Shown in pieces: positions 1 through 64,000 of a stretch of DNA of 64,000 nucleotides (positions within the stretch are counted from its first letter, which is position 1; the number at the start of each line of letters is the position of its first letter). Below the pieces are notes generated by a model. It saw nothing but the letters and a program-made list of their open reading frames with translations, ran no database searches and was not told the origin of the DNA. The DNA comes from Adineta ricciae (Eukaryota; Rotifera; Eurotatoria; Adinetida; Adinetidae), in NCBI GenBank assembly GCA_905250025.1, contig CAJNOJ010000368.1:27481-91480 (forward strand), in the 5' to 3' direction. A program made the position numbers and the translations under genes.

Positions 1-154
1 AATATGATATTTATAAAAGGTATAAAAAGAAAACAATAAGAATAGTAGAAGACTGCAGGCAAGAAAAAACAACGCCGCTCTGTGTCACGTCAGTGGGAAA
101 TTATCGTTGGAACAAAGAAGGAAGGCTGACTGAATCGAGAGAAGAAATACGCAA

Positions 155-2044
155 ATGGAAAGTTGTACTATGAAGCTCGATGATCTACCAGTTGAATTGC
201 TGTATAAAATTTTTAACGATCTTTCATCAGCTGATATATATTTATGTGTGGCACTTGTTAATCATCGACTACGGACCATTGCACTTTCTTATCCTCATGT
301 TGAGCTAGTTACAGGCACTAGACTGTTGAAGTTGCTGTGCAAATGTATCCTGCCCTCACACGTTTCTTCGCTGCGTTTTTCGACAGATGAAACGGAATTC
401 AAAATAAGAAAAGACGGCTTTAGCTTCTTCAATCATTATAATAGAAGTGGCATGTTTTCCTCGAACCAATTCTTTACACTCTATGAACATCAATTGCACA
501 CATTTGATCACTTGCGCTCGTTAGATTTGAGTGGTATTACTAACACATCATTTTCGCAAGTCATCGATCATTTAATAGAATCGATGCCTCAACTGGCGAT
601 AACATTGCTTAAAATAAGAGATCACCATCCGCATGTTAACAAAGAGCGAGTCGAACATTCTATACGTTTTTTAACAACCTTACAAAACATTCGTCAAATT
701 TCGTTACAAAAACCCGATATCCTCTTGGCACTTATGTCTACTGTTCCCACTATTGGTTGCGTCTCTTTAGAATCATGCACGATCAAAGATGTACGAAAAA
801 TAAAGGAATATTTACCGAATCTACGTTCTTTTACTGTACAAAGCGTACACTTAGAGCACTTGGAAGATGCGCTGCCTGGCACAACTTCATCCAAAAGTGT
901 ACTTAATATCGATCATAATCGTATTACATTCAAATTTACAGAGCTACCTACTACTTTTATGAAGAAAGTCCTTTTTAACGATCTACAAATGGTTCTGTCA
1001 AATTTGACGTGCTTATCGTTGCAAAGTCATGCTTCACAGAAGCAGAATTTCGATGAATTTTTCGATGGATCATGGTGGGAAAGCTCTTTGAAAACATCAG
1101 CGCCTTTCTTAAAAGAATTTGTCTTTGAATTCTTCTACGGATATGATCATCGAGAGTTAACAGTAGAGAAGATGAATGCCATACTAATGCCATTCCGAAC
1201 GGACTTTTGGCTGAAAGAAAAGCATTGGTATGTATATCTTATATTATCTCATACACGTGGCTCGCGTCTCTTCACTAACGAATTTCTACGCGACATGCGT
1301 GACATGACCGATGTGAACTCATTGGTGAGAGGTTCAACAGATCAGCTGTTCGACACTCTGTCCGAGACAACGACAGCACTAACAATCGATTATAGTGCAG
1401 GCACACCATCGCCAACTTCTCTACGATTTGGTGCTCAAGTAATCGACCTATATATTCGAGGTCCTCAACCGCTGCCAGGGTCACCAGTCCGTTGCATATC
1501 TTTAAAGAATCATATTCAACCCTATGTTGATTATTGCAACGTGAAACGCCTGCGTCTAGGCGCTTGTTTAGTACGTGAAGATAAAAAGCAATTAAAGGCG
1601 GGTCTTCTCAAACTATTTCGTAACGTTACGTGTCTAAAAATCGATTGTATGGAACAACTTCAATCACTATTCAATCAACGAGAAAAGGTTCTTAATCTTT
1701 TAAAGAATCAGATTTATCTACTGGTGATAGTCGCGCCAATCAATTGGGGATTTTGGCGAGATAGACGAGCCATCGATACGTTTTGTCAAATGTTCGCTAA
1801 CTTAAAACAGCTTGATTTGAATGTAAGCGCTCCTGAAGTAATGGCTATTATTATTGATGCATTGTTGAATCTTGAAGAAGCAATATTTAGATTTCCCGAA
1901 AGCACTAGTCAAATATTGCAAGTACACAGAGATCTATGTTTGTCAAGAACGCGTTTAAAAACTATGCATGGGCGGTATGAAATATTCTCCCACGCGGTAC
2001 ATTTGTTTATCGATATAAGTGGTGCTCACAGTGATAGTACGTAG
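155..2044 (+). CDS. F-box protein, LRR-like body
   Basis: Single-exon protein of 629 residues. An F-box signature sits at residues 8-50 (LDDLPVELLYKIFNDLSSAD, then a LVNHRLRTIA stretch), the pattern used to bind Skp1 in SCF ubiquitin ligases. The rest has irregular leucine-rich segments (for example around residues 120-130, 200-230 and 560-590) that look like degenerate LRRs serving as the substrate-recognition surface. An alternative start is the second Met at residue 6, which directly precedes the F-box. F-box/LRR-like genes of this kind are numerous in bdelloid rotifers; the substrate is unknown. A second, shorter F-box family occurs at 21994-23037 and 31467-32510. Assignment of the F-box is firm, of the LRR body moderate. 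Confidence 0.8.
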   Translation: MESCTMKLDDLPVELLYKIFNDLSSADIYLCVALVNHRLRTIALSYPHVELVTGTRLLKLLCKCILPSHVSSLRFSTDETEFKIRKDGFSFFNHYNRSGMFSSNQFFTLYEHQLHTFDHLRSLDLSGITNTSFSQVIDHLIESMPQLAITLLKIRDHHPHVNKERVEHSIRFLTTLQNIRQISLQKPDILLALMSTVPTIGCVSLESCTIKDVRKIKEYLPNLRSFTVQSVHLEHLEDALPGTTSSKSVLNIDHNRITFKFTELPTTFMKKVLFNDLQMVLSNLTCLSLQSHASQKQNFDEFFDGSWWESSLKTSAPFLKEFVFEFFYGYDHRELTVEKMNAILMPFRTDFWLKEKHWYVYLILSHTRGSRLFTNEFLRDMRDMTDVNSLVRGSTDQLFDTLSETTTALTIDYSAGTPSPTSLRFGAQVIDLYIRGPQPLPGSPVRCISLKNHIQPYVDYCNVKRLRLGACLVREDKKQLKAGLLKLFRNVTCLKIDCMEQLQSLFNQREKVLNLLKNQIYLLVIVAPINWGFWRDRRAIDTFCQMFANLKQLDLNVSAPEVMAIIIDALLNLEEAIFRFPESTSQILQVHRDLCLSRTRLKTMHGRYEIFSHAVHLFIDISGAHSDST

Positions 2045-2672
2045 TGAAGTATGTGGATTCAATAAATTTTCTCACTTTCTAATTAGATTTCACTGCTCAT
2101 CAACGCATCTTATCACGATCACCGGATCATCATCATCCCACTCTGTCTGGCATGGAATGAGTCAGAGTATCTGTTACAAACGAAAACTAAATTCGTACAT
2201 ATTCCCGTGTAAAAAACACGTGTTTTTTTAGTTTTTTAATTTGCACCAGTTTGTCCTAGTCCATATAACCGCGAGACAAATATGATATTCCTCTGTTTTC
2301 ATGATTCATTTATTGAAACTTAATTAAACTTCAAGTCGTTTTATCTGTGCGATCGACAAAAGAGAGAAAACTCCTCTGTGTTGTATTCTTAATGGTACGA
2401 TGCTCAGGGTGAGAATGTTCTGTGGCATTAAAGCTTTTCCACAACTCAAATATCGTTCGAATTTTATTTAAAAAATTTAGCCTGCGACAAGTCTCATATT
2501 TTCCCATTTACTCTATGACGTAGCTGAAATACAACATATTCTATCTCACATTTCTACTACGTTCTCTTCTTTTTCTTTATAATGGAATAGAATCATAGTC
2601 ATTTATAATTTTCTATTACAAAAAAGTGCATCAAAACTATAATTAGCTAGAACTTGAGTAAACGTTTGCAGT
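2045..2672. other. Intergenic spacer
   Basis: No coding signal is visible. It holds the 3' flank of the F-box gene and the 5' flank of the GPCR gene. A short hairpin-forming stretch (cgtgt-aaaaa-acacg) lies near 2208-2222, too small to interpret. Confidence 0.5.
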
Positions 2673-3698
2673 ATGTCATCGGTGAATGCTACGATTGCTC
2701 AAATAAATTCGGCATCAACAACAACCGTTTTAGTTTTGGGCTTTATAAATTTCGTTCTAGGCGCAATCGGTCTCGTATTCAATCTATTTATATTTACTCG
2801 GCCATCTCTGCGTCACGAGCCGTGTTCACTCTATTTCTTGTCGTCAACCTGTTTCAGTCTATTTGTTGTATATATCATTGTTCCTCTACGCATTCTTGTC
2901 AATAACTTCTCTTTCGACATGACTAACGGTAATCTTGCTACTTGTAAAATTCAATTCTTTGCCAATTATTCATCGCGCGCGATATCTTGCTGGTTGATCG
3001 TCTTGGCGTGTACTGATCGATTCTTTCACAGCTCGCCTAGTGCAAACATTCGTCGATTAAGCTCAATGAAAGTAGCAAGATGGGCTACAACAATTACAAC
3101 CGTACTTCTTATGCTCTTGTATAGTCACATGCTCATTTATTATGAAATCAGTAATGCGTTTGATCGGTTTGGTAGTATAGTACCTATGTGCAATGCTCAA
3201 AAAGGTATTTACCGTACATTCATTGGATTCTGGTATATGAGTTGGTATTCACTTTTACCAGCTCTGTTAATGCTTCTCTTTGGTTTTCTCACCTTGAACA
3301 ATCTTCGTCAACATCGCCAAGTGATACCACGAACTATTCAAGGTAATCAAATCGTTCGACGAACAGATCAGCAACTTTTACGTATGTTAATTGCTCAAGT
3401 ACTCGTCATTAACGTATCGACTTTACCGTATTCGATCGAGCAACTCTATTCAGCATTCACTACGAATCTTTCCAAGAGTACACTTCGCATTGCTCAAGAA
3501 ACGTTCGTCAGTCGAACTCTCGGCGCGATGACGGCATTTGCTCATACAACGAGCTTCTATTTATTTACATTGACTGGTACTGTCTTCCGGAAAGAACTTC
3601 GCAAGATTATTCAGTCATGTTGTAGTCGAAAACCAAATTTTCTCCATTCAACTCGTCCTGAGATGCATCGTGTGGCTAATGTTCCTCAGTATCATTAA
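2673..3698 (+). CDS. Rhodopsin-like 7TM receptor (GPCR)
   Basis: Single-exon protein of 341 residues with seven hydrophobic segments, roughly residues 20-45, 53-78, 92-117, 135-158, 185-208, 235-258 and 275-300. The N-terminus has N-glycosylation sequons (NAT near residue 5) as expected outside the cell. The TM3 end reads LACTDRFF where class A receptors have DRY, so the arginine is kept and the tyrosine replaced by Phe. A Cys precedes TM3 (ATCKIQF) and another lies in extracellular loop 2 (VPMCNA), consistent with the usual disulfide. The TM7 NPxxY motif is not recognisable. It belongs to the expanded peptide-receptor-like GPCRs of bdelloids; the ligand cannot be predicted. It is distinct from the GPCR pair at 37236 and 42147. 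Confidence 0.82.
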   Translation: MSSVNATIAQINSASTTTVLVLGFINFVLGAIGLVFNLFIFTRPSLRHEPCSLYFLSSTCFSLFVVYIIVPLRILVNNFSFDMTNGNLATCKIQFFANYSSRAISCWLIVLACTDRFFHSSPSANIRRLSSMKVARWATTITTVLLMLLYSHMLIYYEISNAFDRFGSIVPMCNAQKGIYRTFIGFWYMSWYSLLPALLMLLFGFLTLNNLRQHRQVIPRTIQGNQIVRRTDQQLLRMLIAQVLVINVSTLPYSIEQLYSAFTTNLSKSTLRIAQETFVSRTLGAMTAFAHTTSFYLFTLTGTVFRKELRKIIQSCCSRKPNFLHSTRPEMHRVANVPQYH

Positions 3699-4932
3699 AG
3701 AGTCAACATCAAACATTCTATTCTTACGCAAGAATATCCAATATCCTTTAGCTTCAACTAAAATATGAAATAAAACTTCGAGAGCATCGTAGAAAAATGT
3801 GCATGAGAATAATCTTTTCATTTATAACTGCGACAACGCCTTCACGATATGCTTCTCATCCACTATCGTTCTAATTCTATGAATAGTTAGCCACTTTTTC
3901 TTTTTATCAACTCTTTGACGTTTCCCATGATACGACTTCAGAAAATTCGAAGAAAACAACACCATTGTTCGTTTAAATCTCCGATGAATATTTCGACAGT
4001 TTTGAAATAGTAAACGAACAATATCAATATGATGAATCAACCATAGAATTAATCGAAGTTATTTCTTTTTCATTGCCAGGTGCGTCATGTTATGGTAAAG
4101 CATTCTGTTTTCCTGTAGAACACAGCGAAATCAGGATTTCCTAGAAGAAGAAAGCCAAGTGTGTTGAACAAAGTCACTAATGCATTGGAAGTATTGTTAA
4201 TTGTCTTGCAATTGAGTAGATGACAAAAAGATTCGTCAATTTTTATGAAATCCTAAATGGATCGCTTGAATTTACGACAAAATAAAAGCTGACCATACTC
4301 ATAAAAGATCCTCTAATTGTTTTTTCTCTCAGAAAACTTTGTTCTCTCTGGATAAAATGCGTTGTTGAAATGCACTTGTTGAGAATAATTACATTGCATA
4401 TGGTTCCATTTAATTTTCCAACTCCAGGTGATGCAAAAGGAAAGATATTTGCGTTCATTCTCTCTATATGACCGATTTCATCAATGTGTTCGCCGCATAT
4501 GCTCTATAAATATCATGCAGTGGCACTGAAGCATAGACAACGCGACGCAGTGAGTTATTGTCCTTAAAGATCGTGTCAATTGTATGAAAAATGTCGTCAT
4601 CGTAGTTCTCATGTAGCGACATTCAGAAAAATTACTGTATCCTCGTACAATGTAATGAAAACTAAAGTAAACTGTCATCAGAGAATGTGTTTCTTTAGTG
4701 ATTTTATTAGTAAAAAATGACATCTTATCTATTTTTATTTCTTTCAGTTTTAGATAAAGTGTCTAATACAGTCAATTGATTCGAGTTCTTTTGAAACAAA
4801 TAAATCTCGTCTAAATGTTTCTTAATTTCAGATTTCTTAACTACATATAGTTCAAGTATACAATTGTATTTGAATCGAAACAAGATAGGAGTTAGCCAAG
4901 TAATGTATTTATGATAAACAGACAAATCTATA
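3699..4932. other. Intergenic spacer, no gene recognised
   Basis: About 1.2 kb of AT-rich sequence between the GPCR and the NHL gene. Only short open frames without recognisable motifs occur on either strand. I see no RNA gene or repeat. Confidence 0.5.
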
Positions 4933-6279
4933 ATGGAAAGCACTACTAAGGATTATTTTAGTTCCAAGCATCAAATGATAAATCGCGAGCATCGTATGAT
5001 ACTCTCGCATTCTAGATGTCAACAGTATCGAAATGGAAAATTCTTCCGAAATTTATGCTTTGCGACTGTTGTTATTTTACTTATGGTAGCGACCATTATC
5101 TGCACGCCAATTTTCATAAAAAAATTGAAAGGTGTAGAAGTTGCTACACTTGTGACAATAACACCAACGACGACAACTGTGATGAAACGAGAACTAACAA
5201 CACCGCCATCGGCATCGATATCATCATCTACAACAACGAGAAGAACAACACAGAGTATCACCAAAACAGCAACAAAAGAGGGTACGTACCAGATAGGAAA
5301 AAATCTTTTGGTGAACCTGTTTTGCTGCTGATTTCTAAAAAAAATAACAATTTTTCTTGTAGATGCTATCCGTCGAAGATGGACACAAAATGGTACTACC
5401 GTTGCGGGAGAAAATGGTCAAGGCAATCGACTGAATCAATTGAATAATCCTTCTCGCATTCGGATCGATGTTGACGATGATCAAATTATGTATATCCTCG
5501 ATAGAAATAATCATCGTGTCGTCAGATGGAAGCAAGGTGAACAAGAAGGTGAAGTCGTTGCTGGGGGAAATGGAATAGGAAGTCAACTGCATCAATTGAA
5601 TCTTCCTACGGATCTGATTGTTGAGAAAAGCTCAAATTCTCTTCTTATTTGTGATTATAAAAACAAGCGAGTGATACGCTGGTTCATTAGAAACAAAACC
5701 AACGTACAACAACAAATAATTTTATCCAATTTTGATTGTTCCAGTCTAGCAATGGATGTCGATGGAAATATGTATGTTTCTGATCATCGCAAACGGGAAA
5801 TAAAACGATGGAGAAAAGGAGACACAAATGGAACGGTTGTCGCAAATGGAAATGGTCTCGGGGATCAATCCAATGAAAGGTTTCCGCTTATACCTATTTT
5901 CATCGATGGAAATCATTCAGTTTATGCGGTGGATAACTACAATCATCGCATTTTGAAATGGACAAAATATGCAAAAGAAGCAATTGTTGTTGCTGGTGGA
6001 CATGGTCGAGGCGATAGTCTTTCACAACTAGCCGTACCTAGTGAATTGTATGTTGATTACCACGGTAATATCTATTTGGCTGATGAGTGGAATTATCGAA
6101 TTGTACGCTGGCTGAACGGAGCTAAGGAAGGTAGTGTTATTGCCGGTGGAAATAGGCAAGGACGTGCACCGAATCAGTTGAATTTGCCATCTAGTGTAGC
6201 ATTCGATCGACAAGGAAACCTCTATGTAGCCGATTCTGGCAATCATCGAATACAGAGATTCGATGTTATTAATCATTAA
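4933..6279 (+). CDS. Membrane-anchored NHL-repeat beta-propeller protein
   Basis: Two exons, 4933-5281 and 5363-6279, with an 81-bp GT-AG intron (5282-5362) that interrupts a codon after its first base. The spliced protein is 421 residues. Residues 1-40 are basic and cytoplasmic-like, one TM helix spans about 41-62 (ATVVILLMVATIICTPIFI), and residues 70-115 form a Thr/Ser-rich stalk. Six NHL repeats follow, seen as YILDRNNHRVVRW, ICDYKNKRVIRW, VSDHRKREIKRW, AVDNYNHRILKW, LADEWNYRIVRW and VADSGNHRIQRF, enough for one six-bladed propeller. The layout is that of a type II membrane protein with an extracellular propeller; its ligand is unknown. The gene at 10639-11971 is an inverted paralogue with the same intron position and phase. 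Confidence 0.85.
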
Positions 6280-6536
6280 AACTGTTATTTGCTTCGCCCT
6301 TAAATAAAAGTAACTTTATGTTATTCAAGTGTTTTTCATTCGTTGTGATAAAAAGTATGCTTTTACTCGAAAAAGATATGTGTGAGAACTATTTGATTCA
6401 CTCGAGTTGATTGTAATTACATCACAAGTTAGAAGTTCGGAAAAAGAAAAATTTTATTTTTAAATAAAAACAAATGTGTCTTAGCTAGTGGGCTGCAAAA
6501 CAGTTTCAAACATAAAATTCGCAGTTTTCAGTTCTT

Positions 6537-9449
6537 TTAATTTTGTTCAAGTGCATATTGAACCTTCAATTGCTCGACGGATAAATTTGCATATAGACGT
6601 TTCCATTCGATGACTGTATTGTCATAATTTTCTCTCGATTCTTTGCACTGAGCACCTTTAACTGATGATAAAGCATCATCGGCATTTGGCTCTCTCAGTA
6701 AGCGTAATATTTCCATGAAAACGTTATACATGGACGTCTTCTGCGACCAGGCAGTATTTAATATGTCATGACAAATTTTCCCGTCATCGTTAATGTTACA
6801 ATGATAAATTTTCGTGATAAATCGGACATTAGGTGGCTGTTGTGGGTAGGTCGATGGAAATTCGATGAACAATAACCAACGACCGTCGGAATACGGTGTG
6901 CCGATTTCTCCTTCCATAATCACTTTCCAAAAGAAGATATTTTCTTTTGAAATAAATAGATCGAAATTTTTTAATTCGACTTTATTTAAATGGTTAATTT
7001 CAAGCATAACTCGTCTCAGCGATATATTTGATGTACGTCCATCGCTGATTTTCGCTTGTTTCGCTGAAACAGCCGGTTTATCTAAGAGCATTGGTTGCCG
7101 ACGCTGAGGTTGGCTGACTTTACCAAAGACATCCTCTTTCCGATCTAGAACTGATATAGTTGCTTCCAATTCAAATAAATTCAATAAAGATTCTTGATTA
7201 TGCTGAAGATCAACGTAATAATATCCCTTGGTTTTTTCACAAAAGTCAATTAAGACTTCGTTCGGTTTTGTATCGAAACTAATGGCATCGAGTACTATAT
7301 TGTTTTTCAATAGATTTTGTAGAACAGCTGATTGCGAAACTCGACTACAAGTGTCAACGCCGTCGGTTAAGCAGAGTATCAAATCTTTGCACGTTGAACT
7401 GAGTCTGGATTGATGATCTCCACGAAATGATAGAATACGGCGTATAGCGATGTCAATTGCATCATATAAAGGGGTGTCGAAACCACAGGCGGGTCGATTC
7501 TCTAGTGCTTTGTCGAATTGAGCGAAGTCTCGTGTGATATGACACTGCGTAACAACTCGAGCATTGAGGTCACGTCGGAAAAACAAAGGTAGACGATCTA
7601 TTTCATCGTCGACACCAAAATAAATCAGGCCGATAGCATGTGCCAGTCTGTACGATACCAACCGATCACGCCAAGCACCAAAAGCCATGGTACTTAATTC
7701 TAATAAGCTGTGTTTGTTATCTTCGTTGCCTACCATAACATGCATTGACCCACTAATATCAAAAAGTATACAGGTGATTTGTTCTATTTTCCTGATGTCG
7801 GCGGCATTCTCCCTGACGACAATGTGTGGATATTGTTCAAGAAGTTCGTTTGAAGCGGCGTCACTTTTATTAAACATTTCTTCGTCTTCTTGCGGATCGA
7901 AGCAGAGAAATGAATTAGTTCCACCTTTAGCAGCACTGAGAGTATAAACGACTTTTTCAGATTTCAATAGAGTGAATTGCGCATGATTATATTTGGACAA
8001 CGATGATGGAGCAGCAAATGTAAATATACTATACAAATCATTTGTGGACAATTGATGTTTGATTTCCGCTAGATCATGGTCGGTGAAACATTTCAAATGA
8101 TGCTTTTGTTCAGCAACATTACCAATTGAAAATAAATCTGTGTCTCTATCAGGTATCCACAGTGTATAATCAGTTGAATACATTTCGAATGCACTAGTTT
8201 TCTCTGATGATCGTCTACTGTTTTCCAACGTTGCTTGAAGATGCTTTAAAGCCATCAGCAAAGCAATAAGATCTGTTTGGCGTTGATAATCATTTTCTGT
8301 TAGCAACGGATTAGCTCGCGCTTCAGCATTCTCCCACAATACAAAACGTTCATGAGCTCCCTTGACGACTTTCTCGTTGAGCAATCGAACAGGCTCCTCA
8401 AAATATCTGGATGATGCTGCTTCTCTTACAGTGCCAGCACACGTTGTACTATTCACACGTGTTAATAGTTGGGCACTTTCATAGCACGCACTTTGTGTTG
8501 AAGTATGGTCGCCATTACAAAATATCCAACAGAAAACATACGGTGTATAGGAGAACAGGTCAGAATCAGGAATGCGTCTTGGTAACAGATTTCGAAATAG
8601 ATGAAAGAAGGCTTCGCTTAATAGAGGCTTTTCGAACTTGAATAGCGCTCCTTCCATGGCATGTTGGAATGCAAGACAAGCCGGTGGAAAGAGAAATCGA
8701 CGAAGCACTATGAGAAATTGTGGCATGTAAACATTATGTACACTATCGAAATCGACGTCTTTCTTGGTTAAGAATACTCTGATTAATGCATACATAGAAT
8801 TAAGGTAAATCATCATAGCCATATCACTTTGATGTCCAGATTTAGGTTGCCATAGATCATTTTGAACAAATATACTCTTCAAATTTTTCTGATACTCATA
8901 CATGCGTGTTTCAAGCGTGCGATCACATTCGAAAATGTAAAACTGCGGAATACTTGGATGGTTGAGAGTCGTTAAACATAAGAAGTTGACTAGTGGCTCT
9001 GTCAAAATTTTCGGAGATTGGAATATATGCATACGATGATTGAACAGAAGAGGATATGTTGTTGTGAAACCGCCTTTGGCCTGAATAGCAGAATATAGGT
9101 CTTTTAAAGTCGCATGTTGATCGAAATGAAATTCAAATATTTGTCCAGTTACTGTTTGGACTTTGACTGTGATACTATTGTTCTCAACAGCAGATGCTAA
9201 GACCAGTTCAGAACCATTTGCGATACCAAGACTTTTCAAAGTCGATGTCACTGATAGTTCTTCATCTCCTTCTAACAAGCTCAATTCAGCGGTTGTCGGT
9301 AAATCGAATTCAACGCGTAGCTCATCTAGAAAGTCTTTGATCGATGTTGATGGATACGGAAAACGTTTGGTCTTTCCATTAAATTTGACTTTAATAATTT
9401 CCGACATCGTTTTATTAAAATAACAAATTTTCAGTAATATAGATCCCAA
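6537..9449 (-). CDS. Ubiquitin-like / vWA / E2 ubiquitin-conjugating fusion protein
   Basis: Up to 970 residues; the likelier start is the second Met (9407), which opens MSEIIKVKFNGKTKRF. Residues 15-86 look like a ubiquitin-like beta-grasp, and about 92-165 may be a second one. A helical middle part follows. A von Willebrand A domain starts near residue 555, with the MIDAS pattern complete: CILFDISGSM, then GFDTPLYDA and CLTDGVDTCS. A UBC fold occupies about 810-970 (PSTYPQQPPNVRFITKIYH, then GKICHDIL with the catalytic Cys near residue 893). The usual HPN tripeptide reads HCN, so the proline is replaced. The protein probably transfers ubiquitin or a relative, with the vWA domain binding a metal-dependent partner. 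It lies between two inverted NHL paralogues. Domain calls are firm; biological role unknown. Confidence 0.85.
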   Translation of the reverse strand: MGSILLKICYFNKTMSEIIKVKFNGKTKRFPYPSTSIKDFLDELRVEFDLPTTAELSLLEGDEELSVTSTLKSLGIANGSELVLASAVENNSITVKVQTVTGQIFEFHFDQHATLKDLYSAIQAKGGFTTTYPLLFNHRMHIFQSPKILTEPLVNFLCLTTLNHPSIPQFYIFECDRTLETRMYEYQKNLKSIFVQNDLWQPKSGHQSDMAMMIYLNSMYALIRVFLTKKDVDFDSVHNVYMPQFLIVLRRFLFPPACLAFQHAMEGALFKFEKPLLSEAFFHLFRNLLPRRIPDSDLFSYTPYVFCWIFCNGDHTSTQSACYESAQLLTRVNSTTCAGTVREAASSRYFEEPVRLLNEKVVKGAHERFVLWENAEARANPLLTENDYQRQTDLIALLMALKHLQATLENSRRSSEKTSAFEMYSTDYTLWIPDRDTDLFSIGNVAEQKHHLKCFTDHDLAEIKHQLSTNDLYSIFTFAAPSSLSKYNHAQFTLLKSEKVVYTLSAAKGGTNSFLCFDPQEDEEMFNKSDAASNELLEQYPHIVVRENAADIRKIEQITCILFDISGSMHVMVGNEDNKHSLLELSTMAFGAWRDRLVSYRLAHAIGLIYFGVDDEIDRLPLFFRRDLNARVVTQCHITRDFAQFDKALENRPACGFDTPLYDAIDIAIRRILSFRGDHQSRLSSTCKDLILCLTDGVDTCSRVSQSAVLQNLLKNNIVLDAISFDTKPNEVLIDFCEKTKGYYYVDLQHNQESLLNLFELEATISVLDRKEDVFGKVSQPQRRQPMLLDKPAVSAKQAKISDGRTSNISLRRVMLEINHLNKVELKNFDLFISKENIFFWKVIMEGEIGTPYSDGRWLLFIEFPSTYPQQPPNVRFITKIYHCNINDDGKICHDILNTAWSQKTSMYNVFMEILRLLREPNADDALSSVKGAQCKESRENYDNTVIEWKRLYANLSVEQLKVQYALEQN

Positions 9450-10233
9450 TACTTTGTGCCAAAACTCGTTGATAATCTACAAAAGGCACGTCGAACAACC
9501 CGTGTTTTAATCTAAAAATATGAAAACACTTCACTAGTCTATTCTCCAATAAAGACTAATAAGTGTGAGTGTAGATGAAGATTGGGATATCTCATACCTA
9601 GCTTGCTCACGATCTAGCAAGAGTCGGTCTATGTCAGCGAATCCTTCAGACTGCGTAAGAGAACAAGAAATGCATTCACTTGCACCTCCACCTTGCACAG
9701 CATGCGAACGTGAAAATGGATAAAACAACTGAATGCAAAGCAAAAAAAGCGAGATGCGTAAATACTTTCATGGGAAAAAAATAAGAGGACGAAAAAAGAA
9801 AAAAACAAGAAGAACGTGTAAAAGAAGCAAGATGTTGGAAAAAAGGTTGAGGACGGTGTGAGAATGAAAGCTCTGATAGGTTGATTACAGACATATCATC
9901 GAGAAGAATTTCGCAACTTTCTTTTTTCTGGATGACATCAGTTGAGCAAAACAACGACTGGGTATTATCAAGAAAGAACGAATGTAAAGATATCAAATGA
10001 GTTTGAAGGTTTTGTTTAAAATCAAACGATTGTGAATGCTACGTAAATCATTTTCTCACTGTTCTGTTCTATACAGTATCTATGTCAGAATATAAAATAC
10101 TGTTTTTTCTTCTCAGAGCAGCCGTAAAACTTAACCATAAACGATAATGATCGGTGAAATCGTTAACTGAGAACCTGCCGAAGTGGAGAGGATATTTTGC
10201 AATGTGATATATCAGTGACAGGGCGGAATAAGC
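9450..10233. other. Intergenic spacer
   Basis: 5' flank of the fusion gene followed by A/G-rich and low-complexity sequence. Several short open frames on the minus strand (9534-9996) show no domain and look like chance. No RNA gene seen. Confidence 0.45.
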
Positions 10234-10330
10234 ATGGTATCCGGTTTCTCAGTCGATCGACAAGGAAATGTCTACGTTATCGGTTACTACAACCATCGAA
10301 TATAGAGATTCGGTCATATTACTGATTACA
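10234..10330 (+). pseudogene. Relic of an NHL-repeat gene 3' end
   Basis: The plus strand reads FSVDRQGNVYVIGYYNHRI, a stop, then RFGHITD. This matches the last NHL repeat and C-terminus of the gene at 4933-6279 (AFDRQGNLYVADSGNHRIQRF). The match continues for about 20 bases into that gene's 3' flank (similar tgttatt/tgttacttc sequence). A CAG-to-TAG change interrupts the final repeat. Only the last repeat is recognisable, so this is a decayed fragment, probably left by a local duplication. The next 300 bases up to 10638 hold nothing I can identify. Confidence 0.65.
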
Positions 10331-10638
10331 AGTGTTACTTCCTCTGATCTGGAAGGATATAGTAGAACTTGTCTTAAAAAAAAGGAAATGATCTTTGTGA
10401 ATGAGAGGTGTCATTTCATCTTGATGGAGCAACTTCAACAGAGAAAAGTATTGTTATTTTTATTTGATAGTTTATCATGGAATTGAAAAGCATCTTTGAA
10501 CGCATGGATGATCACGGGGATAATTTTCTTACACTCACACCCTATGCAATCATTCTTTTTATTACTGATTTAAGAAAAGCAAATCAAAGATATTGTGACA
10601 GTCAAAAAGCGAATCTTATAAGTAAGTTTATACAGAAA

Positions 10639-11971
10639 TTAATCATCAATAACATCGAACCTCTGTATTCGGTCATTACCATAGTCGGCAACGTAAAGAT
10701 TTCCTTGTCGATCGAACGCTAAAGTGGAAGGCATACCAAACTGCCATGGCTGACGTCCTTGTCCATATCTACCAACGATAACACTACCATCTTTCGATCC
10801 ATTTAACCAACGGATAATTTTGTGATTCACTAAATCGCACGCATAGATGATGTTGTTGTTTCGATCAACAAATAACCCATGACGTCCAGATACTCGTGTA
10901 ACAATGTCTTCTGTATCATATTTACCAGCAACAACAATCGCGTCTTTTGCATCTTTTGCCCATTTCAAAACACGATTGTTGTCGTTATCCCATACATAAA
11001 CTGAATGATTTTCATCCACGAAAAAATACAATGGAAGATATCCTCCTTCGACCTGATATCCAAGACCAGGTCCGTCTGCTACAGTAGTTTCATTCGTCTC
11101 TCCTTTTTTCCATCGTTTTATTTCACGTTTTTTATAATCAGAAACATACATGTTTCCATCGGTGTCCATCGCTAGCCCAGAACAATCGAAATTCGACAGG
11201 ATTATTTGCTGCTGCGTATCAGTTGGATTTTGTATAAACCATCGTATCACTCGTCTGTTTTCGGAATCACAAATAATAAGAGAATTTGTACTCTTGTCAA
11301 CAATTTGATCGGTCGGATGATCTAACTGATCGAGTCGGCTTCCCTTGCCATTACCGCCAGCAATAATTTCACCTTGGTTTTCACCTTGCCTCCATCGGAG
11401 AACACGATGATTAAATCTTTCGACAATATACATAATTCGATCGTCATCACTATCAATTTGAATGATACAAGGACTGTTTAATTGATCTAGTCTATCTCCT
11501 CGTCGACTTCCTCCTGCGACCGCAGTGCCCGTTTCGTTCCATCTTCGATTAGTAATGCCTTCGAAAAAGAAAGATTTTTTCGAAATTTAAAAACAGCTCT
11601 ATGAAATTCAATTATATAGTTTATAACATCGTATACATACCTCCTTTTGTTGCTGTGGAGGTGGTCTCTGTCGTGGTTACTGATGTGGTGGAGGATGCTG
11701 TCGATAAAGTATTGGTCGTTGTTGTCTCTTCTGTCATTGTTGTTGTCGTAGATGTTACTTCGATTGGTGTTGTTTTTTGTGCATTTTTCATGTTCTTTGT
11801 GAAAATACATGCCCACACGACTGTCGCTGTCACAATCAAAACCACAATAGTCATTATACACATGTTCCGAATGACTTTTCCAGTTCGAAGTTTTACACAC
11901 CTAAAACACGGGCTATGTTTTCTTTTAAACTTTATACCTTCAATACACATACCATACTCGTGATCTCGCAT
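10639..11971 (-). CDS. Membrane-anchored NHL-repeat beta-propeller protein (inverted paralogue)
   Basis: Two exons, 11971-11641 and 11558-10639, with an 82-bp GT-AG intron (11559-11640) that splits a codon after its first base, exactly as in the gene at 4933. The spliced protein is 416 residues: a basic N-terminus, one TM helix at about residues 37-58 (CIMTIVVLIVTATVVWACIF), and a Thr/Ser-rich stalk to about 110. Six NHL repeats follow (YIVERFNHRVLRW, ICDSENRRVIRW, VSDYKKREIKRW, VWDNDNNRVLKW, ACDLVNHKIIRW, VADYGNDRIQRF). The second exon cannot be read with an upstream Met, so the intron is needed to supply the anchor. Identity with the plus-strand copy is high along the whole length, so the two arose by duplication with inversion around the vWA-E2 gene. 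Confidence 0.85.
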
Positions 11972-14191
11972 TTGATGTTTGTGCTATGTCTAACTAAAAG
12001 AATTAGTATTGTCTCTTATGTTACATTTGCTTCTTTTTTTGTTAATACATTACATGATCAACGCCGATTTTGTTTCGCTTCATTTTAAATTGTATAGTTT
12101 TGTTATCGGTTATTCCGTACGAAAATCTAAAGCTGAAGAAAGGTAGAGTGAGAAATTAATCAATTATATTTCATGTTTTTTTTTCTTAATACACAACATA
12201 ATGCGTAATCATATCGTTAAAATAGTATGATAGACAAAGTTCTATCAGGTTCCATATGAACTCGGCTTCTTCCATGTTAAACCAAATTGTATTCAATACC
12301 GAAATTAACTTCTCTAATCGTATTTCCATTTTGACCAATGTGTTGTAGTTACTCGAGAAAGAATTGAACAAGAATATTTGATAGTATTGTCATACTTTCA
12401 AAAAGAGTAGTTGAAACATACATCATCCAATAGAAGGGAGTTGCAGATACGACTAGATTTTTGTGAAGAAAATCTGATCCGCCATTGCCTGCTTTTGCAT
12501 GTTAGTATGTAAAATATTTATTAAAACATCTGCGACAAGCACAGTAACTGAGATCAAGGGAATAAGCCGTAAACGTAATATCTTCCTGTTATTTCAGTAT
12601 ACAGTTCGAAGCAGAATGATAACATCTGTGATGCAATTGTTGTTCAAGGATCATTCAATAGGAGAAGAAAAAGTAAGCGACATAGCTGGTAAAAAGACGA
12701 TTGTTGTCAAGTAGAAACTGAAATTGAAATGTTTTCTTGTGGAGTAGTTTTCTATAAAGTTAAAGCATCATTATATCATCCGACTTGTTACTACTTTCTA
12801 CTGGGAAAAATATGTCCCCGTTAATCACAAAAGTTTTCAGATAATGGAAAAAGTTCACTATAGCAACGTTTTCCTTTGCTGAGCGTTCTCGTTTTTGGTG
12901 AACATGATAGCAAACGATAATTAATGCACTTTACTTCCGTATTGATTATAGAATGCTTCATTATTCAAAGTGACACATATTACATTTGTTAGCGAGAGGA
13001 AAACAGCTTGGATTGTTTTTACTTTGAATTTCTGGCATTAACGTTGTCATTTTATATTTGAACAATTGATAAAAAATTTGCTGACATTCAAACAGTCAAT
13101 GGACTATTTTTACTCGAGTTGTCCGAAGTTGTACTCGAAACTTCGTTGTTTTTATATAATATATCTATGAGAGATATTCTTACCGAACTTTTCTACGAAG
13201 ACGCATGGCTTTATAACCTTAAATCAAGCAATTGTTAACTTGACGTGAAAATTGTGATGTTCTCTTTTTTTGTACGAACATTATGAAAGACTTCTTCATT
13301 TCGAAAAGTATGAAGAAAATCTATACAATCTGGTCGCTTCTGTTGGTTTTCTTGCGAGTGTGCGATTAGAAGTAGAATTCTCTTCAAAAGTGACTGCTAA
13401 ACATGTGTTGCAAACGCATTTGTTTAGATATCTAATACGTAAAAATTACCGTCTTTGAAAGTAAGCGTCAATGTTGTTCTTCAATAAACTTTATACTTCC
13501 ATATTTTATATTGTTCATGAAGAAGAGAAATGAGGGCTAAGAAAACAGTATCGTTTTCAATAATACAAACCATAGTTTGCAACTTATTATGTTGTAAAGG
13601 AATGTTTGTCATTCAAGATATGACAGCCGCTACGATGAGTTTTAACGAAAAGGTTGTTTGGTTTTGGCAGTCGAACTCATCGAAGAAGCTTTATGTGCTA
13701 TTCGTGGTGTGAATGAACGTTGTAGATATACAATTGGTGTTATAATATACGTAGAAAATGGAGTTCAGGGCCGTGTAGCAGCTTTCCAAGACCAATATGA
13801 ATACGTATGTGCCAGCTAGAAACAGAAGTCAACGTTTTACTTTGGAGCAGAAGATGATGGCAGGGTTTCCTCCAATGAGATTTCTTTTCTTTTTTTGTGT
13901 AAAACGATACTAATATGACAGGAACGGCTGAATTTTCTACGGAGAAACATATAATCATTAGGAGATTCAAGTATCAGTGCAAAGAAAAGACTCCAAATGA
14001 CAGAAGACCAATGAATACTTGTGTTGTCTTGAATGAGCGCGAATCTCTCATACGAATTACTAATCCAATTTCATTTATGTCCTCGACATTCAAATTGCTG
14101 CAATTATCCTTCACGCTCATATTACAAGAAAACAGTTTTGATAAATGAAATGAGATGGTGTTTCTTTTCAAGCAATAATCTGTTATTTTGC
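11972..14191. other. Gene-poor interval, 2.2 kb
   Basis: Very AT-rich, with no domain, tRNA, rRNA or obvious repeat. One stop-free stretch near 13666-13818 (plus) begins after a ttggcag that could be a 3' splice site and has protein-like composition, but I could not place it in any family. Other short frames here look like chance. Confidence 0.4.
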
Positions 14192-15847
14192 TCAGTTTGT
14201 ATGATAGATAACTTTTTCCCATAATGTATTGCCATTAAGTCCCGTTGCTAAACCACATCTATATCCACCATCATTTTTAGTATGCCAACATAATCGATAA
14301 ATAGCATTTGTTGATTCAGTATCACAGTGATTTCGTATTACATTGTCACAACCAGATACGAAACCCCATGAATATGAATCTGAATAATACCAACCAACAC
14401 CGTTCGCAATATGGGTACAACTAGATAAGGATCCACAGTTGTATAGAACATCATTTCGATGACCTATCGCTGCTATAGTCAAATTCACTTTACCGACCGG
14501 TCGACATCCAAGTAATAAGTTGGTTCTATTGCATGACGACAAAATCATCGGAAGGGAACTTGTTCCCATAGCCGTTGCATATGTTGCTGAATAACATAAA
14601 GACCATCCACTTGGTAACAACGTAGGATTGAGATTGAGTTGAACGCCAGCAAGAGTTAATGAATCTAGATTAACATAAATGCAATATCATTGAGCTCAAT
14701 GACTTCAATATAGCTTCCGTTTTTTATAATCTACCTTCGTTATTCAAGAACAGTCAATCTAGTGAACTATCTCGAGCCCTCAATTAGTCTTGACTGCATC
14801 CAATGTAACACTATATCTACAAGATCTCGTCCATTATGGACATACGTACGGCAAGTATTGCGAGTCAAATGAAGCTTTTGGATTCGATGGTTCCCCGAAT
14901 CTGTCACAAAAATATTGCCATTTTTATCGAATGCCATTGCGTGTGGATGGGTCAGCTGGTTGGGTGCAGTTCCAGTCGTACCTGTACATCCAAGTAAACA
15001 TTCAAATCCGCTAGGTACAAGACGAATAATTCGATGATTTCCACTGTCGACAATAAACATATAATCATCACCATCGAGAACGATGCTTGTCGGTCGAGCT
15101 AAAATGAGAACGACTTCTGCTCCAAAACCAGCTATTGTGATTCCATTTGTTTCGCCTCGACCAAAACATTGAATTCGATTGTTGTGACTATCGGCAACAT
15201 GTAAGCGAAAGTCTTTATCAACAAAGATTCCATACGGATGACCAAGCATATTCATTAATGGTCCAGGACAGCCAGTACCGGCGATAACTCTCGGCAGCAA
15301 TGTGCTGCTGTTGTGTTCTAACTTATAAATCGAATGCGTTTCGGCTGATGAACAATATAGATTGTTGTCTATGTCAGCAAAAAGCCCTGTACATGAGCTA
15401 GATGTTTCCATCACAGATTTACTAGCTGAGCTATTCCATAGCCATCTTTCCACTCGATTCTTGTGTAAGCCATTGTCGATATAGATATCATTGTTTTCTG
15501 TGCCGAAGAGACTCCAGGAGTCAGTGACATTCGTCATGAGAGTCTCGTTGCAGTGAGACGATTCGTTATACCAGACTAGAATCTGACCATATTGTCGTTC
15601 AGTTACAAAGATATTGTTCTGCGAATTGATAAAGATACCAGTCGGTTGTAGCCCAATGCAGCTTTGATCAGCGAATGTCACTGCTACGTCACTCCACTTC
15701 GCACATGAACTAAGCTTTGATTGATTCAAAGAAATACCTGATGGTGATAAAGAGAAAACTGTACTTTGACTAAATTATATAAGACAAACAATATGTACCT
15801 AGTTCATGCTGAATAGCCATTATTGTAATCAGGATCCAAATTTTCAT
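14192..15847 (-). CDS. Secreted NHL-repeat protein with C-terminal Cys-rich domain
   Basis: Three exons on the minus strand: 15847-15799, 15737-14850 and 14664-14192, with introns 15738-15798 (61 bp) and 14665-14849 (185 bp, strong GTACGT donor). Lengths add to an uninterrupted frame of 469 residues. Exon 1 encodes a signal peptide (MKIWILITIMAIQHELG). Six NHL-type repeats follow, for example HVADSHNNRIQCF, IVDSGNHRIIRL and VTDSGNHRIQKL. The last exon adds about 155 residues rich in Cys, Gly, Asn and Ser with many N-glycosylation sequons; the segment LLPSGWSLCYSATYAT begins it. I do not recognise that domain by name. The product is probably extracellular. The 5' 270 bases are repeated at 25136-25406 as part of the second allele block. 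Confidence 0.8.
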
Positions 15848-16599
15848 TGTGTGATATAAACTTTACTCTTAGTAGAACGCTGGTTATCACTTCAAAATAT
15901 ATTATCTAGCTGCAGAAAATTTTATAAATAAGAATAATATTCCTATTATTCAATCCTCATTTAATCTTCCAAACAAACTCATGTATGCAAAAAAGTCACG
16001 TTTTTAACAGGTAATGTTGTAGCGACAGTACTGTTTCTATGAGAGAAAACACAATTTTCCGTGTAAGAATTCATGGACGGAATATATATATTTGAACTAC
16101 TTGAAGATCAAGTTTAAGGAAGAAAAAGAGGGAGAGTATAGTATTGATCTTAATGTAAATCCTCGGTTTACGAGAAAAAAATCACCAGAATTAATAACTG
16201 CACTGTATATTACTGATGTATTTTTCTTCCTTTTTTCTATGCGATTGCAATCGCAGTCTAATTATCAAATATTACATTGGTATACTAACATGACATTAAA
16301 TCTAAAGTTTCATATTTTCTCTCTACCAGATTTTAAATGCAGTTTATTAGACACGTATCATTTATTTGTTCTCCACAAAATAATAACTGTAATATTGAAA
16401 GCAAGAAGAGAAAAATCGCGTAACTTTTCTTCGCCTATGCAAAACGACTAATTAATAGTCGTTCAGCTGCAATGAGCGTAATAGCCATCCAACTGAAGAG
16501 AAACTTTATCTATATGTTCACATTGGCTTTTGAAAAACTGTCATTAATTCTTACGAAGAAAACTTTGATCGATATTGTGTGAGTTTAATACTGGTATTT
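15848..16599. other. Intergenic spacer
   Basis: 5' flank of the secreted NHL gene, then AT-rich sequence. An open plus-strand frame at 16092-16451 is partly kept in the second copy at 25762-26130, but both copies are similar throughout, so this is not evidence for coding. Confidence 0.4.
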
Positions 16600-17940
16600 G
16601 TATTGGCATTCGCTACCAGTGGTCTCTCGATACTGGTTACGGTAAAAACAGTATACGAAAAGATGAGCACTTCTTTTTCTTTCTGATATGCGATTTAATA
16701 TCGAGACTGATTCGTTGATCTTCAACTATGTAAGTACAAATCATAGCCATCTTGATATCTTGACCTTTTATATTCTTTCTTTTCCATTTTCCGACGAAAT
16801 ATTCTACTTGGCTTTCACCAGTATTCCGCAATATACTTCACCGGTAAACCGATACTGATCAAAGGAAGGATGAAACACAAGAATAGCAATGGAAAGCTTT
16901 CGCTCAGCTTTATACTGACGAGATCAACGTTGAGCTTAGTGTAGAAACCTGCCTCGACCGTGTAATCTTCCAGCAGATATTTAAGATCATCCCCCTTGGG
17001 AGTCATCTGAAAAAACTCTCCGAGTTCGGCCTAATTAAGAGACACCCTTCTTCGCGTCATTAGTAATAAGCGACATGAAGTGGTGTGCTTCCATTTGACT
17101 CTAGCTTATTCATATCTTCGATCGCGAGTACCTGAAGAAGTTCTTGAACTTTTGCCACATTATTATTACGACAAGCTACGTAGAACTAGCACTCACTGTT
17201 GATACAACTGTCTGAGGGTTGATTGCACTTGACTTACTGATGCATGATCAACCGGCTCTGTTTCGTAGCCCATTCCACTGGGGAGAATTGTAGAGCCGTT
17301 TCTAAGGTTTTAGTGCGAGATAGCATCGTTATCGACCATTGATCTCAGCATCATTACTATAACGAAAAATTGTTTAACAGATGGTATGTGCGCTTGTTCT
17401 CGGATCTTTCTTTTCACGTCCCTGATTATCCAAGATGGATTCACCTAGTAAAAATCCAAAAGAAAGCTGATATTGTCTACGCAATATGAAAAAGAATGAA
17501 CACAAATAAAGTTACATCAAACACAATTCTTTCACCATCTTTCGTCTAGACATAGTAATGGTCTAAAAGAAAACAAGTCGACATGAATGCTTTGGTCTCA
17601 ATTCCAGCTGTATACTCGCTGATGACTGATCCGTGTCACTGCACGCAGCGAGTCCATTGACAATACATAGATGATCTAGTTATTGTCAATGCTGTAACTG
17701 GAAAGAGTTTGCGTATTGCCTAATAGCTCGGAATCGTCGTCGACTAATATTCGTTTATTCGGATGAATACCGATCAGTTGTTGAAGCTTCTTCTCAGCTC
17801 TAAGCGTACTTAACGTTCCAATCTGAAACGTTTTTTGCAACAATATGTTCAGGTTAGGTAGAATAACATACATTAATAGATATCTCATCGTCGGCGTCAG
17901 TTCTGATTAACACTTGTCTAAGTTCGAAATTGAGTGACCT
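16600..17940 (-). pseudogene. Decayed ankyrin / mono-ADP-ribosyltransferase gene
   Basis: Read 5' to 3' on the minus strand, broken frames give a recognisable order. A ubiquitin-like segment (DDEISINVYVILPNLN, then LRAEKKLQQLIGIHPNKRI) lies at about 17910-17690. Next comes an SGMGYETEPVDHASVSQVQ linker near 17280, then one ankyrin-type repeat (CRNNNVAKVQELLQ, then SNGSTPLHVA) near 17180-17070. The ART part is YTVEAGFYTKLNVDL, RFTGEVYCGI, VEYFVGKWKRKN, ICTYIVEDQRISLDI and KEKEVLIFSYTVFTV, ending near 16630. Frameshifts and stops separate these pieces. The first catalytic-motif Arg expected after FTGxxY is Cys (TGC), while the ExE motif (EKE) is still visible. Active relatives transfer ADP-ribose to proteins. 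The ubiquitin-like piece may belong to another gene. A matching decayed copy lies at 26140-27500. Confidence 0.6.
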
Positions 17941-18454
17941 GAAGAATAAGTAACGATGGAATGAGAATTCGATGTGTCGTCAACAGAAACGCACATAGTT
18001 TGGTGACATCTATGCACAGTTTTAGTGAATAACACTCTTGTAGACAAAGAAAGAATGCAGATAGATTCGTAGGCCGACTAATAATATAATTTTACGATCT
18101 GTGTGTAAATGTGAGTAACTCCCCCGCACCTTCATCCTCCAGATAGAAATTTGCATTTCTTTTTGTTAGAATCAAGCTATTGGATCTCTTCTATGAATAA
18201 TTTCATTCAAAAAAAGGGAAAATATTGATCCATGTGTTAACGTTTAAAAGCATTCTCTTCCTTAATGAAGTTAGATAAACGTCTTTATTTTAATATTACG
18301 CATACTTAATTATTGACGCATGGACGCTGTTTCAACAAAATAACAATGCTCTTATCGCAACGCGAGCAAATACATCCTTATGTAAAAGTATATATTGTTG
18401 ACTAGCTATGACTTTCCATCAGTGCATTATTCTCTTTTGTTCATTTAAAGCAAA
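17941..18454. other. Intergenic spacer
   Basis: AT-rich 5' flank of the claudin-like gene. Nothing else recognised. Confidence 0.4.
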
Positions 18455-19023
18455 ATGGCTTTTGAAAATCGACGTGTAATATTTATCACCAGTAGTGTTT
18501 TAGCTGTAACTGCTATTTTATATATCATTGCCAATGGTTTACCAATGTGGTTCGTATGAATTTTCTTCGATTAAAAGATTCGCATGAAAGAACATTTTTT
18601 TATTCCTGGTGTAGGTTCCAGTTGTCTAGTGCATCGGGATCATTTGTATTTGGATTATGGCAAGGTTGTCTTAAAAGAGGAGCTAAACTGGTGTGCGAAA
18701 GTTTACCAACTGCAAGAGCCAAGGATAATGTGTTAGCAGCACGAGCGTTTATGACAGTGAGCTGCATTTTATCTTCATCCTCGGCTGTATCTGTATTACT
18801 AATTGCATTTGTGAACGAAAATTTAAAGAAAAATATATCTATGTTGGCAAAAGGTCTCGTTGTAGCAAGTCTCATTAGCGGAATTATTGGAGTATCTCTT
18901 GGAATTAGCATCACCGTCGATGCGCTGAATGCGGGTGCTAGTGTTGGCGCATCATTCATATTGGCTATTATTGCACTAGTATTTAATATAGTCAGTACGA
19001 TTACAACATTCTTCATCCAATGA
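18455..19023 (+). CDS. Claudin/PMP22-like four-TM protein (block A copy)
   Basis: Two exons, 18455-18549 and 18615-19023, with a 65-bp GT-AG intron that splits the Trp codon of GLPMWF. The spliced protein is 167 residues. TM1 is at about residues 8-28 (FITSSVLAVTAILYIIANGL). The first extracellular loop has W, then GLWQGC about 15 residues on and a further Cys (LVCESL), the W-GLW-C-C pattern of the claudin/PMP22/EMP superfamily. Three more TM segments lie at about 75-97, 107-130 and 140-163. Such proteins form or regulate cell junctions or membrane domains. The start chosen is the first Met in a short leader that supplies TM1; the exon-2 frame alone lacks it. The copy at 27961 has lost this stop codon. 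Confidence 0.75.
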
Positions 19024-19376
19024 TGTATCGAACATCCTTTTATTTGCAATGACTTGTCCGCTTGATTTCCCATACATTTTTTTGTCAACAGTATTGAATA
19101 TTTTATTCTGAAAAAAAAATGAAGACCATTATATATAGGTCTGAAATATCAATTTGCTAGGAGTTGCACGTAATCGCACACGCGTGCTGGTGTATTGTCG
19201 TTCCTAAATCGAGAGAAGTCAAGTCGAATTAAGCTTTCATCAGGACCTAATCTTTCAAAAAAAAGTAGCGTAGGTGAATCAGGTTTATATACTTATATTA
19301 GTAAATAGTAGTCTCTTCTGCTCCTACACTATGTCAGGACAAAAGTAGAAAGTGGTGATCGCATATAATTTCTTCC

Positions 19377-19792
19377 ATGATGAAATTCTTCACCGTTTTT
19401 GCTTGTTTCGTTCTCTTGGCAGTCTATTCTGTCCATGCTGGTGAATATTTGTCCACTTTGAAGATCAATGCCAAGGCCGACAGAACTGCATCAGTCAAGA
19501 ATTATGGTAGTACCTATGAAGCTAACAAACGACGACACATTGAAGCTTTGAAGAGAGCTGGTCTTTACGATGCTTATCTTGCTTTAGCTGTCACTATCGG
19601 CATCCAATAAACCAGCACGTTCAATCCTGCTGATTATCATTAAACGAATTAACTATCTTCATGGAGGTTACACTGCTTGGAAAGACGAGCATAGTTACGA
19701 TGCTGCCGGCTATCGAAATGCAATTACTTCAATCGTACGATCCATTGAAAATGATCGACGAGTTGAAATGTATACCATTCATCAAAAGTAAG
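19377..19792 (+). pseudogene. Secreted protein, broken (block A copy)
   Basis: The frame from 19377 (or the Met at 19380) encodes a signal peptide (MKFFTVFACFVLLAVYSVHA) and about 55 mature residues ending DAYLALAVTIGIQ at 19610. After this stop the reading resumes in another frame at about 19648-19791 with NYLHGGYTAWKDEHSYDAAG and ends MYTIHQK. The allele at 28800 retains extra residues between these parts (IGIQPIAAIEKMITQYGIDG), so block A has an internal deletion and frame loss. I do not recognise the family. If the short frame is made it would be a secreted peptide of 77 residues, but the shared downstream remnant argues for a pseudogene. Confidence 0.55.
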
Positions 19793-19875
19793 AACCTTGA
19801 CTTTCATCCTTCTATCTGATAATAAAGGTGAGATTAGTTTCTGATTACTTTGAAATTCAAATACAAATATTTCGG

Positions 19876-20697
19876 TTACAAATTAAAAACGAGAGAAATA
19901 CAAAGATATGAAAGAATGAAAAGCCCCTTGTGTTGATGAGCATTGCTTTTCTCACACACGAAATCAGGTGATGAACCGTTTAATTTTAAAATATTACCGA
20001 TCGACATTTGATCTAAAGGTTTTGTTTGATTTTGTACATCGATAATGGACATCCAACCAATGATTGGATAATTATCTCGAATGAAATAACCTCCACTAAT
20101 CAATTCATACGGAATTTCCCGTGAATAATTACCCATCCAATAATAAAAGTCCCAATTTTCTTCGGCCACTCGAATGACATCCGATAGAACATCAACAATC
20201 ACTGCAACATGTCCATAAGGCATGGATGTGGCTGACCGATTATAAATCAACAAAGATTCGTTTGCAGGTCGAGAAGGAGAACCGTTCGGATATTTTCGAA
20301 GCGGAAAACATCGTTTATCTTCGACACGTTGTACTTCATCTAATTGCGTCCACATATCAGCAGCACCTTCAACACTTGCGAAACTACAACCTTTACGTTG
20401 AAATAACCATCGACGTGCGTACTCAACACATTGCCATTTGATCCCCATGAATACTCCATACAAATATGAATACTCATCGGATATGAAACTGTCATTTCCA
20501 TTCGAATACGCTTCAACGTTATTTGATGCATATCCAACAATGGCATTGTACGGTGCTAACGTTCGATTTGCTGTAAAAAAAAGGATAAAGTTTTCAATAG
20601 TGGAATAACATCAATCACAATTACCTGATGTGGAATCAGCATTTATACAATAATTATAGTGAATGATGAAAACAATCAACACAAAGTTTCTTTTCAT
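19876..20697 (-). CDS. Secreted CHAP amidase, glutathionylspermidine-amidase type (block A copy)
   Basis: Two exons, 20697-20625 and 20570-19876, with a 54-bp intron (20571-20624); 255 residues. Residues 1-20 form a signal peptide (MKRNFVLIVFIIHYNYC). The CHAP papain-like core follows: YGVFMGIKWQCVEYARRWL with the nucleophile Cys, then YPNGSPSRP, MPYGHVAVIVDV with the catalytic His, and IRVAEENW. This order and wording match the amidase domain of bacterial glutathionylspermidine synthetase/amidase, which cleaves the gamma-amide between glutathione and spermidine; the synthetase half is absent. The C-terminus is hydrophobic (GLFILSYLCISLVFNL), so a GPI or membrane anchor is possible. A signal peptide and intron on a bacterial-type enzyme suggest ancient transfer. 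Actual substrate outside the cell is unknown. The allele is at 29347-30170. Confidence 0.85.
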
Positions 20698-20742
20698 ATT
20701 TGCTCTATAGGCCACCAAAGGAAAAGTAAATGTCGACTTTTA

Positions 20743-20750
20743 CTTATATA
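20743..20750 (-). promoter_or_regulatory. Candidate TATA box of the CHAP gene
   Basis: Minus-strand TATATAAG lies 46 bases upstream of the ATG at 20697 and is kept in the other copy at 30216-30223. Position and sequence suit a core promoter; no other element is visible. Confidence 0.35.
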
Positions 20751-21213
20751 TTCATCTCTTTTATACCTTGGAAGACTGTTTTTTTTTCTTTTCTGCACGA
20801 AAAGATTTAATCTGTAGTTCGTTCCTATGTTTTCAATATACACGGGTATAACGAAATTATAGGTTGAATTAACCTATGAATATTTAAATAAATAAGAGAA
20901 ACAAGTATGCTATTATAGTCATTTAAATGAAAGGTAAATGCAATAAATTGAAAGTTTCTCACCTTATACTCGAGAGTTGTCATAAATACCATTAGCAAAA
21001 ATAGCTGGGCATTAGAAAAAGAAAACCATATTGATTTTGTGAAGTTTATTCAAATACGAGTTAACGATCAGACAGAAAATATCGCTTATGTAAAATAACT
21101 CGCAGTTGGTGAGAAAGATAAATACGATGATATCGATATCACACGTTTTTCTTATCAATAACGTGTTGTCACATTCTTTTTCTTTTGCTTTTTTTCTCTT
21201 ATTGAAATATACA
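20751..21213. other. Divergent promoter region between CHAP and GNAT genes
   Basis: About 460 bases of AT-rich sequence between two divergently transcribed genes, so it should contain both promoters. No gene is seen. Confidence 0.4.
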
Positions 21214-21984
21214 ATGGCCAACAGCGACGACAATACAACGCACCTCATCGAAGATGCCAAGCGAAAATTCAACCAGTACGCGGACGAACAAAAGAACTTT
21301 CAGCCCCCACAAGCACATATCGATATTGACATCGATTCCAATGGCGCTGCTTCAGTACACATGGAAGTGCAATATAAAGACGTTCAATATCGTTTTGAAT
21401 CGGTACAAGAAAAAGATGTACAAGATATATATCAATATTTGAATAGTCAACCGTTGGTACGGGCAAAGTATATCGATGGTCAAACAAGTTCTCTGGAAGC
21501 AACGATTGCCCGAGTAAAGACATTCGTGGATCGATTTCAAAATAGACACTGTCCACTCTATCTCTACAGTGGATTTGTTGTTTCTGACGCTCAAACAGAG
21601 ACGTTTCTAGGACTTGTTAACTTGGGAAGTGGACCAATGCCTGCGACTACCGAAATGGCTTTTCTAAATCGATCTGATTGCTGGAGTCGTCCGCCAGAAA
21701 CTATTTCAAGGTATACAGACACAAGCGTCAAGAACCTTGGCAGCCGACTTTATTCCGGGGTGGGTACAGCGGAAGCATGTGCTATCATTCAATACGCTAC
21801 CCGTCTGAAACAGGAAGGTTATACAGTCAATGGCCAATTGCCTGAAGTAGTAGTTGGTACAGCAAGACTCGATAATGAAGGTTCATGGAAATCTTTGTCG
21901 AAAGCTGGCATGACTCTTTCTCATATCGATGTTACTGAATACTATGGAAAGCATCTACGGTATCAATTACAAAAATCGATTTAA
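21214..21984 (+). CDS. GNAT-family N-acetyltransferase (block A copy)
   Basis: Single exon, 256 residues from MANSDDNTTHLIEDAKRKF. The frame is open upstream to 21106, but the leader is T-rich and its Met is not comparably placed in the other copy, so the start at 21214 is preferred. Residues 45-75 (FESVQEKDVQDIYQYLNSQP) are typical of the RimJ/RimL-like branch. The acetyl-CoA region is around GTAEACAIIQYATRLKQEGY, followed by the characteristic DNEGSWKSLSKAGMTL segment. The family transfers acetyl groups from acetyl-CoA to amines; substrate unknown. Its 3' end lies only 9 bases from the convergent F-box gene at 21994. The allele is at 30687-31457. Confidence 0.75.
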   Translation: MANSDDNTTHLIEDAKRKFNQYADEQKNFQPPQAHIDIDIDSNGAASVHMEVQYKDVQYRFESVQEKDVQDIYQYLNSQPLVRAKYIDGQTSSLEATIARVKTFVDRFQNRHCPLYLYSGFVVSDAQTETFLGLVNLGSGPMPATTEMAFLNRSDCWSRPPETISRYTDTSVKNLGSRLYSGVGTAEACAIIQYATRLKQEGYTVNGQLPEVVVGTARLDNEGSWKSLSKAGMTLSHIDVTEYYGKHLRYQLQKSI

Positions 21985-21993
21985 TTCCGTATT

Positions 21994-23037
21994 TTATTGT
22001 TTTCGATCGAAATAAAGCACATGTCCGTGAAGAACTTTGGCAAAATGGACATCTCCACTTGACCAATATCCGGATTGTTTACATGCGCCAGTAAAATCAG
22101 CAAAAGTATAGGAAGGATCGTCACGATACGTATATTGAAATTTCGATAATTTTGAACAATACCTATTTAATAAGAATTCCAGGTGTTCTGCTGTTATAAA
22201 TTCATTGGCGCATGTATTATCAATTGACAGTTGTTTCACTTCCGGCAGACAACTCAGAAAAGCTTTTAAATGATCGAATCGAAAGTAACAATTTGTTTTT
22301 TTAACGGTTACTTTCGTACAATGACTAAGAACCTTTGTCGAAGGTGGCAACTGTACTTCATTGGAATGACTTCCCTCGAGATATTTGAATTGAATCGTTC
22401 TACAGCTCGACGCCAATGACGGAGTTAATTTTAGAAAAGATTCGACATGCATAACGGAAACTTGAAAATCTTCAATATTTGTTGGTAGGAAGCTGATTTG
22501 AGGAAGCATTGAATTACTCACATAAATGTCTAGTGTAACATGTTTTAATGAGGTTCGCAGATTCTTACTACTGTTAAATATAAGTTCTATCGTACGAGTA
22601 TTGTTCTCATCAGAAAAATCCATCGAAAGTTCCATCAGTTTGATATCAAGTCTTTCCAAAATCTTCAGATATGGAAGTTGTTCGATAACCTGTCGATGGT
22701 TTTCGAGAGGAAGGTACCAATCGTGAAATACAAATGAACGAAGTTTTCGAAATCGATTCAATGGATAATGTAGAAAAAAGTCAGTTGTTTTTACGGTTTT
22801 TGATTGACTGTGAAACGACAAAGATTGGATATTTCGAAAATTGATCCGCGGCATTATATGTTGAACATAGTAAGCATAATTATTTTCATTGATTTTCAAA
22901 CAAAGGTTACTGACTGATCGAATAAGACGATCAATTCTTGCATTGAGACCATTGAAATGATAATACAATTCGTGGGCATTGAAATATCCGAAGAACATCA
23001 TCCACAATTCATTAGGCAATGATTCAATAGTAACCAT
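21994..23037 (-). CDS. F-box protein, 347 residues (block A copy)
   Basis: Single exon. The N-terminus MVTIESLPNELWMMFFGYFN followed by AHELYYHFNGLNARID is a clear F-box (residues 5-45), which would dock to Skp1. The remaining 300 residues hold spaced leucine-rich stretches such as LRSFVFHDWYLP and VKQLSIDN, suggesting a degenerate LRR-like substrate domain. Convergent with and only 9 bases from the GNAT gene. By my count about 31 of 347 residues differ from the copy at 31467-32510, with no frame damage in either, so both copies look functional. Confidence 0.8.
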   Translation of the reverse strand: MVTIESLPNELWMMFFGYFNAHELYYHFNGLNARIDRLIRSVSNLCLKINENNYAYYVQHIMPRINFRNIQSLSFHSQSKTVKTTDFFLHYPLNRFRKLRSFVFHDWYLPLENHRQVIEQLPYLKILERLDIKLMELSMDFSDENNTRTIELIFNSSKNLRTSLKHVTLDIYVSNSMLPQISFLPTNIEDFQVSVMHVESFLKLTPSLASSCRTIQFKYLEGSHSNEVQLPPSTKVLSHCTKVTVKKTNCYFRFDHLKAFLSCLPEVKQLSIDNTCANEFITAEHLEFLLNRYCSKLSKFQYTYRDDPSYTFADFTGACKQSGYWSSGDVHFAKVLHGHVLYFDRKQ

Positions 23038-23541
23038 TGGGATGAATATTCAATATAAATGAAGAAAAGCAATGTTTGATGACAACTATATTTCACCATC
23101 GATATGAAAGCGAATGATGTTACTGCGTAGAGTAATCAATGATTTTATAACACAGAAGGAGAAAGAATAGACACAATTAGTGAGTCGTAATATCGTTTTG
23201 TTTATATGATACAGAAATAACCATAATATTACGAAAGAAGTGTATGACGTACGCATTTGTTTACCACAGCGAGTCACTCTTATGAAATGCACGAAAAAAC
23301 GAGAGAAGACATTTTTCCTTCACATTACATTTGAAACGATGTTAGCAATTAAAAGTTATCGATCGGGGATTCAATAGATTAGCACAGTAGTCTGATGAGT
23401 TGAAGATTATGAGTACAAATCTCATCCAGAGTATTTATCAAAAAATGATGAAACTGATGTATTTTTCTTTCAACGTGTAATTATAAAATATTTATTTGTC
23501 CTTTTTTTTCGACACGGCATCAGTACAATGATTAACTTTCA
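23038..23541. other. Spacer with a tRNA-like remnant
   Basis: Non-coding. At about 23370-23431 a stretch resembles a degenerate tRNA or tRNA-derived element (tagcacagtag as A-box-like, then gagtacaaatctc as B-box-like). The counterpart at 32842-32906 is a better match. No complete cloverleaf can be drawn. Confidence 0.3.
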
Positions 23542-24527
23542 CTAACGAGCGAGTTTTTTAACAACTTTTCCAAATTGTCGACCTTGGGTTTGCGCAACTT
23601 TGAGTTCGAGCGCACTTGGCTGTCGCGAACCATCACCAGCGAGTGTGCCCGCACCTGAACACGATTAAAGAAACACCTTCACCGAATGAAACAGCGAGCG
23701 CTGACTTACCGTATGCTGATCCACCATGTACTTCGTCGATATTTTGAAGACTTTTGTCCTTATATCCGAGTGGTACGAAAATCATGCCAAGATGGGAGAA
23801 GAAAGTGACACAAGTGAGTGCAGTCGTCTCTTGACCACCACCAAGAGAGCCTGTCGAGAAGAAAATACCAACCTATGATGAAAGTACATGACGGTAACGT
23901 GAAGTCACGGAAAAAAAACCTTACTGGTTTGCCAAAAAGTGCATCGGACATCCAATGACGCCCACATTGATCAAATAGAGCACGTACTTGTGTTGGTGCT
24001 GAACCAAAACGTGTAGGTATGCCAAAAAGGATGCCATCTGCTTCAGGTAGTTGATCAACTGAGATAATTGGCACTTGAGAGTTCTTCTCTTTAGCATGCA
24101 TTTTAGAGAGAACTTCGCTGGGCAACGTTTCTGCGATTTGAAATAAGCGACATTCACAGCCCGAAGCTTCAACGCCAGCGACTACTTCTTTGGCCATACG
24201 TTCGATATGACCATACATTGAGTAATAGACTACAAAGACGACTGGACGTTTCTAATGTCAAGCAAAGAATGTGACATTTACTTCAAAATATGTAACATAT
24301 CTATTTACTTTGCTACTACGATGATGTCCACTACTGGCCGCTTCCGATGAAATCGATGGATGATGTGAAGCTGCTGCAGCATTTTGAGTGTAACTCAGTG
24401 ATGCAGCTTGTTGTTGTTGTTGGCGCTGTTGTTCATCACGACTGCAAAAAACCACGAATGTGTGTACAGTTGAATACTTGCTGAACAGTTTCACTTACCA
24501 GCCTGGTTGAGATTGATATGAAGACAT
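23542..24527 (-). CDS. WrbA-like NAD(P)H:quinone oxidoreductase (block A copy)
   Basis: Five exons on the minus strand: 24527-24499, 24441-24309, 24251-23925, 23872-23710 and 23654-23542. All introns are GT-AG and 53-67 bp or so; the joined frame is 254 residues. Residues 1-54 are a Gln/Ala/Ser-rich extension ([10 protein letters not shown], then a QQQQQ run). The flavodoxin-like WrbA core then runs from [20 protein letters not shown], the FMN phosphate-binding loop, through [27 protein letters not shown] and GMIFVPLGY to [16 protein letters not shown]. The family reduces quinones by two electrons using FMN and NAD(P)H and protects against oxidative stress. The core is full length. The allele at 33016-33974 has a shorter N-terminal extension. 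Confidence 0.85.
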
Positions 24528-24556
24528 GGCGTTAACCAATTTAAAAAAAGTACACA

Positions 24557-24582
24557 CGTGTATATATATATATATATACACG
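24557..24582. repeat. TA microsatellite
   Basis: A (TA)n run inside a cgtgta...tacacg inverted repeat. The matching place in the second copy (about 34003-34022) has a shorter, interrupted run, so the tract is length-variable between copies. Confidence 0.7.
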
Positions 24583-24908
24583 ATACGTATACATCATCGA
24601 AAAAAATGCACTGTCATCACGTTTGAGTAATTGCGGTTATCGTTTCTCTTCGGAAAAAGTTTGTTTTTAATTAAAATTGTGGCTAATTTTTGCATCGTCA
24701 ATGCATCTAACATCCCGGTGATACATGCACTGAAAATGACAATTGATAAAAAGTACTCGACAGTAAGACGGTGTAGGTTCTATTTTTTCATCAGTACAAT
24801 TTTTATCCAGTGCAATATCAAAATTCTTACCAAGCTCAATTAGTCATAAAATCACAAGCACTCGAGTTTTTCTTATTTCTTACAATTAAAAAACTGAAAA
24901 TCTTTATT

Positions 24909-25134
24909 ATTCGCAAATTAAATCAAATCTTTGGATTCGGTTATTCCCACCATCAGCAATATAAAGATTTCCGTCGACATCAAAAGATAGACTGCCTGGA
25001 TAGGATAGTTGGTTTGTTTTTTCTCCTTGTCCATTTCCACCAATAATTAGTTCGCCTTCCTTCGCTTTACACCAGCGCACAATTCGGTGATTGTAACAAT
25101 CTGCAACATAAATTTGACCGAAACCGTCAACAGT
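24909..25134 (-). CDS. 3' fragment of the ART-NHL fusion gene, cut by n
   Basis: Encodes the last two NHL repeats of the ART-NHL protein (VADCYNHRIVRW and IADGGNNRIQRF) and its C-terminus FDLICE; the stop is just downstream of it on the minus strand (24906-24908). These 226 bases are identical to 34572-34797, where the gene continues. It is the beginning of the right flank shared by the two allele blocks, not an independent gene. The apparent continuation past 25135 into a secreted-NHL sequence is an artefact of the join. Confidence 0.8.
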
Positions 25135-25135
25135 N
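25135..25135. other. Assembly join (single n)
   Basis: The sequence after it restarts at the equivalent of 15578; the first 121 bases (25136-25256) equal 15578-15698 exactly. Confidence 0.95.
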
Positions 25136-25406
25136 AGAATCTGACCATATTGTCGTTCAGTTACAAAGATATTGTTCTGCGAATTGATAAAGATACCAGT
25201 CGGTTGTAGCCCAATGCAGCTTTGATCAGCGAATGTCACTGCTACGTCACTCCACTGCGCACATAAACTAAACTTTGATTGATTTAAAGAAATACCTGAT
25301 GGTGATAAAGAGAAAACTGTACTTTGACTAAATTATATTAGAAAAAGGAATATGTACCTAGTTCATGCTGAATAATCATTATTGCAATCAGGATCCAAGT
25401 TTTCAT
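25136..25406 (-). CDS. 5' fragment of the secreted NHL gene, second copy
   Basis: Contains exon 1 with its signal peptide (MKTWILIAIMIIQHELG, ATG at 25406), the first intron, and the beginning of exon 2 up to VTERQYGQI, where the n cuts it. It matches 15578-15847. The missing remainder is expected to coincide with the single assembled copy at 14192-15577. It is best read as the left end of the alternative allele block, not as a truncated gene in the genome. Confidence 0.75.
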
Positions 25407-26139
25407 TGTGTGATATGAACTTTACTCTTAGTAGAACGATGGTTATCACTTGTAAATATATTATCTAGCTGCAGAAACTTTTATATATAAGAATAATATT
25501 CCTGTTAATCTTCCAAACAAACTCATGCATGCAAAAGAAAGTCACGTTTTTAACAGGTAATGATGTAGCGACAGTACTGCGTTTCTATGAGAGAAAAAAC
25601 AATTTTCCGTGTAAGAATTCATGGACGGAATATATATTTGAACTACTTGAAGATCAAGTTTAAGGAAGAAAAAGAGGGAGACTGTAGTATTGATCTTGAT
25701 GTAAATCCTCGGTTTACGAGAAAAAAATCATCATAATTAATAGCTGCACTGTATATTACTGATGTATTTTTCTTCCTTTTTTTCTATGCGATTGCAATCG
25801 CAGTCTAACTATCAAATATTACATTGGTATACTAACATGACATTAAATCTAAAGTTTCATATTTTCTCACTACCAGATTTTAAATGCAGTTTATTAGACA
25901 CGTATAATTTATTTGTTCTCCGCCAAATAATAACTGTAATATTGAAAGAAAGAAGAGAAAAATCGCGTAACTTTTCTTCGCCTATTCAAGACGACATAAT
26001 TAATAGTCGTTCAGCTGCAATGAGCGTAATAACCATCCAACGGAAGAGAAAATTTATCTATATGTTCACATTGGCTTTTGAAAAACTGTTATTAATTCTT
26101 ACGAAGAAAGCTCTGATCGATATTGTGTGAGAGTAATAC
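25407..26139. other. Intergenic spacer (block B)
   Basis: Counterpart of 15848-16599, with small indels. Nothing coding recognised. Confidence 0.4.
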
Positions 26140-27500
26140 TGATGTTTGTATTGACATTCGCTACCATAGTGGTGTCTCGATACTGGTCACGGTAAAAACA
26201 GTATACGAAAAGATGAACACTTCTTTTTCTTTTTGATATTCTGATATGTGATTTAATATCGAGACTGATTCGTTGATCTTCAATTATGTAAGCACAAATC
26301 GTATCCATCTTGATGTCATGACCTTTGATATTCTTGCGTTTGAATTTTCCGACGAAATATTCTACTTGGCTTTCACCCATATTCCGCAATATACTTCACC
26401 GGTAAACCGATATTGATCAAAGGAAGGATGAAACACAAGAATAGCAATGTAAAGCTTTCGTTCAGCTTTATTCTGACGAGATCAACGTTGAGCTTAGTGT
26501 AGAAACCTGCCTCAGCCGTGTAATCTTTCAGCAGATATTTAAGATCATCCCTCTTGGGAGTCATCTGAAAAAACTCTCAGAGTTCGGCTTAATTAAGAGA
26601 CACCCTTCTTCGAAAGTCAGTTTACCACTGATTTGTGTCATCAGTAATAAGCAACATGAAGTGATGTGCTTCCATCTGATCCTATAGCTTATTCATATCT
26701 TCGATTGCGAGTATCTGAAGAAGTTCTCAAACTTTTGCCGCATTATTTTTACGGCAAGCTGCGTAAAACTAGCACTCACTGTTACTGATGCGTGAGTAAC
26801 CGCCTCTGTTTCGTAGTCCATTCGAATGGGAGCGAATTGTAGAGCCGTTTCTAAGGCTTAAGCGAGAGATAGCATCGTTATCGATCATTGATCTCAGCAT
26901 CATTACTATAACGAAAAATTGCTTAACAGGTGGTATGTGTGCTTGTTCTCAGATCTTTCTTTTCACATCCCTGATTGTCCAGGATGGATTCGCCCAGGAA
27001 AAATCCAATAGAAAGCTGATATTGTCCACGCAATATGAAAAGAATGAAAACAAATAAAGTTACATCAAATACAATTCTTTCACCATCTTTCATCTAGACA
27101 GCAATGGTCGAAAAGAAAACAAGTCGACATGAATGCTTTGCTCTCAGTTCAAGCTGTATACTAGCTGATGAGTGATCCGTGTCACTGTATGCAGAGCTCA
27201 TTGACAATACATAAATGATCTAGTATTATTCTCAATGCTGTAACTGGAAAGAGTTTGCGTATCGCCTAGTTCGGAATCGCCGTCGACTAATATTCGTTTA
27301 TTCGAATGAATACCAATCAGTTGTTGAACTTAACGCTCCAATCTGAAACGTTTTTTTTTCAACAATACGTCCAGATTAGGTAGAATAACAACAGGAGAGG
27401 AATATACGTTGATAGATATCTCTTCGTCGGCGTCATTTCTGATTAGCACTTGTCTAAGTTCGCAATTGAGTGACCTGAAGAATAAGTAACGATGGAATGA
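26140..27500 (-). pseudogene. Decayed ankyrin / mono-ADP-ribosyltransferase gene (block B copy)
   Basis: Same order of broken pieces as at 16600-17940. The ART part shows YTAEAGFYTKLNVDL, RFTGEVYCGI (again Cys where Arg is expected), VEYFVGKFKRKN and ICAYIIEDQRISLDI. The ankyrin piece has ACRKNNAAKV followed by a stop where block A has CAA, and a second stop after EDMNKL. In the ubiquitin-like piece a deletion near 27330 removes the segment corresponding to LRAEKK and shifts the frame. Shared lesions show the gene was dead before the two copies separated; private lesions show continued decay. Confidence 0.55.
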
Positions 27501-27960
27501 GAATTCGGTATGTCGCCAACAGAAACACACAAAGTTTGGTGACATCTGTGCACAGTTTTAGCGAATAACGCTCTTGTAGACAAAGAAAGAATGCAATTTT
27601 ACGATCTGAGTGTAAATGTGAGTAATTCGATCGCACCTTCATCCTCCAGTTAGAAATTTTCACTTCGTTTTGTCAGAACCAAACTATTGGATCTGCTCTA
27701 TGAATAATTTCATTAAAAAAAGGGAAAATATCGATCCATGTGTCAACTTTTAAAAGCATTCTCTCCTCTAATGACGTCAGATAAACGTCTTTATTTTAAT
27801 ATCACGCACACTTAATTATCGACACATGGACGCTGATTCAATAAAATAAGAATGCTCTTATCGCAACGCGATCACATACATCCGTATGTAAAAGCATGTA
27901 CTGTTGACTAGCTATGATTTTCCATCAGTGCAGTGTTCTCTTTTGTTCATTTAAAGCAGG
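27501..27960. other. Intergenic spacer (block B)
   Basis: Counterpart of 17941-18454 with several deletions. Nothing recognised. Confidence 0.4.
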
Positions 27961-28616
27961 ATGGCTTTTGAAAATCGACGTGTAATATTTATCACCAGTA
28001 GCGTTTTAGCTGTAACTGCTATTTTATATATTATTGCCAATGGTTTACCGATGTGGTTCGTATGAATTTTCTTTTATTAAAAGATTCGCATGAAGGAACA
28101 TTTTTTTATTCTTGGTGTAGGTTTCAGTTGTCAGATGCATCGGGATCATTTATATTTGGATTATGGCAAGATTGTCTTAAAACAGGAGCTAAACTGGTGT
28201 GCAAAAGTTTACCAACTGCAAGAGCCAAGGATAAGGTGTTGGCAGCACGAGCGTTTATGACAGTGAGCTGCATTTTATCTTCATCCTCGGCTGTATCTGT
28301 ATTACTAATTGCATTTGTGAACGAAAATTTAAAGAAAAACATATCTGTGTTGGCAAAAGGTCTTGTTGTAGCAAGTGTCATTGGCGGAATTATTGGAGTA
28401 TCTCTTGGAATTAGCATCACCGTCGATGCGCTGAATGCGGGTGCTAGTGTTGGCGCATCATTCATATTGGCTATCATTGCATTAGTATTTAATATAGCCG
28501 GTACGATTACAACATTCTTCATCCAAATATTTTATTTTGAAAAAGTGAAGAATATTGTATATAGATCTGAAATATCAATTCGCCAGGAACTGCATGTAAT
28601 CGCACACGCGTGCTGA
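27961..28616 (+). CDS. Claudin/PMP22-like four-TM protein, extended C-terminus (block B copy)
   Basis: Exons 27961-28055 and 28121-28616 with a 65-bp intron at the same place as in block A; 196 residues. The GLW-C-C motif is kept (FGLWQDCL, then LVCKSL), as are the four TM segments. A deletion of roughly 80-90 bases directly after the last shared codon (FFIQ) removes the stop found in block A. Translation then continues for about 29 residues (IFYFEKVKNIVYRSEIS and on) into former 3' flank. The extension is probably neutral or mildly harmful, since the membrane core is intact. Confidence 0.7.
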
Positions 28617-28799
28617 TGTATTATCCTTTCTGTATCTAGAGAAGTAAAGTCGAATTAAGCCTTCATCAGAACCTAATCTCTCAAGTAGCGTAGGTGAATC
28701 AGCTTTATATACTTATATTAGTAAATATTAGTCTCTTCTGCTCCGACACCACATAAGGACAAAAGTAGAAAGTGGTGTTCACATATAATTTCTTCCACG

Positions 28800-29263
28800 A
28801 TGAAATTCTTCACCGTTTTGCTTGCTTCGTTCTCTTGGCAGTCTATGCTGTCCATGCTGGTGAATATTTGTCCACCTTCAAGATCAATGCCAAAGCCGAC
28901 AGAACTGCATCAGTCAAGAACTATGGTAGTACCTATGGGCCTGACAAACGACGACACGTTGAAGATTTGAAGAGAGCTGGCCTTTTGTGATGCTTATCTT
29001 GCTTTGGCTGTCGCTATCGGTATGTAAGAAACCAGCACGTTCATATGATGACACGTATTGGCATTCAGCCAATAGCTGCTATCGAGAAGATGATAACACA
29101 ATATGGAATCGATGGTTTCCTTAACTATCTTCGTGGAGGTTACACTACTTGGAAAGACAGACATAGTTACGATGCCGTCGGCTATCGAAATGCCATTGCT
29201 TCAGTCGTATGTTACATTGAAAATGATCGACGAGTTGAAATGTATACCATTCATCAAAAATAA
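28800..29263 (+). pseudogene. Secreted protein, broken (block B copy)
   Basis: ATG at 28800 begins MKFFTV as in block A, but one T is missing from the run in gttttgctt, shifting the frame inside the signal peptide. Reading resumes in the second frame with ACFVLLAVYAVHAGEYLSTF and ends at KRAGLL, where an extra base shifts it again. A third piece, 29045-29263, reads IGIQPIAAIEKMITQYGIDG, NYLRGGYTTWKDRHSYDAVG and MYTIHQK. This copy kept the middle part that block A lost. The two copies are therefore broken by different events. Family not recognised. Confidence 0.6.
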
Positions 29264-29346
29264 AGACCTTGATTTTCATGCTTCTATCGAATAATAAAAG
29301 TGAGATTAGTTTCTGATTACTTTGAAATTCAAATACAAATATTCAG

Positions 29347-30170
29347 TTACAAATTAAAAACGAGAGAAATACAAAGATATAGAAGAATGAAAAGTCCATT
29401 GTGTTGATGGGCATTGCTTTTCTCACACACGAAATCAGGCGATGAACCGTTCAATTTTAAAATATTACCGATCGAAATTTGATCTAAAGGTTTTGTTTGA
29501 TTTTGTACATCGACAATGGACATCCAGCCAAGGATTGGATAATTATCTCGAATGAAATAGCCTCCACTAACGAATTCATACGGAATTTCTCGTGAATAAT
29601 TACCCACCCAATAATAAGAGTCCCAATTTTCTTCGGCCACTCGAATGACATCTGATAGGACATCAACAATCACCGCAACATGTCCATAAGGCATGGATAC
29701 GACTGACCGATTATAAATCAATAAAGATTCGTTTGCAGGTCGAGAAGGAGAACCGTTCGGATATTTTCGAAGTGGAAAACATCGTTTATCTTCGACACGT
29801 TGTACTTGATCTAATTGCGTCCACATATCAGCAGCACCTTCAATACTTGCGAAACTACAACCTTTACGTTGAAATAGCCACCGACGTGCGTACTCAACAC
29901 ACTGCCATTTGATCCCCATGAATACTCCATACAAGTATGAATACTCATCGGATATGAAACTGTCATTTCCATTCGAATACGCTTCAACGTTACTTGATGC
30001 ATATCCAACAATGGTGTTGTACGGGGCTGATGTTTGATTTGCTGTAAGAAAAAAAGGATAAAGTTTCCAATAGTGGAATGAAATTAATCACAATTACCCG
30101 CTGTGGAATCAGCATTTATACAATAGTTATAGTAGATGATAAAAAAAATTAACACAAAGTTTCTTTTCAT
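29347..30170 (-). CDS. Secreted CHAP amidase, glutathionylspermidine-amidase type (block B copy)
   Basis: Exons 30170-30098 and 30041-29347, intron 30042-30097 (56 bp); 255 residues, same length as the block A copy. The signal peptide (MKRNFVLIFFIIYYNYC), the nucleophile Cys in KWQCVEYARRW, the His in MPYGHVAVI and the hydrophobic tail are all kept. Replacements are scattered and mostly conservative, so both copies appear to be under selection. Confidence 0.85.
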
Positions 30171-30215
30171 ATTTGCTCTATAGATCACCAAAAGAAAAGT
30201 AAATGTCGAGTTTCG

Positions 30216-30223
30216 CTTATATA
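30216..30223 (-). promoter_or_regulatory. Candidate TATA box of the CHAP gene (block B)
   Basis: TATATAAG on the minus strand, 46 bases upstream of the ATG at 30170, conserved from block A. Confidence 0.35.
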
Positions 30224-30686
30224 TTCACCTTTTTATACCTCAGTTGCCTAGTTTTTTTTTCTTTTCTACACGAAAAGGTTTAATCTGTAGTTCTTTTTTA
30301 TGTTCTCGATATGCATGGGTACAACGAAATTACAGCTTGAATTAACTCATGAATATTCAGATAAATAAGAGAAACAAGTATGTTGTTATAGTCGTTTAAA
30401 TGAAATATATATGCAATAAATTGAAAGTTTCTCACCCTACTCAAAGGTTGTCATAAATATCATTAGCAAAAATAGCTGGGCGGCGGAAGAAAAACAATAC
30501 CATTTCGATTTTATCAAGTTTATTCAAAGACGAGTTAACGATCAGACAGAAAATATCGCTTATGTAAAATAACTCGCAGTTGGTGAAAGATAAATACGAT
30601 GATATCGATATCACACGTTTTTCTTATCGATAACGTGTTGTCACATTCGTTTTCTTTTGCTTTTTTTTCTCTTATTGGAATATACA
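30224..30686. other. Divergent promoter region (block B)
   Basis: Counterpart of 20751-21213 between the CHAP and GNAT genes. No gene is seen. Confidence 0.4.
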
Positions 30687-31457
30687 ATGGCCAACAGCGA
30701 CGACAATACAACGCATCTCATCGAAGATGCGAAGCGAAAATTCAACCAGTATGCGGACGGACAAAAGAACTTTCAGCCCCCACTAGCGCATATCGATATT
30801 GACATCGATTCCGATGGCGCTGCTTCAGTACATATGGAAGTGCAATATAAAGATGTTCAATATCGTTTCGAATCAGTACAAGAAAAAGACGTACAAGATA
30901 TATATCAATACTTGAATAGTCAACCGTTGGTACGGGCAAAGTATGCTGATGGTCAAACTAGTTCTCTGAAAGCAACCATTGCCCGAGTAGAAACATTCGT
31001 GGATCGATTTCAAAATAGATACTGTCCACTCTATCTCTACAGTGGATTTGTTGTTTCTGACGCTCAAACAGAGACGTTCCTAGGACTCGTTAACTTGGGA
31101 AGTGGACCAATGCCTGCGACTGCCGAAATGGCTTTTCTAAATCGATCTGATTGCTGGAGTCGTCCGCCAGAAACTATTTCAGGGTACGCAGACACAAGCG
31201 TCAAGAGCCCTGGTAGCCGGCTTTACTCCGGGGTGGGTACAGCGGAAGCATGTGCCATTATTCAATACGCTACCCGTTTGAAACAAGAAGGCTATACTAT
31301 CAATGGTCTATTGCCTGAAGCAGTAGTTGGTACAGCAAGACTCGACAATGAAGGTTCATGGAAATCTTTGTCAAAAGCTGGCATGACTCTTTCTCATATC
31401 GATGTTACTGAAGACTATGGAAAGCATCTACGATATCAATTACAAAAATCGATTTAA
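30687..31457 (+). CDS. GNAT-family N-acetyltransferase (block B copy)
   Basis: Single exon, 256 residues, same start (MANSDDNTTHLIEDAKRKF) and length as 21214-21984. The GTAEACAIIQYATRLKQEGY and DNEGSWKSLSKAGMTL segments are identical. About 15-20 replacements are visible, no frame damage. Its 3' end is again 9 bases from the convergent F-box gene. Confidence 0.75.
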   Translation: MANSDDNTTHLIEDAKRKFNQYADGQKNFQPPLAHIDIDIDSDGAASVHMEVQYKDVQYRFESVQEKDVQDIYQYLNSQPLVRAKYADGQTSSLKATIARVETFVDRFQNRYCPLYLYSGFVVSDAQTETFLGLVNLGSGPMPATAEMAFLNRSDCWSRPPETISGYADTSVKSPGSRLYSGVGTAEACAIIQYATRLKQEGYTINGLLPEAVVGTARLDNEGSWKSLSKAGMTLSHIDVTEDYGKHLRYQLQKSI

Positions 31458-31466
31458 TTCTGTATT

Positions 31467-32510
31467 TTATTGTCTTCGATCGAAATAAAGCACATGTCCG
31501 TGAAGAACTTTGACAAAATGAACATCTCCACTTGACCAATATTCGGATTGCTTACATGCGCCAGTAAAATCAGCAAAAGTATACGAAGGATCGTCACGAT
31601 ACGCATATTGAAATTTCGATAATTTTGAACAATACTTATTTAATAAGAATTCCAGGTGTTCTGCTGTTATAAATTCATTGGCGCATGTATTGTCAATTGA
31701 CAGTTGTTTCACTTCCGGCAGACAATTCAGGAAAGCTTCCAAATGGTCGAATCGAAAGTAACAATTTGTTTTTTTAACGATTACTTTCGTACAATGACTA
31801 AGAGCCTTTGGCGAAGGTGGCAACTGTACTTCACTCGAATGACTTCCTTCGAGATATTTGAAATGAATCCTTCTGCAGCTCGACGCCAATGACGGTGTTA
31901 ATTTTAGAAAAGGTTCGACATGCATAACGGAAACTTGAAGATTTTCAATATTTGTTGGCAGGAAGCTAATTTGAGGAAGCATTGAATTACTCACATAAAT
32001 GTCTAGTGCAACATGTTTTAATGAGGCTCGCAGATTCTTACTACTGTTAAATATAAGTTCTATCGCACGAGTATTGTTGTCATCAGAAAAATCCATCGAA
32101 AGTTCCATCAGTTTGATATCGAGTCTTTCTAAAATCTTCAGATATGGAAGTTGTTCGATAATCTGTCGATGGTTGTCGAGAGGAAGATACCAATCGTGAA
32201 ATACAAATGAACGAAGTTTTCGAAATCGAATCAATGGATAACGTAGAAAAAAGTCAGTTGTTTTTACGGTTTTTGATTGACTGTGAAACGACAAAGATTG
32301 AACATTTCGAAAATCGATCCACGGCATTATGTGTTCAAGATAGTAAGCATAATTCTTTTCATTGATTTTCAAACAAAGGTTACTGACTGATCGAATAAGA
32401 CGATCAATTCTTGCATTGAGACCATTGAAATGATAATACAATTCGTGGGCATTGAAATATCCGAAGAACATCATCCACAATTCATTAGGGAATGATTCAA
32501 TAGTAACCAT
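31467..32510 (-). CDS. F-box protein, 347 residues (block B copy)
   Basis: Same length and layout as 21994-23037: F-box at residues 5-45 (MVTIESFPNELWMMFFGYFN), then degenerate leucine-rich body. About 31 residues differ between the two copies, several of them non-conservative in the body (for example R/W and N/I), while the F-box differs at one position. The recognition surface therefore changes faster than the Skp1-binding part. Confidence 0.8.
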   Translation of the reverse strand: MVTIESFPNELWMMFFGYFNAHELYYHFNGLNARIDRLIRSVSNLCLKINEKNYAYYLEHIMPWIDFRNVQSLSFHSQSKTVKTTDFFLRYPLIRFRKLRSFVFHDWYLPLDNHRQIIEQLPYLKILERLDIKLMELSMDFSDDNNTRAIELIFNSSKNLRASLKHVALDIYVSNSMLPQISFLPTNIENLQVSVMHVEPFLKLTPSLASSCRRIHFKYLEGSHSSEVQLPPSPKALSHCTKVIVKKTNCYFRFDHLEAFLNCLPEVKQLSIDNTCANEFITAEHLEFLLNKYCSKLSKFQYAYRDDPSYTFADFTGACKQSEYWSSGDVHFVKVLHGHVLYFDRRQ

Positions 32511-33015
32511 TGGAATAAATATTCAACATAGATGAAGACAAGCAGTGTTTGATGATGACTATATTTCACCATCGATATGAAAGCGAATGATGTTACTGCG
32601 TAGAGTAATCAATGATTTTATAACATAGAAAGAGAAAGGATAGCCAGAATTAGTGAGTCGTAAAATCGTTTTGTTTATATGATACAAAAATAACCATAAT
32701 ATTACGAAAGAAATGTATGACGTACGCGTTTGTTTACCACAGTGAGTCACTCTTATGAAAAGCACGAAGAAACGAGAGAAGACATTTTACCTTCACATTA
32801 CATTTGAAACGATGTTAGGGATTAAAAGTTATCGATCAGGGATTCAATAGATTAGCACAGTAACGTCTGATGAGCCAACGGTTGTGAGTTGAAATCTCAT
32901 CCAGAGTATTCATCAAAAAGTGATGAAACTTATGTATTTTTCTTTCAACGTATAATTATGAAATATTTATTTGTCCTTATTTTCGATACGCCCTCAGTAC
33001 AATGATTAACTTTCA
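32511..33015. other. Spacer with tRNA-like remnant (block B)
   Basis: At 32842-32906 a stretch reads tagcacagtaacg (A-box-like), tctgatgagcc, then gagttgaaatctc (B-box-like). It suggests a decayed tRNA or tRNA-derived SINE. I cannot form a complete acceptor stem, so I do not call a functional tRNA. Confidence 0.3.
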
Positions 33016-33974
33016 TTAACGAGCGAGTTTTTTAACAACTTTTCCAAATTGTCGACCTTGGGTTTGCGCAACTTTGAGTTCGAGCGCAGTTGGCTGTCGC
33101 GAACCATCACCAGCGAGTGTGCCCGCACCTGAACACGATTAAAGAAACACCTTCAACGAATGAAACAGCGGGCGCTGACTTACCGTATGCTGATCCACCA
33201 TGTACTTCGTCGATAGTTTGAAGACTTTTGTCTTTATATCCGAGAGGCACGAAAATCATGCCAAGATGGGAGAAGAAAGTGACACAAGTGAGTGCAGTCG
33301 TCTCTTGACCACCACCAAGAGAGCCTGTCGAGAAGAAAATACCAACCTATGATGGAAGTACATGACGGTAACGTGATGTCACGGAAAAAAAAACTTACTG
33401 GTTTGCCAAAAAGTGCATCGGACATCCAATGACCACCGCATTGATCAAATAGAGCACGTACTTGTGTTGGTGCTGAGCCAAAACGTGTAGGTACGCCAAA
33501 AAGGATGCCATCTGCTTCAGGTAGTTGATCAACTGAGATAATTGGCACTTGAGAGTTCTTCTCTTTAGCATGCATTTTAGAGAGAACTTCACTGGGCAAC
33601 GTTTCTGCGATTTGAAATAGGCGACATTCACAGCCCGAAGCTTCAACGCCAGCGACTACTTCTTTGGCCATACGTTCGACATGACCATACATTGAGTAAT
33701 AGATTACAAAGACGACTGGACGTTTCTAATTTCAAGCAAAGAATGTGATATTTATATCAAAATATGTAACATGTCTATTTACTTTGCTACTACGATGATG
33801 TCCACTACTGGCCGCTTCCGATGAAACCGATGGATGATGTGAAGCTGCTGCAGCTTGTTGTTGTTGTTGGCGCTGTTGTCCATCACGACTGCAAAAAGTC
33901 ACAAATGTGTGTACAGTTGAATACTTGCTGAACAGCTTCACTTACCAGCCTGGTTGAGATTGATATGAAGACAT
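33016..33974 (-). CDS. WrbA-like NAD(P)H:quinone oxidoreductase (block B copy)
   Basis: Five exons corresponding one to one with those at 23542-24527; exon 1 is 33974-33946 and the stop is TAA at 33016 (TAG in block A). Core motifs [35 protein letters not shown] and [15 protein letters not shown] are kept. The Gln/Ala-rich extension is 8 residues shorter through an in-frame 24-bp deletion. No lesion is visible. Confidence 0.85.
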
Positions 33975-34348
33975 GGCGTTAACCAATTTAAAAAAAGTAC
34001 ACACGTGTATATATATTATATACGATACAGACACATCATCGAAAAAAATGCACTGTCATCACGTTTGAGTAATTGCGGTTATCATTTCTCTTCGGAAAAA
34101 GTTTGTTTTTAATTAAAATTGTGGCCAATTTTTGCACCGTCAGTGCATATAACATCCCGGTGATACATGCATTGAAAATGGCAATTGATAAAAAGTACTC
34201 GACAGTAAGAGAATATAGGTTCTATTTTTTCATCAGTACAATCGTTGCCCAGTGCAATATCAAAATTCATACGAAGTTCAATTAGTCATACAATCACAAG
34301 TACTCGAGTTTTTCTTATTTCTTACAATTCAAAAACTGAAAATCTTTG
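33975..34348. other. Intergenic spacer (block B)
   Basis: Between the WrbA-like gene and the ART-NHL 3' end; contains the shortened TA tract. Nothing coding. Confidence 0.4.
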
Positions 34349-34546
34349 TTATTCACAAATTAAATCAAATCTTTGGATTCGGTTATTCCCACCATCAGCA
34401 ATATAAAGATTTCCGTCGACATCAAAAGATAGACTGCCTGGATAGGATAGTTGGTTTGTTTTTTCTCCTTGTCCATTTCCACCAATAATTAGTTCGCCTT
34501 CCTTCGCTTTACACCAGCGCACAATTCGGTGATTGTAACAATCTGC
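34349..34546 (-). CDS. 3' fragment of the ART-NHL gene (block B end)
   Basis: TAA stop at 34349-34351, then the last NHL repeat and part of the previous one up to the gap. Bases 34356-34546 are identical to 34577-34767. Together with 24909-25134 this makes three versions of the same 3' end, as expected where two allele contigs and the shared flank were each written out. Confidence 0.8.
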   Translation of the reverse strand, partial: ADCYNHRIVRWCKAKEGELIIGGNGQGEKTNQLSYPGSLSFDVDGNLYIADGGNNRIQRFDLICE

Positions 34547-34571
34547 NNNNNNNNNNNNNNNNNNNNNNNNN
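34547..34571. other. Assembly gap of 25 n
   Basis: Sequence right of the gap restarts the ART-NHL 3' end that is already present on its left. Confidence 0.95.
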
Positions 34572-36299
34572 ATTCGCAAATTAAATCAAATCTTTGGATT
34601 CGGTTATTCCCACCATCAGCAATATAAAGATTTCCGTCGACATCAAAAGATAGACTGCCTGGATAGGATAGTTGGTTTGTTTTTTCTCCTTGTCCATTTC
34701 CACCAATAATTAGTTCGCCTTCCTTCGCTTTACACCAGCGCACAATTCGGTGATTGTAACAATCTGCAACATAAATTTGACCGAAACCGTCAACAGTGAT
34801 CCCTTGAGGATAATTCAATTGATTAAGGTTATTTCCGCAACCATTTCCACCAGCGACAACAATTCCTTCTCGGGCATCTTTTCTCCATTTCATTACACGA
34901 TGATTCCAAGCATCTGAAACATAAACTGATTGCTCATCATCAACGAATATAAATTGAGGCAGATTAAACTGATCAAGCTGAGACCCTTTTCCATGTCCGC
35001 CAGCTACTAATTTTCCTTCGCCCTTTTCTCCAATTTTCCATCTGCGAACTTCATTCTTGTCATCGTCACAAACATACAGATATCCGTCTTTATCTATTGC
35101 TAAACTTGAACATCGGATGTTTTCGATGAGAATGTCTTGTTGATTTCGGTCCCACCACCGAATCACTCGTCTATTCCACGAATCAGCAATGATAAAAGAA
35201 TTATTTTGTTTATCGACAATCACATCTATCGGATAGTTCAATTGATTTAATCTACTTCCTTGACCATTTTCACCTATAATAACTGTGCCTTCACGTCCAT
35301 CTGGTTTCCATTCAACAATTCGATTATTTCTCCAATCCGCTATGAAAATATGTCGACTATCATCAATGAAAATGCCTTGAGGGCCATCGAGCTGATTCAA
35401 TTCCCGTCCTCCTCCATTTCCTCCCGCCATAGTTTTTCCAGATTGTCGCCATTTGTTGAATTTAACTTCTAAATGAAAACACCTGCAGCTATCAGTTTCG
35501 ATCAGTGAAGAAATCAGAATCAACTCACGAGATACTTTCAAAATAGTTGAAATTCGAGCCGAGAGAAGTTTTCCTTCTCCTGAAATTGTTAGTTTTTCCA
35601 TCAATGCAGGAAAAGCGTCAAAAGGTGGAGTTAATGTTTCATAAGGAGGAATTTCTTCTTTCAGATGGACAATAAATAAACCGTTTCCTGCATTCCACTT
35701 GCCCACGACTTTGAAATAAGTTCCCGGAAGAAGAAGAATTTCTTCTTCATCTTGAAAATGTGAATGAGAACGAATCAGCTTGCCATTGAAACATTCGATA
35801 TTAAAAATCGTTCGACTTCCATGTGTTCCGATGAATGCTTCCATGACATTTAGTTTTTCTGTGCAAGAACTCAATCCCCACCAAATGTGATCTTCATCAT
35901 AGTCATTACTGAGATTTTGTCGAACACCTCGATAAACGAGTCCTCGAATTGATCGCAGTTTGAATAAATCTGTGAAAAATAGCTTCACATAATGAAACCA
36001 AACTATTAATGACTCTCGATTTTTCGATCTAAGTCTCTCGTTCAACAATTGGTATAAGCTCGCATGAGGTTGAGATCACTGCATTGTATAAAGATGGATT
36101 GAAGCTGATTCGTCCTGTGTGAGTGTATCCGAAGGTTTTCGACCATTGTATAACAGTTGAAGAGTAAAGATTTGATCGGTTCGACTGATGCTCTCAATGA
36201 AACAAGAGGATATTTTTCATAGCCTGCGATCGGCGTTAGATATTGACCGAGTTCTTTATCAGCATCGAGAAAGCGTTGAGGAATGAATCTTTCGGTCAT
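34572..36299 (-). pseudogene. ART-NHL fusion gene, N-terminus disrupted
   Basis: Minus strand. The start at 36299 reads MTERFIPQRFLDADKELGQY through FNCYTMVE. A deletion of about 22 bases near 36140 relative to 39942-41225 then shifts the frame, and a TGG-to-TGA change near 36070 adds a stop. From 36048 the frame is open to the end. ART motifs follow: LVYRGVRQNL (Arg), WWGLSSCTEK (Ser region), DEEEILLLPGTYFKV (ExE). Six NHL repeats complete it, VADCYNHRIVRW and IADGGNNRIQRF being the last. A 60-base GT-AG segment at about 35469-35528 is in frame and may be an intron. An internal start at 36048 would still leave the three ART motifs. The stop codon falls in the 25-n gap. Confidence 0.7.
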
Positions 36300-36887
36300 A
36301 ATGTAACCTACGTAATGTGTTTTGATCGTTTTACGTTATATCTTTCATTTTGGTTGCTTTAAAAGCTTGTTAAATAGTAATATTTACCCAATGATAAGAT
36401 TTCATACATTTACAATGATGTTGTTTTCGAAAAGTCTTGGTTGGAAAGATTACTAGAGCAACGAAGTATACTCAATCAGTCAAGATAAATACTTTATCAG
36501 CACACTATTTGCCAAAGAAATATATAAAGTAATGTTCTTATTGTAATACATTGTAAGAGACTATTTCACATCGTTATTGCGATGGAGAGGAGGAAAGAGA
36601 TTTCATATGATGTGCAAATTATTGACGACATCTTAAAAAAATGAGTTATAGAGTTTTCAGTTTGTGCCGTCGTCTAGTTAACAGTATAACTTATATATGT
36701 CTCATTATTTGAAAACACTGTTTGACTCGTGTTCTATGTAGAAATAAAACATAATATTAAAGAAGCACACGTTGTTCTCAGCGATGCATAACAAAACAAG
36801 CCCTTTGATAAACGAAATACTTAGCTTGTTTTTATTCTCAAAACTACATCCACGAATATCGAATGCGAGTAGTCCCTATTCAATAAA
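36300..36887. other. Intergenic spacer
   Basis: AT-rich sequence between divergent ART-NHL and small CxxC genes; counterpart of 41226-41824. No gene seen. Confidence 0.4.
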
Positions 36888-37142
36888 ATGGCAAATATAA
36901 CATCGATAAAAACAAGCGCGGGTGGCTCGATTCCAGTAGCAACTCAATTATGGATGTACAAATGTCCTACTTGTGATAGGGATATTGTTTCTTATACTTT
37001 TACTCCAAGTACAAACAACTGGGTTATGAATACAACGAACAATGCAACAATTTATGGTAATGCAATGCTCGAGCCTCCTGAAATCAACTGCGCCGAGCAT
37101 GATCAACAGGTTCAACTTCGGTCATTAACTTTTAATTTTTAA
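36888..37142 (+). CDS. Small CxxC protein, 84 residues
   Basis: MANITSIKTSAGGSIPVATQ, then MYKCPTCDRDIVSYTF, then a polar Asn/Thr-rich part with a single later Cys (EINCAEHDQQV). One CxxC pair plus a distant CxEH could make a small zinc site. The copy at 41825 has the same length with three replacements and no indel, which favours a real gene. Family not recognised. It is convergent with the GPCR at 37236. Confidence 0.5.
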   Translation: MANITSIKTSAGGSIPVATQLWMYKCPTCDRDIVSYTFTPSTNNWVMNTTNNATIYGNAMLEPPEINCAEHDQQVQLRSLTFNF

Positions 37143-37235
37143 CTAAAAATTTTCTGAAACCCGTTTTTATTAATCGAGATTTTCGACAATACATTATGTG
37201 AACAAGTGAATGCAGGTCATGCACCTTTCGCGTTA

Positions 37236-38192
37236 TTATTCTCTCGTCATAATTCCAATATGATTATTCCATTGTTTCGGCACTTGGTGAAGCATAATCA
37301 ATTGTACGAAATTCTTACGGTATGATGACGCTGAAATGAGATACACGTAGAAATTCGATGCATAACTAACATATAGAATGATATTTCCGATATCAGAAGC
37401 TAACGTTTCTTGTGCTACTTGAATCGATGTTTTAACCATTGATGACGTGATTGCTAAATAGATATTCATCGTTGCAAATGGTATGATTGGAATGACAACG
37501 ACGAAGATTTGTAAGAGAATCATCGAGGTTAAATTTCGTTGAAATGTTCCACGTAATCGAACACCAGTAATTGATGTAAGGTTACGATAAGTAAAGAAAC
37601 CAGTGCTAATCAGTATTGTGCCAGGCAGAATACTAAGAAAAACCGGTCGAAGAACATAGTTTCCATATTGAACAATGTTGGAATTTGCTAGTGAACATTG
37701 TTTTGTAATACTACCAGCTGCTGTTTTTGTTTCAACAATTGTAAAGTAAACTAAATAAGGAATATTCATTCCTATAATCATCAAAACTGCTACCATGACA
37801 GCAATTTTCGACGCTCTCAGTGTACTTCGATTGCGCCGCGTAGCGGCTCGACACGACATTAGATATCGGTCGATGGATGCCAAGCAGATACATGTGATAG
37901 AAGTGAGAGAGCCTATGTAAGAAAAAAACAGTCGGCTTTTGCACCAAACGATGTTTGTCGATGATGCATCGATGTTGAAGCCTATGGACAGTACTCGTGG
38001 AAGAAGACCGGTGGAGAGAGTGATTATATTGAAAAACGAAGAGATTAACAAGAAAAATGAACATGGTATCGAACGAGCAGAGAATAATACACCAAGATTG
38101 ATCAGATTTCCGATAGTACCAAGACAAAAGATAGGCAAGCCAGCGTAGATGCTGAACAGGTTGCTTGCAAGCGAATATGTTGTTGATGGCAT
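37236..38192 (-). CDS. Rhodopsin-like 7TM receptor (first copy)
   Basis: Single exon, 318 residues. Seven hydrophobic segments, beginning with GLPIFCLGTIGNLINLGVLF (TM1 with the conserved GN) and TM2 FFLLISSFFNIITLSTG. The TM3 end reads ICLASIDRYLMSC, a full DRY-type motif. There is a Cys before TM3 (VWCKSRLFF) and one in loop 2 (KQCSLANS). TM7 lies near YVSYASNFYVYLIS, where NFYVY stands for NPxxY. A 325-residue copy lies at 42147-43124. Probably a neuropeptide-type receptor; ligand unknown. Confidence 0.82.
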   Translation of the reverse strand: MPSTTYSLASNLFSIYAGLPIFCLGTIGNLINLGVLFSARSIPCSFFLLISSFFNIITLSTGLLPRVLSIGFNIDASSTNIVWCKSRLFFSYIGSLTSITCICLASIDRYLMSCRAATRRNRSTLRASKIAVMVAVLMIIGMNIPYLVYFTIVETKTAAGSITKQCSLANSNIVQYGNYVLRPVFLSILPGTILISTGFFTYRNLTSITGVRLRGTFQRNLTSMILLQIFVVVIPIIPFATMNIYLAITSSMVKTSIQVAQETLASDIGNIILYVSYASNFYVYLISASSYRKNFVQLIMLHQVPKQWNNHIGIMTRE

Positions 38193-39684
38193 GATTTAAT
38201 AAGAAGGTGAATGTGAGTTACAATATTTTAATGTAAAAATGAATTCTTACCGATACATCTGTCAACAACTAGTTTCTTCCGATGACAAGATTGACTTAAT
38301 ATAAAACTCTGTTGCAGTCATCTTACAGGATACCAACGTATAAACGAGATGAAAATAGGAATTATCATGTCAACACCCACCTAAATTCTCCTACTTTTAC
38401 AAGTATAGAATGTGATGTCGATACTCGTGACAGAACTAATCTCTGTCTAACAGTTCCTACAGAGAAAAGCCACCAACAGATAATGTACTGCAATATCAGA
38501 CGAATTTTACTCCAGATACACATGGAGACAAATAGTTCTCTTCTTGTTTATATAGATTGATCAAATGAAGACCGTACCAGTTAAAATTATATTTTTATAT
38601 TCACTACGGCTGATTGAATACAAGAGACTGCTGTAGAAGAAAGGCTCAGTTACGAAATAGAGATTGGTCACAGAATGGATTCGATCCCATCGCAGCTTCA
38701 AAATAAAAATCTCTGTGATACAAGAACAGAGACATATCACATTAATACGGCATGTTTCAAAATATGTTTCACCAGACTTTCTTCAAAACAGATAACAAAC
38801 CAATTGAATTGCTTCTAGAGGTGATACATTTACGTTCATTTAAGATTAACGGTTTCCCATCAATCCGTTAACTTCGACATAATAAATTCATAAGCATACT
38901 GATAATAATGTTAATTTGCCTGTTGTTAAACTTCTCTTTACACAAGTAAATCAACACGTATGCGATAAATACTGTGTAACCGTAAATTCGAGTGAGAACG
39001 GGAACGATGATGAAATTGTCTCTACAATGACACCATCGCAATCGACAAGATAATTATGTACGACAAAAACAGATCTGAATATGAACGATATACATCCTGA
39101 TAAGCGTACTGCAGCAATACTGAGATCTTAGATCCCAAACCTAGAATCGGGCTCAAATTTTAATATCACGCAAATTTTGAGCACATTTTCAATGCAACTG
39201 TTCTGTTGGGTGAGCAGATCGTGAACTGAGTCAAGAAGTGTAGTATTCCAGCGACTGCAACTCGATTGGATAAGCGAATCCACCTGTGTCGTTAATGGTG
39301 GCCACTGTATTTCGAGTGAGGATTGTTATAATAATACGACTAATGATTTTAAGTGTAATTGAACTAGTCGAGAAATCAGGTACGTTTTCTTTTGAAGCCG
39401 TGATCTCAAATGACTGGTTACAGTTTTAAAGTGTCGATTCATCAATTGATTTCGTAAAGTTCCCCTTACATAAGTCATATATCAGAATGAAAATCTTGAA
39501 CGTGACTTGGTATTATAAGTGATCATGGTTACTATTCAATAGGGTAACATGTGTTGCTAATATTTATACTCGATTTATTCACATTCACGCCGAACAATGA
39601 GATTGATAACTATTTATTTAAAATTTTCAAAAAAGATTAAATGTGAATCCGCACTTTCAAAAAAAGTAGATGTACTTCATTGTT
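38193..39684. other. Gene-poor interval, 1.5 kb
   Basis: 5' flank of the GPCR, then non-coding sequence. An isolated ggattcgatccc near 38690 resembles a B box, but the copy at 43620 has lost it and no cloverleaf forms. Nothing else seen. Confidence 0.4.
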
Positions 39685-39940
39685 CTACGCAGTGTTCAGT
39701 AAAGGATCGTATGTGTTTTCGCTTTCAACTTTTACGTCAGTTCCAGTAACGTTCATTGCTACCAGTGGTGTTAAAAATTCTCGTGGTGAATACGATCCGT
39801 TACGCGTATTTTGTGCACCAAAATACTGAATTCGTCTCTGATGAATCATTTCGCTCAATTGTCCTGCAAATTCTCTTGCAATCGCCGTTTTAAACATCAC
39901 TCTTTTCAAGCCAAAAGTGCCTCTCAATGTGATACATTTC
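39685..39940 (-). CDS. Two-TM PH-like protein, 3' part, cut by n
   Basis: Encodes the last 80 or so residues of the protein at 44614-45249 (RGTFGLKRVMFKTAIAREFA through YDPLLNTA). The upstream part lies beyond the n. The sequences differ at a few positions, so this is the other allele. Confidence 0.75.
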
Positions 39941-39941
39941 N
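39941..39941. other. Assembly join (single n)
   Basis: Jumps from the middle of the two-TM gene back to the middle of the ART-NHL gene, starting the second copy of the 35.0-39.9 kb region. Confidence 0.95.
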
Positions 39942-41225
39942 GCTGCGAACTTCATTTTGGTCATCGTCACAAACATACAGATATCCGTCTTTATCTATTG
40001 CTAAACTTGAACATCGGATGTTTTCGATGAGAATATCTTGTTGATTTCGGTCCCACCACCGAATCACTCGTCTATTCCATGAATCAGCAATGATCAAAGA
40101 ATTATTTTGTTTATCAACAATCACACCTATCGGATAGTTCAATTGATTTAATCTACTTCCTTGACCATTTTCACCTATAATAACTGTGCCTTCATGTCCA
40201 TCTGGTTTCCATTCAACAATTCGATTATTTCTCCAATCCGCTATGAAAATATGTCGACTATCATCAATGAAAATGCCTTGAGGGCCATCGAGCTGATTCA
40301 ATTCGCGTCCTCCTCCATTTCCTCCCGCCATAGTTTTTCCAGATTGTCGCCATTTGTTGAATTTAACTTCTAAATGAAAACACCTGCAACTATCAGTTTT
40401 GATCAGTGAAGAAATCAGAATCAACTGACGAGATGCTTTCGAAATAGTTGAAATTCGAGCCGAGAGAGGTTTTCTTTCTCCTGAAATTGCTAGTTTTTCC
40501 ATCAATGCAGGAAAAACATCAAAAGGTGGAGTTAATGTTTCATAAGGAGGAATTTCTTCTTTCAGATGGACAATGAATAAACCGTTTCCTGCATTCCACT
40601 TGTCCACAACTTTGAAATAAGTTCCCGGAAGAAGAAGAATTTCTTCTTCATCTTGAAAATGCGAATGAGGACGAATCGGCTTGCCATTGAAACATTCGAT
40701 ATTAAAAATCGTTCGACTTCCATGTGTTCCGATGAATGCCTCCATGACATTTAGTTTTTCTGTGCAAGAACTCAATCCCCACCAAATGTGATCTTCATCA
40801 TAGTCATTACTGAGATTTTGTCGAACACCTCGATAAACGATTCCTCGAATTGATCGCAGCTTGAATAAAGCTGTGAAAAATAGCTTCAAATAATGAAACC
40901 AAACTATTAATGACTCTCGATTTTTCGATCTAAGTCTCTCGTTCAACAATTGGTATAAGCTCGCATGAGGTTGAGACCATTGCATTGTATAAAGATGGAT
41001 TGAAGCTGATTCGTCCTGCGTGAGTGCATCCGAAGGTCTTCGACAACTTCTCAGTGCGATTTCGACCATTGTATCACAGTTGAAGAGTAAAGATTTGATT
41101 GGTTCGACTGAGGCTTTCAATGAAACAAGGGGATATTTTTCATAGTCAGCGATCGGCATTAAATATTGATCAGGTTCTTTATCTGCATCGAGAAACCGTT
41201 GAGGAATGAGTCTTTCAGCCATCAT
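39942..41225 (-). CDS. ART-NHL fusion protein, intact 5' part, cut by n
   Basis: From ATG 41225 (MMAERLIPQRFLDADKEPDQ) the frame is open for 427 residues to the n. The ART domain occupies about residues 60-215: GIVYRGVRQNL carries the NAD-binding Arg, WWGLSSCTEK the Ser region, and DEEEILLLPGTYFKV the ExE pair. The NHL part begins near residue 275 (FIADWRNNRIVEW, IIADSWNRRVIRW, VCDDDQNEV) and continues in the other copy to six repeats. The R-S-E set marks an arginine-type mono-ADP-ribosyltransferase that modifies proteins with NAD; the propeller probably chooses the target. No signal peptide is visible, so it is likely cytosolic. A 60-base in-frame GT-AG segment at about 40374-40433 could be spliced. 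This allele has neither lesion seen at 36.07-36.14 kb. Confidence 0.8.
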
Positions 41226-41824
41226 ACAACCTATGTAATGCGTTTCAGTTGCTTCAAAAGTAGCTATATAACAGTATTTACCAAATGATAAGGCTTAAGT
41301 TTTTTATAACGAACGTTGTTCTCGAAAATTCTTGACTGAAAAAATGCCTACAGTTGTGAAGTATACTCAATCAAGCAAAAAATATTTTGCAAGCACACTA
41401 TTTGCCAAAGGAAGATATAAAATAAGAGTTCTATCGCAACACATTTTATAGATGATTTTACATTTTTATTTCGTAAAGAAATGACATGTAAAATACAGCT
41501 TTGTCGTAATGTTTCTGATGAGGTCTGGTTTTTGCAAGACATAGTTGCTAGCGCACTCGGAATTGATCCGAAGATGATGAAAATATCTTGCGCAACAAAC
41601 ATGGAGTATTTGACCGGTGTCAGATGACTTACATATGACTCATTATTGGAGATGGCGATTGGCGTGTGTTCTGCGTTAAAATAAAATATAATATTAAAGA
41701 AGCACACGTTGTTCTCAGTGATGCATAACAAAACGAGCCCTTTGATAAACGAAATACCTCGCTTGTTTTTATTTTCAAAACTACATCCACGAATATCGAA
41801 TGCGAGCAGTCCCTATTCAATAAA
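41226..41824. other. Intergenic spacer
   Basis: Counterpart of 36300-36887 with many indels. No gene seen. Confidence 0.4.
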
Positions 41825-42079
41825 ATGGCAAATATAACATCGATAAAAACAAGCGCGGGTGGCTCGATTCCAGTAGCAACTCAATTATGGATGTACAAGT
41901 GTCCTACTTGTGATAAGGATATTGTTTCTTATACTTTTACTCCAAGTACAAACAACTGGATTATGAATACAACGAACAATGCAACAATTTATGGTAATGC
42001 AATGCTCGAGCCTCCTGAAATCAACTGCGCCGAGCATGATCAACGGGTTCAACTTCGGTCATTAACTTTTAATTTTTAA
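41825..42079 (+). CDS. Small CxxC protein, 84 residues (second copy)
   Basis: Same frame and length as 36888-37142, differing at three residues (R/K, V/I and Q/R); CPTC and the later Cys are kept. Function not recognised. Confidence 0.5.
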   Translation: MANITSIKTSAGGSIPVATQLWMYKCPTCDKDIVSYTFTPSTNNWIMNTTNNATIYGNAMLEPPEINCAEHDQRVQLRSLTFNF

Positions 42080-42146
42080 CTAAAAATTTTCTGAAACACG
42101 TTCATTAATCGAGATTTTCCACAATACATTATTTGTAAAAATTGAT

Positions 42147-43124
42147 TCAAGCTATGCACCTTTCGCCTTGTTCTCTTGTCATAATTCCAAGAGGACTATT
42201 CCATTGTTTGGGTACTTGATGAAGCAGAACCAATTTTACAAAATTCTTACGATATGACGATGCTGAAATGAGATAGACATAGAAATTTGATGCATAACTA
42301 ACATATAGAATAATATTTCCGATATCAGAAGCTAACGTTTCTTGTGCTACTTGAATCGATGTTTTAACTACTGATGATGTGATTGTTAAATAAATATTCA
42401 TCGTTGCAAATGGTACGATTGGAATGACAACGACGAAGATTTGTAAGAGAATCATCGAGGTTAAATTTCGTTGAAATGTTCCACGTAATCGAACCCCAGT
42501 TATTGACGTAATGTTACGATAAGTGAAGAAGCCAGTGCTCATCAATGTTATGCCAGGCAGAATACTAAGAAAAATCGGTCGAAGAACATAGTTTTCATAC
42601 AGAACAAAGTTGGAATTTGTCAGTGAACATCGTTTTGTAATATTTCCAGTTGCTGTTTTCGTTTCGACAATTGTAAAGTAAACTAAATAAGGAATATTCA
42701 TCCCTATAACAACTAAGACTGCAATCATGATCGCAATCTTCGATGCTCTCAGTGTACTCCGGTTGCGCCATGTGACATCTCGACACGACATTAGACATCG
42801 ATCAATCGATGCAAAACAGATGCATGTGATAGAAGCGAGAGTACCTATGTAAGAAAAAAATAGACGACTTTTGCACCAGATAGTATTTGTTGATGAGGCA
42901 TCGATGTTGAAACCAGTGGACAGTACTCGTGGAAGAAGACCGGTTGAGAGAGCGATTATATTGAAAAACGAAGAGATTAACAAGAAAAATGAACATGGTA
43001 CTGAGCGAGCTGAGAATAATACACCAAGATTGATCAGATTACCGATAATGCCAAGGCAAAAGATAGGCAAGCCAGCGTAAATGCTGAACTGAGTGCTTGC
43101 AAATGCATATGCTGTTGATGACAT
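42147..43124 (-). CDS. Rhodopsin-like 7TM receptor (second copy)
   Basis: 325 residues from MSSTAYAFASTQFSIYAGLP. The frame is open upstream to 43199, but the Met at 43124 aligns with the start of the first copy. Seven TM segments are kept. The TM3 motif reads ICFASIDRCLMSC, so DRY has become DRC here. The C-terminus is longer than in the first copy (IMTREQGERCIA against IMTRE). Otherwise replacements are conservative and concentrated in loops. Confidence 0.82.
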   Translation of the reverse strand: MSSTAYAFASTQFSIYAGLPIFCLGIIGNLINLGVLFSARSVPCSFFLLISSFFNIIALSTGLLPRVLSTGFNIDASSTNTIWCKSRLFFSYIGTLASITCICFASIDRCLMSCRDVTWRNRSTLRASKIAIMIAVLVVIGMNIPYLVYFTIVETKTATGNITKRCSLTNSNFVLYENYVLRPIFLSILPGITLMSTGFFTYRNITSITGVRLRGTFQRNLTSMILLQIFVVVIPIVPFATMNIYLTITSSVVKTSIQVAQETLASDIGNIILYVSYASNFYVYLISASSYRKNFVKLVLLHQVPKQWNSPLGIMTREQGERCIA

Positions 43125-44613
43125 GTTTGATGAGAAAGTAAATGTGAGTTCAAGTATGTTGATGCAAAGATGAGTTGTCAACGATACATCTGTCAACAAC
43201 TGGCATCACTCGATGGCAAGATCAGTTTAATATAAAATTCTGTTAGTCATCTGACAGCCTTAATTTTCTTAGAGGAAACCAACGAATACGTAAGAAGAAA
43301 ATAGGATTTATCATGTCAGCACCCACCTAAATCTTCCCACTCTCACAAGCACAGAATTTGATATCGACTCTCGTGACAGAACTAATCTCTGACTAACAGT
43401 TTCTACAGAGAAAAGCCACCACCAGATAATGCACTGCAATGCCAGGCAAATGTTACTCCAGATACACATGGAAACAAATAGTTCGCTTCTTGTTTACATA
43501 GATCGATCAAATGAAGACCGTACCAGTTAAAATTATATTTTTATATTCATTACGGCTGATTGAATGCAAGAGACTGCTGTAGAAGAAAGGCTCAGTTACG
43601 AAATAGAGATTGGTTACAGAATGAATTTGATCCCATCGCAGCTTCAAAACAAAAATCTCTGTAATACAAGAACAGAGATATCACAGTAATACGGCACGTT
43701 TCAAAATATGTTCCACCAGACTTTCGTCAAACAGATAACAAACCAATTGAATTGCTTCTGAAGGTGATACATTTACATTCATTTAAGATGAACGGTTTTC
43801 TTTCAATCCGTTAACTTCAACATAACAAATTCATTAGCATGTTGATAATAATGTTAATTTGCCTATTCTTAAACTTCTCTTTACACAAGTAAATCAACAC
43901 GTATGCGATAAATACTGTGTAACCGTAAATTCGAATGAGAACGGGAACGATGATGAAATTATCTCTACAATGACACCATCGCAATCGACAAGATAATTAT
44001 ATACGACAAAAACAGATCTGAACATGAACGATATACATCCTGATAAGCGTACTGCACCAATACTGAGATCTTGGATCCCAAAAATTTTAATATCACGCAA
44101 ATTTCGAGCACATTTTCAATGCAATTGCTCTGTTGGGTGAGCAGACCGTGAACTGAGTCAAGAAGTGTAATATTCCAGCGACTGCAACTCGATTGAGTAA
44201 GCGAATCCACCTGTGTCGTCAATGGTGGCCACTGTATTTCGAGTGAGGATTGTTATAATAATACGACTAATGATTTTAAATGTAATCGAACTAGTCGAGA
44301 AATCAGGTACGTTTTCTTTTGAAGCCGTGATCTCAATTGACTGGTTACAGTTTTAAAGTGTTGATTCATCAATTGATTTCGTAAAGTTCCCCTTACATAA
44401 ATCATATATCAGAAAGAAAATCTTGAACGTGACTCGGTATTATAAGTAATCAAATGGTTACTATTCAATAGGGTAACATGTGTTGCTAATATTTATACTC
44501 GATTTATTCACATTCACGCCGGACATTGAGATTGATAACTATTTATTTCAAATTTTCAAAAAAGATTAAAAGTGAATCCGCACTTTCAAAAAAAGTAGAT
44601 GTACTTCATTGTT
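43125..44613. other. Gene-poor interval, 1.5 kb
   Basis: Counterpart of 38193-39684. Nothing coding or structured recognised. Confidence 0.4.
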
Positions 44614-45249
44614 CTACGCAGTGTTCAGTAAAGGATCGTATGTGTTTTCGCTTTCGACTTTTACGTCAGTTCCAGTAACGTTCATTGCTACCAGTGGTGT
44701 TAAAAATTCTCGTGGTGAATACGATCCGTTACGCGTATTTTGTGCACCAAAATACTGAATTCGTCTCTGATGAATCATTTCGCTCAATTGTCCTGCAAAT
44801 TCTCTTGCAATCACCGTTTTAAACATAACTCTTTTCAAGCCAAAAGTGCCTCTCAATGTGATACATTTCCTTTTGCTCAAGCTCCATAAACACACGACGA
44901 GGACCATGCCGAAGACGATGAATGTTATTCCCAGTGGTCGAAGCCATTGTGTTTCGTAAATAAAACCATATATACAAGAAATGATTCCTACGAGTAATAC
45001 AGTTATCGAGAGAAACGTGAGTTTCTCATCGAGACGTGTTTCGTCGATGCGATCAATTGAATCGAGTATGATCGAAGAATAAGAAGAACGATTAACACAA
45101 CCACAAATCGTCGCTTTCCAACGAATTAAGAGCCGAAAATTAGTAACAATAACTATTGCTTTGTTTAATTGGGAGCGTTCACGACCTCTGTATTTACCCA
45201 CAATTACTTCACCACCGGACAATGCAGGAAATCTAGTATCGTTATCCAT
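44614..45249 (-). CDS. Two-TM protein with PH/GRAM-like segments
   Basis: 211 residues from MDNDTRFPALSGGEVIVGKY. The frame extends upstream to 45474, but the paralogue at 49343 also begins at MDND, so that start is chosen. Residues 10-75 (VIVGKYRGRERSQL, IVIVTNFRLLIRW, SSIILDSIDRID) have the beta-strand pattern of a PH or GRAM-like domain. A helical hairpin follows at about 82-105 (FLSITVLLVGIISCIYGFIY) and 110-130 (GITFIVFGMVLVVCLW). The next part, KCITLRGTFGLKRVMFKT then AREFAGQLSEMIHQRR, resembles the closing strands and helix of such a domain. The PH-like call is inference; the hairpin is clear. Probably a membrane-attached lipid- or protein-binding protein. Confidence 0.65.
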   Translation of the reverse strand: MDNDTRFPALSGGEVIVGKYRGRERSQLNKAIVIVTNFRLLIRWKATICGCVNRSSYSSIILDSIDRIDETRLDEKLTFLSITVLLVGIISCIYGFIYETQWLRPLGITFIVFGMVLVVCLWSLSKRKCITLRGTFGLKRVMFKTVIAREFAGQLSEMIHQRRIQYFGAQNTRNGSYSPREFLTPLVAMNVTGTDVKVESENTYDPLLNTA

Positions 45250-45492
45250 CGTCGATTTGAGCACTAATAACTGTATAAATTGAAAGTTGTATGAGTAATT
45301 GATATTCCCAATTCTTTCAATACATTTGTGCACTAGCTTATCTTCGACGTATGGATATTTATATGAGTAAGCACGGAACCTTGATCTATAACATGATCGA
45401 ATGAAGAGAAGAGAAAAGAAAAAGATAATTGTAACAACTTTCTTTGTTTGGATAATTAATTGGAGAACATACAACTTTAACTTCGCTGGGGC

Positions 45493-45501
45493 TTATATAT
45501 A
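45493..45501 (-). promoter_or_regulatory. Candidate TATA box of the two-TM gene
   Basis: Minus-strand TATATATAA about 240 bases upstream of ATG 45249, conserved at 46429-46437 in the other copy. It implies a 5' UTR of about 200 bases or an upstream intron. Confidence 0.35.
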
Positions 45502-45977
45502 GGTTCAGTCCGGGATACAATTAACTTGTAGAAGGGGTTCAGGAATTCAGATAAAGAGGGCGATATTGGAAGAAATATCTCTGGATATGTGTATGAAATC
45601 GTTGACTTGCTCCAACTTAACTTACTCGACAGCTGCTTCCTTTTTCTCACTTATTCTCCTTCCTTTTATATTTCTCCTCTCCTTCGTTTTCGTTCTTTAC
45701 ACATATTCAAGTGCTTCACATTATCTAATAGAGAAAGAAGATTCTATTGTACTACGTCTTTCTTCATTTCGAATGATCAAATTTAATCGAGTGGTGCCAT
45801 AATCATGAAATAGAAAGTGACCTGATCCAAGAATACCACGCGGCAGCATACGGCAATACGAACCTCTACAAAACTAAAGGATGTATATCCCGTTTTGTGA
45901 AAGAAAGGGTTATAGCTGCGTTAAAACTGGTTAAAGTTTGTTGGTTTGTCCAAGCCAATCAGATTGCAGCATTTCAT

Positions 45978-45978
45978 N
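45978..45978. other. Assembly join (single n)
   Basis: The 935 bases after it (45979-46913) are a second version of the 935 bases before it (45043-45977). The last 126 bases of each are identical. Confidence 0.95.
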
Positions 45979-46185
45979 GTCGATGCGATCAATTGAATCG
46001 AGTATGATCGAAGAATAAGAAGAACGATTAACACAACCACAAATCGTCGCTTTCCAACGAATTAAGAGTCGAAAATTAGTAACAATAACAATTGCTTTGT
46101 TTAATTGCGAGCGTTCACGACCTCTGTATTTACCCACAATTACTTCACCACCGGACAATGCAGGAAATCTAGTATCGTTATCCAT
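45979..46185 (-). CDS. Two-TM PH-like protein, 5' part, cut by n
   Basis: Starts MDNDTRFPALSGGEVIVGKY at 46185 and runs to IILDSIDRID where the n cuts it. With 39685-39940 it probably represents the same allele of the gene that is complete at 44614-45249. Confidence 0.75.
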
Positions 46186-49100
46186 CGTCGATCTGAGCAC
46201 TAATAACTGTATAAATCGAAAGTTGTAGGAGTAATTGATATTACTAATCCTTTCAATACATTTGTGCACTAGCTTATCTTCGACGTATGGATATTTATAT
46301 GAGCAAGAACGGAACCTTGATCTATAACATGATCGAATGAAGAGAAGAGAAAAGAAAAAGATAATTGTAACAACTTTCTTTGTTTGGATAATTAATTGGA
46401 GAACATACAACTTTAACTTCACTAGGGCTTATATATAGGTTCAGTCCGGGATACAATTAACTTGTAGAAGGGGTTCAGGAATTCAGGTAAAGAGGGCGAT
46501 ATTGGCAGAAATATCTCTGGATATGTGTATGAAATCGTTGACTTGCTCCAACTTAACTTTCTCGACAGCTGCTTCCTTTTTCTCACTTATTCTCCTTCCT
46601 TTTATATTTCTCTTCTCGTTTGTTCTCGTTCTTTACACATATTCAAGTGCTTCACATTATCTAATAAAGAAAGAAGATTCTATTGTACTACGCCTTTCTT
46701 CATCTCTAATGATCAAATTTAATCGAGTGGTGCCATAATCATGAAATAGAAAGTGACCTGATCCAAGAATACCACGCGGCAGCATATGGCAATACGAACC
46801 TCTACAAAACTAAAGGATGTATATCCCGTTTTGTGAAAGAAAGGGTTATAGCTGCGTTAAAACTGGTTAAAGTTTGTTGGTTTGTCCAAGCCAATCAGAT
46901 TGCAGCATTTCATAAATCAATGAAAACTTAACGATGTTCCTTACAAAGTGATTCTTGCAAGGTAATCGAGGTCAAGGATCTTGAATCTGATGTTAGCTTC
47001 TGGGAATTTCAATTCGCTAATTAGCTAATTAAGCAATGAAAACTTTTCGGGTTGTCGAGTGAGCGTTGATTGAAGGGTAATCGAGGTCGAGGATCACGAA
47101 TCCGAGGTTAGTATTGCTTAATTAATTATTAATTTTTCATTAACTGGCCACGACTTATTAACATCCGTTTCCAGAGTAGACCGAAGGATTTCTGCCGTCG
47201 GGAAATTCGAATTTGAGGGCGAATTTTGTTTTATTCGATGAGCCTGGGCTTATTCCTTCCTCTTTACAAACGAGATATTTTTCTTTATCTGTTCTAAAAT
47301 CTTTTGTAGAAGATGGTGAGCTGAACGCTATTCACGGACATCATGTGTACAAAGATAGCAGCTCAAGAACTTACACGAAAAGATCTAATGCATTGTACAT
47401 AATGATGTTTCTAATTGAAGAAATCCGAAAAAGTGATATGAGCTTAGTTTCATCTTTGCTTTGTAGCCTACATACATCATACTCTTTCATGGGAATTTAG
47501 TAGAAGTGGTTCGCAAAGTGATATACCCGTCGGCGGAATTCCATCTTAGTAACTATAGACGCGTGGACTATACAAACAGTATTCTGAACACATGCAACGC
47601 TATGGAGATGTTCGCTTCGAAACAAATCATACAATAAGAATTTCTTATCTAGTTTCTTTTGGTAGTCGAATGAATAGAAGATCATGACTGTCGAAGTGAC
47701 AATGAAAGAAAACCCAGTCGTTCAGTTTGAAAGTGGATAAAAAACGAAAGGAATAACAGAGACAGCATGACAACGGCTAGCCGTGAGTGACCGACCGGAG
47801 TGAGGTCGACGAACGACTAGGCGTTTAAATGTTAGATTAATCCTAAAGTGTACGCTTAGAATAACCTTGCCAGGCTTCAGATAATTTTGAAAAGGATTTG
47901 ACGAATGGATATTCCTCAATGAAAATATTCGACAAGGTATCATTTCGTTGACAGGAGAGAAAAGAATCGGTTTATCGCTGGCAGACACAGACGAATGTTC
48001 AAAATTTTCAAGTGGTCTACTGTATATCGTCCGTCTATGAGTGACTTAGTAAAGCATTTATGAAAATTTGCGTGCGCGTGATGTGAAAAAAAGAAAAACA
48101 GACGAGAAGGTCAATGGTTGGCCGTGTGACTAGCCGTTAAGCGATGCATTTTTCAGTCAACATAGATAGTGCTGGAGAATTATCCACTGACAAATGACTA
48201 ATCGGTCAGATTCCTAAAAAGACCTCTGTATCCTATTCATTCTAGTTCTAGTGTGTGGCATAGTGCCATGATTCAGTTGAGCACCAGTAGCAATCGCAGT
48301 GCGTTTTTTCTCTTTCGAAGTCCTTGAATGTGTTCAGCATCCGGAAAAGTCTTTCAGAAAAGGGTCAGCGAATCCAAAGGATGAGCGTTACTTGTACTAT
48401 AAATATCATTACTCTTTTTAAATAAAAGTTCACTGCATTAATCTCTTGTATGTAAAAGAAAAAGCTTACACAAATTTTTTTCTCGCCATGATTCTGTCAA
48501 TTAAAATAAATTTCGTTATGACAATGACCCAAATTGAAAATCAATGCCTTCCGAACACATATACTTCATTCGTCAATAGATGATTATTATAGATGCGTAA
48601 ATACATAGATTTGTTCCAACATCGCTCGCTAATCCAATAAACTAACTATATATTGACGAATTGTATCATCATAGAGCTCTATATTTTAGTTGGTGTCAAT
48701 AACAACGTCGACGTACACATTAGACTCCGCAATTTCCAATTTAAAATATGTCATTTTTTATCGTTCTTGCCCTACATCAGACGAATTATTCAAAAGTTTT
48801 TTTTTGTCAGAGTCAAGTGTAACACGCTGACGGATCGTCCTGACATACCATTGTTACCTTTTCATGTACTCTGATTACATATTTTTGGAAGTTTGATTGC
48901 CGAGGAAAAAAACAACAATTAAGATTACTCATGTTTCGTTCACATGGACAATCGTTGTGACAGAATAAACTTTACTTCAGGTGAAAGAATCCATTGACAA
49001 CAACGATAATGGATGCGCGAATCAACTTGCGTTATGAGTGATAACTATCGTGTATTTCGAGTATAGTTCAACGTCATAACGTGGCTATTTGTAAGTCTTA

Positions 49101-49342
49101 TTGAACTTGCTAAGAAATCAGATATATGGTATTGACTGTGCAAAATTGTATTTCATACATAAAGTGCACATTATGTTGAGAATCTCCATTGTGACTAGTT
49201 TTACATAATTTCTGTAAATAACGCTGATCAACATTAATATATTTCACGCTAAAAACGGGATTGATAACTATTTATTTCAAATTTTCAAAGAAGATTAAAA
49301 GTGAATCCGCACTCTAAAAAAAAGTAGATATAGTTAATTGTT
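46186..49342. other. Gene-poor interval, 3.2 kb
   Basis: 5' region of the two-TM gene, then non-coding AT-rich sequence. An open plus-strand frame at 46502-46738 (hydrophobic, also at 45566-45802) is kept between copies but so is its surroundings. A direct repeat lies at 46917-47117. No transposase, tRNA or rRNA is recognised. From 47285 onward the interval has a second version at 55752-58368. Confidence 0.4.
46917..47117. repeat. Imperfect direct repeat, period about 117 bp
   Basis: Two units, about 46917-47000 and 47034-47117. Each begins caatgaaaactt and later contains ggtaatcgaggtc-aggatc followed by gaatc-ga-gttag. They diverge at several positions and a ctaattaagc stretch separates them. 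Meaning unknown. Confidence 0.55.
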
Positions 49343-49978
49343 CTACGCCATGTTCAGTAAAGGATCGTAGATGTTTTCGTTTTCAACTTTTACGTCAGTT
49401 CCAGTGACGTCCACTGTCCCCAGTGGTGTTGAAAATTCTCGTGGTGAATACGATCTGTTATGCGCATTTTGTTCAACAAAATATTGAGTTCGTCTCTGAT
49501 GAATCATTTTGGTTAATTGTCCTGCAAATTCTCTTGCAATCGCCGTTTTAAACATAACTGTTTCCAAGCCAAACGTGCCTTTCAATGTAATATATCTCTT
49601 TTTGTTCGAGTTCCACAAACACACGACGAGGACCATGCTGAAGACGATGAATGTTATTCCCAGTGGTCGAAGCCATTGTGTTTCGTAAATAAAGCCACAT
49701 ATACAAGAAATGATTCCTACGAGTAATATAGATATCGAGAGAAACGTGAGATTCTCCTCAAGACGTGTTTCGTCGATGCGATCAATTGAATCGAGTATGA
49801 TCGAAGAATAAGAAGAACGATTAAAACAACCACAAATCGTCGCTTTCCAACGAATTAAGAGTCGAAAATTAGTAACAATAACTATTGCTTTGTTTAATTG
49901 AGAACGTTCATGACCTTCGTATTTACCCACAATTATTTCACTGTCAGACAATGCAGGAAAACTAGTATCGTTGTCCAT
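49343..49978 (-). CDS. Two-TM PH-like protein, second paralogue
   Basis: 211 residues, same length as the protein at 44614-45249, beginning MDNDTSFPALSDSEIIVGKY. The PH/GRAM-like segments and the membrane hairpin (FLSISILLVGIISCICGFIY, GITFIVFSMVLVVCLW) are kept. Differences cluster in the C-terminal third (EQNAHNRSYSPREFSTPLGT). It is a local paralogue rather than an allele, because each of the two genes also has its own second version. Its partial allele is at 57773-58368. Confidence 0.65.
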   Translation of the reverse strand: MDNDTSFPALSDSEIIVGKYEGHERSQLNKAIVIVTNFRLLIRWKATICGCFNRSSYSSIILDSIDRIDETRLEENLTFLSISILLVGIISCICGFIYETQWLRPLGITFIVFSMVLVVCLWNSNKKRYITLKGTFGLETVMFKTAIAREFAGQLTKMIHQRRTQYFVEQNAHNRSYSPREFSTPLGTVDVTGTDVKVENENIYDPLLNMA

Positions 49979-51186
49979 CGGTAATCTGAGTACTAATGAC
50001 TGTATAAATCGAAAGTTGTATGAGTAATTGATATTGCCAATTCTTTCAATACATTTGTGTACTAGTTTATCTTCGACGTATGGATATTTATATGAGTAAG
50101 AACGGAACCTTGATCTATAACATGATCGAATGAAGAGAAAAAGAACAAAGTCAGGTGCGGATTATCTCCCACATGCGTCGCTGCTACTTCGTGATGAATA
50201 GAATAAGAGCAGCGAACATAAGTCGTGACCGTAATGTCTGATAATTTTAGTTCGACGAGCAGTTGGAGTCAAATGAGAATGTACGTGCACTTTGTAATGA
50301 TTTGTATGGAAGACGTGTTATCATCTATGACAGTACAATTTCGGTTATTTCTTGTAACGAAGAATGGCAACTTTTATATACAAAAATATACGTATTTAAA
50401 TATACAACCAAAAAGAAAGGATCAGAAGAACTACGACGAACGTGTAGATGTTATCTACACAGATATTGCTAAACGCTGATTTTTTTACAGTCGTCTGTAT
50501 TTTTCTCAGTTAAGCATGTATATCTTAGTTAAAAGCGAAAGAATATGTTTGCTCGTTCAGTGTATTCTTTATTTAACTGTTACTTGCTTAATGGTGATAC
50601 ATTTCGGAGTTCGGATAGAGTTATCCCTACGTCTCTATTGGCTTTTCGTCTGTCGAATCTATCAGTGGCTGATTAAATTTTGTCAGCTAAATCGTGTAGG
50701 ATTAATATCATCAGATGTTTAATACCTTGTTATTTTCGGTTTTATTTTCAGCGGTTCTGGAAATTTCCGTATTCACAATTACAAAGACTGTGTCTCTTAT
50801 GAAGTATGAGTGGTACAATTCCTCGATATATGTTGAAGTTGCTGATGAAAAGTGGTTTACTTGTGTCTGTGGTTTTGAGCTTTCTGTTAGCAAATGCGTG
50901 ATGAGTAGCAAGGCAGTAAAATAAAAAAACAAGCATAAGCGTGAAAATAAATGGAAATCATTATCAGATTGAATTTTATATTATCATTTGTTTTTCTTTT
51001 GAAACGTTCTATTTTGAAAAATTCTATATAACTACATGGCTTGTGCATATTATAAAATCATGAAAAATAAGAATATGATGATTTAATACTAAGTAACACT
51101 AAAAGGTTCGAGTAAGAATTTATTCTCTGTTTTCATCTTCTTGTAGACAGGATCTAAACTAGGGAGCGTATGTTATATCTAAGTGT
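49979..51186. other. Intergenic spacer, 1.2 kb
   Basis: The first 150 bases resemble the 5' region of the other two-TM gene. The rest has only short frames with no recognisable motif. Confidence 0.4.
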
Positions 51187-54100
51187 TCATTTCAATTGTT
51201 GTGCTGGTACACCTGACCAATCCGTGTTAAATGGCAGTTCATCGTTCTTCATTACTAATGTGTACGGCAAAAGTCGATTTTGCCCATGAAGAATTGCGCC
51301 GGAAAGCACCATCGAGTAGCTCATAAGTACCGTCGATTGATGCACAGTAGCGAATGCTAATTTGAGGATGCGCTGCTCGAATGTATGACACTGAAGTAGT
51401 ACAAAAGTCAAAATAGAATAAATAAGACAATAAAATTGATCAGAATCTTGAGGACGTTAGTATATACGTAGATGAAAAATAGCAACTACACTCATACTCT
51501 CACGGGAACCTACAGTCACGGTGCCTACGTTAAAAGCTATGTATCTCTACCATAGGATGAAAGTCTAACTCAACGACTCCAAGTGTGCAGCACCATTGAA
51601 ATTTACCTGAATCGAGGCCTCCATATGGAACCGAACATGATCGTCGATAAAGACAAGTTGAGGGTCAGTAAGACAGTCAATATCAAACAGAATAACATCA
51701 CTTGCGATTCGAGCGCCCAATCCACGAAAGAGAAAAACCAGAAGCTGTGTTCGTGCCAATAATGGACATATCAATATCTTAAAGTCGATAAGGAACGCGC
51801 TAAGAAAGTATTGAGTGGTCGTCATAACGTCGGAGAAAGTGAAAGTGGTGCTGGTTCGTTCAACAAAAGCTGAATAACGATACACTGCACAAAAGAAAAC
51901 TGCATGCACAAGCGGCGCAACAGTAATTGGCAGTAACACGTAGATGCTAACGAACACAAATTTACCAATTAAAAAAAATACGGAAGTCTGTATGAGGTGG
52001 TAAATCAGTGACGAATCACGTAATAACGATTTGTGGTCTATTGGTATTTGCTGAGCCCGATGGAATGGCATTTGTTGGCCAGGTATACCGAGCAGTATGA
52101 TGTTTGAAGCAAGGCCATCGGTTTTTCTCGTAACTAGAGTAAAGTTACCTACCGTTATGTTCGATGCAAGATGTGCACCTGGTATGAGCGTACATCCATT
52201 GCCTAAATTTGTGTCAGAGCCAACATGAATAGAATCGATACAGCAGTCATGTTCGTGTGCCATTTCAAATGGAGCAATCATTACTTTGTTGAAGGTTGTT
52301 GCACCACGTCTAGCTGTAAACAGATTCGATGGAAAATACAAAAAGGTATGAAATTCAGCTAGTTTTACATCATCTTCAATATGTCCTCCAAGCCAACGAA
52401 GAATATAGACCGAAAATATACTATACTTAGGAATGAATGCGAATGACCAATAGAATGTTGATACGATGAGCCGACGCAGCCATATCTTGTGCAAATAATA
52501 ATAAGAATTAAGTGAATATTGTCCAGGTACAGCATGGCCTACGACGAACTTTAGTAAGACCAAAGAAACAAATAGACTAACGAAAATCCAAAAGAGCCAA
52601 GTCAGAGCAAGTTGAACAGATAACGGCGCAAATGAAATAGCTCGACATTGATACACACGATACGTTAACGCGAGCAATATATAATGAATTAGCAAAACGC
52701 TCACTACACACGAAAACTGATAGAGACGTTGTTCTTGTGATAGTATTCGGTTCTCACTGAATATACACTTATGTGGCGCCGTCACATGACCCGCGATTGC
52801 CGACATGGGCTCGATGCAAACATAATCGTCGATATTTACCCTTTCGTAAAGAACGCAGCGCACGCCGATCGAACAATATGATCCAATCGAGATCGGGTAA
52901 AGTTTGTACGTGCGATCATAGAAGGATAAACTCGAAAGTATTGTTTCATTACCAATGACTGTCGAACCTCCTACTTCAAGCAGCCAAGGAGCATCTATTC
53001 GTGTTGTATATATATGACAATGGTGACCAATGTGCGCCCCACAAAGTCGAAGGCATGAATTGTAGAGCGAAGTGCCTACTAAATGCTGTAACCAGTAACA
53101 ATTGTTAATCGACCATAGCCTATCTAAGAACCACCAGCTGTAATAGCTCCAAGAATAGAGCTCATCGGTTGTCCCAATAACTGACCAAAACTGGCAAAAC
53201 AAACGTTGACATACGACATAGCATAGTAGGTGAACGATTGGAACAAGAAAGATTGCTAATGATGAATTAAGTTGACAAAGAAATAATATTGGACTGAGCC
53301 ATTGCACAGCGAGCAACAGCACTCCAATGGTTTCAATACACAATGACGGTTTCAATCGACAATGGCAATCGTCATCATTTGATTGCATTGCTGCTGGAAT
53401 GTCCAATTTCTCCTCTCGGTCAGCTAACAAGCGTTCAAGAGCATGCGCAAGTTGTCGTACTGTAGGATTTTCGAACAAAACTCCAATTTGAACTTTAGGG
53501 TAAATCCGTTTTCTAATAAGTGATAAAGCCTGAATAACATCTAGTGATGTGCCACCGATTTGTCTGAAAGATACATCTAAACTTAGTGATTGAGCATGAA
53601 ATGCTTGTGTGAAAATAGCATAGACTTCTTGTCCTAAGGGTGATAACGTTGATTGCTCGACAGAACTCGTATTGTTTGAAACAGCAGGTATGATAGGTGT
53701 TGGAAGGGATTTCCGATCTATCTTTCCATTGTTATTCAATGGTAATTGTTCCAATATGACGAAAAAAGAGGGATGCATGAACGGCGGTAGATGCGATCGA
53801 CAATGCTGTTGTAATTGCTCTTCTGTAGCATTCAAACTTTGAACGTAAGCTACAATATGTTCATTCCACTTAACGACCACGCAGGCGACGACGCCAGTAT
53901 CAAGCAAACACTTTTCTATTTCACAAAGCTCGATACGTTGTCCACGCAATTTGATTTGATAATCCTTACGACCAAGATAATGTAAATAACCGCTGTTGTC
54001 CATCTGAACGAGATCACCTGTCCGATAAAATGGTTCACCATCGATGTTTACTAATGCATTTTTTGTCAAATCATCCCGACCCAAATAACCGGCAAACACG

Positions 54101-55750
54101 CCTACGCCTCCCACTAACAGTTCGCCCACTTGCTCAGTAGTAATCAACTGTTGAAATTCGTCGACGACGACACACTGATAGTTTGGCAGCGGTTGACCGA
54201 TTGGAATACTTTTTCTGTCTGACTGTCTATTCACTAAATGGTATGTTGCATCAATTGTGGTCTCGGCAGGACCATAATGATTCCATATTCGACAGGTTTT
54301 CGGAAGTTGACTCACCATAAGGTCCACTAATCTTACAGAGAGAGCTTCACCTAGAACAGTTACAAGCAGACAATATCAGCGCAAATACTAATCTTAGCTA
54401 CTTACCACTACTGCAGATTGATTGAAATGTCTTTCCAACTGCTGATAAATGCTCTTCTTTCAAAAAGGTAAATATACTTTGCAGTAGAGAGGGTACGACT
54501 TGCATGTATGTTATTTGTTTTCTATTGAAAATATCAGCCATATATTCAAGATCTAAGATTCCATCTGGATGAAGCATAACCAAGGTAGCACCGACGATCA
54601 ATGTTCCAATGAGATCTTTAACATGAATGTCAAACGAGCAACGAGCCATTTGAAGTATAATATCATTCTTGCTAAAACTTCCAACTTCGATCATTGAATC
54701 TATACTTGAGCAAAAATTACGATGTCGTACTTGTACCTGAATGGAATAAAATTAATGTAGCATGTTATTTCTTTTTCTCGAGACAGCTTTCGTAACATAC
54801 CGCTTTTGGTACTCCTGTAGAACCACTCGTGAAGATGACGTAGGCTATGCTGTCAGGAGTTATCAAACAGTCAGGCAGTTGATTGACGGTCGCTATACCG
54901 GCACTGAAGTCAGCATTGACTGCATTGTCAACGTTAAATACAGTGCCATCGACCTGAACTTTGCTATGCGTCAAATTGTGAACAAGAATTAGACGACTTT
55001 TAGTTTCTTTAATCAGTATGTGAAATCGTTGTGGGGGCCAATCAGGAGAGAGTGGACAATACACAGCACCAACCATTTCAATTGCCATTGCACCAATGAC
55101 CTACGTCAAAAAGAAAAAAAAGCCGGCTATCACTGCTAAATACCTCATTTTTCAAGTTTACCATGGATATACTGCGTTCCATGCATTGACAGATAATTTT
55201 ACCAGGAAGAACATTGTATCTATTCAATAAGCTTAGGCCGATTAGTTGAACATAATACAAAAGCTCAGCGTATGTGAGGCATTGTTCATCCAGCTCGACA
55301 GCAATTTTTTGCGGATTATGTGCAGCCTTTTCGTTGAATCTTTCGAAAATAGTCTTAGATGTCAACGCCTTCTCTTCACATTGCCTTCTATTTAATTCAT
55401 GAATTAACTCCGCTTCTCTCGGGAGAATTATGGACATTTTGTACAATGGCGATTTTGACCATTCGTTCGAAGAAAGGAACAACTGTTTAATGAACCTTGA
55501 AAAACGCCGGCTTATTCTGTCTACAGTTCCTTGATCAAATAAATCTTTCGAACAGACTAATGAACATGTCATCGCATTGTTCACAGCTGATCCATCATGA
55601 ACAATCGTGCACATAAAATCAAATTTAGCCACATGCTCGCTTCGCTCCCACGATACTCGATCAACATCAGCTCCAGCGAAATCCACTCGATCAGTAACAT
55701 CACACAATGTTATGTAATCAAACATGATCTCCAGAAATGGCACGGGTGAT
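51187..55750 (-). CDS. NRPS final module: C-domain end, A, PCP and Pls-like terminal domain
   Basis: Minus-strand exons 55750-55162, 55100-54801, 54736-54406, 54350-51607 and 51390-51187; introns of 61, 64, 55 and 216 bp. After the end of a condensation domain comes an adenylation domain with FTSGSTGVPKA (A3), WNHYGPAETTID (A5), FYRTGDLV (A7), LRGQRIEL (A8) and NNNGKIDRK (A10), which activates an amino acid as AMP ester. A carrier domain has FRQIGGTSLDVIQ, whose Ser takes the phosphopantetheine arm. About 700 further residues hold several TM helices and hexapeptide-type repeats (VGGSTVIGNETILSS; LGNGCTLIPGAHLASN). This layout is that of the terminal domain of Pls-like synthetases. No thioesterase is present. 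The last exon (HTFEQRILKLAF to WSGVPAQQLK) is joined by the 216-bp intron, phase 0. The 5' part continues at 58370. Confidence 0.8.
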
Positions 55751-55751
55751 N
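55751..55751. other. Assembly join (single n) inside the NRPS
   Basis: The NRPS reading frame stops here and resumes at 58596; bases 55525-55750 equal 58370-58595. Confidence 0.95.
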
Positions 55752-58368
55752 TTATCTGTTCTAAAATCTTTTGTAGAAGATGGTGAGCTGAACGCTATTC
55801 ACGGACGTCATGTGTACAAAGATAGTAGCTCAAGAACTTACACGAAAAGATCTAATGCATTGTACATAATGATGATTCTAAATTGAAGAAATCCGAAAAA
55901 GTGATATGAGCTTAGTATTATCTTTGCTTTGTAGGTTACATACGTCATGTCTTTCCATGGGAATTTAGTAGAAGTAGTTCGCAAAGTGATATACCCGTCG
56001 GCGGAATTCCATCTTAGGAACTATAGACGCGTGGACTATACAAACAGTATTCTGAACACATGCAACGCTATGGAGATGTTCGTTTCGAAGCAAATCATAC
56101 ATTAAGAATTTCTTATCTAGTTTCTTTTGGTAGTCGAATGAATAGAAGATCATGACTGTCGAAGCGACAATAAAAGAAGACTCAATCGTTCAGTTTGAAA
56201 ATCTATCAAAGGCGACAGGAATAAAAGCGACAGCATGGCAACGACTAGGTGTTTAAATGCTAGATTAATCCTAAAGTGTACGCTTAGAATAACCTTGCCA
56301 GGCTTCAGATAATTTTGAAAGGGATTTGACGAATGGATATTCCTCAATGGAAATATTCGACAAGGTATCATTTTGTTGACAGGAGAGAAAAGAATCGGGT
56401 TATCGCTGGAAGACACAGGCGAATGTTCAAATTTTTCAAGTAGTCTACTGTATATCATCTGTCTATGAGTGACTTAGTAAAGCATTTATGAAAATTTCCA
56501 TGCGCGTGATATGAAAATAGAAAAATAGATGACACAGGTCAATGGTTGGCCGTGAGTGGCCGTCTGACTAGCCGTTGAGCGATGAACTTTTCAGTCAATA
56601 TAGTTAGTGTTGGAGAATTATTCACTGACAAATGGCTAATCGGTCTGCTTTCTAAAAAGACCTCTGTATCCTATTCACTGTAGTGTGTGACATAGTGCTA
56701 TGATTCAGTTGAGTACTAGTAGCAATCGCAGTGCGTTTTTTCTCTTTCAGAGTCTCTGAATGTGTTCAACATTAGGAAAAGTCTTTCAGAAAAGGGTCAG
56801 CGAATCCGAAGGATGAGCGTTACTTCTACTATAAGTATCATTACTCTTTTTAAATAAAAGTTCACTGCATTAATCCCTTCTATGTAAAAGAAAAAACCTA
56901 CACAAAATTTTTTCTCGCCATGATTCTGTCAATTAAAAAAGATTTCGTTATGACAATGACCCAAATTGAAAATCAATGCCTTCCGAATACATATACTTCA
57001 TTCGTCAATAGACGGTTATTATAGATGCGCAAATACATAGATTTGTTCCAACATCGTTCGCTACTCCAATAAACTAACTATATATTGACGAATTGTATCA
57101 TCATAGAGCGCTATATTTTAGTTGGTGTCAATAACAACGTCGACGCACACATTAGACTCCGCAATTTCCAGTTTAAAATATGTCATTTTATCGTTCTTGT
57201 CCTACATCAGACGAATTATTCAAAAATTTTTTTGTCAGAGTCAAGTGTAACACGCTGACGGATCGTCCTGGCATACCATTGTTAGTTTTTCATGTACTCT
57301 GATTACATATTTTTTAAGTTTGATTGCCGAGGAAAGAAACGACAATTAAGATTACTCATATTTCTTTCACATGAACAATCTTTGTGACAGAATGAACTTT
57401 ACTTCAGGTAAAAGAATCCATTGACAACAACGAGAATGGATGCGCGAATCAACTTGCGTTATGAGTGATAACTATCGTGTATTTCGAGTATAGTTCAACG
57501 TCATAACGTGGCTATTTGTAAGTCTCTTATTGAACTTGCTAAGAAATCAGATATATGGTATTGACTGTGCAAAATTGTATTTCATACATAAAGTCCACAT
57601 TATGTTGAGAATCTCCATTGTGACTAGTTTTACATAATTTCTGTGAATAACGCTGATCAACATTAATAAATTTCACGCTAAAAATGGGATTGATAACTGT
57701 TTATTTCAAATTTTCAAAAAAGATTAAATGTGAATCCGCACTCTCAAAAAAAAGTAGATATAGTTAATTGTTCTACGCAATGTTCAATAAAGGATCGTAG
57801 ATGTTTTCGTTTTCAACTTTTACGTCAGTTCCAGTGACGTCCACTGTCCCCAGTGGTGTTGAAAATTCTCGTGGTGAATACGATCTGTTATGCGCACTTT
57901 GTTCAACAAAATATTGAGTTCGTCTCTGATGAATCATTTTGCTCAATTGTCCTGCAAATTCTCTTGCAATCGCCGTTTTAAACATAACTGTCTCCAAGCC
58001 AAACGTGCCTCTCAATGTAATATATTTTTTTTTGTTCGAGTTCCATAAACACACGACGAGGATCATGCTGAAGACGATGAATGTTATTCCCAGTGGTCGA
58101 AGCCATTGTGTTTCGTAAATAAAGCCACATATACAAGAAATGAGTCCTACGAGTAATATAGATATCGAGAGAAATGTGAGATTCTCATCGAGACGTGTTT
58201 CGTCGATGCGATCAATTGAATCGAGTATGATCGAAGAATAAGAAGAACGATTAACACAACCACAAATCGTCGCTTTCCAACGAATTAAGAGTCGAAAATT
58301 AGTAACAATAACAATTGCTTTGGTTAATTGAGAACGTTCATGACCTTCGTATTTACCCACAATTATTT
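55752..58368. repeat. Second version of the 47285-49938 segment, misplaced within the NRPS
   Basis: Co-linear with 47285-49938 throughout, with scattered substitutions and indels (2617 against 2654 bases). Largely non-coding. It contains the partial two-TM gene at 57773-58368. It lies between two pieces of NRPS exon that overlap each other by 226 identical bases, so in the genome it belongs beside the 47-50 kb region as its allele. Confidence 0.85.
57773..58368 (-). CDS. Two-TM PH-like protein, second paralogue, partial allele
   Basis: Residues from IIVGKYEGHERSQL to YDPLLNIA; the first 13 or so residues are beyond the n. Close to 49343-49978. The frame appears to run on into NRPS sequence through the n, which is a chimera. 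Confidence 0.8.
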
Positions 58369-58369
58369 N
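58369..58369. other. Assembly join (single n)
   Basis: Returns to NRPS sequence; the next 226 bases repeat 55525-55750. Confidence 0.95.
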
Positions 58370-59649
58370 AGTTCCTTGATCAAATAAATCTTTCGAACAG
58401 ACTAATGAACATGTCATCGCATTGTTCACAGCTGATCCATCATGAACAATCGTGCACATAAAATCAAATTTAGCCACATGCTCGCTTCGCTCCCACGATA
58501 CTCGATCAACATCAGCTCCAGCGAAATCCACTCGATCAGTAACATCACACAATGTTATGTAATCAAACATGATCTCCAGAAATGGCACGGGTGATGACTT
58601 CTGATAGTTCATATCGGCAAGGATGTGTTGAAGAGGATAATGTGTATGTTCGAGAATCGCTAAGCATTGCTGCCGAACATGTTCGACTAGTCGAACAAAT
58701 GTTTCACATGGATCGAGTCGCATTCGATAAGGCAGTGTGGCAGCAAACATGCCTATCAATTGTCGCACTTCACTTCGATATCGATTTGCACTGATACAAG
58801 TCACACACAAGTCACTTTGACCATTGGACAGTTTGAACAGAAATGCATAGAATGTGGCAAGACCCAACTGAAATGGTGTCACTTCGTGTTCGGAAGCGAA
58901 TGCGAGAAACGACGCGCACAGATCACCATCAAATGTGAATTCAGCTGAGTATACACCACTCGAACGTTCCGTCTCATGAAGACGATGTCGATCGACCGGG
59001 AGTGCCACATGATATTCGCTATCATAATCATCGAGCTGAGCACGCCAGAAGTCACGCGATGCTCTCATATCCATCTGACGCTCGTGTGTGGAATAGTCTA
59101 TGTACTGCAGTGTGTCGGGTTCGATGGGAAGTGCTCGATTCGTATTGTAAGCAAGACACAGGTCATGAATGAAGAGTTCAGTCGAGATGCGATCTGTGGC
59201 CACATGGTGGAAAACAAACACGAGCAGATCACGTGGCTTGATATGATCATCATTGGCAATGTTTGATGGTGAGTGATGTCGAAGAATCTCATAGTGAAAA
59301 ACGCGAGCAGCCGATAAGTCGAACAAGTTCGAACTCGTGGTGAGCGTCTGAAGAAGAGTGTGCAGTTGTTCGTCAGTGTGAAATATCTGTTCGTGAGGAA
59401 CGATGAAGAGTTGTTGAGTGTTGATGATATGTTGGAAAAGTATGGCTTGATTTGTATCGAAAAGAAGAGAAGTACGTAGAACGGAGTGTTTGTCAAGAAG
59501 TGATTTCAATGCTTGATGGAGACGAGCTTTTGACAATGAGCCATGTTTAATTTGTAAAACTAGTAGTTCATTGTAGATGGCATCATTAGTAGTGGTAGAT
59601 CGAAGTTGTTCGTGAAGATAGATGCGTTCCTGTGCGAATGATGCAGGTC
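58370..59649 (-). CDS. NRPS final module: condensation domain
   Basis: Most of a condensation domain. It opens PASFAQERIYLHEQLRS directly after a TTAG splice acceptor at 59650-59651, so the ATG-containing stretch further upstream is probably intron. The acyl-transfer motif reads FHHVATDRIS: both His and the Asp of HHxxxDG are kept, but the final Gly is Arg. Later C-domain segments are RDFWRAQLDDY, FYAFLFKLSNGQSDLCV and IGMFAATLPYRM. C domains form the peptide bond between donor and acceptor carrier domains. Joining 59649-58596 to 55750-55162 gives 1643 bases, which fits the split codon at the start and ends in phase 0, so the two parts are one exon. Confidence 0.8.
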
Positions 59650-59778
59650 CTAAATGATCAAATATATAAGATTGAATGAGAACATAATTATGTAGCAATG
59701 CTTCTGTCAATGAGTGATGCAGAGTTTTTTGGCTGCACGAAGTTCATAATATAGACTTATATGACCAATTCTTCATGG

Positions 59779-59779
59779 N
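59779..59779. other. Assembly join (single n)
   Basis: Bases 59780-59900 repeat 59558-59678 exactly (121 bases), then diverge. Confidence 0.95.
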
Positions 59780-59871
59780 AACTAGTAGTTCATTGTAGAT
59801 GGCATCATTAGTAGTGGTAGATCGAAGTTGTTCGTGAAGATAGATGCGTTCCTGTGCGAATGATGCAGGTC
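59780..59871 (-). CDS. NRPS condensation-domain start, repeated
   Basis: Same first codons of the final-module C domain (PASFAQERIYLHEQLRS) with the same splice acceptor (TTAG before 59871). It is the overlap between two contigs and lies at the end of the 408-bp intron that follows the upstream module. Confidence 0.75.
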
Positions 59872-60279
59872 CTAAATGATCAAATATATAAGATTGAATG
59901 GTGAGAAGCATTATATAAAGGTGAGCTTGAACGTGTTCGTTATTTGATTAGGTGACAGTAGAATAGATGGCAAATTATGATTTATCTAGGATGTATTCAA
60001 AGAACTCGATACAAACTTCTGCAATTATGTTGTGAGTTTGAACTAGTCAATTGTGCATGTGAGAACGTATCAATTAAGGATATTAGTCGGTTTTTTGAAG
60101 AATGAATCCAGTCGATATAGAACGAATGCCAAACTCACAAGTATAGTCACATTTTGACCATGTTAGAGCGTGCACTATAATTCTCTTTTTTCCTACTCAG
60201 AATATATGCCTATTAAGTTAGATCTTCTTCGATCGTGTCTAACAATTATCACATGTTTGCCATTAAGACAACCCATTAC
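59872..60279 (-). other. Probable 408-bp intron between NRPS modules
   Basis: Donor GTAATG at 60279 follows LNLTEG of the upstream PCP linker; acceptor TTAG precedes PASFAQERI. Both sides are phase 1 and the joined codon is Gly. Without splicing, the upstream frame would end four residues later without any release domain. If not spliced, the upstream module would be a separate gene. Confidence 0.6.
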
Positions 60280-63200
60280 CTTCGGTTAGATTTAGAATTT
60301 GCCAAGATGTCAACTGATTTTCCACTGGCTTGATCGCCTGCAGTATATCTGCATGTTCACTTATTGTTGTATTCCGTAGGAAAGGTGCAACGGACAGAGT
60401 TTGCACGTCGAAACTGAATGCAGACTGATAACAATGGTACAGTTGAATGAGAAGAAGCGAATGGCCGCCAACGCTGAAGAAGTTTGCTAAAGTTGATATC
60501 TGTAGTCCATCACGTTGTAAAACTCTGCACCACAAACTATGAACTAGCTCTTCAGTTGGATTTCGTGGCAAACTGTGTCCCCCGATAGTGGACTGGGTTA
60601 CGGAAGATAAGTTCGGCTTTGGAAGACACTTTCGATCGACTTTTCCATTTGTATTTAACGGTATTTTATCTAATCTGATGAATACTGAAGGCACCATAAA
60701 TTCTGGCAGTTGAGAACGACAAAAATCGTGTAGCTGTCTCTCATTAATGTCACTACTTTGAACATAGGCTATCAAATAATCTTTATCCCATTTCGTGACT
60801 ACACACATGGAAATATGAAATGGAGACTCCAATATGCGTCTCTCAATCTCACCCAACTCTATGCGTTGTCCTCGTAATTTTACCTGAAAATCTTTTCGAC
60901 CAATAAAATGGAACAGACCATTCGAATCCAATTGTACGAGGTCTCCCGTGCGGTAGAACATTTCTCCATTGTTCTCTACTAATCCTTTTGCGGTCAAGTC
61001 TGCGCGTCCCAGATAGCCGGCAAAAACACCACACCCGCCTACTAGCAATTCGCCCTCCTGACCGATTGTGACGAGCTGTAGAAAATCATCGACTATTCGC
61101 GAACGATAATTTGGCAGAAGCCGTCCGATTGGTACATCATTTGCATTGCTTGCTCCATTAATCAAATGCGCCATGCAATTGATACTAGTTTCAGCAGGAC
61201 CATATGTATTCCATATTCGAACGTTATCTGGTAAATAACGTCGTATTTTGTTAATTAATGGCATTCCAAGAATGTCGCCTGAAAAGTATGTGATCGAATA
61301 GCAGGATCCCATTAAAATCGAACCTACCTCCAATATCCAGTGTGCGTAGTGTGCTTAACTTCGAATCATCACAGCTTCCAAGAAAACTTACAACGCTATC
61401 AATATAAGTCGGAACGGTTTGCATGTATGAAACTTGTTTATAGTTTAATACTTTAACTAAGTATTCTAAATACATATTGCCATGTGGACGAAGTAGCACC
61501 AGACTGGCACCACCTATTAGTGCTCCTATTGTTTCTTGCATATGTACATCGTACGAGCAATGTGCCATTTGGACGACCGTATCGTTTTCATCAAACAAAT
61601 CAATACAAATAATTGAATCAATGAAATTGACAAAATTTCGATGTCGCAGCTGAGCCTACAACAACAATTCCACTCAGATCTATATACCACTCGACTGAAT
61701 TTTTCAACTAACCGCTTTTGGAATACCGGTTGATCCACTTGTGAAAATCACATACGCAATATTCTCCTCGTTCACCTCCACACTTGACAAACGATCAATA
61801 TCGCTTCCATTATTGAATTCCTCATCATCCATCATCAGCATCTCACAAACATTAATACAAGCATCGCACTCTCTCAGCTTCTCATTTGTTATGTCATCAA
61901 TCAGAACAACACGACTTTTCGTTTCTTCGATCAACACNTTTGGAATACCGGTTGATCCACTTGTGAAAATCACATACGCAATATTCTCCTCGTTCACCTC
62001 CACACTTGACAAACGATCAATATCGCTTCCATTATTGAATTCCTCATCATCCATCATCAGCATCTCACAAACATTAATACAAGCATCGCACTCTCTCAGC
62101 TTCTCATTTGTTATGTCATCAATCAGAACAACACGACTTTTCGTTTCTTCGATCAACACTTTCAATCGTTGCTCAGGATCATAAGGTGACAAGGGACAGT
62201 ACACACCGCCAACCATTTCAATGGCCAGCATACCAATGATCTACAATCAAACATTCATTCTCATCACACATCAACAAAAGCATCTCCTCACCATCCAGAT
62301 ACTTCGCTCCACACATTGACAAATGATTTCACCAACTTTGATGTCATATCGCTTTAGCAAACGAAGAGCCAACTTCTGTGCATTGTACAACGCTTCACTG
62401 TATGTCAAACACTGTTCATCGAGTTCAACGGCCACTTTCTGCTGCAGTTCATTGGCTCTCGAAGCGAATCGATGGTGTAAACAGTCAGACGATGCGAATG
62501 ACATCTGTGTATTGTTGATCGACTGAATCAGTTGCATTTCTTCGGGCAAGATGATGGATAATTCATAGATTGACTTTGTCAAACAATCATTTGTCATGGC
62601 AAATAGTTGGTTGAGCATGACACAGTAACGTCGAGCAATGTTCTCGATAGTTCTGGCATCGAACAGATCCAGCGATGCATCGATGACGCACGACAACTGA
62701 TCAGTTGTTTTATTGTGCTCAATGTTGAATGAAAAGTCGAACTTGCTCACGATTTCGTCAGTGTCAATCTGAATCGAATGAGGAACTGGTAAGAGTGAAA
62801 CATCACCAAGTTGCACTTGAGTATTGATGCAATCGGATGAAAGCGAACGAAATTCGAAAGCTGTGTCGAGAAATCTCGGTTTGGACGCTTGAGGATGTTG
62901 AAGAAGAATGTGTTGAAGAGGAAAATATGAGTAAGTAGAAGTGCGTGTCATCAGTAGATGAACATGATTGACAAGTTGGGGAAATGGCCAATGTGGATCA
63001 AGTTGACATCGAAGAGGAATAGCATTGACAAACATTCCAACCAATGAACGAAACTCCTCTTTGTATCGTCCGTCGGTGTTCGTCACAACACACAGATCTC
63101 GTTCACCATTGGTTAATTTGAATAGAAAAGCATAGAAGGTGGATAATGCCAGACATTCGACTGTGATGTTCTTGGCGTGTGCATATGCAATGAAGGTTTG

Positions 63201-63997
63201 TGAAAGGTGTTGATCGAAGTGAAACGAAACAGTTTTGCCACGTCCTGTTCGAAACTCATCCGAGAGACGATGTCGATCGAATGGCAAAGGCATTGTTCGT
63301 TGAATGTCACAGCCACGAAGATGATTCAACCAAAAGCGACTTGCATTCTTCATTGTCATTTCTCGTTCGATGGTAGCATCTATACAAGCATATACAATTC
63401 ATTAGAAATAAGTCAAGAGAAAGAGAGTGAACTCACAATCGAGATAGCGAAGAGCTGTTTCATCATCATTCTCCAGTTGGCCAGTAGTATAAGCTCGATT
63501 GAGATCATTGAGAAATGTGTCCACAGAAGCAAAATCAAAGAGAGCATGATGAAAATTGAGAATCACTGCATCGTTCTCTTTGAGACGACCATCTAGACTG
63601 ATCTTACCGCGGTGAAGAGTGTGACAACGACAAACAAGACCACGACGAAGATCGAAATGAGTTGGGTTGCTACGTTCATCATGCATGATTGTATTCAACT
63701 GTTCATGGTTGTGAAATGTACTTTCGACATATGTGAATAGTCGTGTATGGTCTGTGGGATCGAGGACTGTTTGCATTAATAGATTGCGATCGTCGTCAAA
63801 ATTGAGTGATGTACGAAGTGATTGATGTTTGATGATGACAGATTGTAATGCTTGAAGTAAATGTGGTATTGATAAGGTTGCTGATGGTAAGATGTGATAG
63901 AGAAACGGCATATTGTAGATGGCAACTTGAGGTTTGTCTGGATCGAAACGAACCTGTTCATCTAGCCAAATGCGAGCTTGTGCATACGAAGCTGGTC
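60280..63997 (-). CDS. NRPS upstream module: C-A-PCP
   Basis: Exons 63997-63437, 63379-62292, 62240-61713, 61655-61328 and 61278-60280, with introns of 57, 51, 57 and 49 bp. The C domain begins PASYAQARIWLDEQVRF and carries NFHHALFDFAS, that is HHxxxD followed by Phe instead of Gly. The A domain has FTSGSTGIPKA (A3), WNTYGPAETSIN (A5), FYRTGDLV (A7), LRGQRIELGEIE (A8) and NTNGKVDRK (A10). The carrier has FFSVGGHSLLLIQ with its Ser. The exon at 62240-61713 includes an artificial 222-base duplication around the n at 61938; by chance it keeps the frame. The first exon starts at a splice acceptor three bases from the window edge, so the gene continues upstream, probably with more modules. It passes its product to the C domain at 58370-59649. 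Confidence 0.8.
61938..61938. other. Assembly join (single n) inside the A domain
   Basis: Bases 61939-62159 repeat 61717-61937 exactly (221 bases). Confidence 0.95.
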
Positions 63998-64000
63998 CTA

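Follow-up and report, generated by a model that had tools for sequence, protein, structure and literature searches.

An intron-bearing rotifer peptide synthetase with a putative, divergent Pls/PosA-type terminal domain

Introduction

Non-ribosomal peptide synthetase (NRPS) and PKS genes of bdelloid rotifers are upregulated under fungal attack, according to the main text of PMC11258130. In a window of 64,000 nucleotides of Adineta ricciae (the whole stretch of DNA analysed here), an earlier note described an NRPS gene without a thioesterase, ending in a domain of the kind found in poly-lysine synthetases; Pls and PosA are the epsilon-poly-lysine and delta-poly-ornithine synthetases. How would such an animal assembly line release its product, and would it, like those enzymes, make a homopolymer? 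Here we lean towards reading it as a nuclear, intron-bearing animal gene for a dimodular NRPS that ends, for chain release, in a divergent membrane domain of the Pls/PosA type.

A spliced gene interrupted by assembly artefacts

The gene lies on the minus strand and comprises 10 exons and 9 introns, all of them GT...AG. Its spliced frame of 8,505 nt encodes 2,834 amino acids and a stop, with no internal stops, compared with 151 and 187 stops in the remaining two frames. Within this one frame, condensation (C), adenylation (A) and carrier (PCP) domains follow one another as C-A-PCP-C-A-PCP-terminal domain (Term), an order that the earlier note had given correctly, together with nine introns and, to within one residue, the length (2,833). 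The features, in the direction of transcription, are:

63437..63998, minus strand: first of the exons present (exon 1), N-terminal condensation domain C1, first half (HHALFDF); starts at the splice acceptor that closes the contig
62292..63379, minus strand: exon 2, second half of C1 and beginning of adenylation domain A1
61713..62240, minus strand: exon 3, A1 core with TSGSTG motif
61717-61940: assembly overlap in exon 3, repeating 61939-62162 (99.6%) around the N at 61938
61328..61655, minus strand: exon 4, A1 substrate pocket (code DVQQDGTINK, together with exon 5)
60280..61278, minus strand: exon 5, last part of A1, followed by the carrier domain PCP1 (GGHS)
59558-59678: repeat near exon 6, found again at 59780-59900
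58370..59649, minus strand: exon 6, part on the first contig, with most of C2, the second condensation domain (HHVATDR)
55752..58368, no strand: misplaced assembly block inside the C2 exon, 92.5% copy of 47285-49938
55162..55750, minus strand: exon 6, part on the second contig, remainder of C2 and start of A2
54801..55100, minus strand: exon 7, A2
54406..54736, minus strand: exon 8, A2 substrate pocket (code DIKQCSHIDK, together with exon 9)
51607..54350, minus strand: exon 9, last part of A2, then carrier PCP2 (GGTS) and the greater part of the Pls-type terminal domain
51187..51390, minus strand: exon 10, last beta-helix segment of Term; ends WSGVPAQQLK and stop

From first to ninth, the introns measure 57, 51, 57, 49, 408 or 630, 61, 64, 55 and 216 nt, the fifth being too long because of an assembly overlap. 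The 5′ end is truncated at the contig end, and because the edge is itself a splice acceptor (TAG followed by GACCAGC), one or more 5′ exons are missing. The seeming breaks in the frame are assembly artefacts. One-base Ns stand at 55751, 58369, 59779 and 61938, and positions 55525-55750 are identical to 58370-58595 (100% over 226 nt), these being the contig ends that flank the misplaced block; a second copied block in the window, 24909-34797, is likewise flanked by an identical 226-nt overlap. The splicing is a model built from genomic sequence and homologues, and the single polypeptide rests on it. In support of the splice sites, boundaries in the A or terminal domains recur at C363, C43 and C615, and boundaries in the A or C domains at C363, C110, C644 and C297, not each site in each locus. 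The same contig bears GPCR, ubiquitin-conjugating and ADP-ribosyltransferase/NHL genes, a context consistent with an animal genome. Scans of the window for tRNAs and against Rfam gave no match, and a search for telomere repeats found none; PHROGs returned a single weak match of unknown function.

Pfam matched Condensation, AMP-binding, AMP-binding_C and PP-binding on the ten frames scanned, among which no thioesterase was found. The A-domain core motifs and the GGxS carrier sites (GGHS in PCP1, GGTS in PCP2) are present, and both C domains retain HHxxxD with the final G replaced, by F in C1 and by R in C2. With C, A and PCP domains and their core motifs in one predicted polypeptide, the enzyme qualifies as a putative multimodular NRPS; Pfam domains and the open spliced frame together bear out the earlier description of a multimodular, intron-containing NRPS, and the missing thioesterase stands as described. 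A relative of C1 at C363 carries K in place of the second His of the motif, which, with the deviations from HHxxxDG, suggests that C1 may be inactive.

A terminal domain distantly related to that of Pls and PosA

The last ~665 residues match TIGR02353 in two frames, at E 1e-21 (77.0 bits, exon 9 frame) and 7.6e-14 (51.0 bits, exon 10 frame). These scores lie far under the curated cut-off of 423.1, which the canonical copies of the same genome exceed (545.6-558.0 bits), so that the profile search proposed by the earlier note found the family without reaching membership. Among 14 control genomes, 13 matched TIGR02353 at E ≤ 0.001 and one at E ≤ 1e-20, presumably owing to hexapeptide repeats. A weak match alone is therefore insufficient, and the weight is carried by the profile-profile comparison of Term with the Pls/PosA terminal domain (99.8%; 497 columns, E 1.7e-29). 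TIGR02353-related homology is detectable across most of Term (13/13). As judged from these profiles, Term is a distant homologue of the Pls/PosA terminal domain and not a filed TIGR02353 member, and it is in this sense of related homology that the claim of a Pls-type end holds. The Q-x-H stretch of the bacterial domains is retained, in most cases along with FExR and LVMK...W.G.P (a count that omits matches running into an intron, at L014, L016, L022 and L024, as well as the additional matches, without the His, that L036, L040 and L042 give to other beta-helix segments); exon 10 begins CHTFEQR, the bacterial counterpart being QTHLFEDR.

Hydropathy and an AlphaFold model of middling confidence, from which the last 67 residues are absent, both place six helices in three hydrophobic pairs, each preceding a beta-helix segment; exon 9 encodes all three pairs, two of the beta-helix segments and the beginning of the third. 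The same arrangement is described for the Pls/PosA family in the main text of PMC10522769. Term is predicted to have a left-handed beta-helix fold of the acyltransferase type. The best PDB sequence match for 606 of its residues is GlmU (E 0.016), and Foldseek of the model against the PDB gave 17 matches at E ≤ 10, with none at E ≤ 0.001. The helix pairs agree with the earlier view of a membrane-bound enzyme, and Term is predicted to be membrane-anchored.

Term is most likely a membrane-bound domain that forms an amide in releasing or transferring the chain. A1 would charge PCP1 with one amino acid and A2 would charge PCP2 with a second, and C2 would couple them. C1, which stands at the N-terminus and belongs to a separate class of C domain, would add a starter acyl group or be a degenerate leftover. 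Inserted in the membrane by its three helix pairs, Term would use its beta-helix body and conserved His to hand the peptidyl thioester on PCP2 over to an amine nucleophile. Amide formation, coupled to the membrane, would then take the place of a thioesterase in release.

A lesser but real possibility is that Term is catalytically dead and serves as a membrane anchor or platform while a separate enzyme releases the product. Its strong divergence (19% identity to the canonical copies of the same genome), its low curated TIGR02353 score and the six predicted membrane helices would suit such a role. The conserved Q-x-H stretch, mostly with its FExR and LVMK...W.G.P neighbours, argues against it, as does dN < dS in 26/26 computable pairs (2/28 not computable; dS is saturated in most pairs and the direction alone is used). 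More doubtful still is the proposal that animals evolved a membrane-bound multimodular class of their own, in which the Pls-type domain joins di- or tripeptides repeatedly into sequence-defined repeat polymers: lineage-duplicated, intron-bearing modules would be coupled to a Pls-type polymerizing domain and the polymer delivered at the membrane. To our knowledge, such chemistry with module-built units occurs in no bacterium.

The substrate pockets argue against a homopolymer

Position 239, mapped by GrsA numbering and corresponding, we assume, to Glu221 of PosA, is Q in A1 and K in A2. Glu occupies it in all 12 distinct bacterial Pls/PosA loci read and in the 3/3 canonical copies of this genome read, and in two (C110 and C297) of the eight Term-adjacent A domains read in the window-type family. 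Glu221 has a role for the cationic side chain in the PosA pocket (main text of PMC10522769). Since Q and K replace the pocket Glu, poly-lysine-like iterative extension by the window enzyme is unsupported; the earlier suggestion that Term takes over extension is likewise unsupported, given the enzyme's own condensation domains, and a poly-lysine-like product was judged unlikely.

That the enzyme is nevertheless a true animal poly-amino-acid synthetase, its Term extending the chain iteratively as in Pls and PosA to give a cationic homopolymer, is accordingly an unlikely reading. In its favour are homology to their polymerizing domain with Q-x-H kept, the two relatives that retain the pocket Glu, and the inhibition of fungi by delta-poly-ornithine (main text of PMC10522769), which would suit rotifer defence. 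Set against these, besides the pocket residues and their rarity as Glu in the family, is an A-domain tree (midpoint root; matches spanning <180 query residues excluded) in which A2 groups with other multimodular A domains and not with those of Pls. In the same tree, three C114 rows of this genome stand among the bacterial ones, and the branch of one of them is very long. Moreover, a profile built from eight C domains of this genome detected no condensation domain in the 17 bacterial Pls-type loci examined. Among the bacterial NRPS loci tried as a control, that profile gave a weak match (34 bits, at L050, a fragment), and the argument is therefore carried by the stop-to-stop ORF lengths, 897-1,504 aa. 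The ORFs of 897 and 920 aa fall short of the rest and look interrupted.

Relatives and the duplication of modules

A terminal domain of this kind is present at no fewer than 12 further loci in the genome. No thioesterase match occurs on the contigs of these Term-bearing relatives, and thioesterase-ended NRPSs (C114 and others) sit on different contigs from the Term-ended ones. The genome has 82 C-domain matches, yet 5/12 contigs with Term genes of the window type have none, and at C110 no C domain was found within 7 kb upstream of the Term gene, so that multimodularity cannot be extended to the entire Term family. (A whole-genome A-domain profile search, which scored 12/236 candidates, is excluded from the counts.) A-domain intron sites recur between modules, from which the NRPS modules were probably duplicated within the animal lineage.

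A contig scan for a bacterial relative of the multimodular-type Term, using two short peptide patterns, gave 21 pattern stretches, none confirmed. With the canonical alignment, it gave one Cytophagaceae locus; TIGR02353 scores above cut-off in 5/296 genomes of that locus's phylum, itself included (ORFs 1,295-1,339 aa), a sampling confined to this phylum.

It is very unlikely that assembly errors merged two genes or transcripts, C-A-PCP and C-A-PCP-Term. Mis-scaffolding is visible within the C2 exon and around the intron between PCP1 and C2, and C363 has a C1-type C-A-PCP-Term stretch with no module just upstream; however, the junction from exon 5 to exon 6 is in frame and GT-AG, and the PCP-intron-C order is found also at C644 and C297, in stretches without N. 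A decayed pseudogene, for which the lost HHxxxDG glycines and a C509 copy with nine in-frame stops might speak, is highly improbable given 2,834 stop-free codons, GGxS and A motifs, intact splice sites and dN < dS.

On the favoured reading of a dimodular line with a releasing Term, a Pls-type end predicts that the product is capped by an amide or delivered at a membrane and is not a free or cyclized acid, which alters what chemists should seek. The intron sites common to modules point to assembly-line growth within an animal genome and offer a case for ordering module duplication against intron gain.

Comparison with known systems

Bdelloid NRPS and PKS-NRPS clusters have been reported (PMC11258130; PMC10531068), with many divergent NRPS genes, likewise found here. 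In the main text of PMC11258130 the words 'terminal', 'hexapeptide' and 'polylysine' have no occurrence, nor have 'Pls', 'transmembrane' and 'terminal domain' in that of PMC10531068. Rotifer NRPSs and metazoan Pls-type enzymes are each already published, and their combination was not found in the literature searched. The thioesterase-ended multimodular NRPSs of this genome share the C-A-PCP logic with the window enzyme and differ in the release domain.

With Pls and PosA the enzyme shares, by profile comparison, the terminal-domain family, together with the predicted layout of three helix pairs and three beta-helices, the Q-x-H motif, the C-terminal A-PCP-Term order and the absence of a thioesterase. 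It differs in having two C-A-PCP modules before Term instead of a single A-PCP-Term module, in lacking the pocket Glu, in scoring below the cut-off with 19% identity to canonical copies, and in its introns. The left-handed beta-helix acyltransferases (GlmU, maltose/galactoside O-acetyltransferase, Vat, LpxA/LpxD) have the fold predicted for Term and match it weakly in sequence. They are soluble and use acyl-CoA or acyl-ACP, whereas Term unites three beta-helix segments in one chain with predicted membrane helices.

Structure of the window gene

The window (C368:27481–91480) is the final 64 kb of contig C368 (91,480 bases), in a genome of 130 Mb and 1,033 contigs. Condensation (C), adenylation (A), carrier (PCP) and terminal-domain (Term; Pls/PosA-type, related to TIGR02353) matches lie in minus-strand stop-to-stop frames from 64000 down to 51187. 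Nine GT–AG introns were placed, and the joined exons (8,505 nt) keep one frame of 2,834 residues plus a stop. The domain matches and the spliced frame bear out the order C1–A1–PCP1–C2–A2–PCP2–Term proposed in the earlier note.

The contig end truncates the gene, whose first bases, TAG/GACCAGC, form a splice acceptor ahead of C1. An acceptor-like AG likewise precedes the C1-type domains on contigs C644 (one) and C363 (two), and no carrier domain was found in the 150 residues shown upstream of them, whereas the four C2-type starts shown (C644, C363 and two on C297) come after a carrier domain with a short intron in between. This difference leads us to infer that C1 opens the series of large domains and that only a small part of the protein is lost. 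The C1-type domain at 85605 of C363 has HKAFFDL in place of HHxxxDG, losing the second His.

The gene contains four single-base Ns, with contig ends duplicated around them:

61717–61940, repeated as 61939–62162
59558–59678, repeated as 59780–59900
55525–55750, repeated as 58370–58595 (100% over 226 nt)
55752–58368, between the two members of the 226-nt pair, a 92.5% copy of 47285–49938

As a copy, 55752–58368 does not belong in the C2 exon, where scaffolding placed it; it probably comes from the other haplotype. The PCP–intron–C regions on C644 and C297 contain no N in the stretches read, and we read the break in the window gene as an assembly artefact, not as two genes.

A second identical 226-nt overlap (24909–25134 with 34572–34797) flanks a block copying the preceding stretch: 25136–34546, set between contig ends sharing these bases, is an 89–92% copy of 15578–25104. 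A 25-N gap (34547–34571) follows, after which 34572–34767 repeats 34351–34546 at 99.5%, a further overlap artefact. The duplicate genes in 15578–34797 probably stem from the other haplotype rather than from tandem duplication. Elsewhere in the window, two stretches that match each other at ~89% (39942–41294 and 34573–36075) contain frames combining an NAD:arginine ADP-ribosyltransferase domain with NHL repeats; a gene resembling CHAP-domain amidases, which may have come from bacteria, lies at 19879–20610, with a similar frame at 29350–30087. A gene family beginning EIIVGKYEGHERSQLNKAIVIV occurs in several 88–97% copies within 44617–50161 and 55752–58368; the one copy scanned (49346–50161) had no Pfam match.

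A family of Term genes

The window's 936-residue frame matches Term genes at 12 or more further loci (C110, C926, C615, C297, C363, C43, C509, C548, C644, C145 and two on C247), all such numbers being lower bounds, and more weakly canonical, single-module Pls-type genes on C12. Identity to the window is 31–48% for the nine loci included in the Term alignment. C-domain matches occur on 7 of the 12 contigs with Term genes, counting the window's (C368, C297, C363, C548, C644, C247 and C145), and are absent from C110, C926, C615, C43 and C509. An extra A–PCP–Term copy at C509:10175–11551 has nine in-frame stops and is likely a pseudogene. Two more TIGR02353-like copies with 851-aa frames lie at C233:18584–30843, outside the places scored with the window's Term gene.

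In a 45-row A-domain tree, a clade with 100/100 support separates A1, A2 and 15 more of the genome's A domains from the bacterial NRPS and Pls/PosA rows; three C114 rows fall outside it, among bacterial rows. A2 groups with A domains directly preceding Term (nine rows, 100/99), and A1 lies nearest to three A domains from internal modules. The genome's canonical Pls genes cluster with bacterial Pls; on this tree, the A domain preceding Term is of the multimodular kind, unlike theirs. Intron sites after A-domain residues ~72, 174 and 283 are common to A1 and A2; modules on C363, C297, C110 and C644 show them again, though not every module has the full set. The last Term intron recurs on C43, C363 and C615, and at a nearby position on C110 and C297. 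From the recurring intron sites and the tree we infer that modules multiplied inside the lineage after intron gain. Among eight terminal-domain exons, dN was below dS in every pair with a computable dS (26 of 28), although dS was mostly saturated.

Terminal domain and chain release

The last exon starts CHTFEQR, where most bacterial enzymes have QTHLFEDR; the Q of this Q-x-H motif sits just before the last intron, and LVMK and W.G.P follow in both. The His is present in 8/8 multimodular-type loci covering the position (C368, C509, C926, C43, C363, C615, C110 and C644; the stretches read for C297, C548, C145 and the two C247 loci do not include it), in four canonical copies (L009–L012) and in 10/10 distinct bacterial loci covering it, among 13. 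FExR is looser: C43 has CHTSEHR, and bacterial L043 and L044 deviate. By analogy with β-helix acyltransferases, this His may be the catalytic residue of Term.

Genome-wide, thioesterases matched at 9 places on 7 contigs and TIGR02353 on 16 contigs, and no contig carried both; exons were searched singly, so split thioesterases may escape.

Substrate pocket and relation to known synthetases

The pocket codes are DVQQDGTINK (A1) and DIKQCSHIDK (A2), at positions we take to correspond to those of GrsA; this mapping is supported by ordinary bacterial NRPS loci, which yield codes that we presume to be Asp-, Gly- and Val-like. Position 239 is Glu in 12/12 distinct bacterial Pls/PosA loci and 3/3 canonical copies read (L010, L011 and L013), and in 2/8 Term-adjacent A domains of the multimodular type (C110 and C297). 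The window gene has Q in A1.

Position 239 in the other Term-adjacent A domains
Window gene (A2): K
C43, C363, C615: Q
C548: R
C145: S (if its exon belongs to the Term-adjacent A domain)

PMC10522769 connects this Glu (Glu221 of PosA) with the cationic side chain of the substrate. With Q and K instead of Glu, we reject a poly-lysine-like reading of the window gene; it may still apply to the relatives on C110 and C297, which have Glu.

The canonical copies L009–L013 (C383, C12 and C356) are candidate animal cationic homopolymer synthetases. Those on C12 and C383 score 545.6–558.0 bits, four copies have a terminal domain above cut-off, and the C356 copy carries an in-frame TGA. PMC10522769 records such synthetases in Metazoa; its network was built from sequences of 1,100–1,800 residues. 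Bacterial Pls-type loci (n = 17) have stop-to-stop ORFs of 897–1,504 aa; in a single phylum, 5 of 296 genomes yielded such ORFs, of 1,295–1,339 aa. Many bdelloid NRPS genes are described in PMC11258130 and PMC10531068, whose main texts lack the terms for a Pls-type end domain that were looked for (three per paper), and a profile from the genome's own C domains found no condensation domain in the stretches around the 17 bacterial loci. As far as these searches go, a multimodular line ending in a Pls-type domain therefore appears new within the literature, bacterial loci and genomes surveyed.
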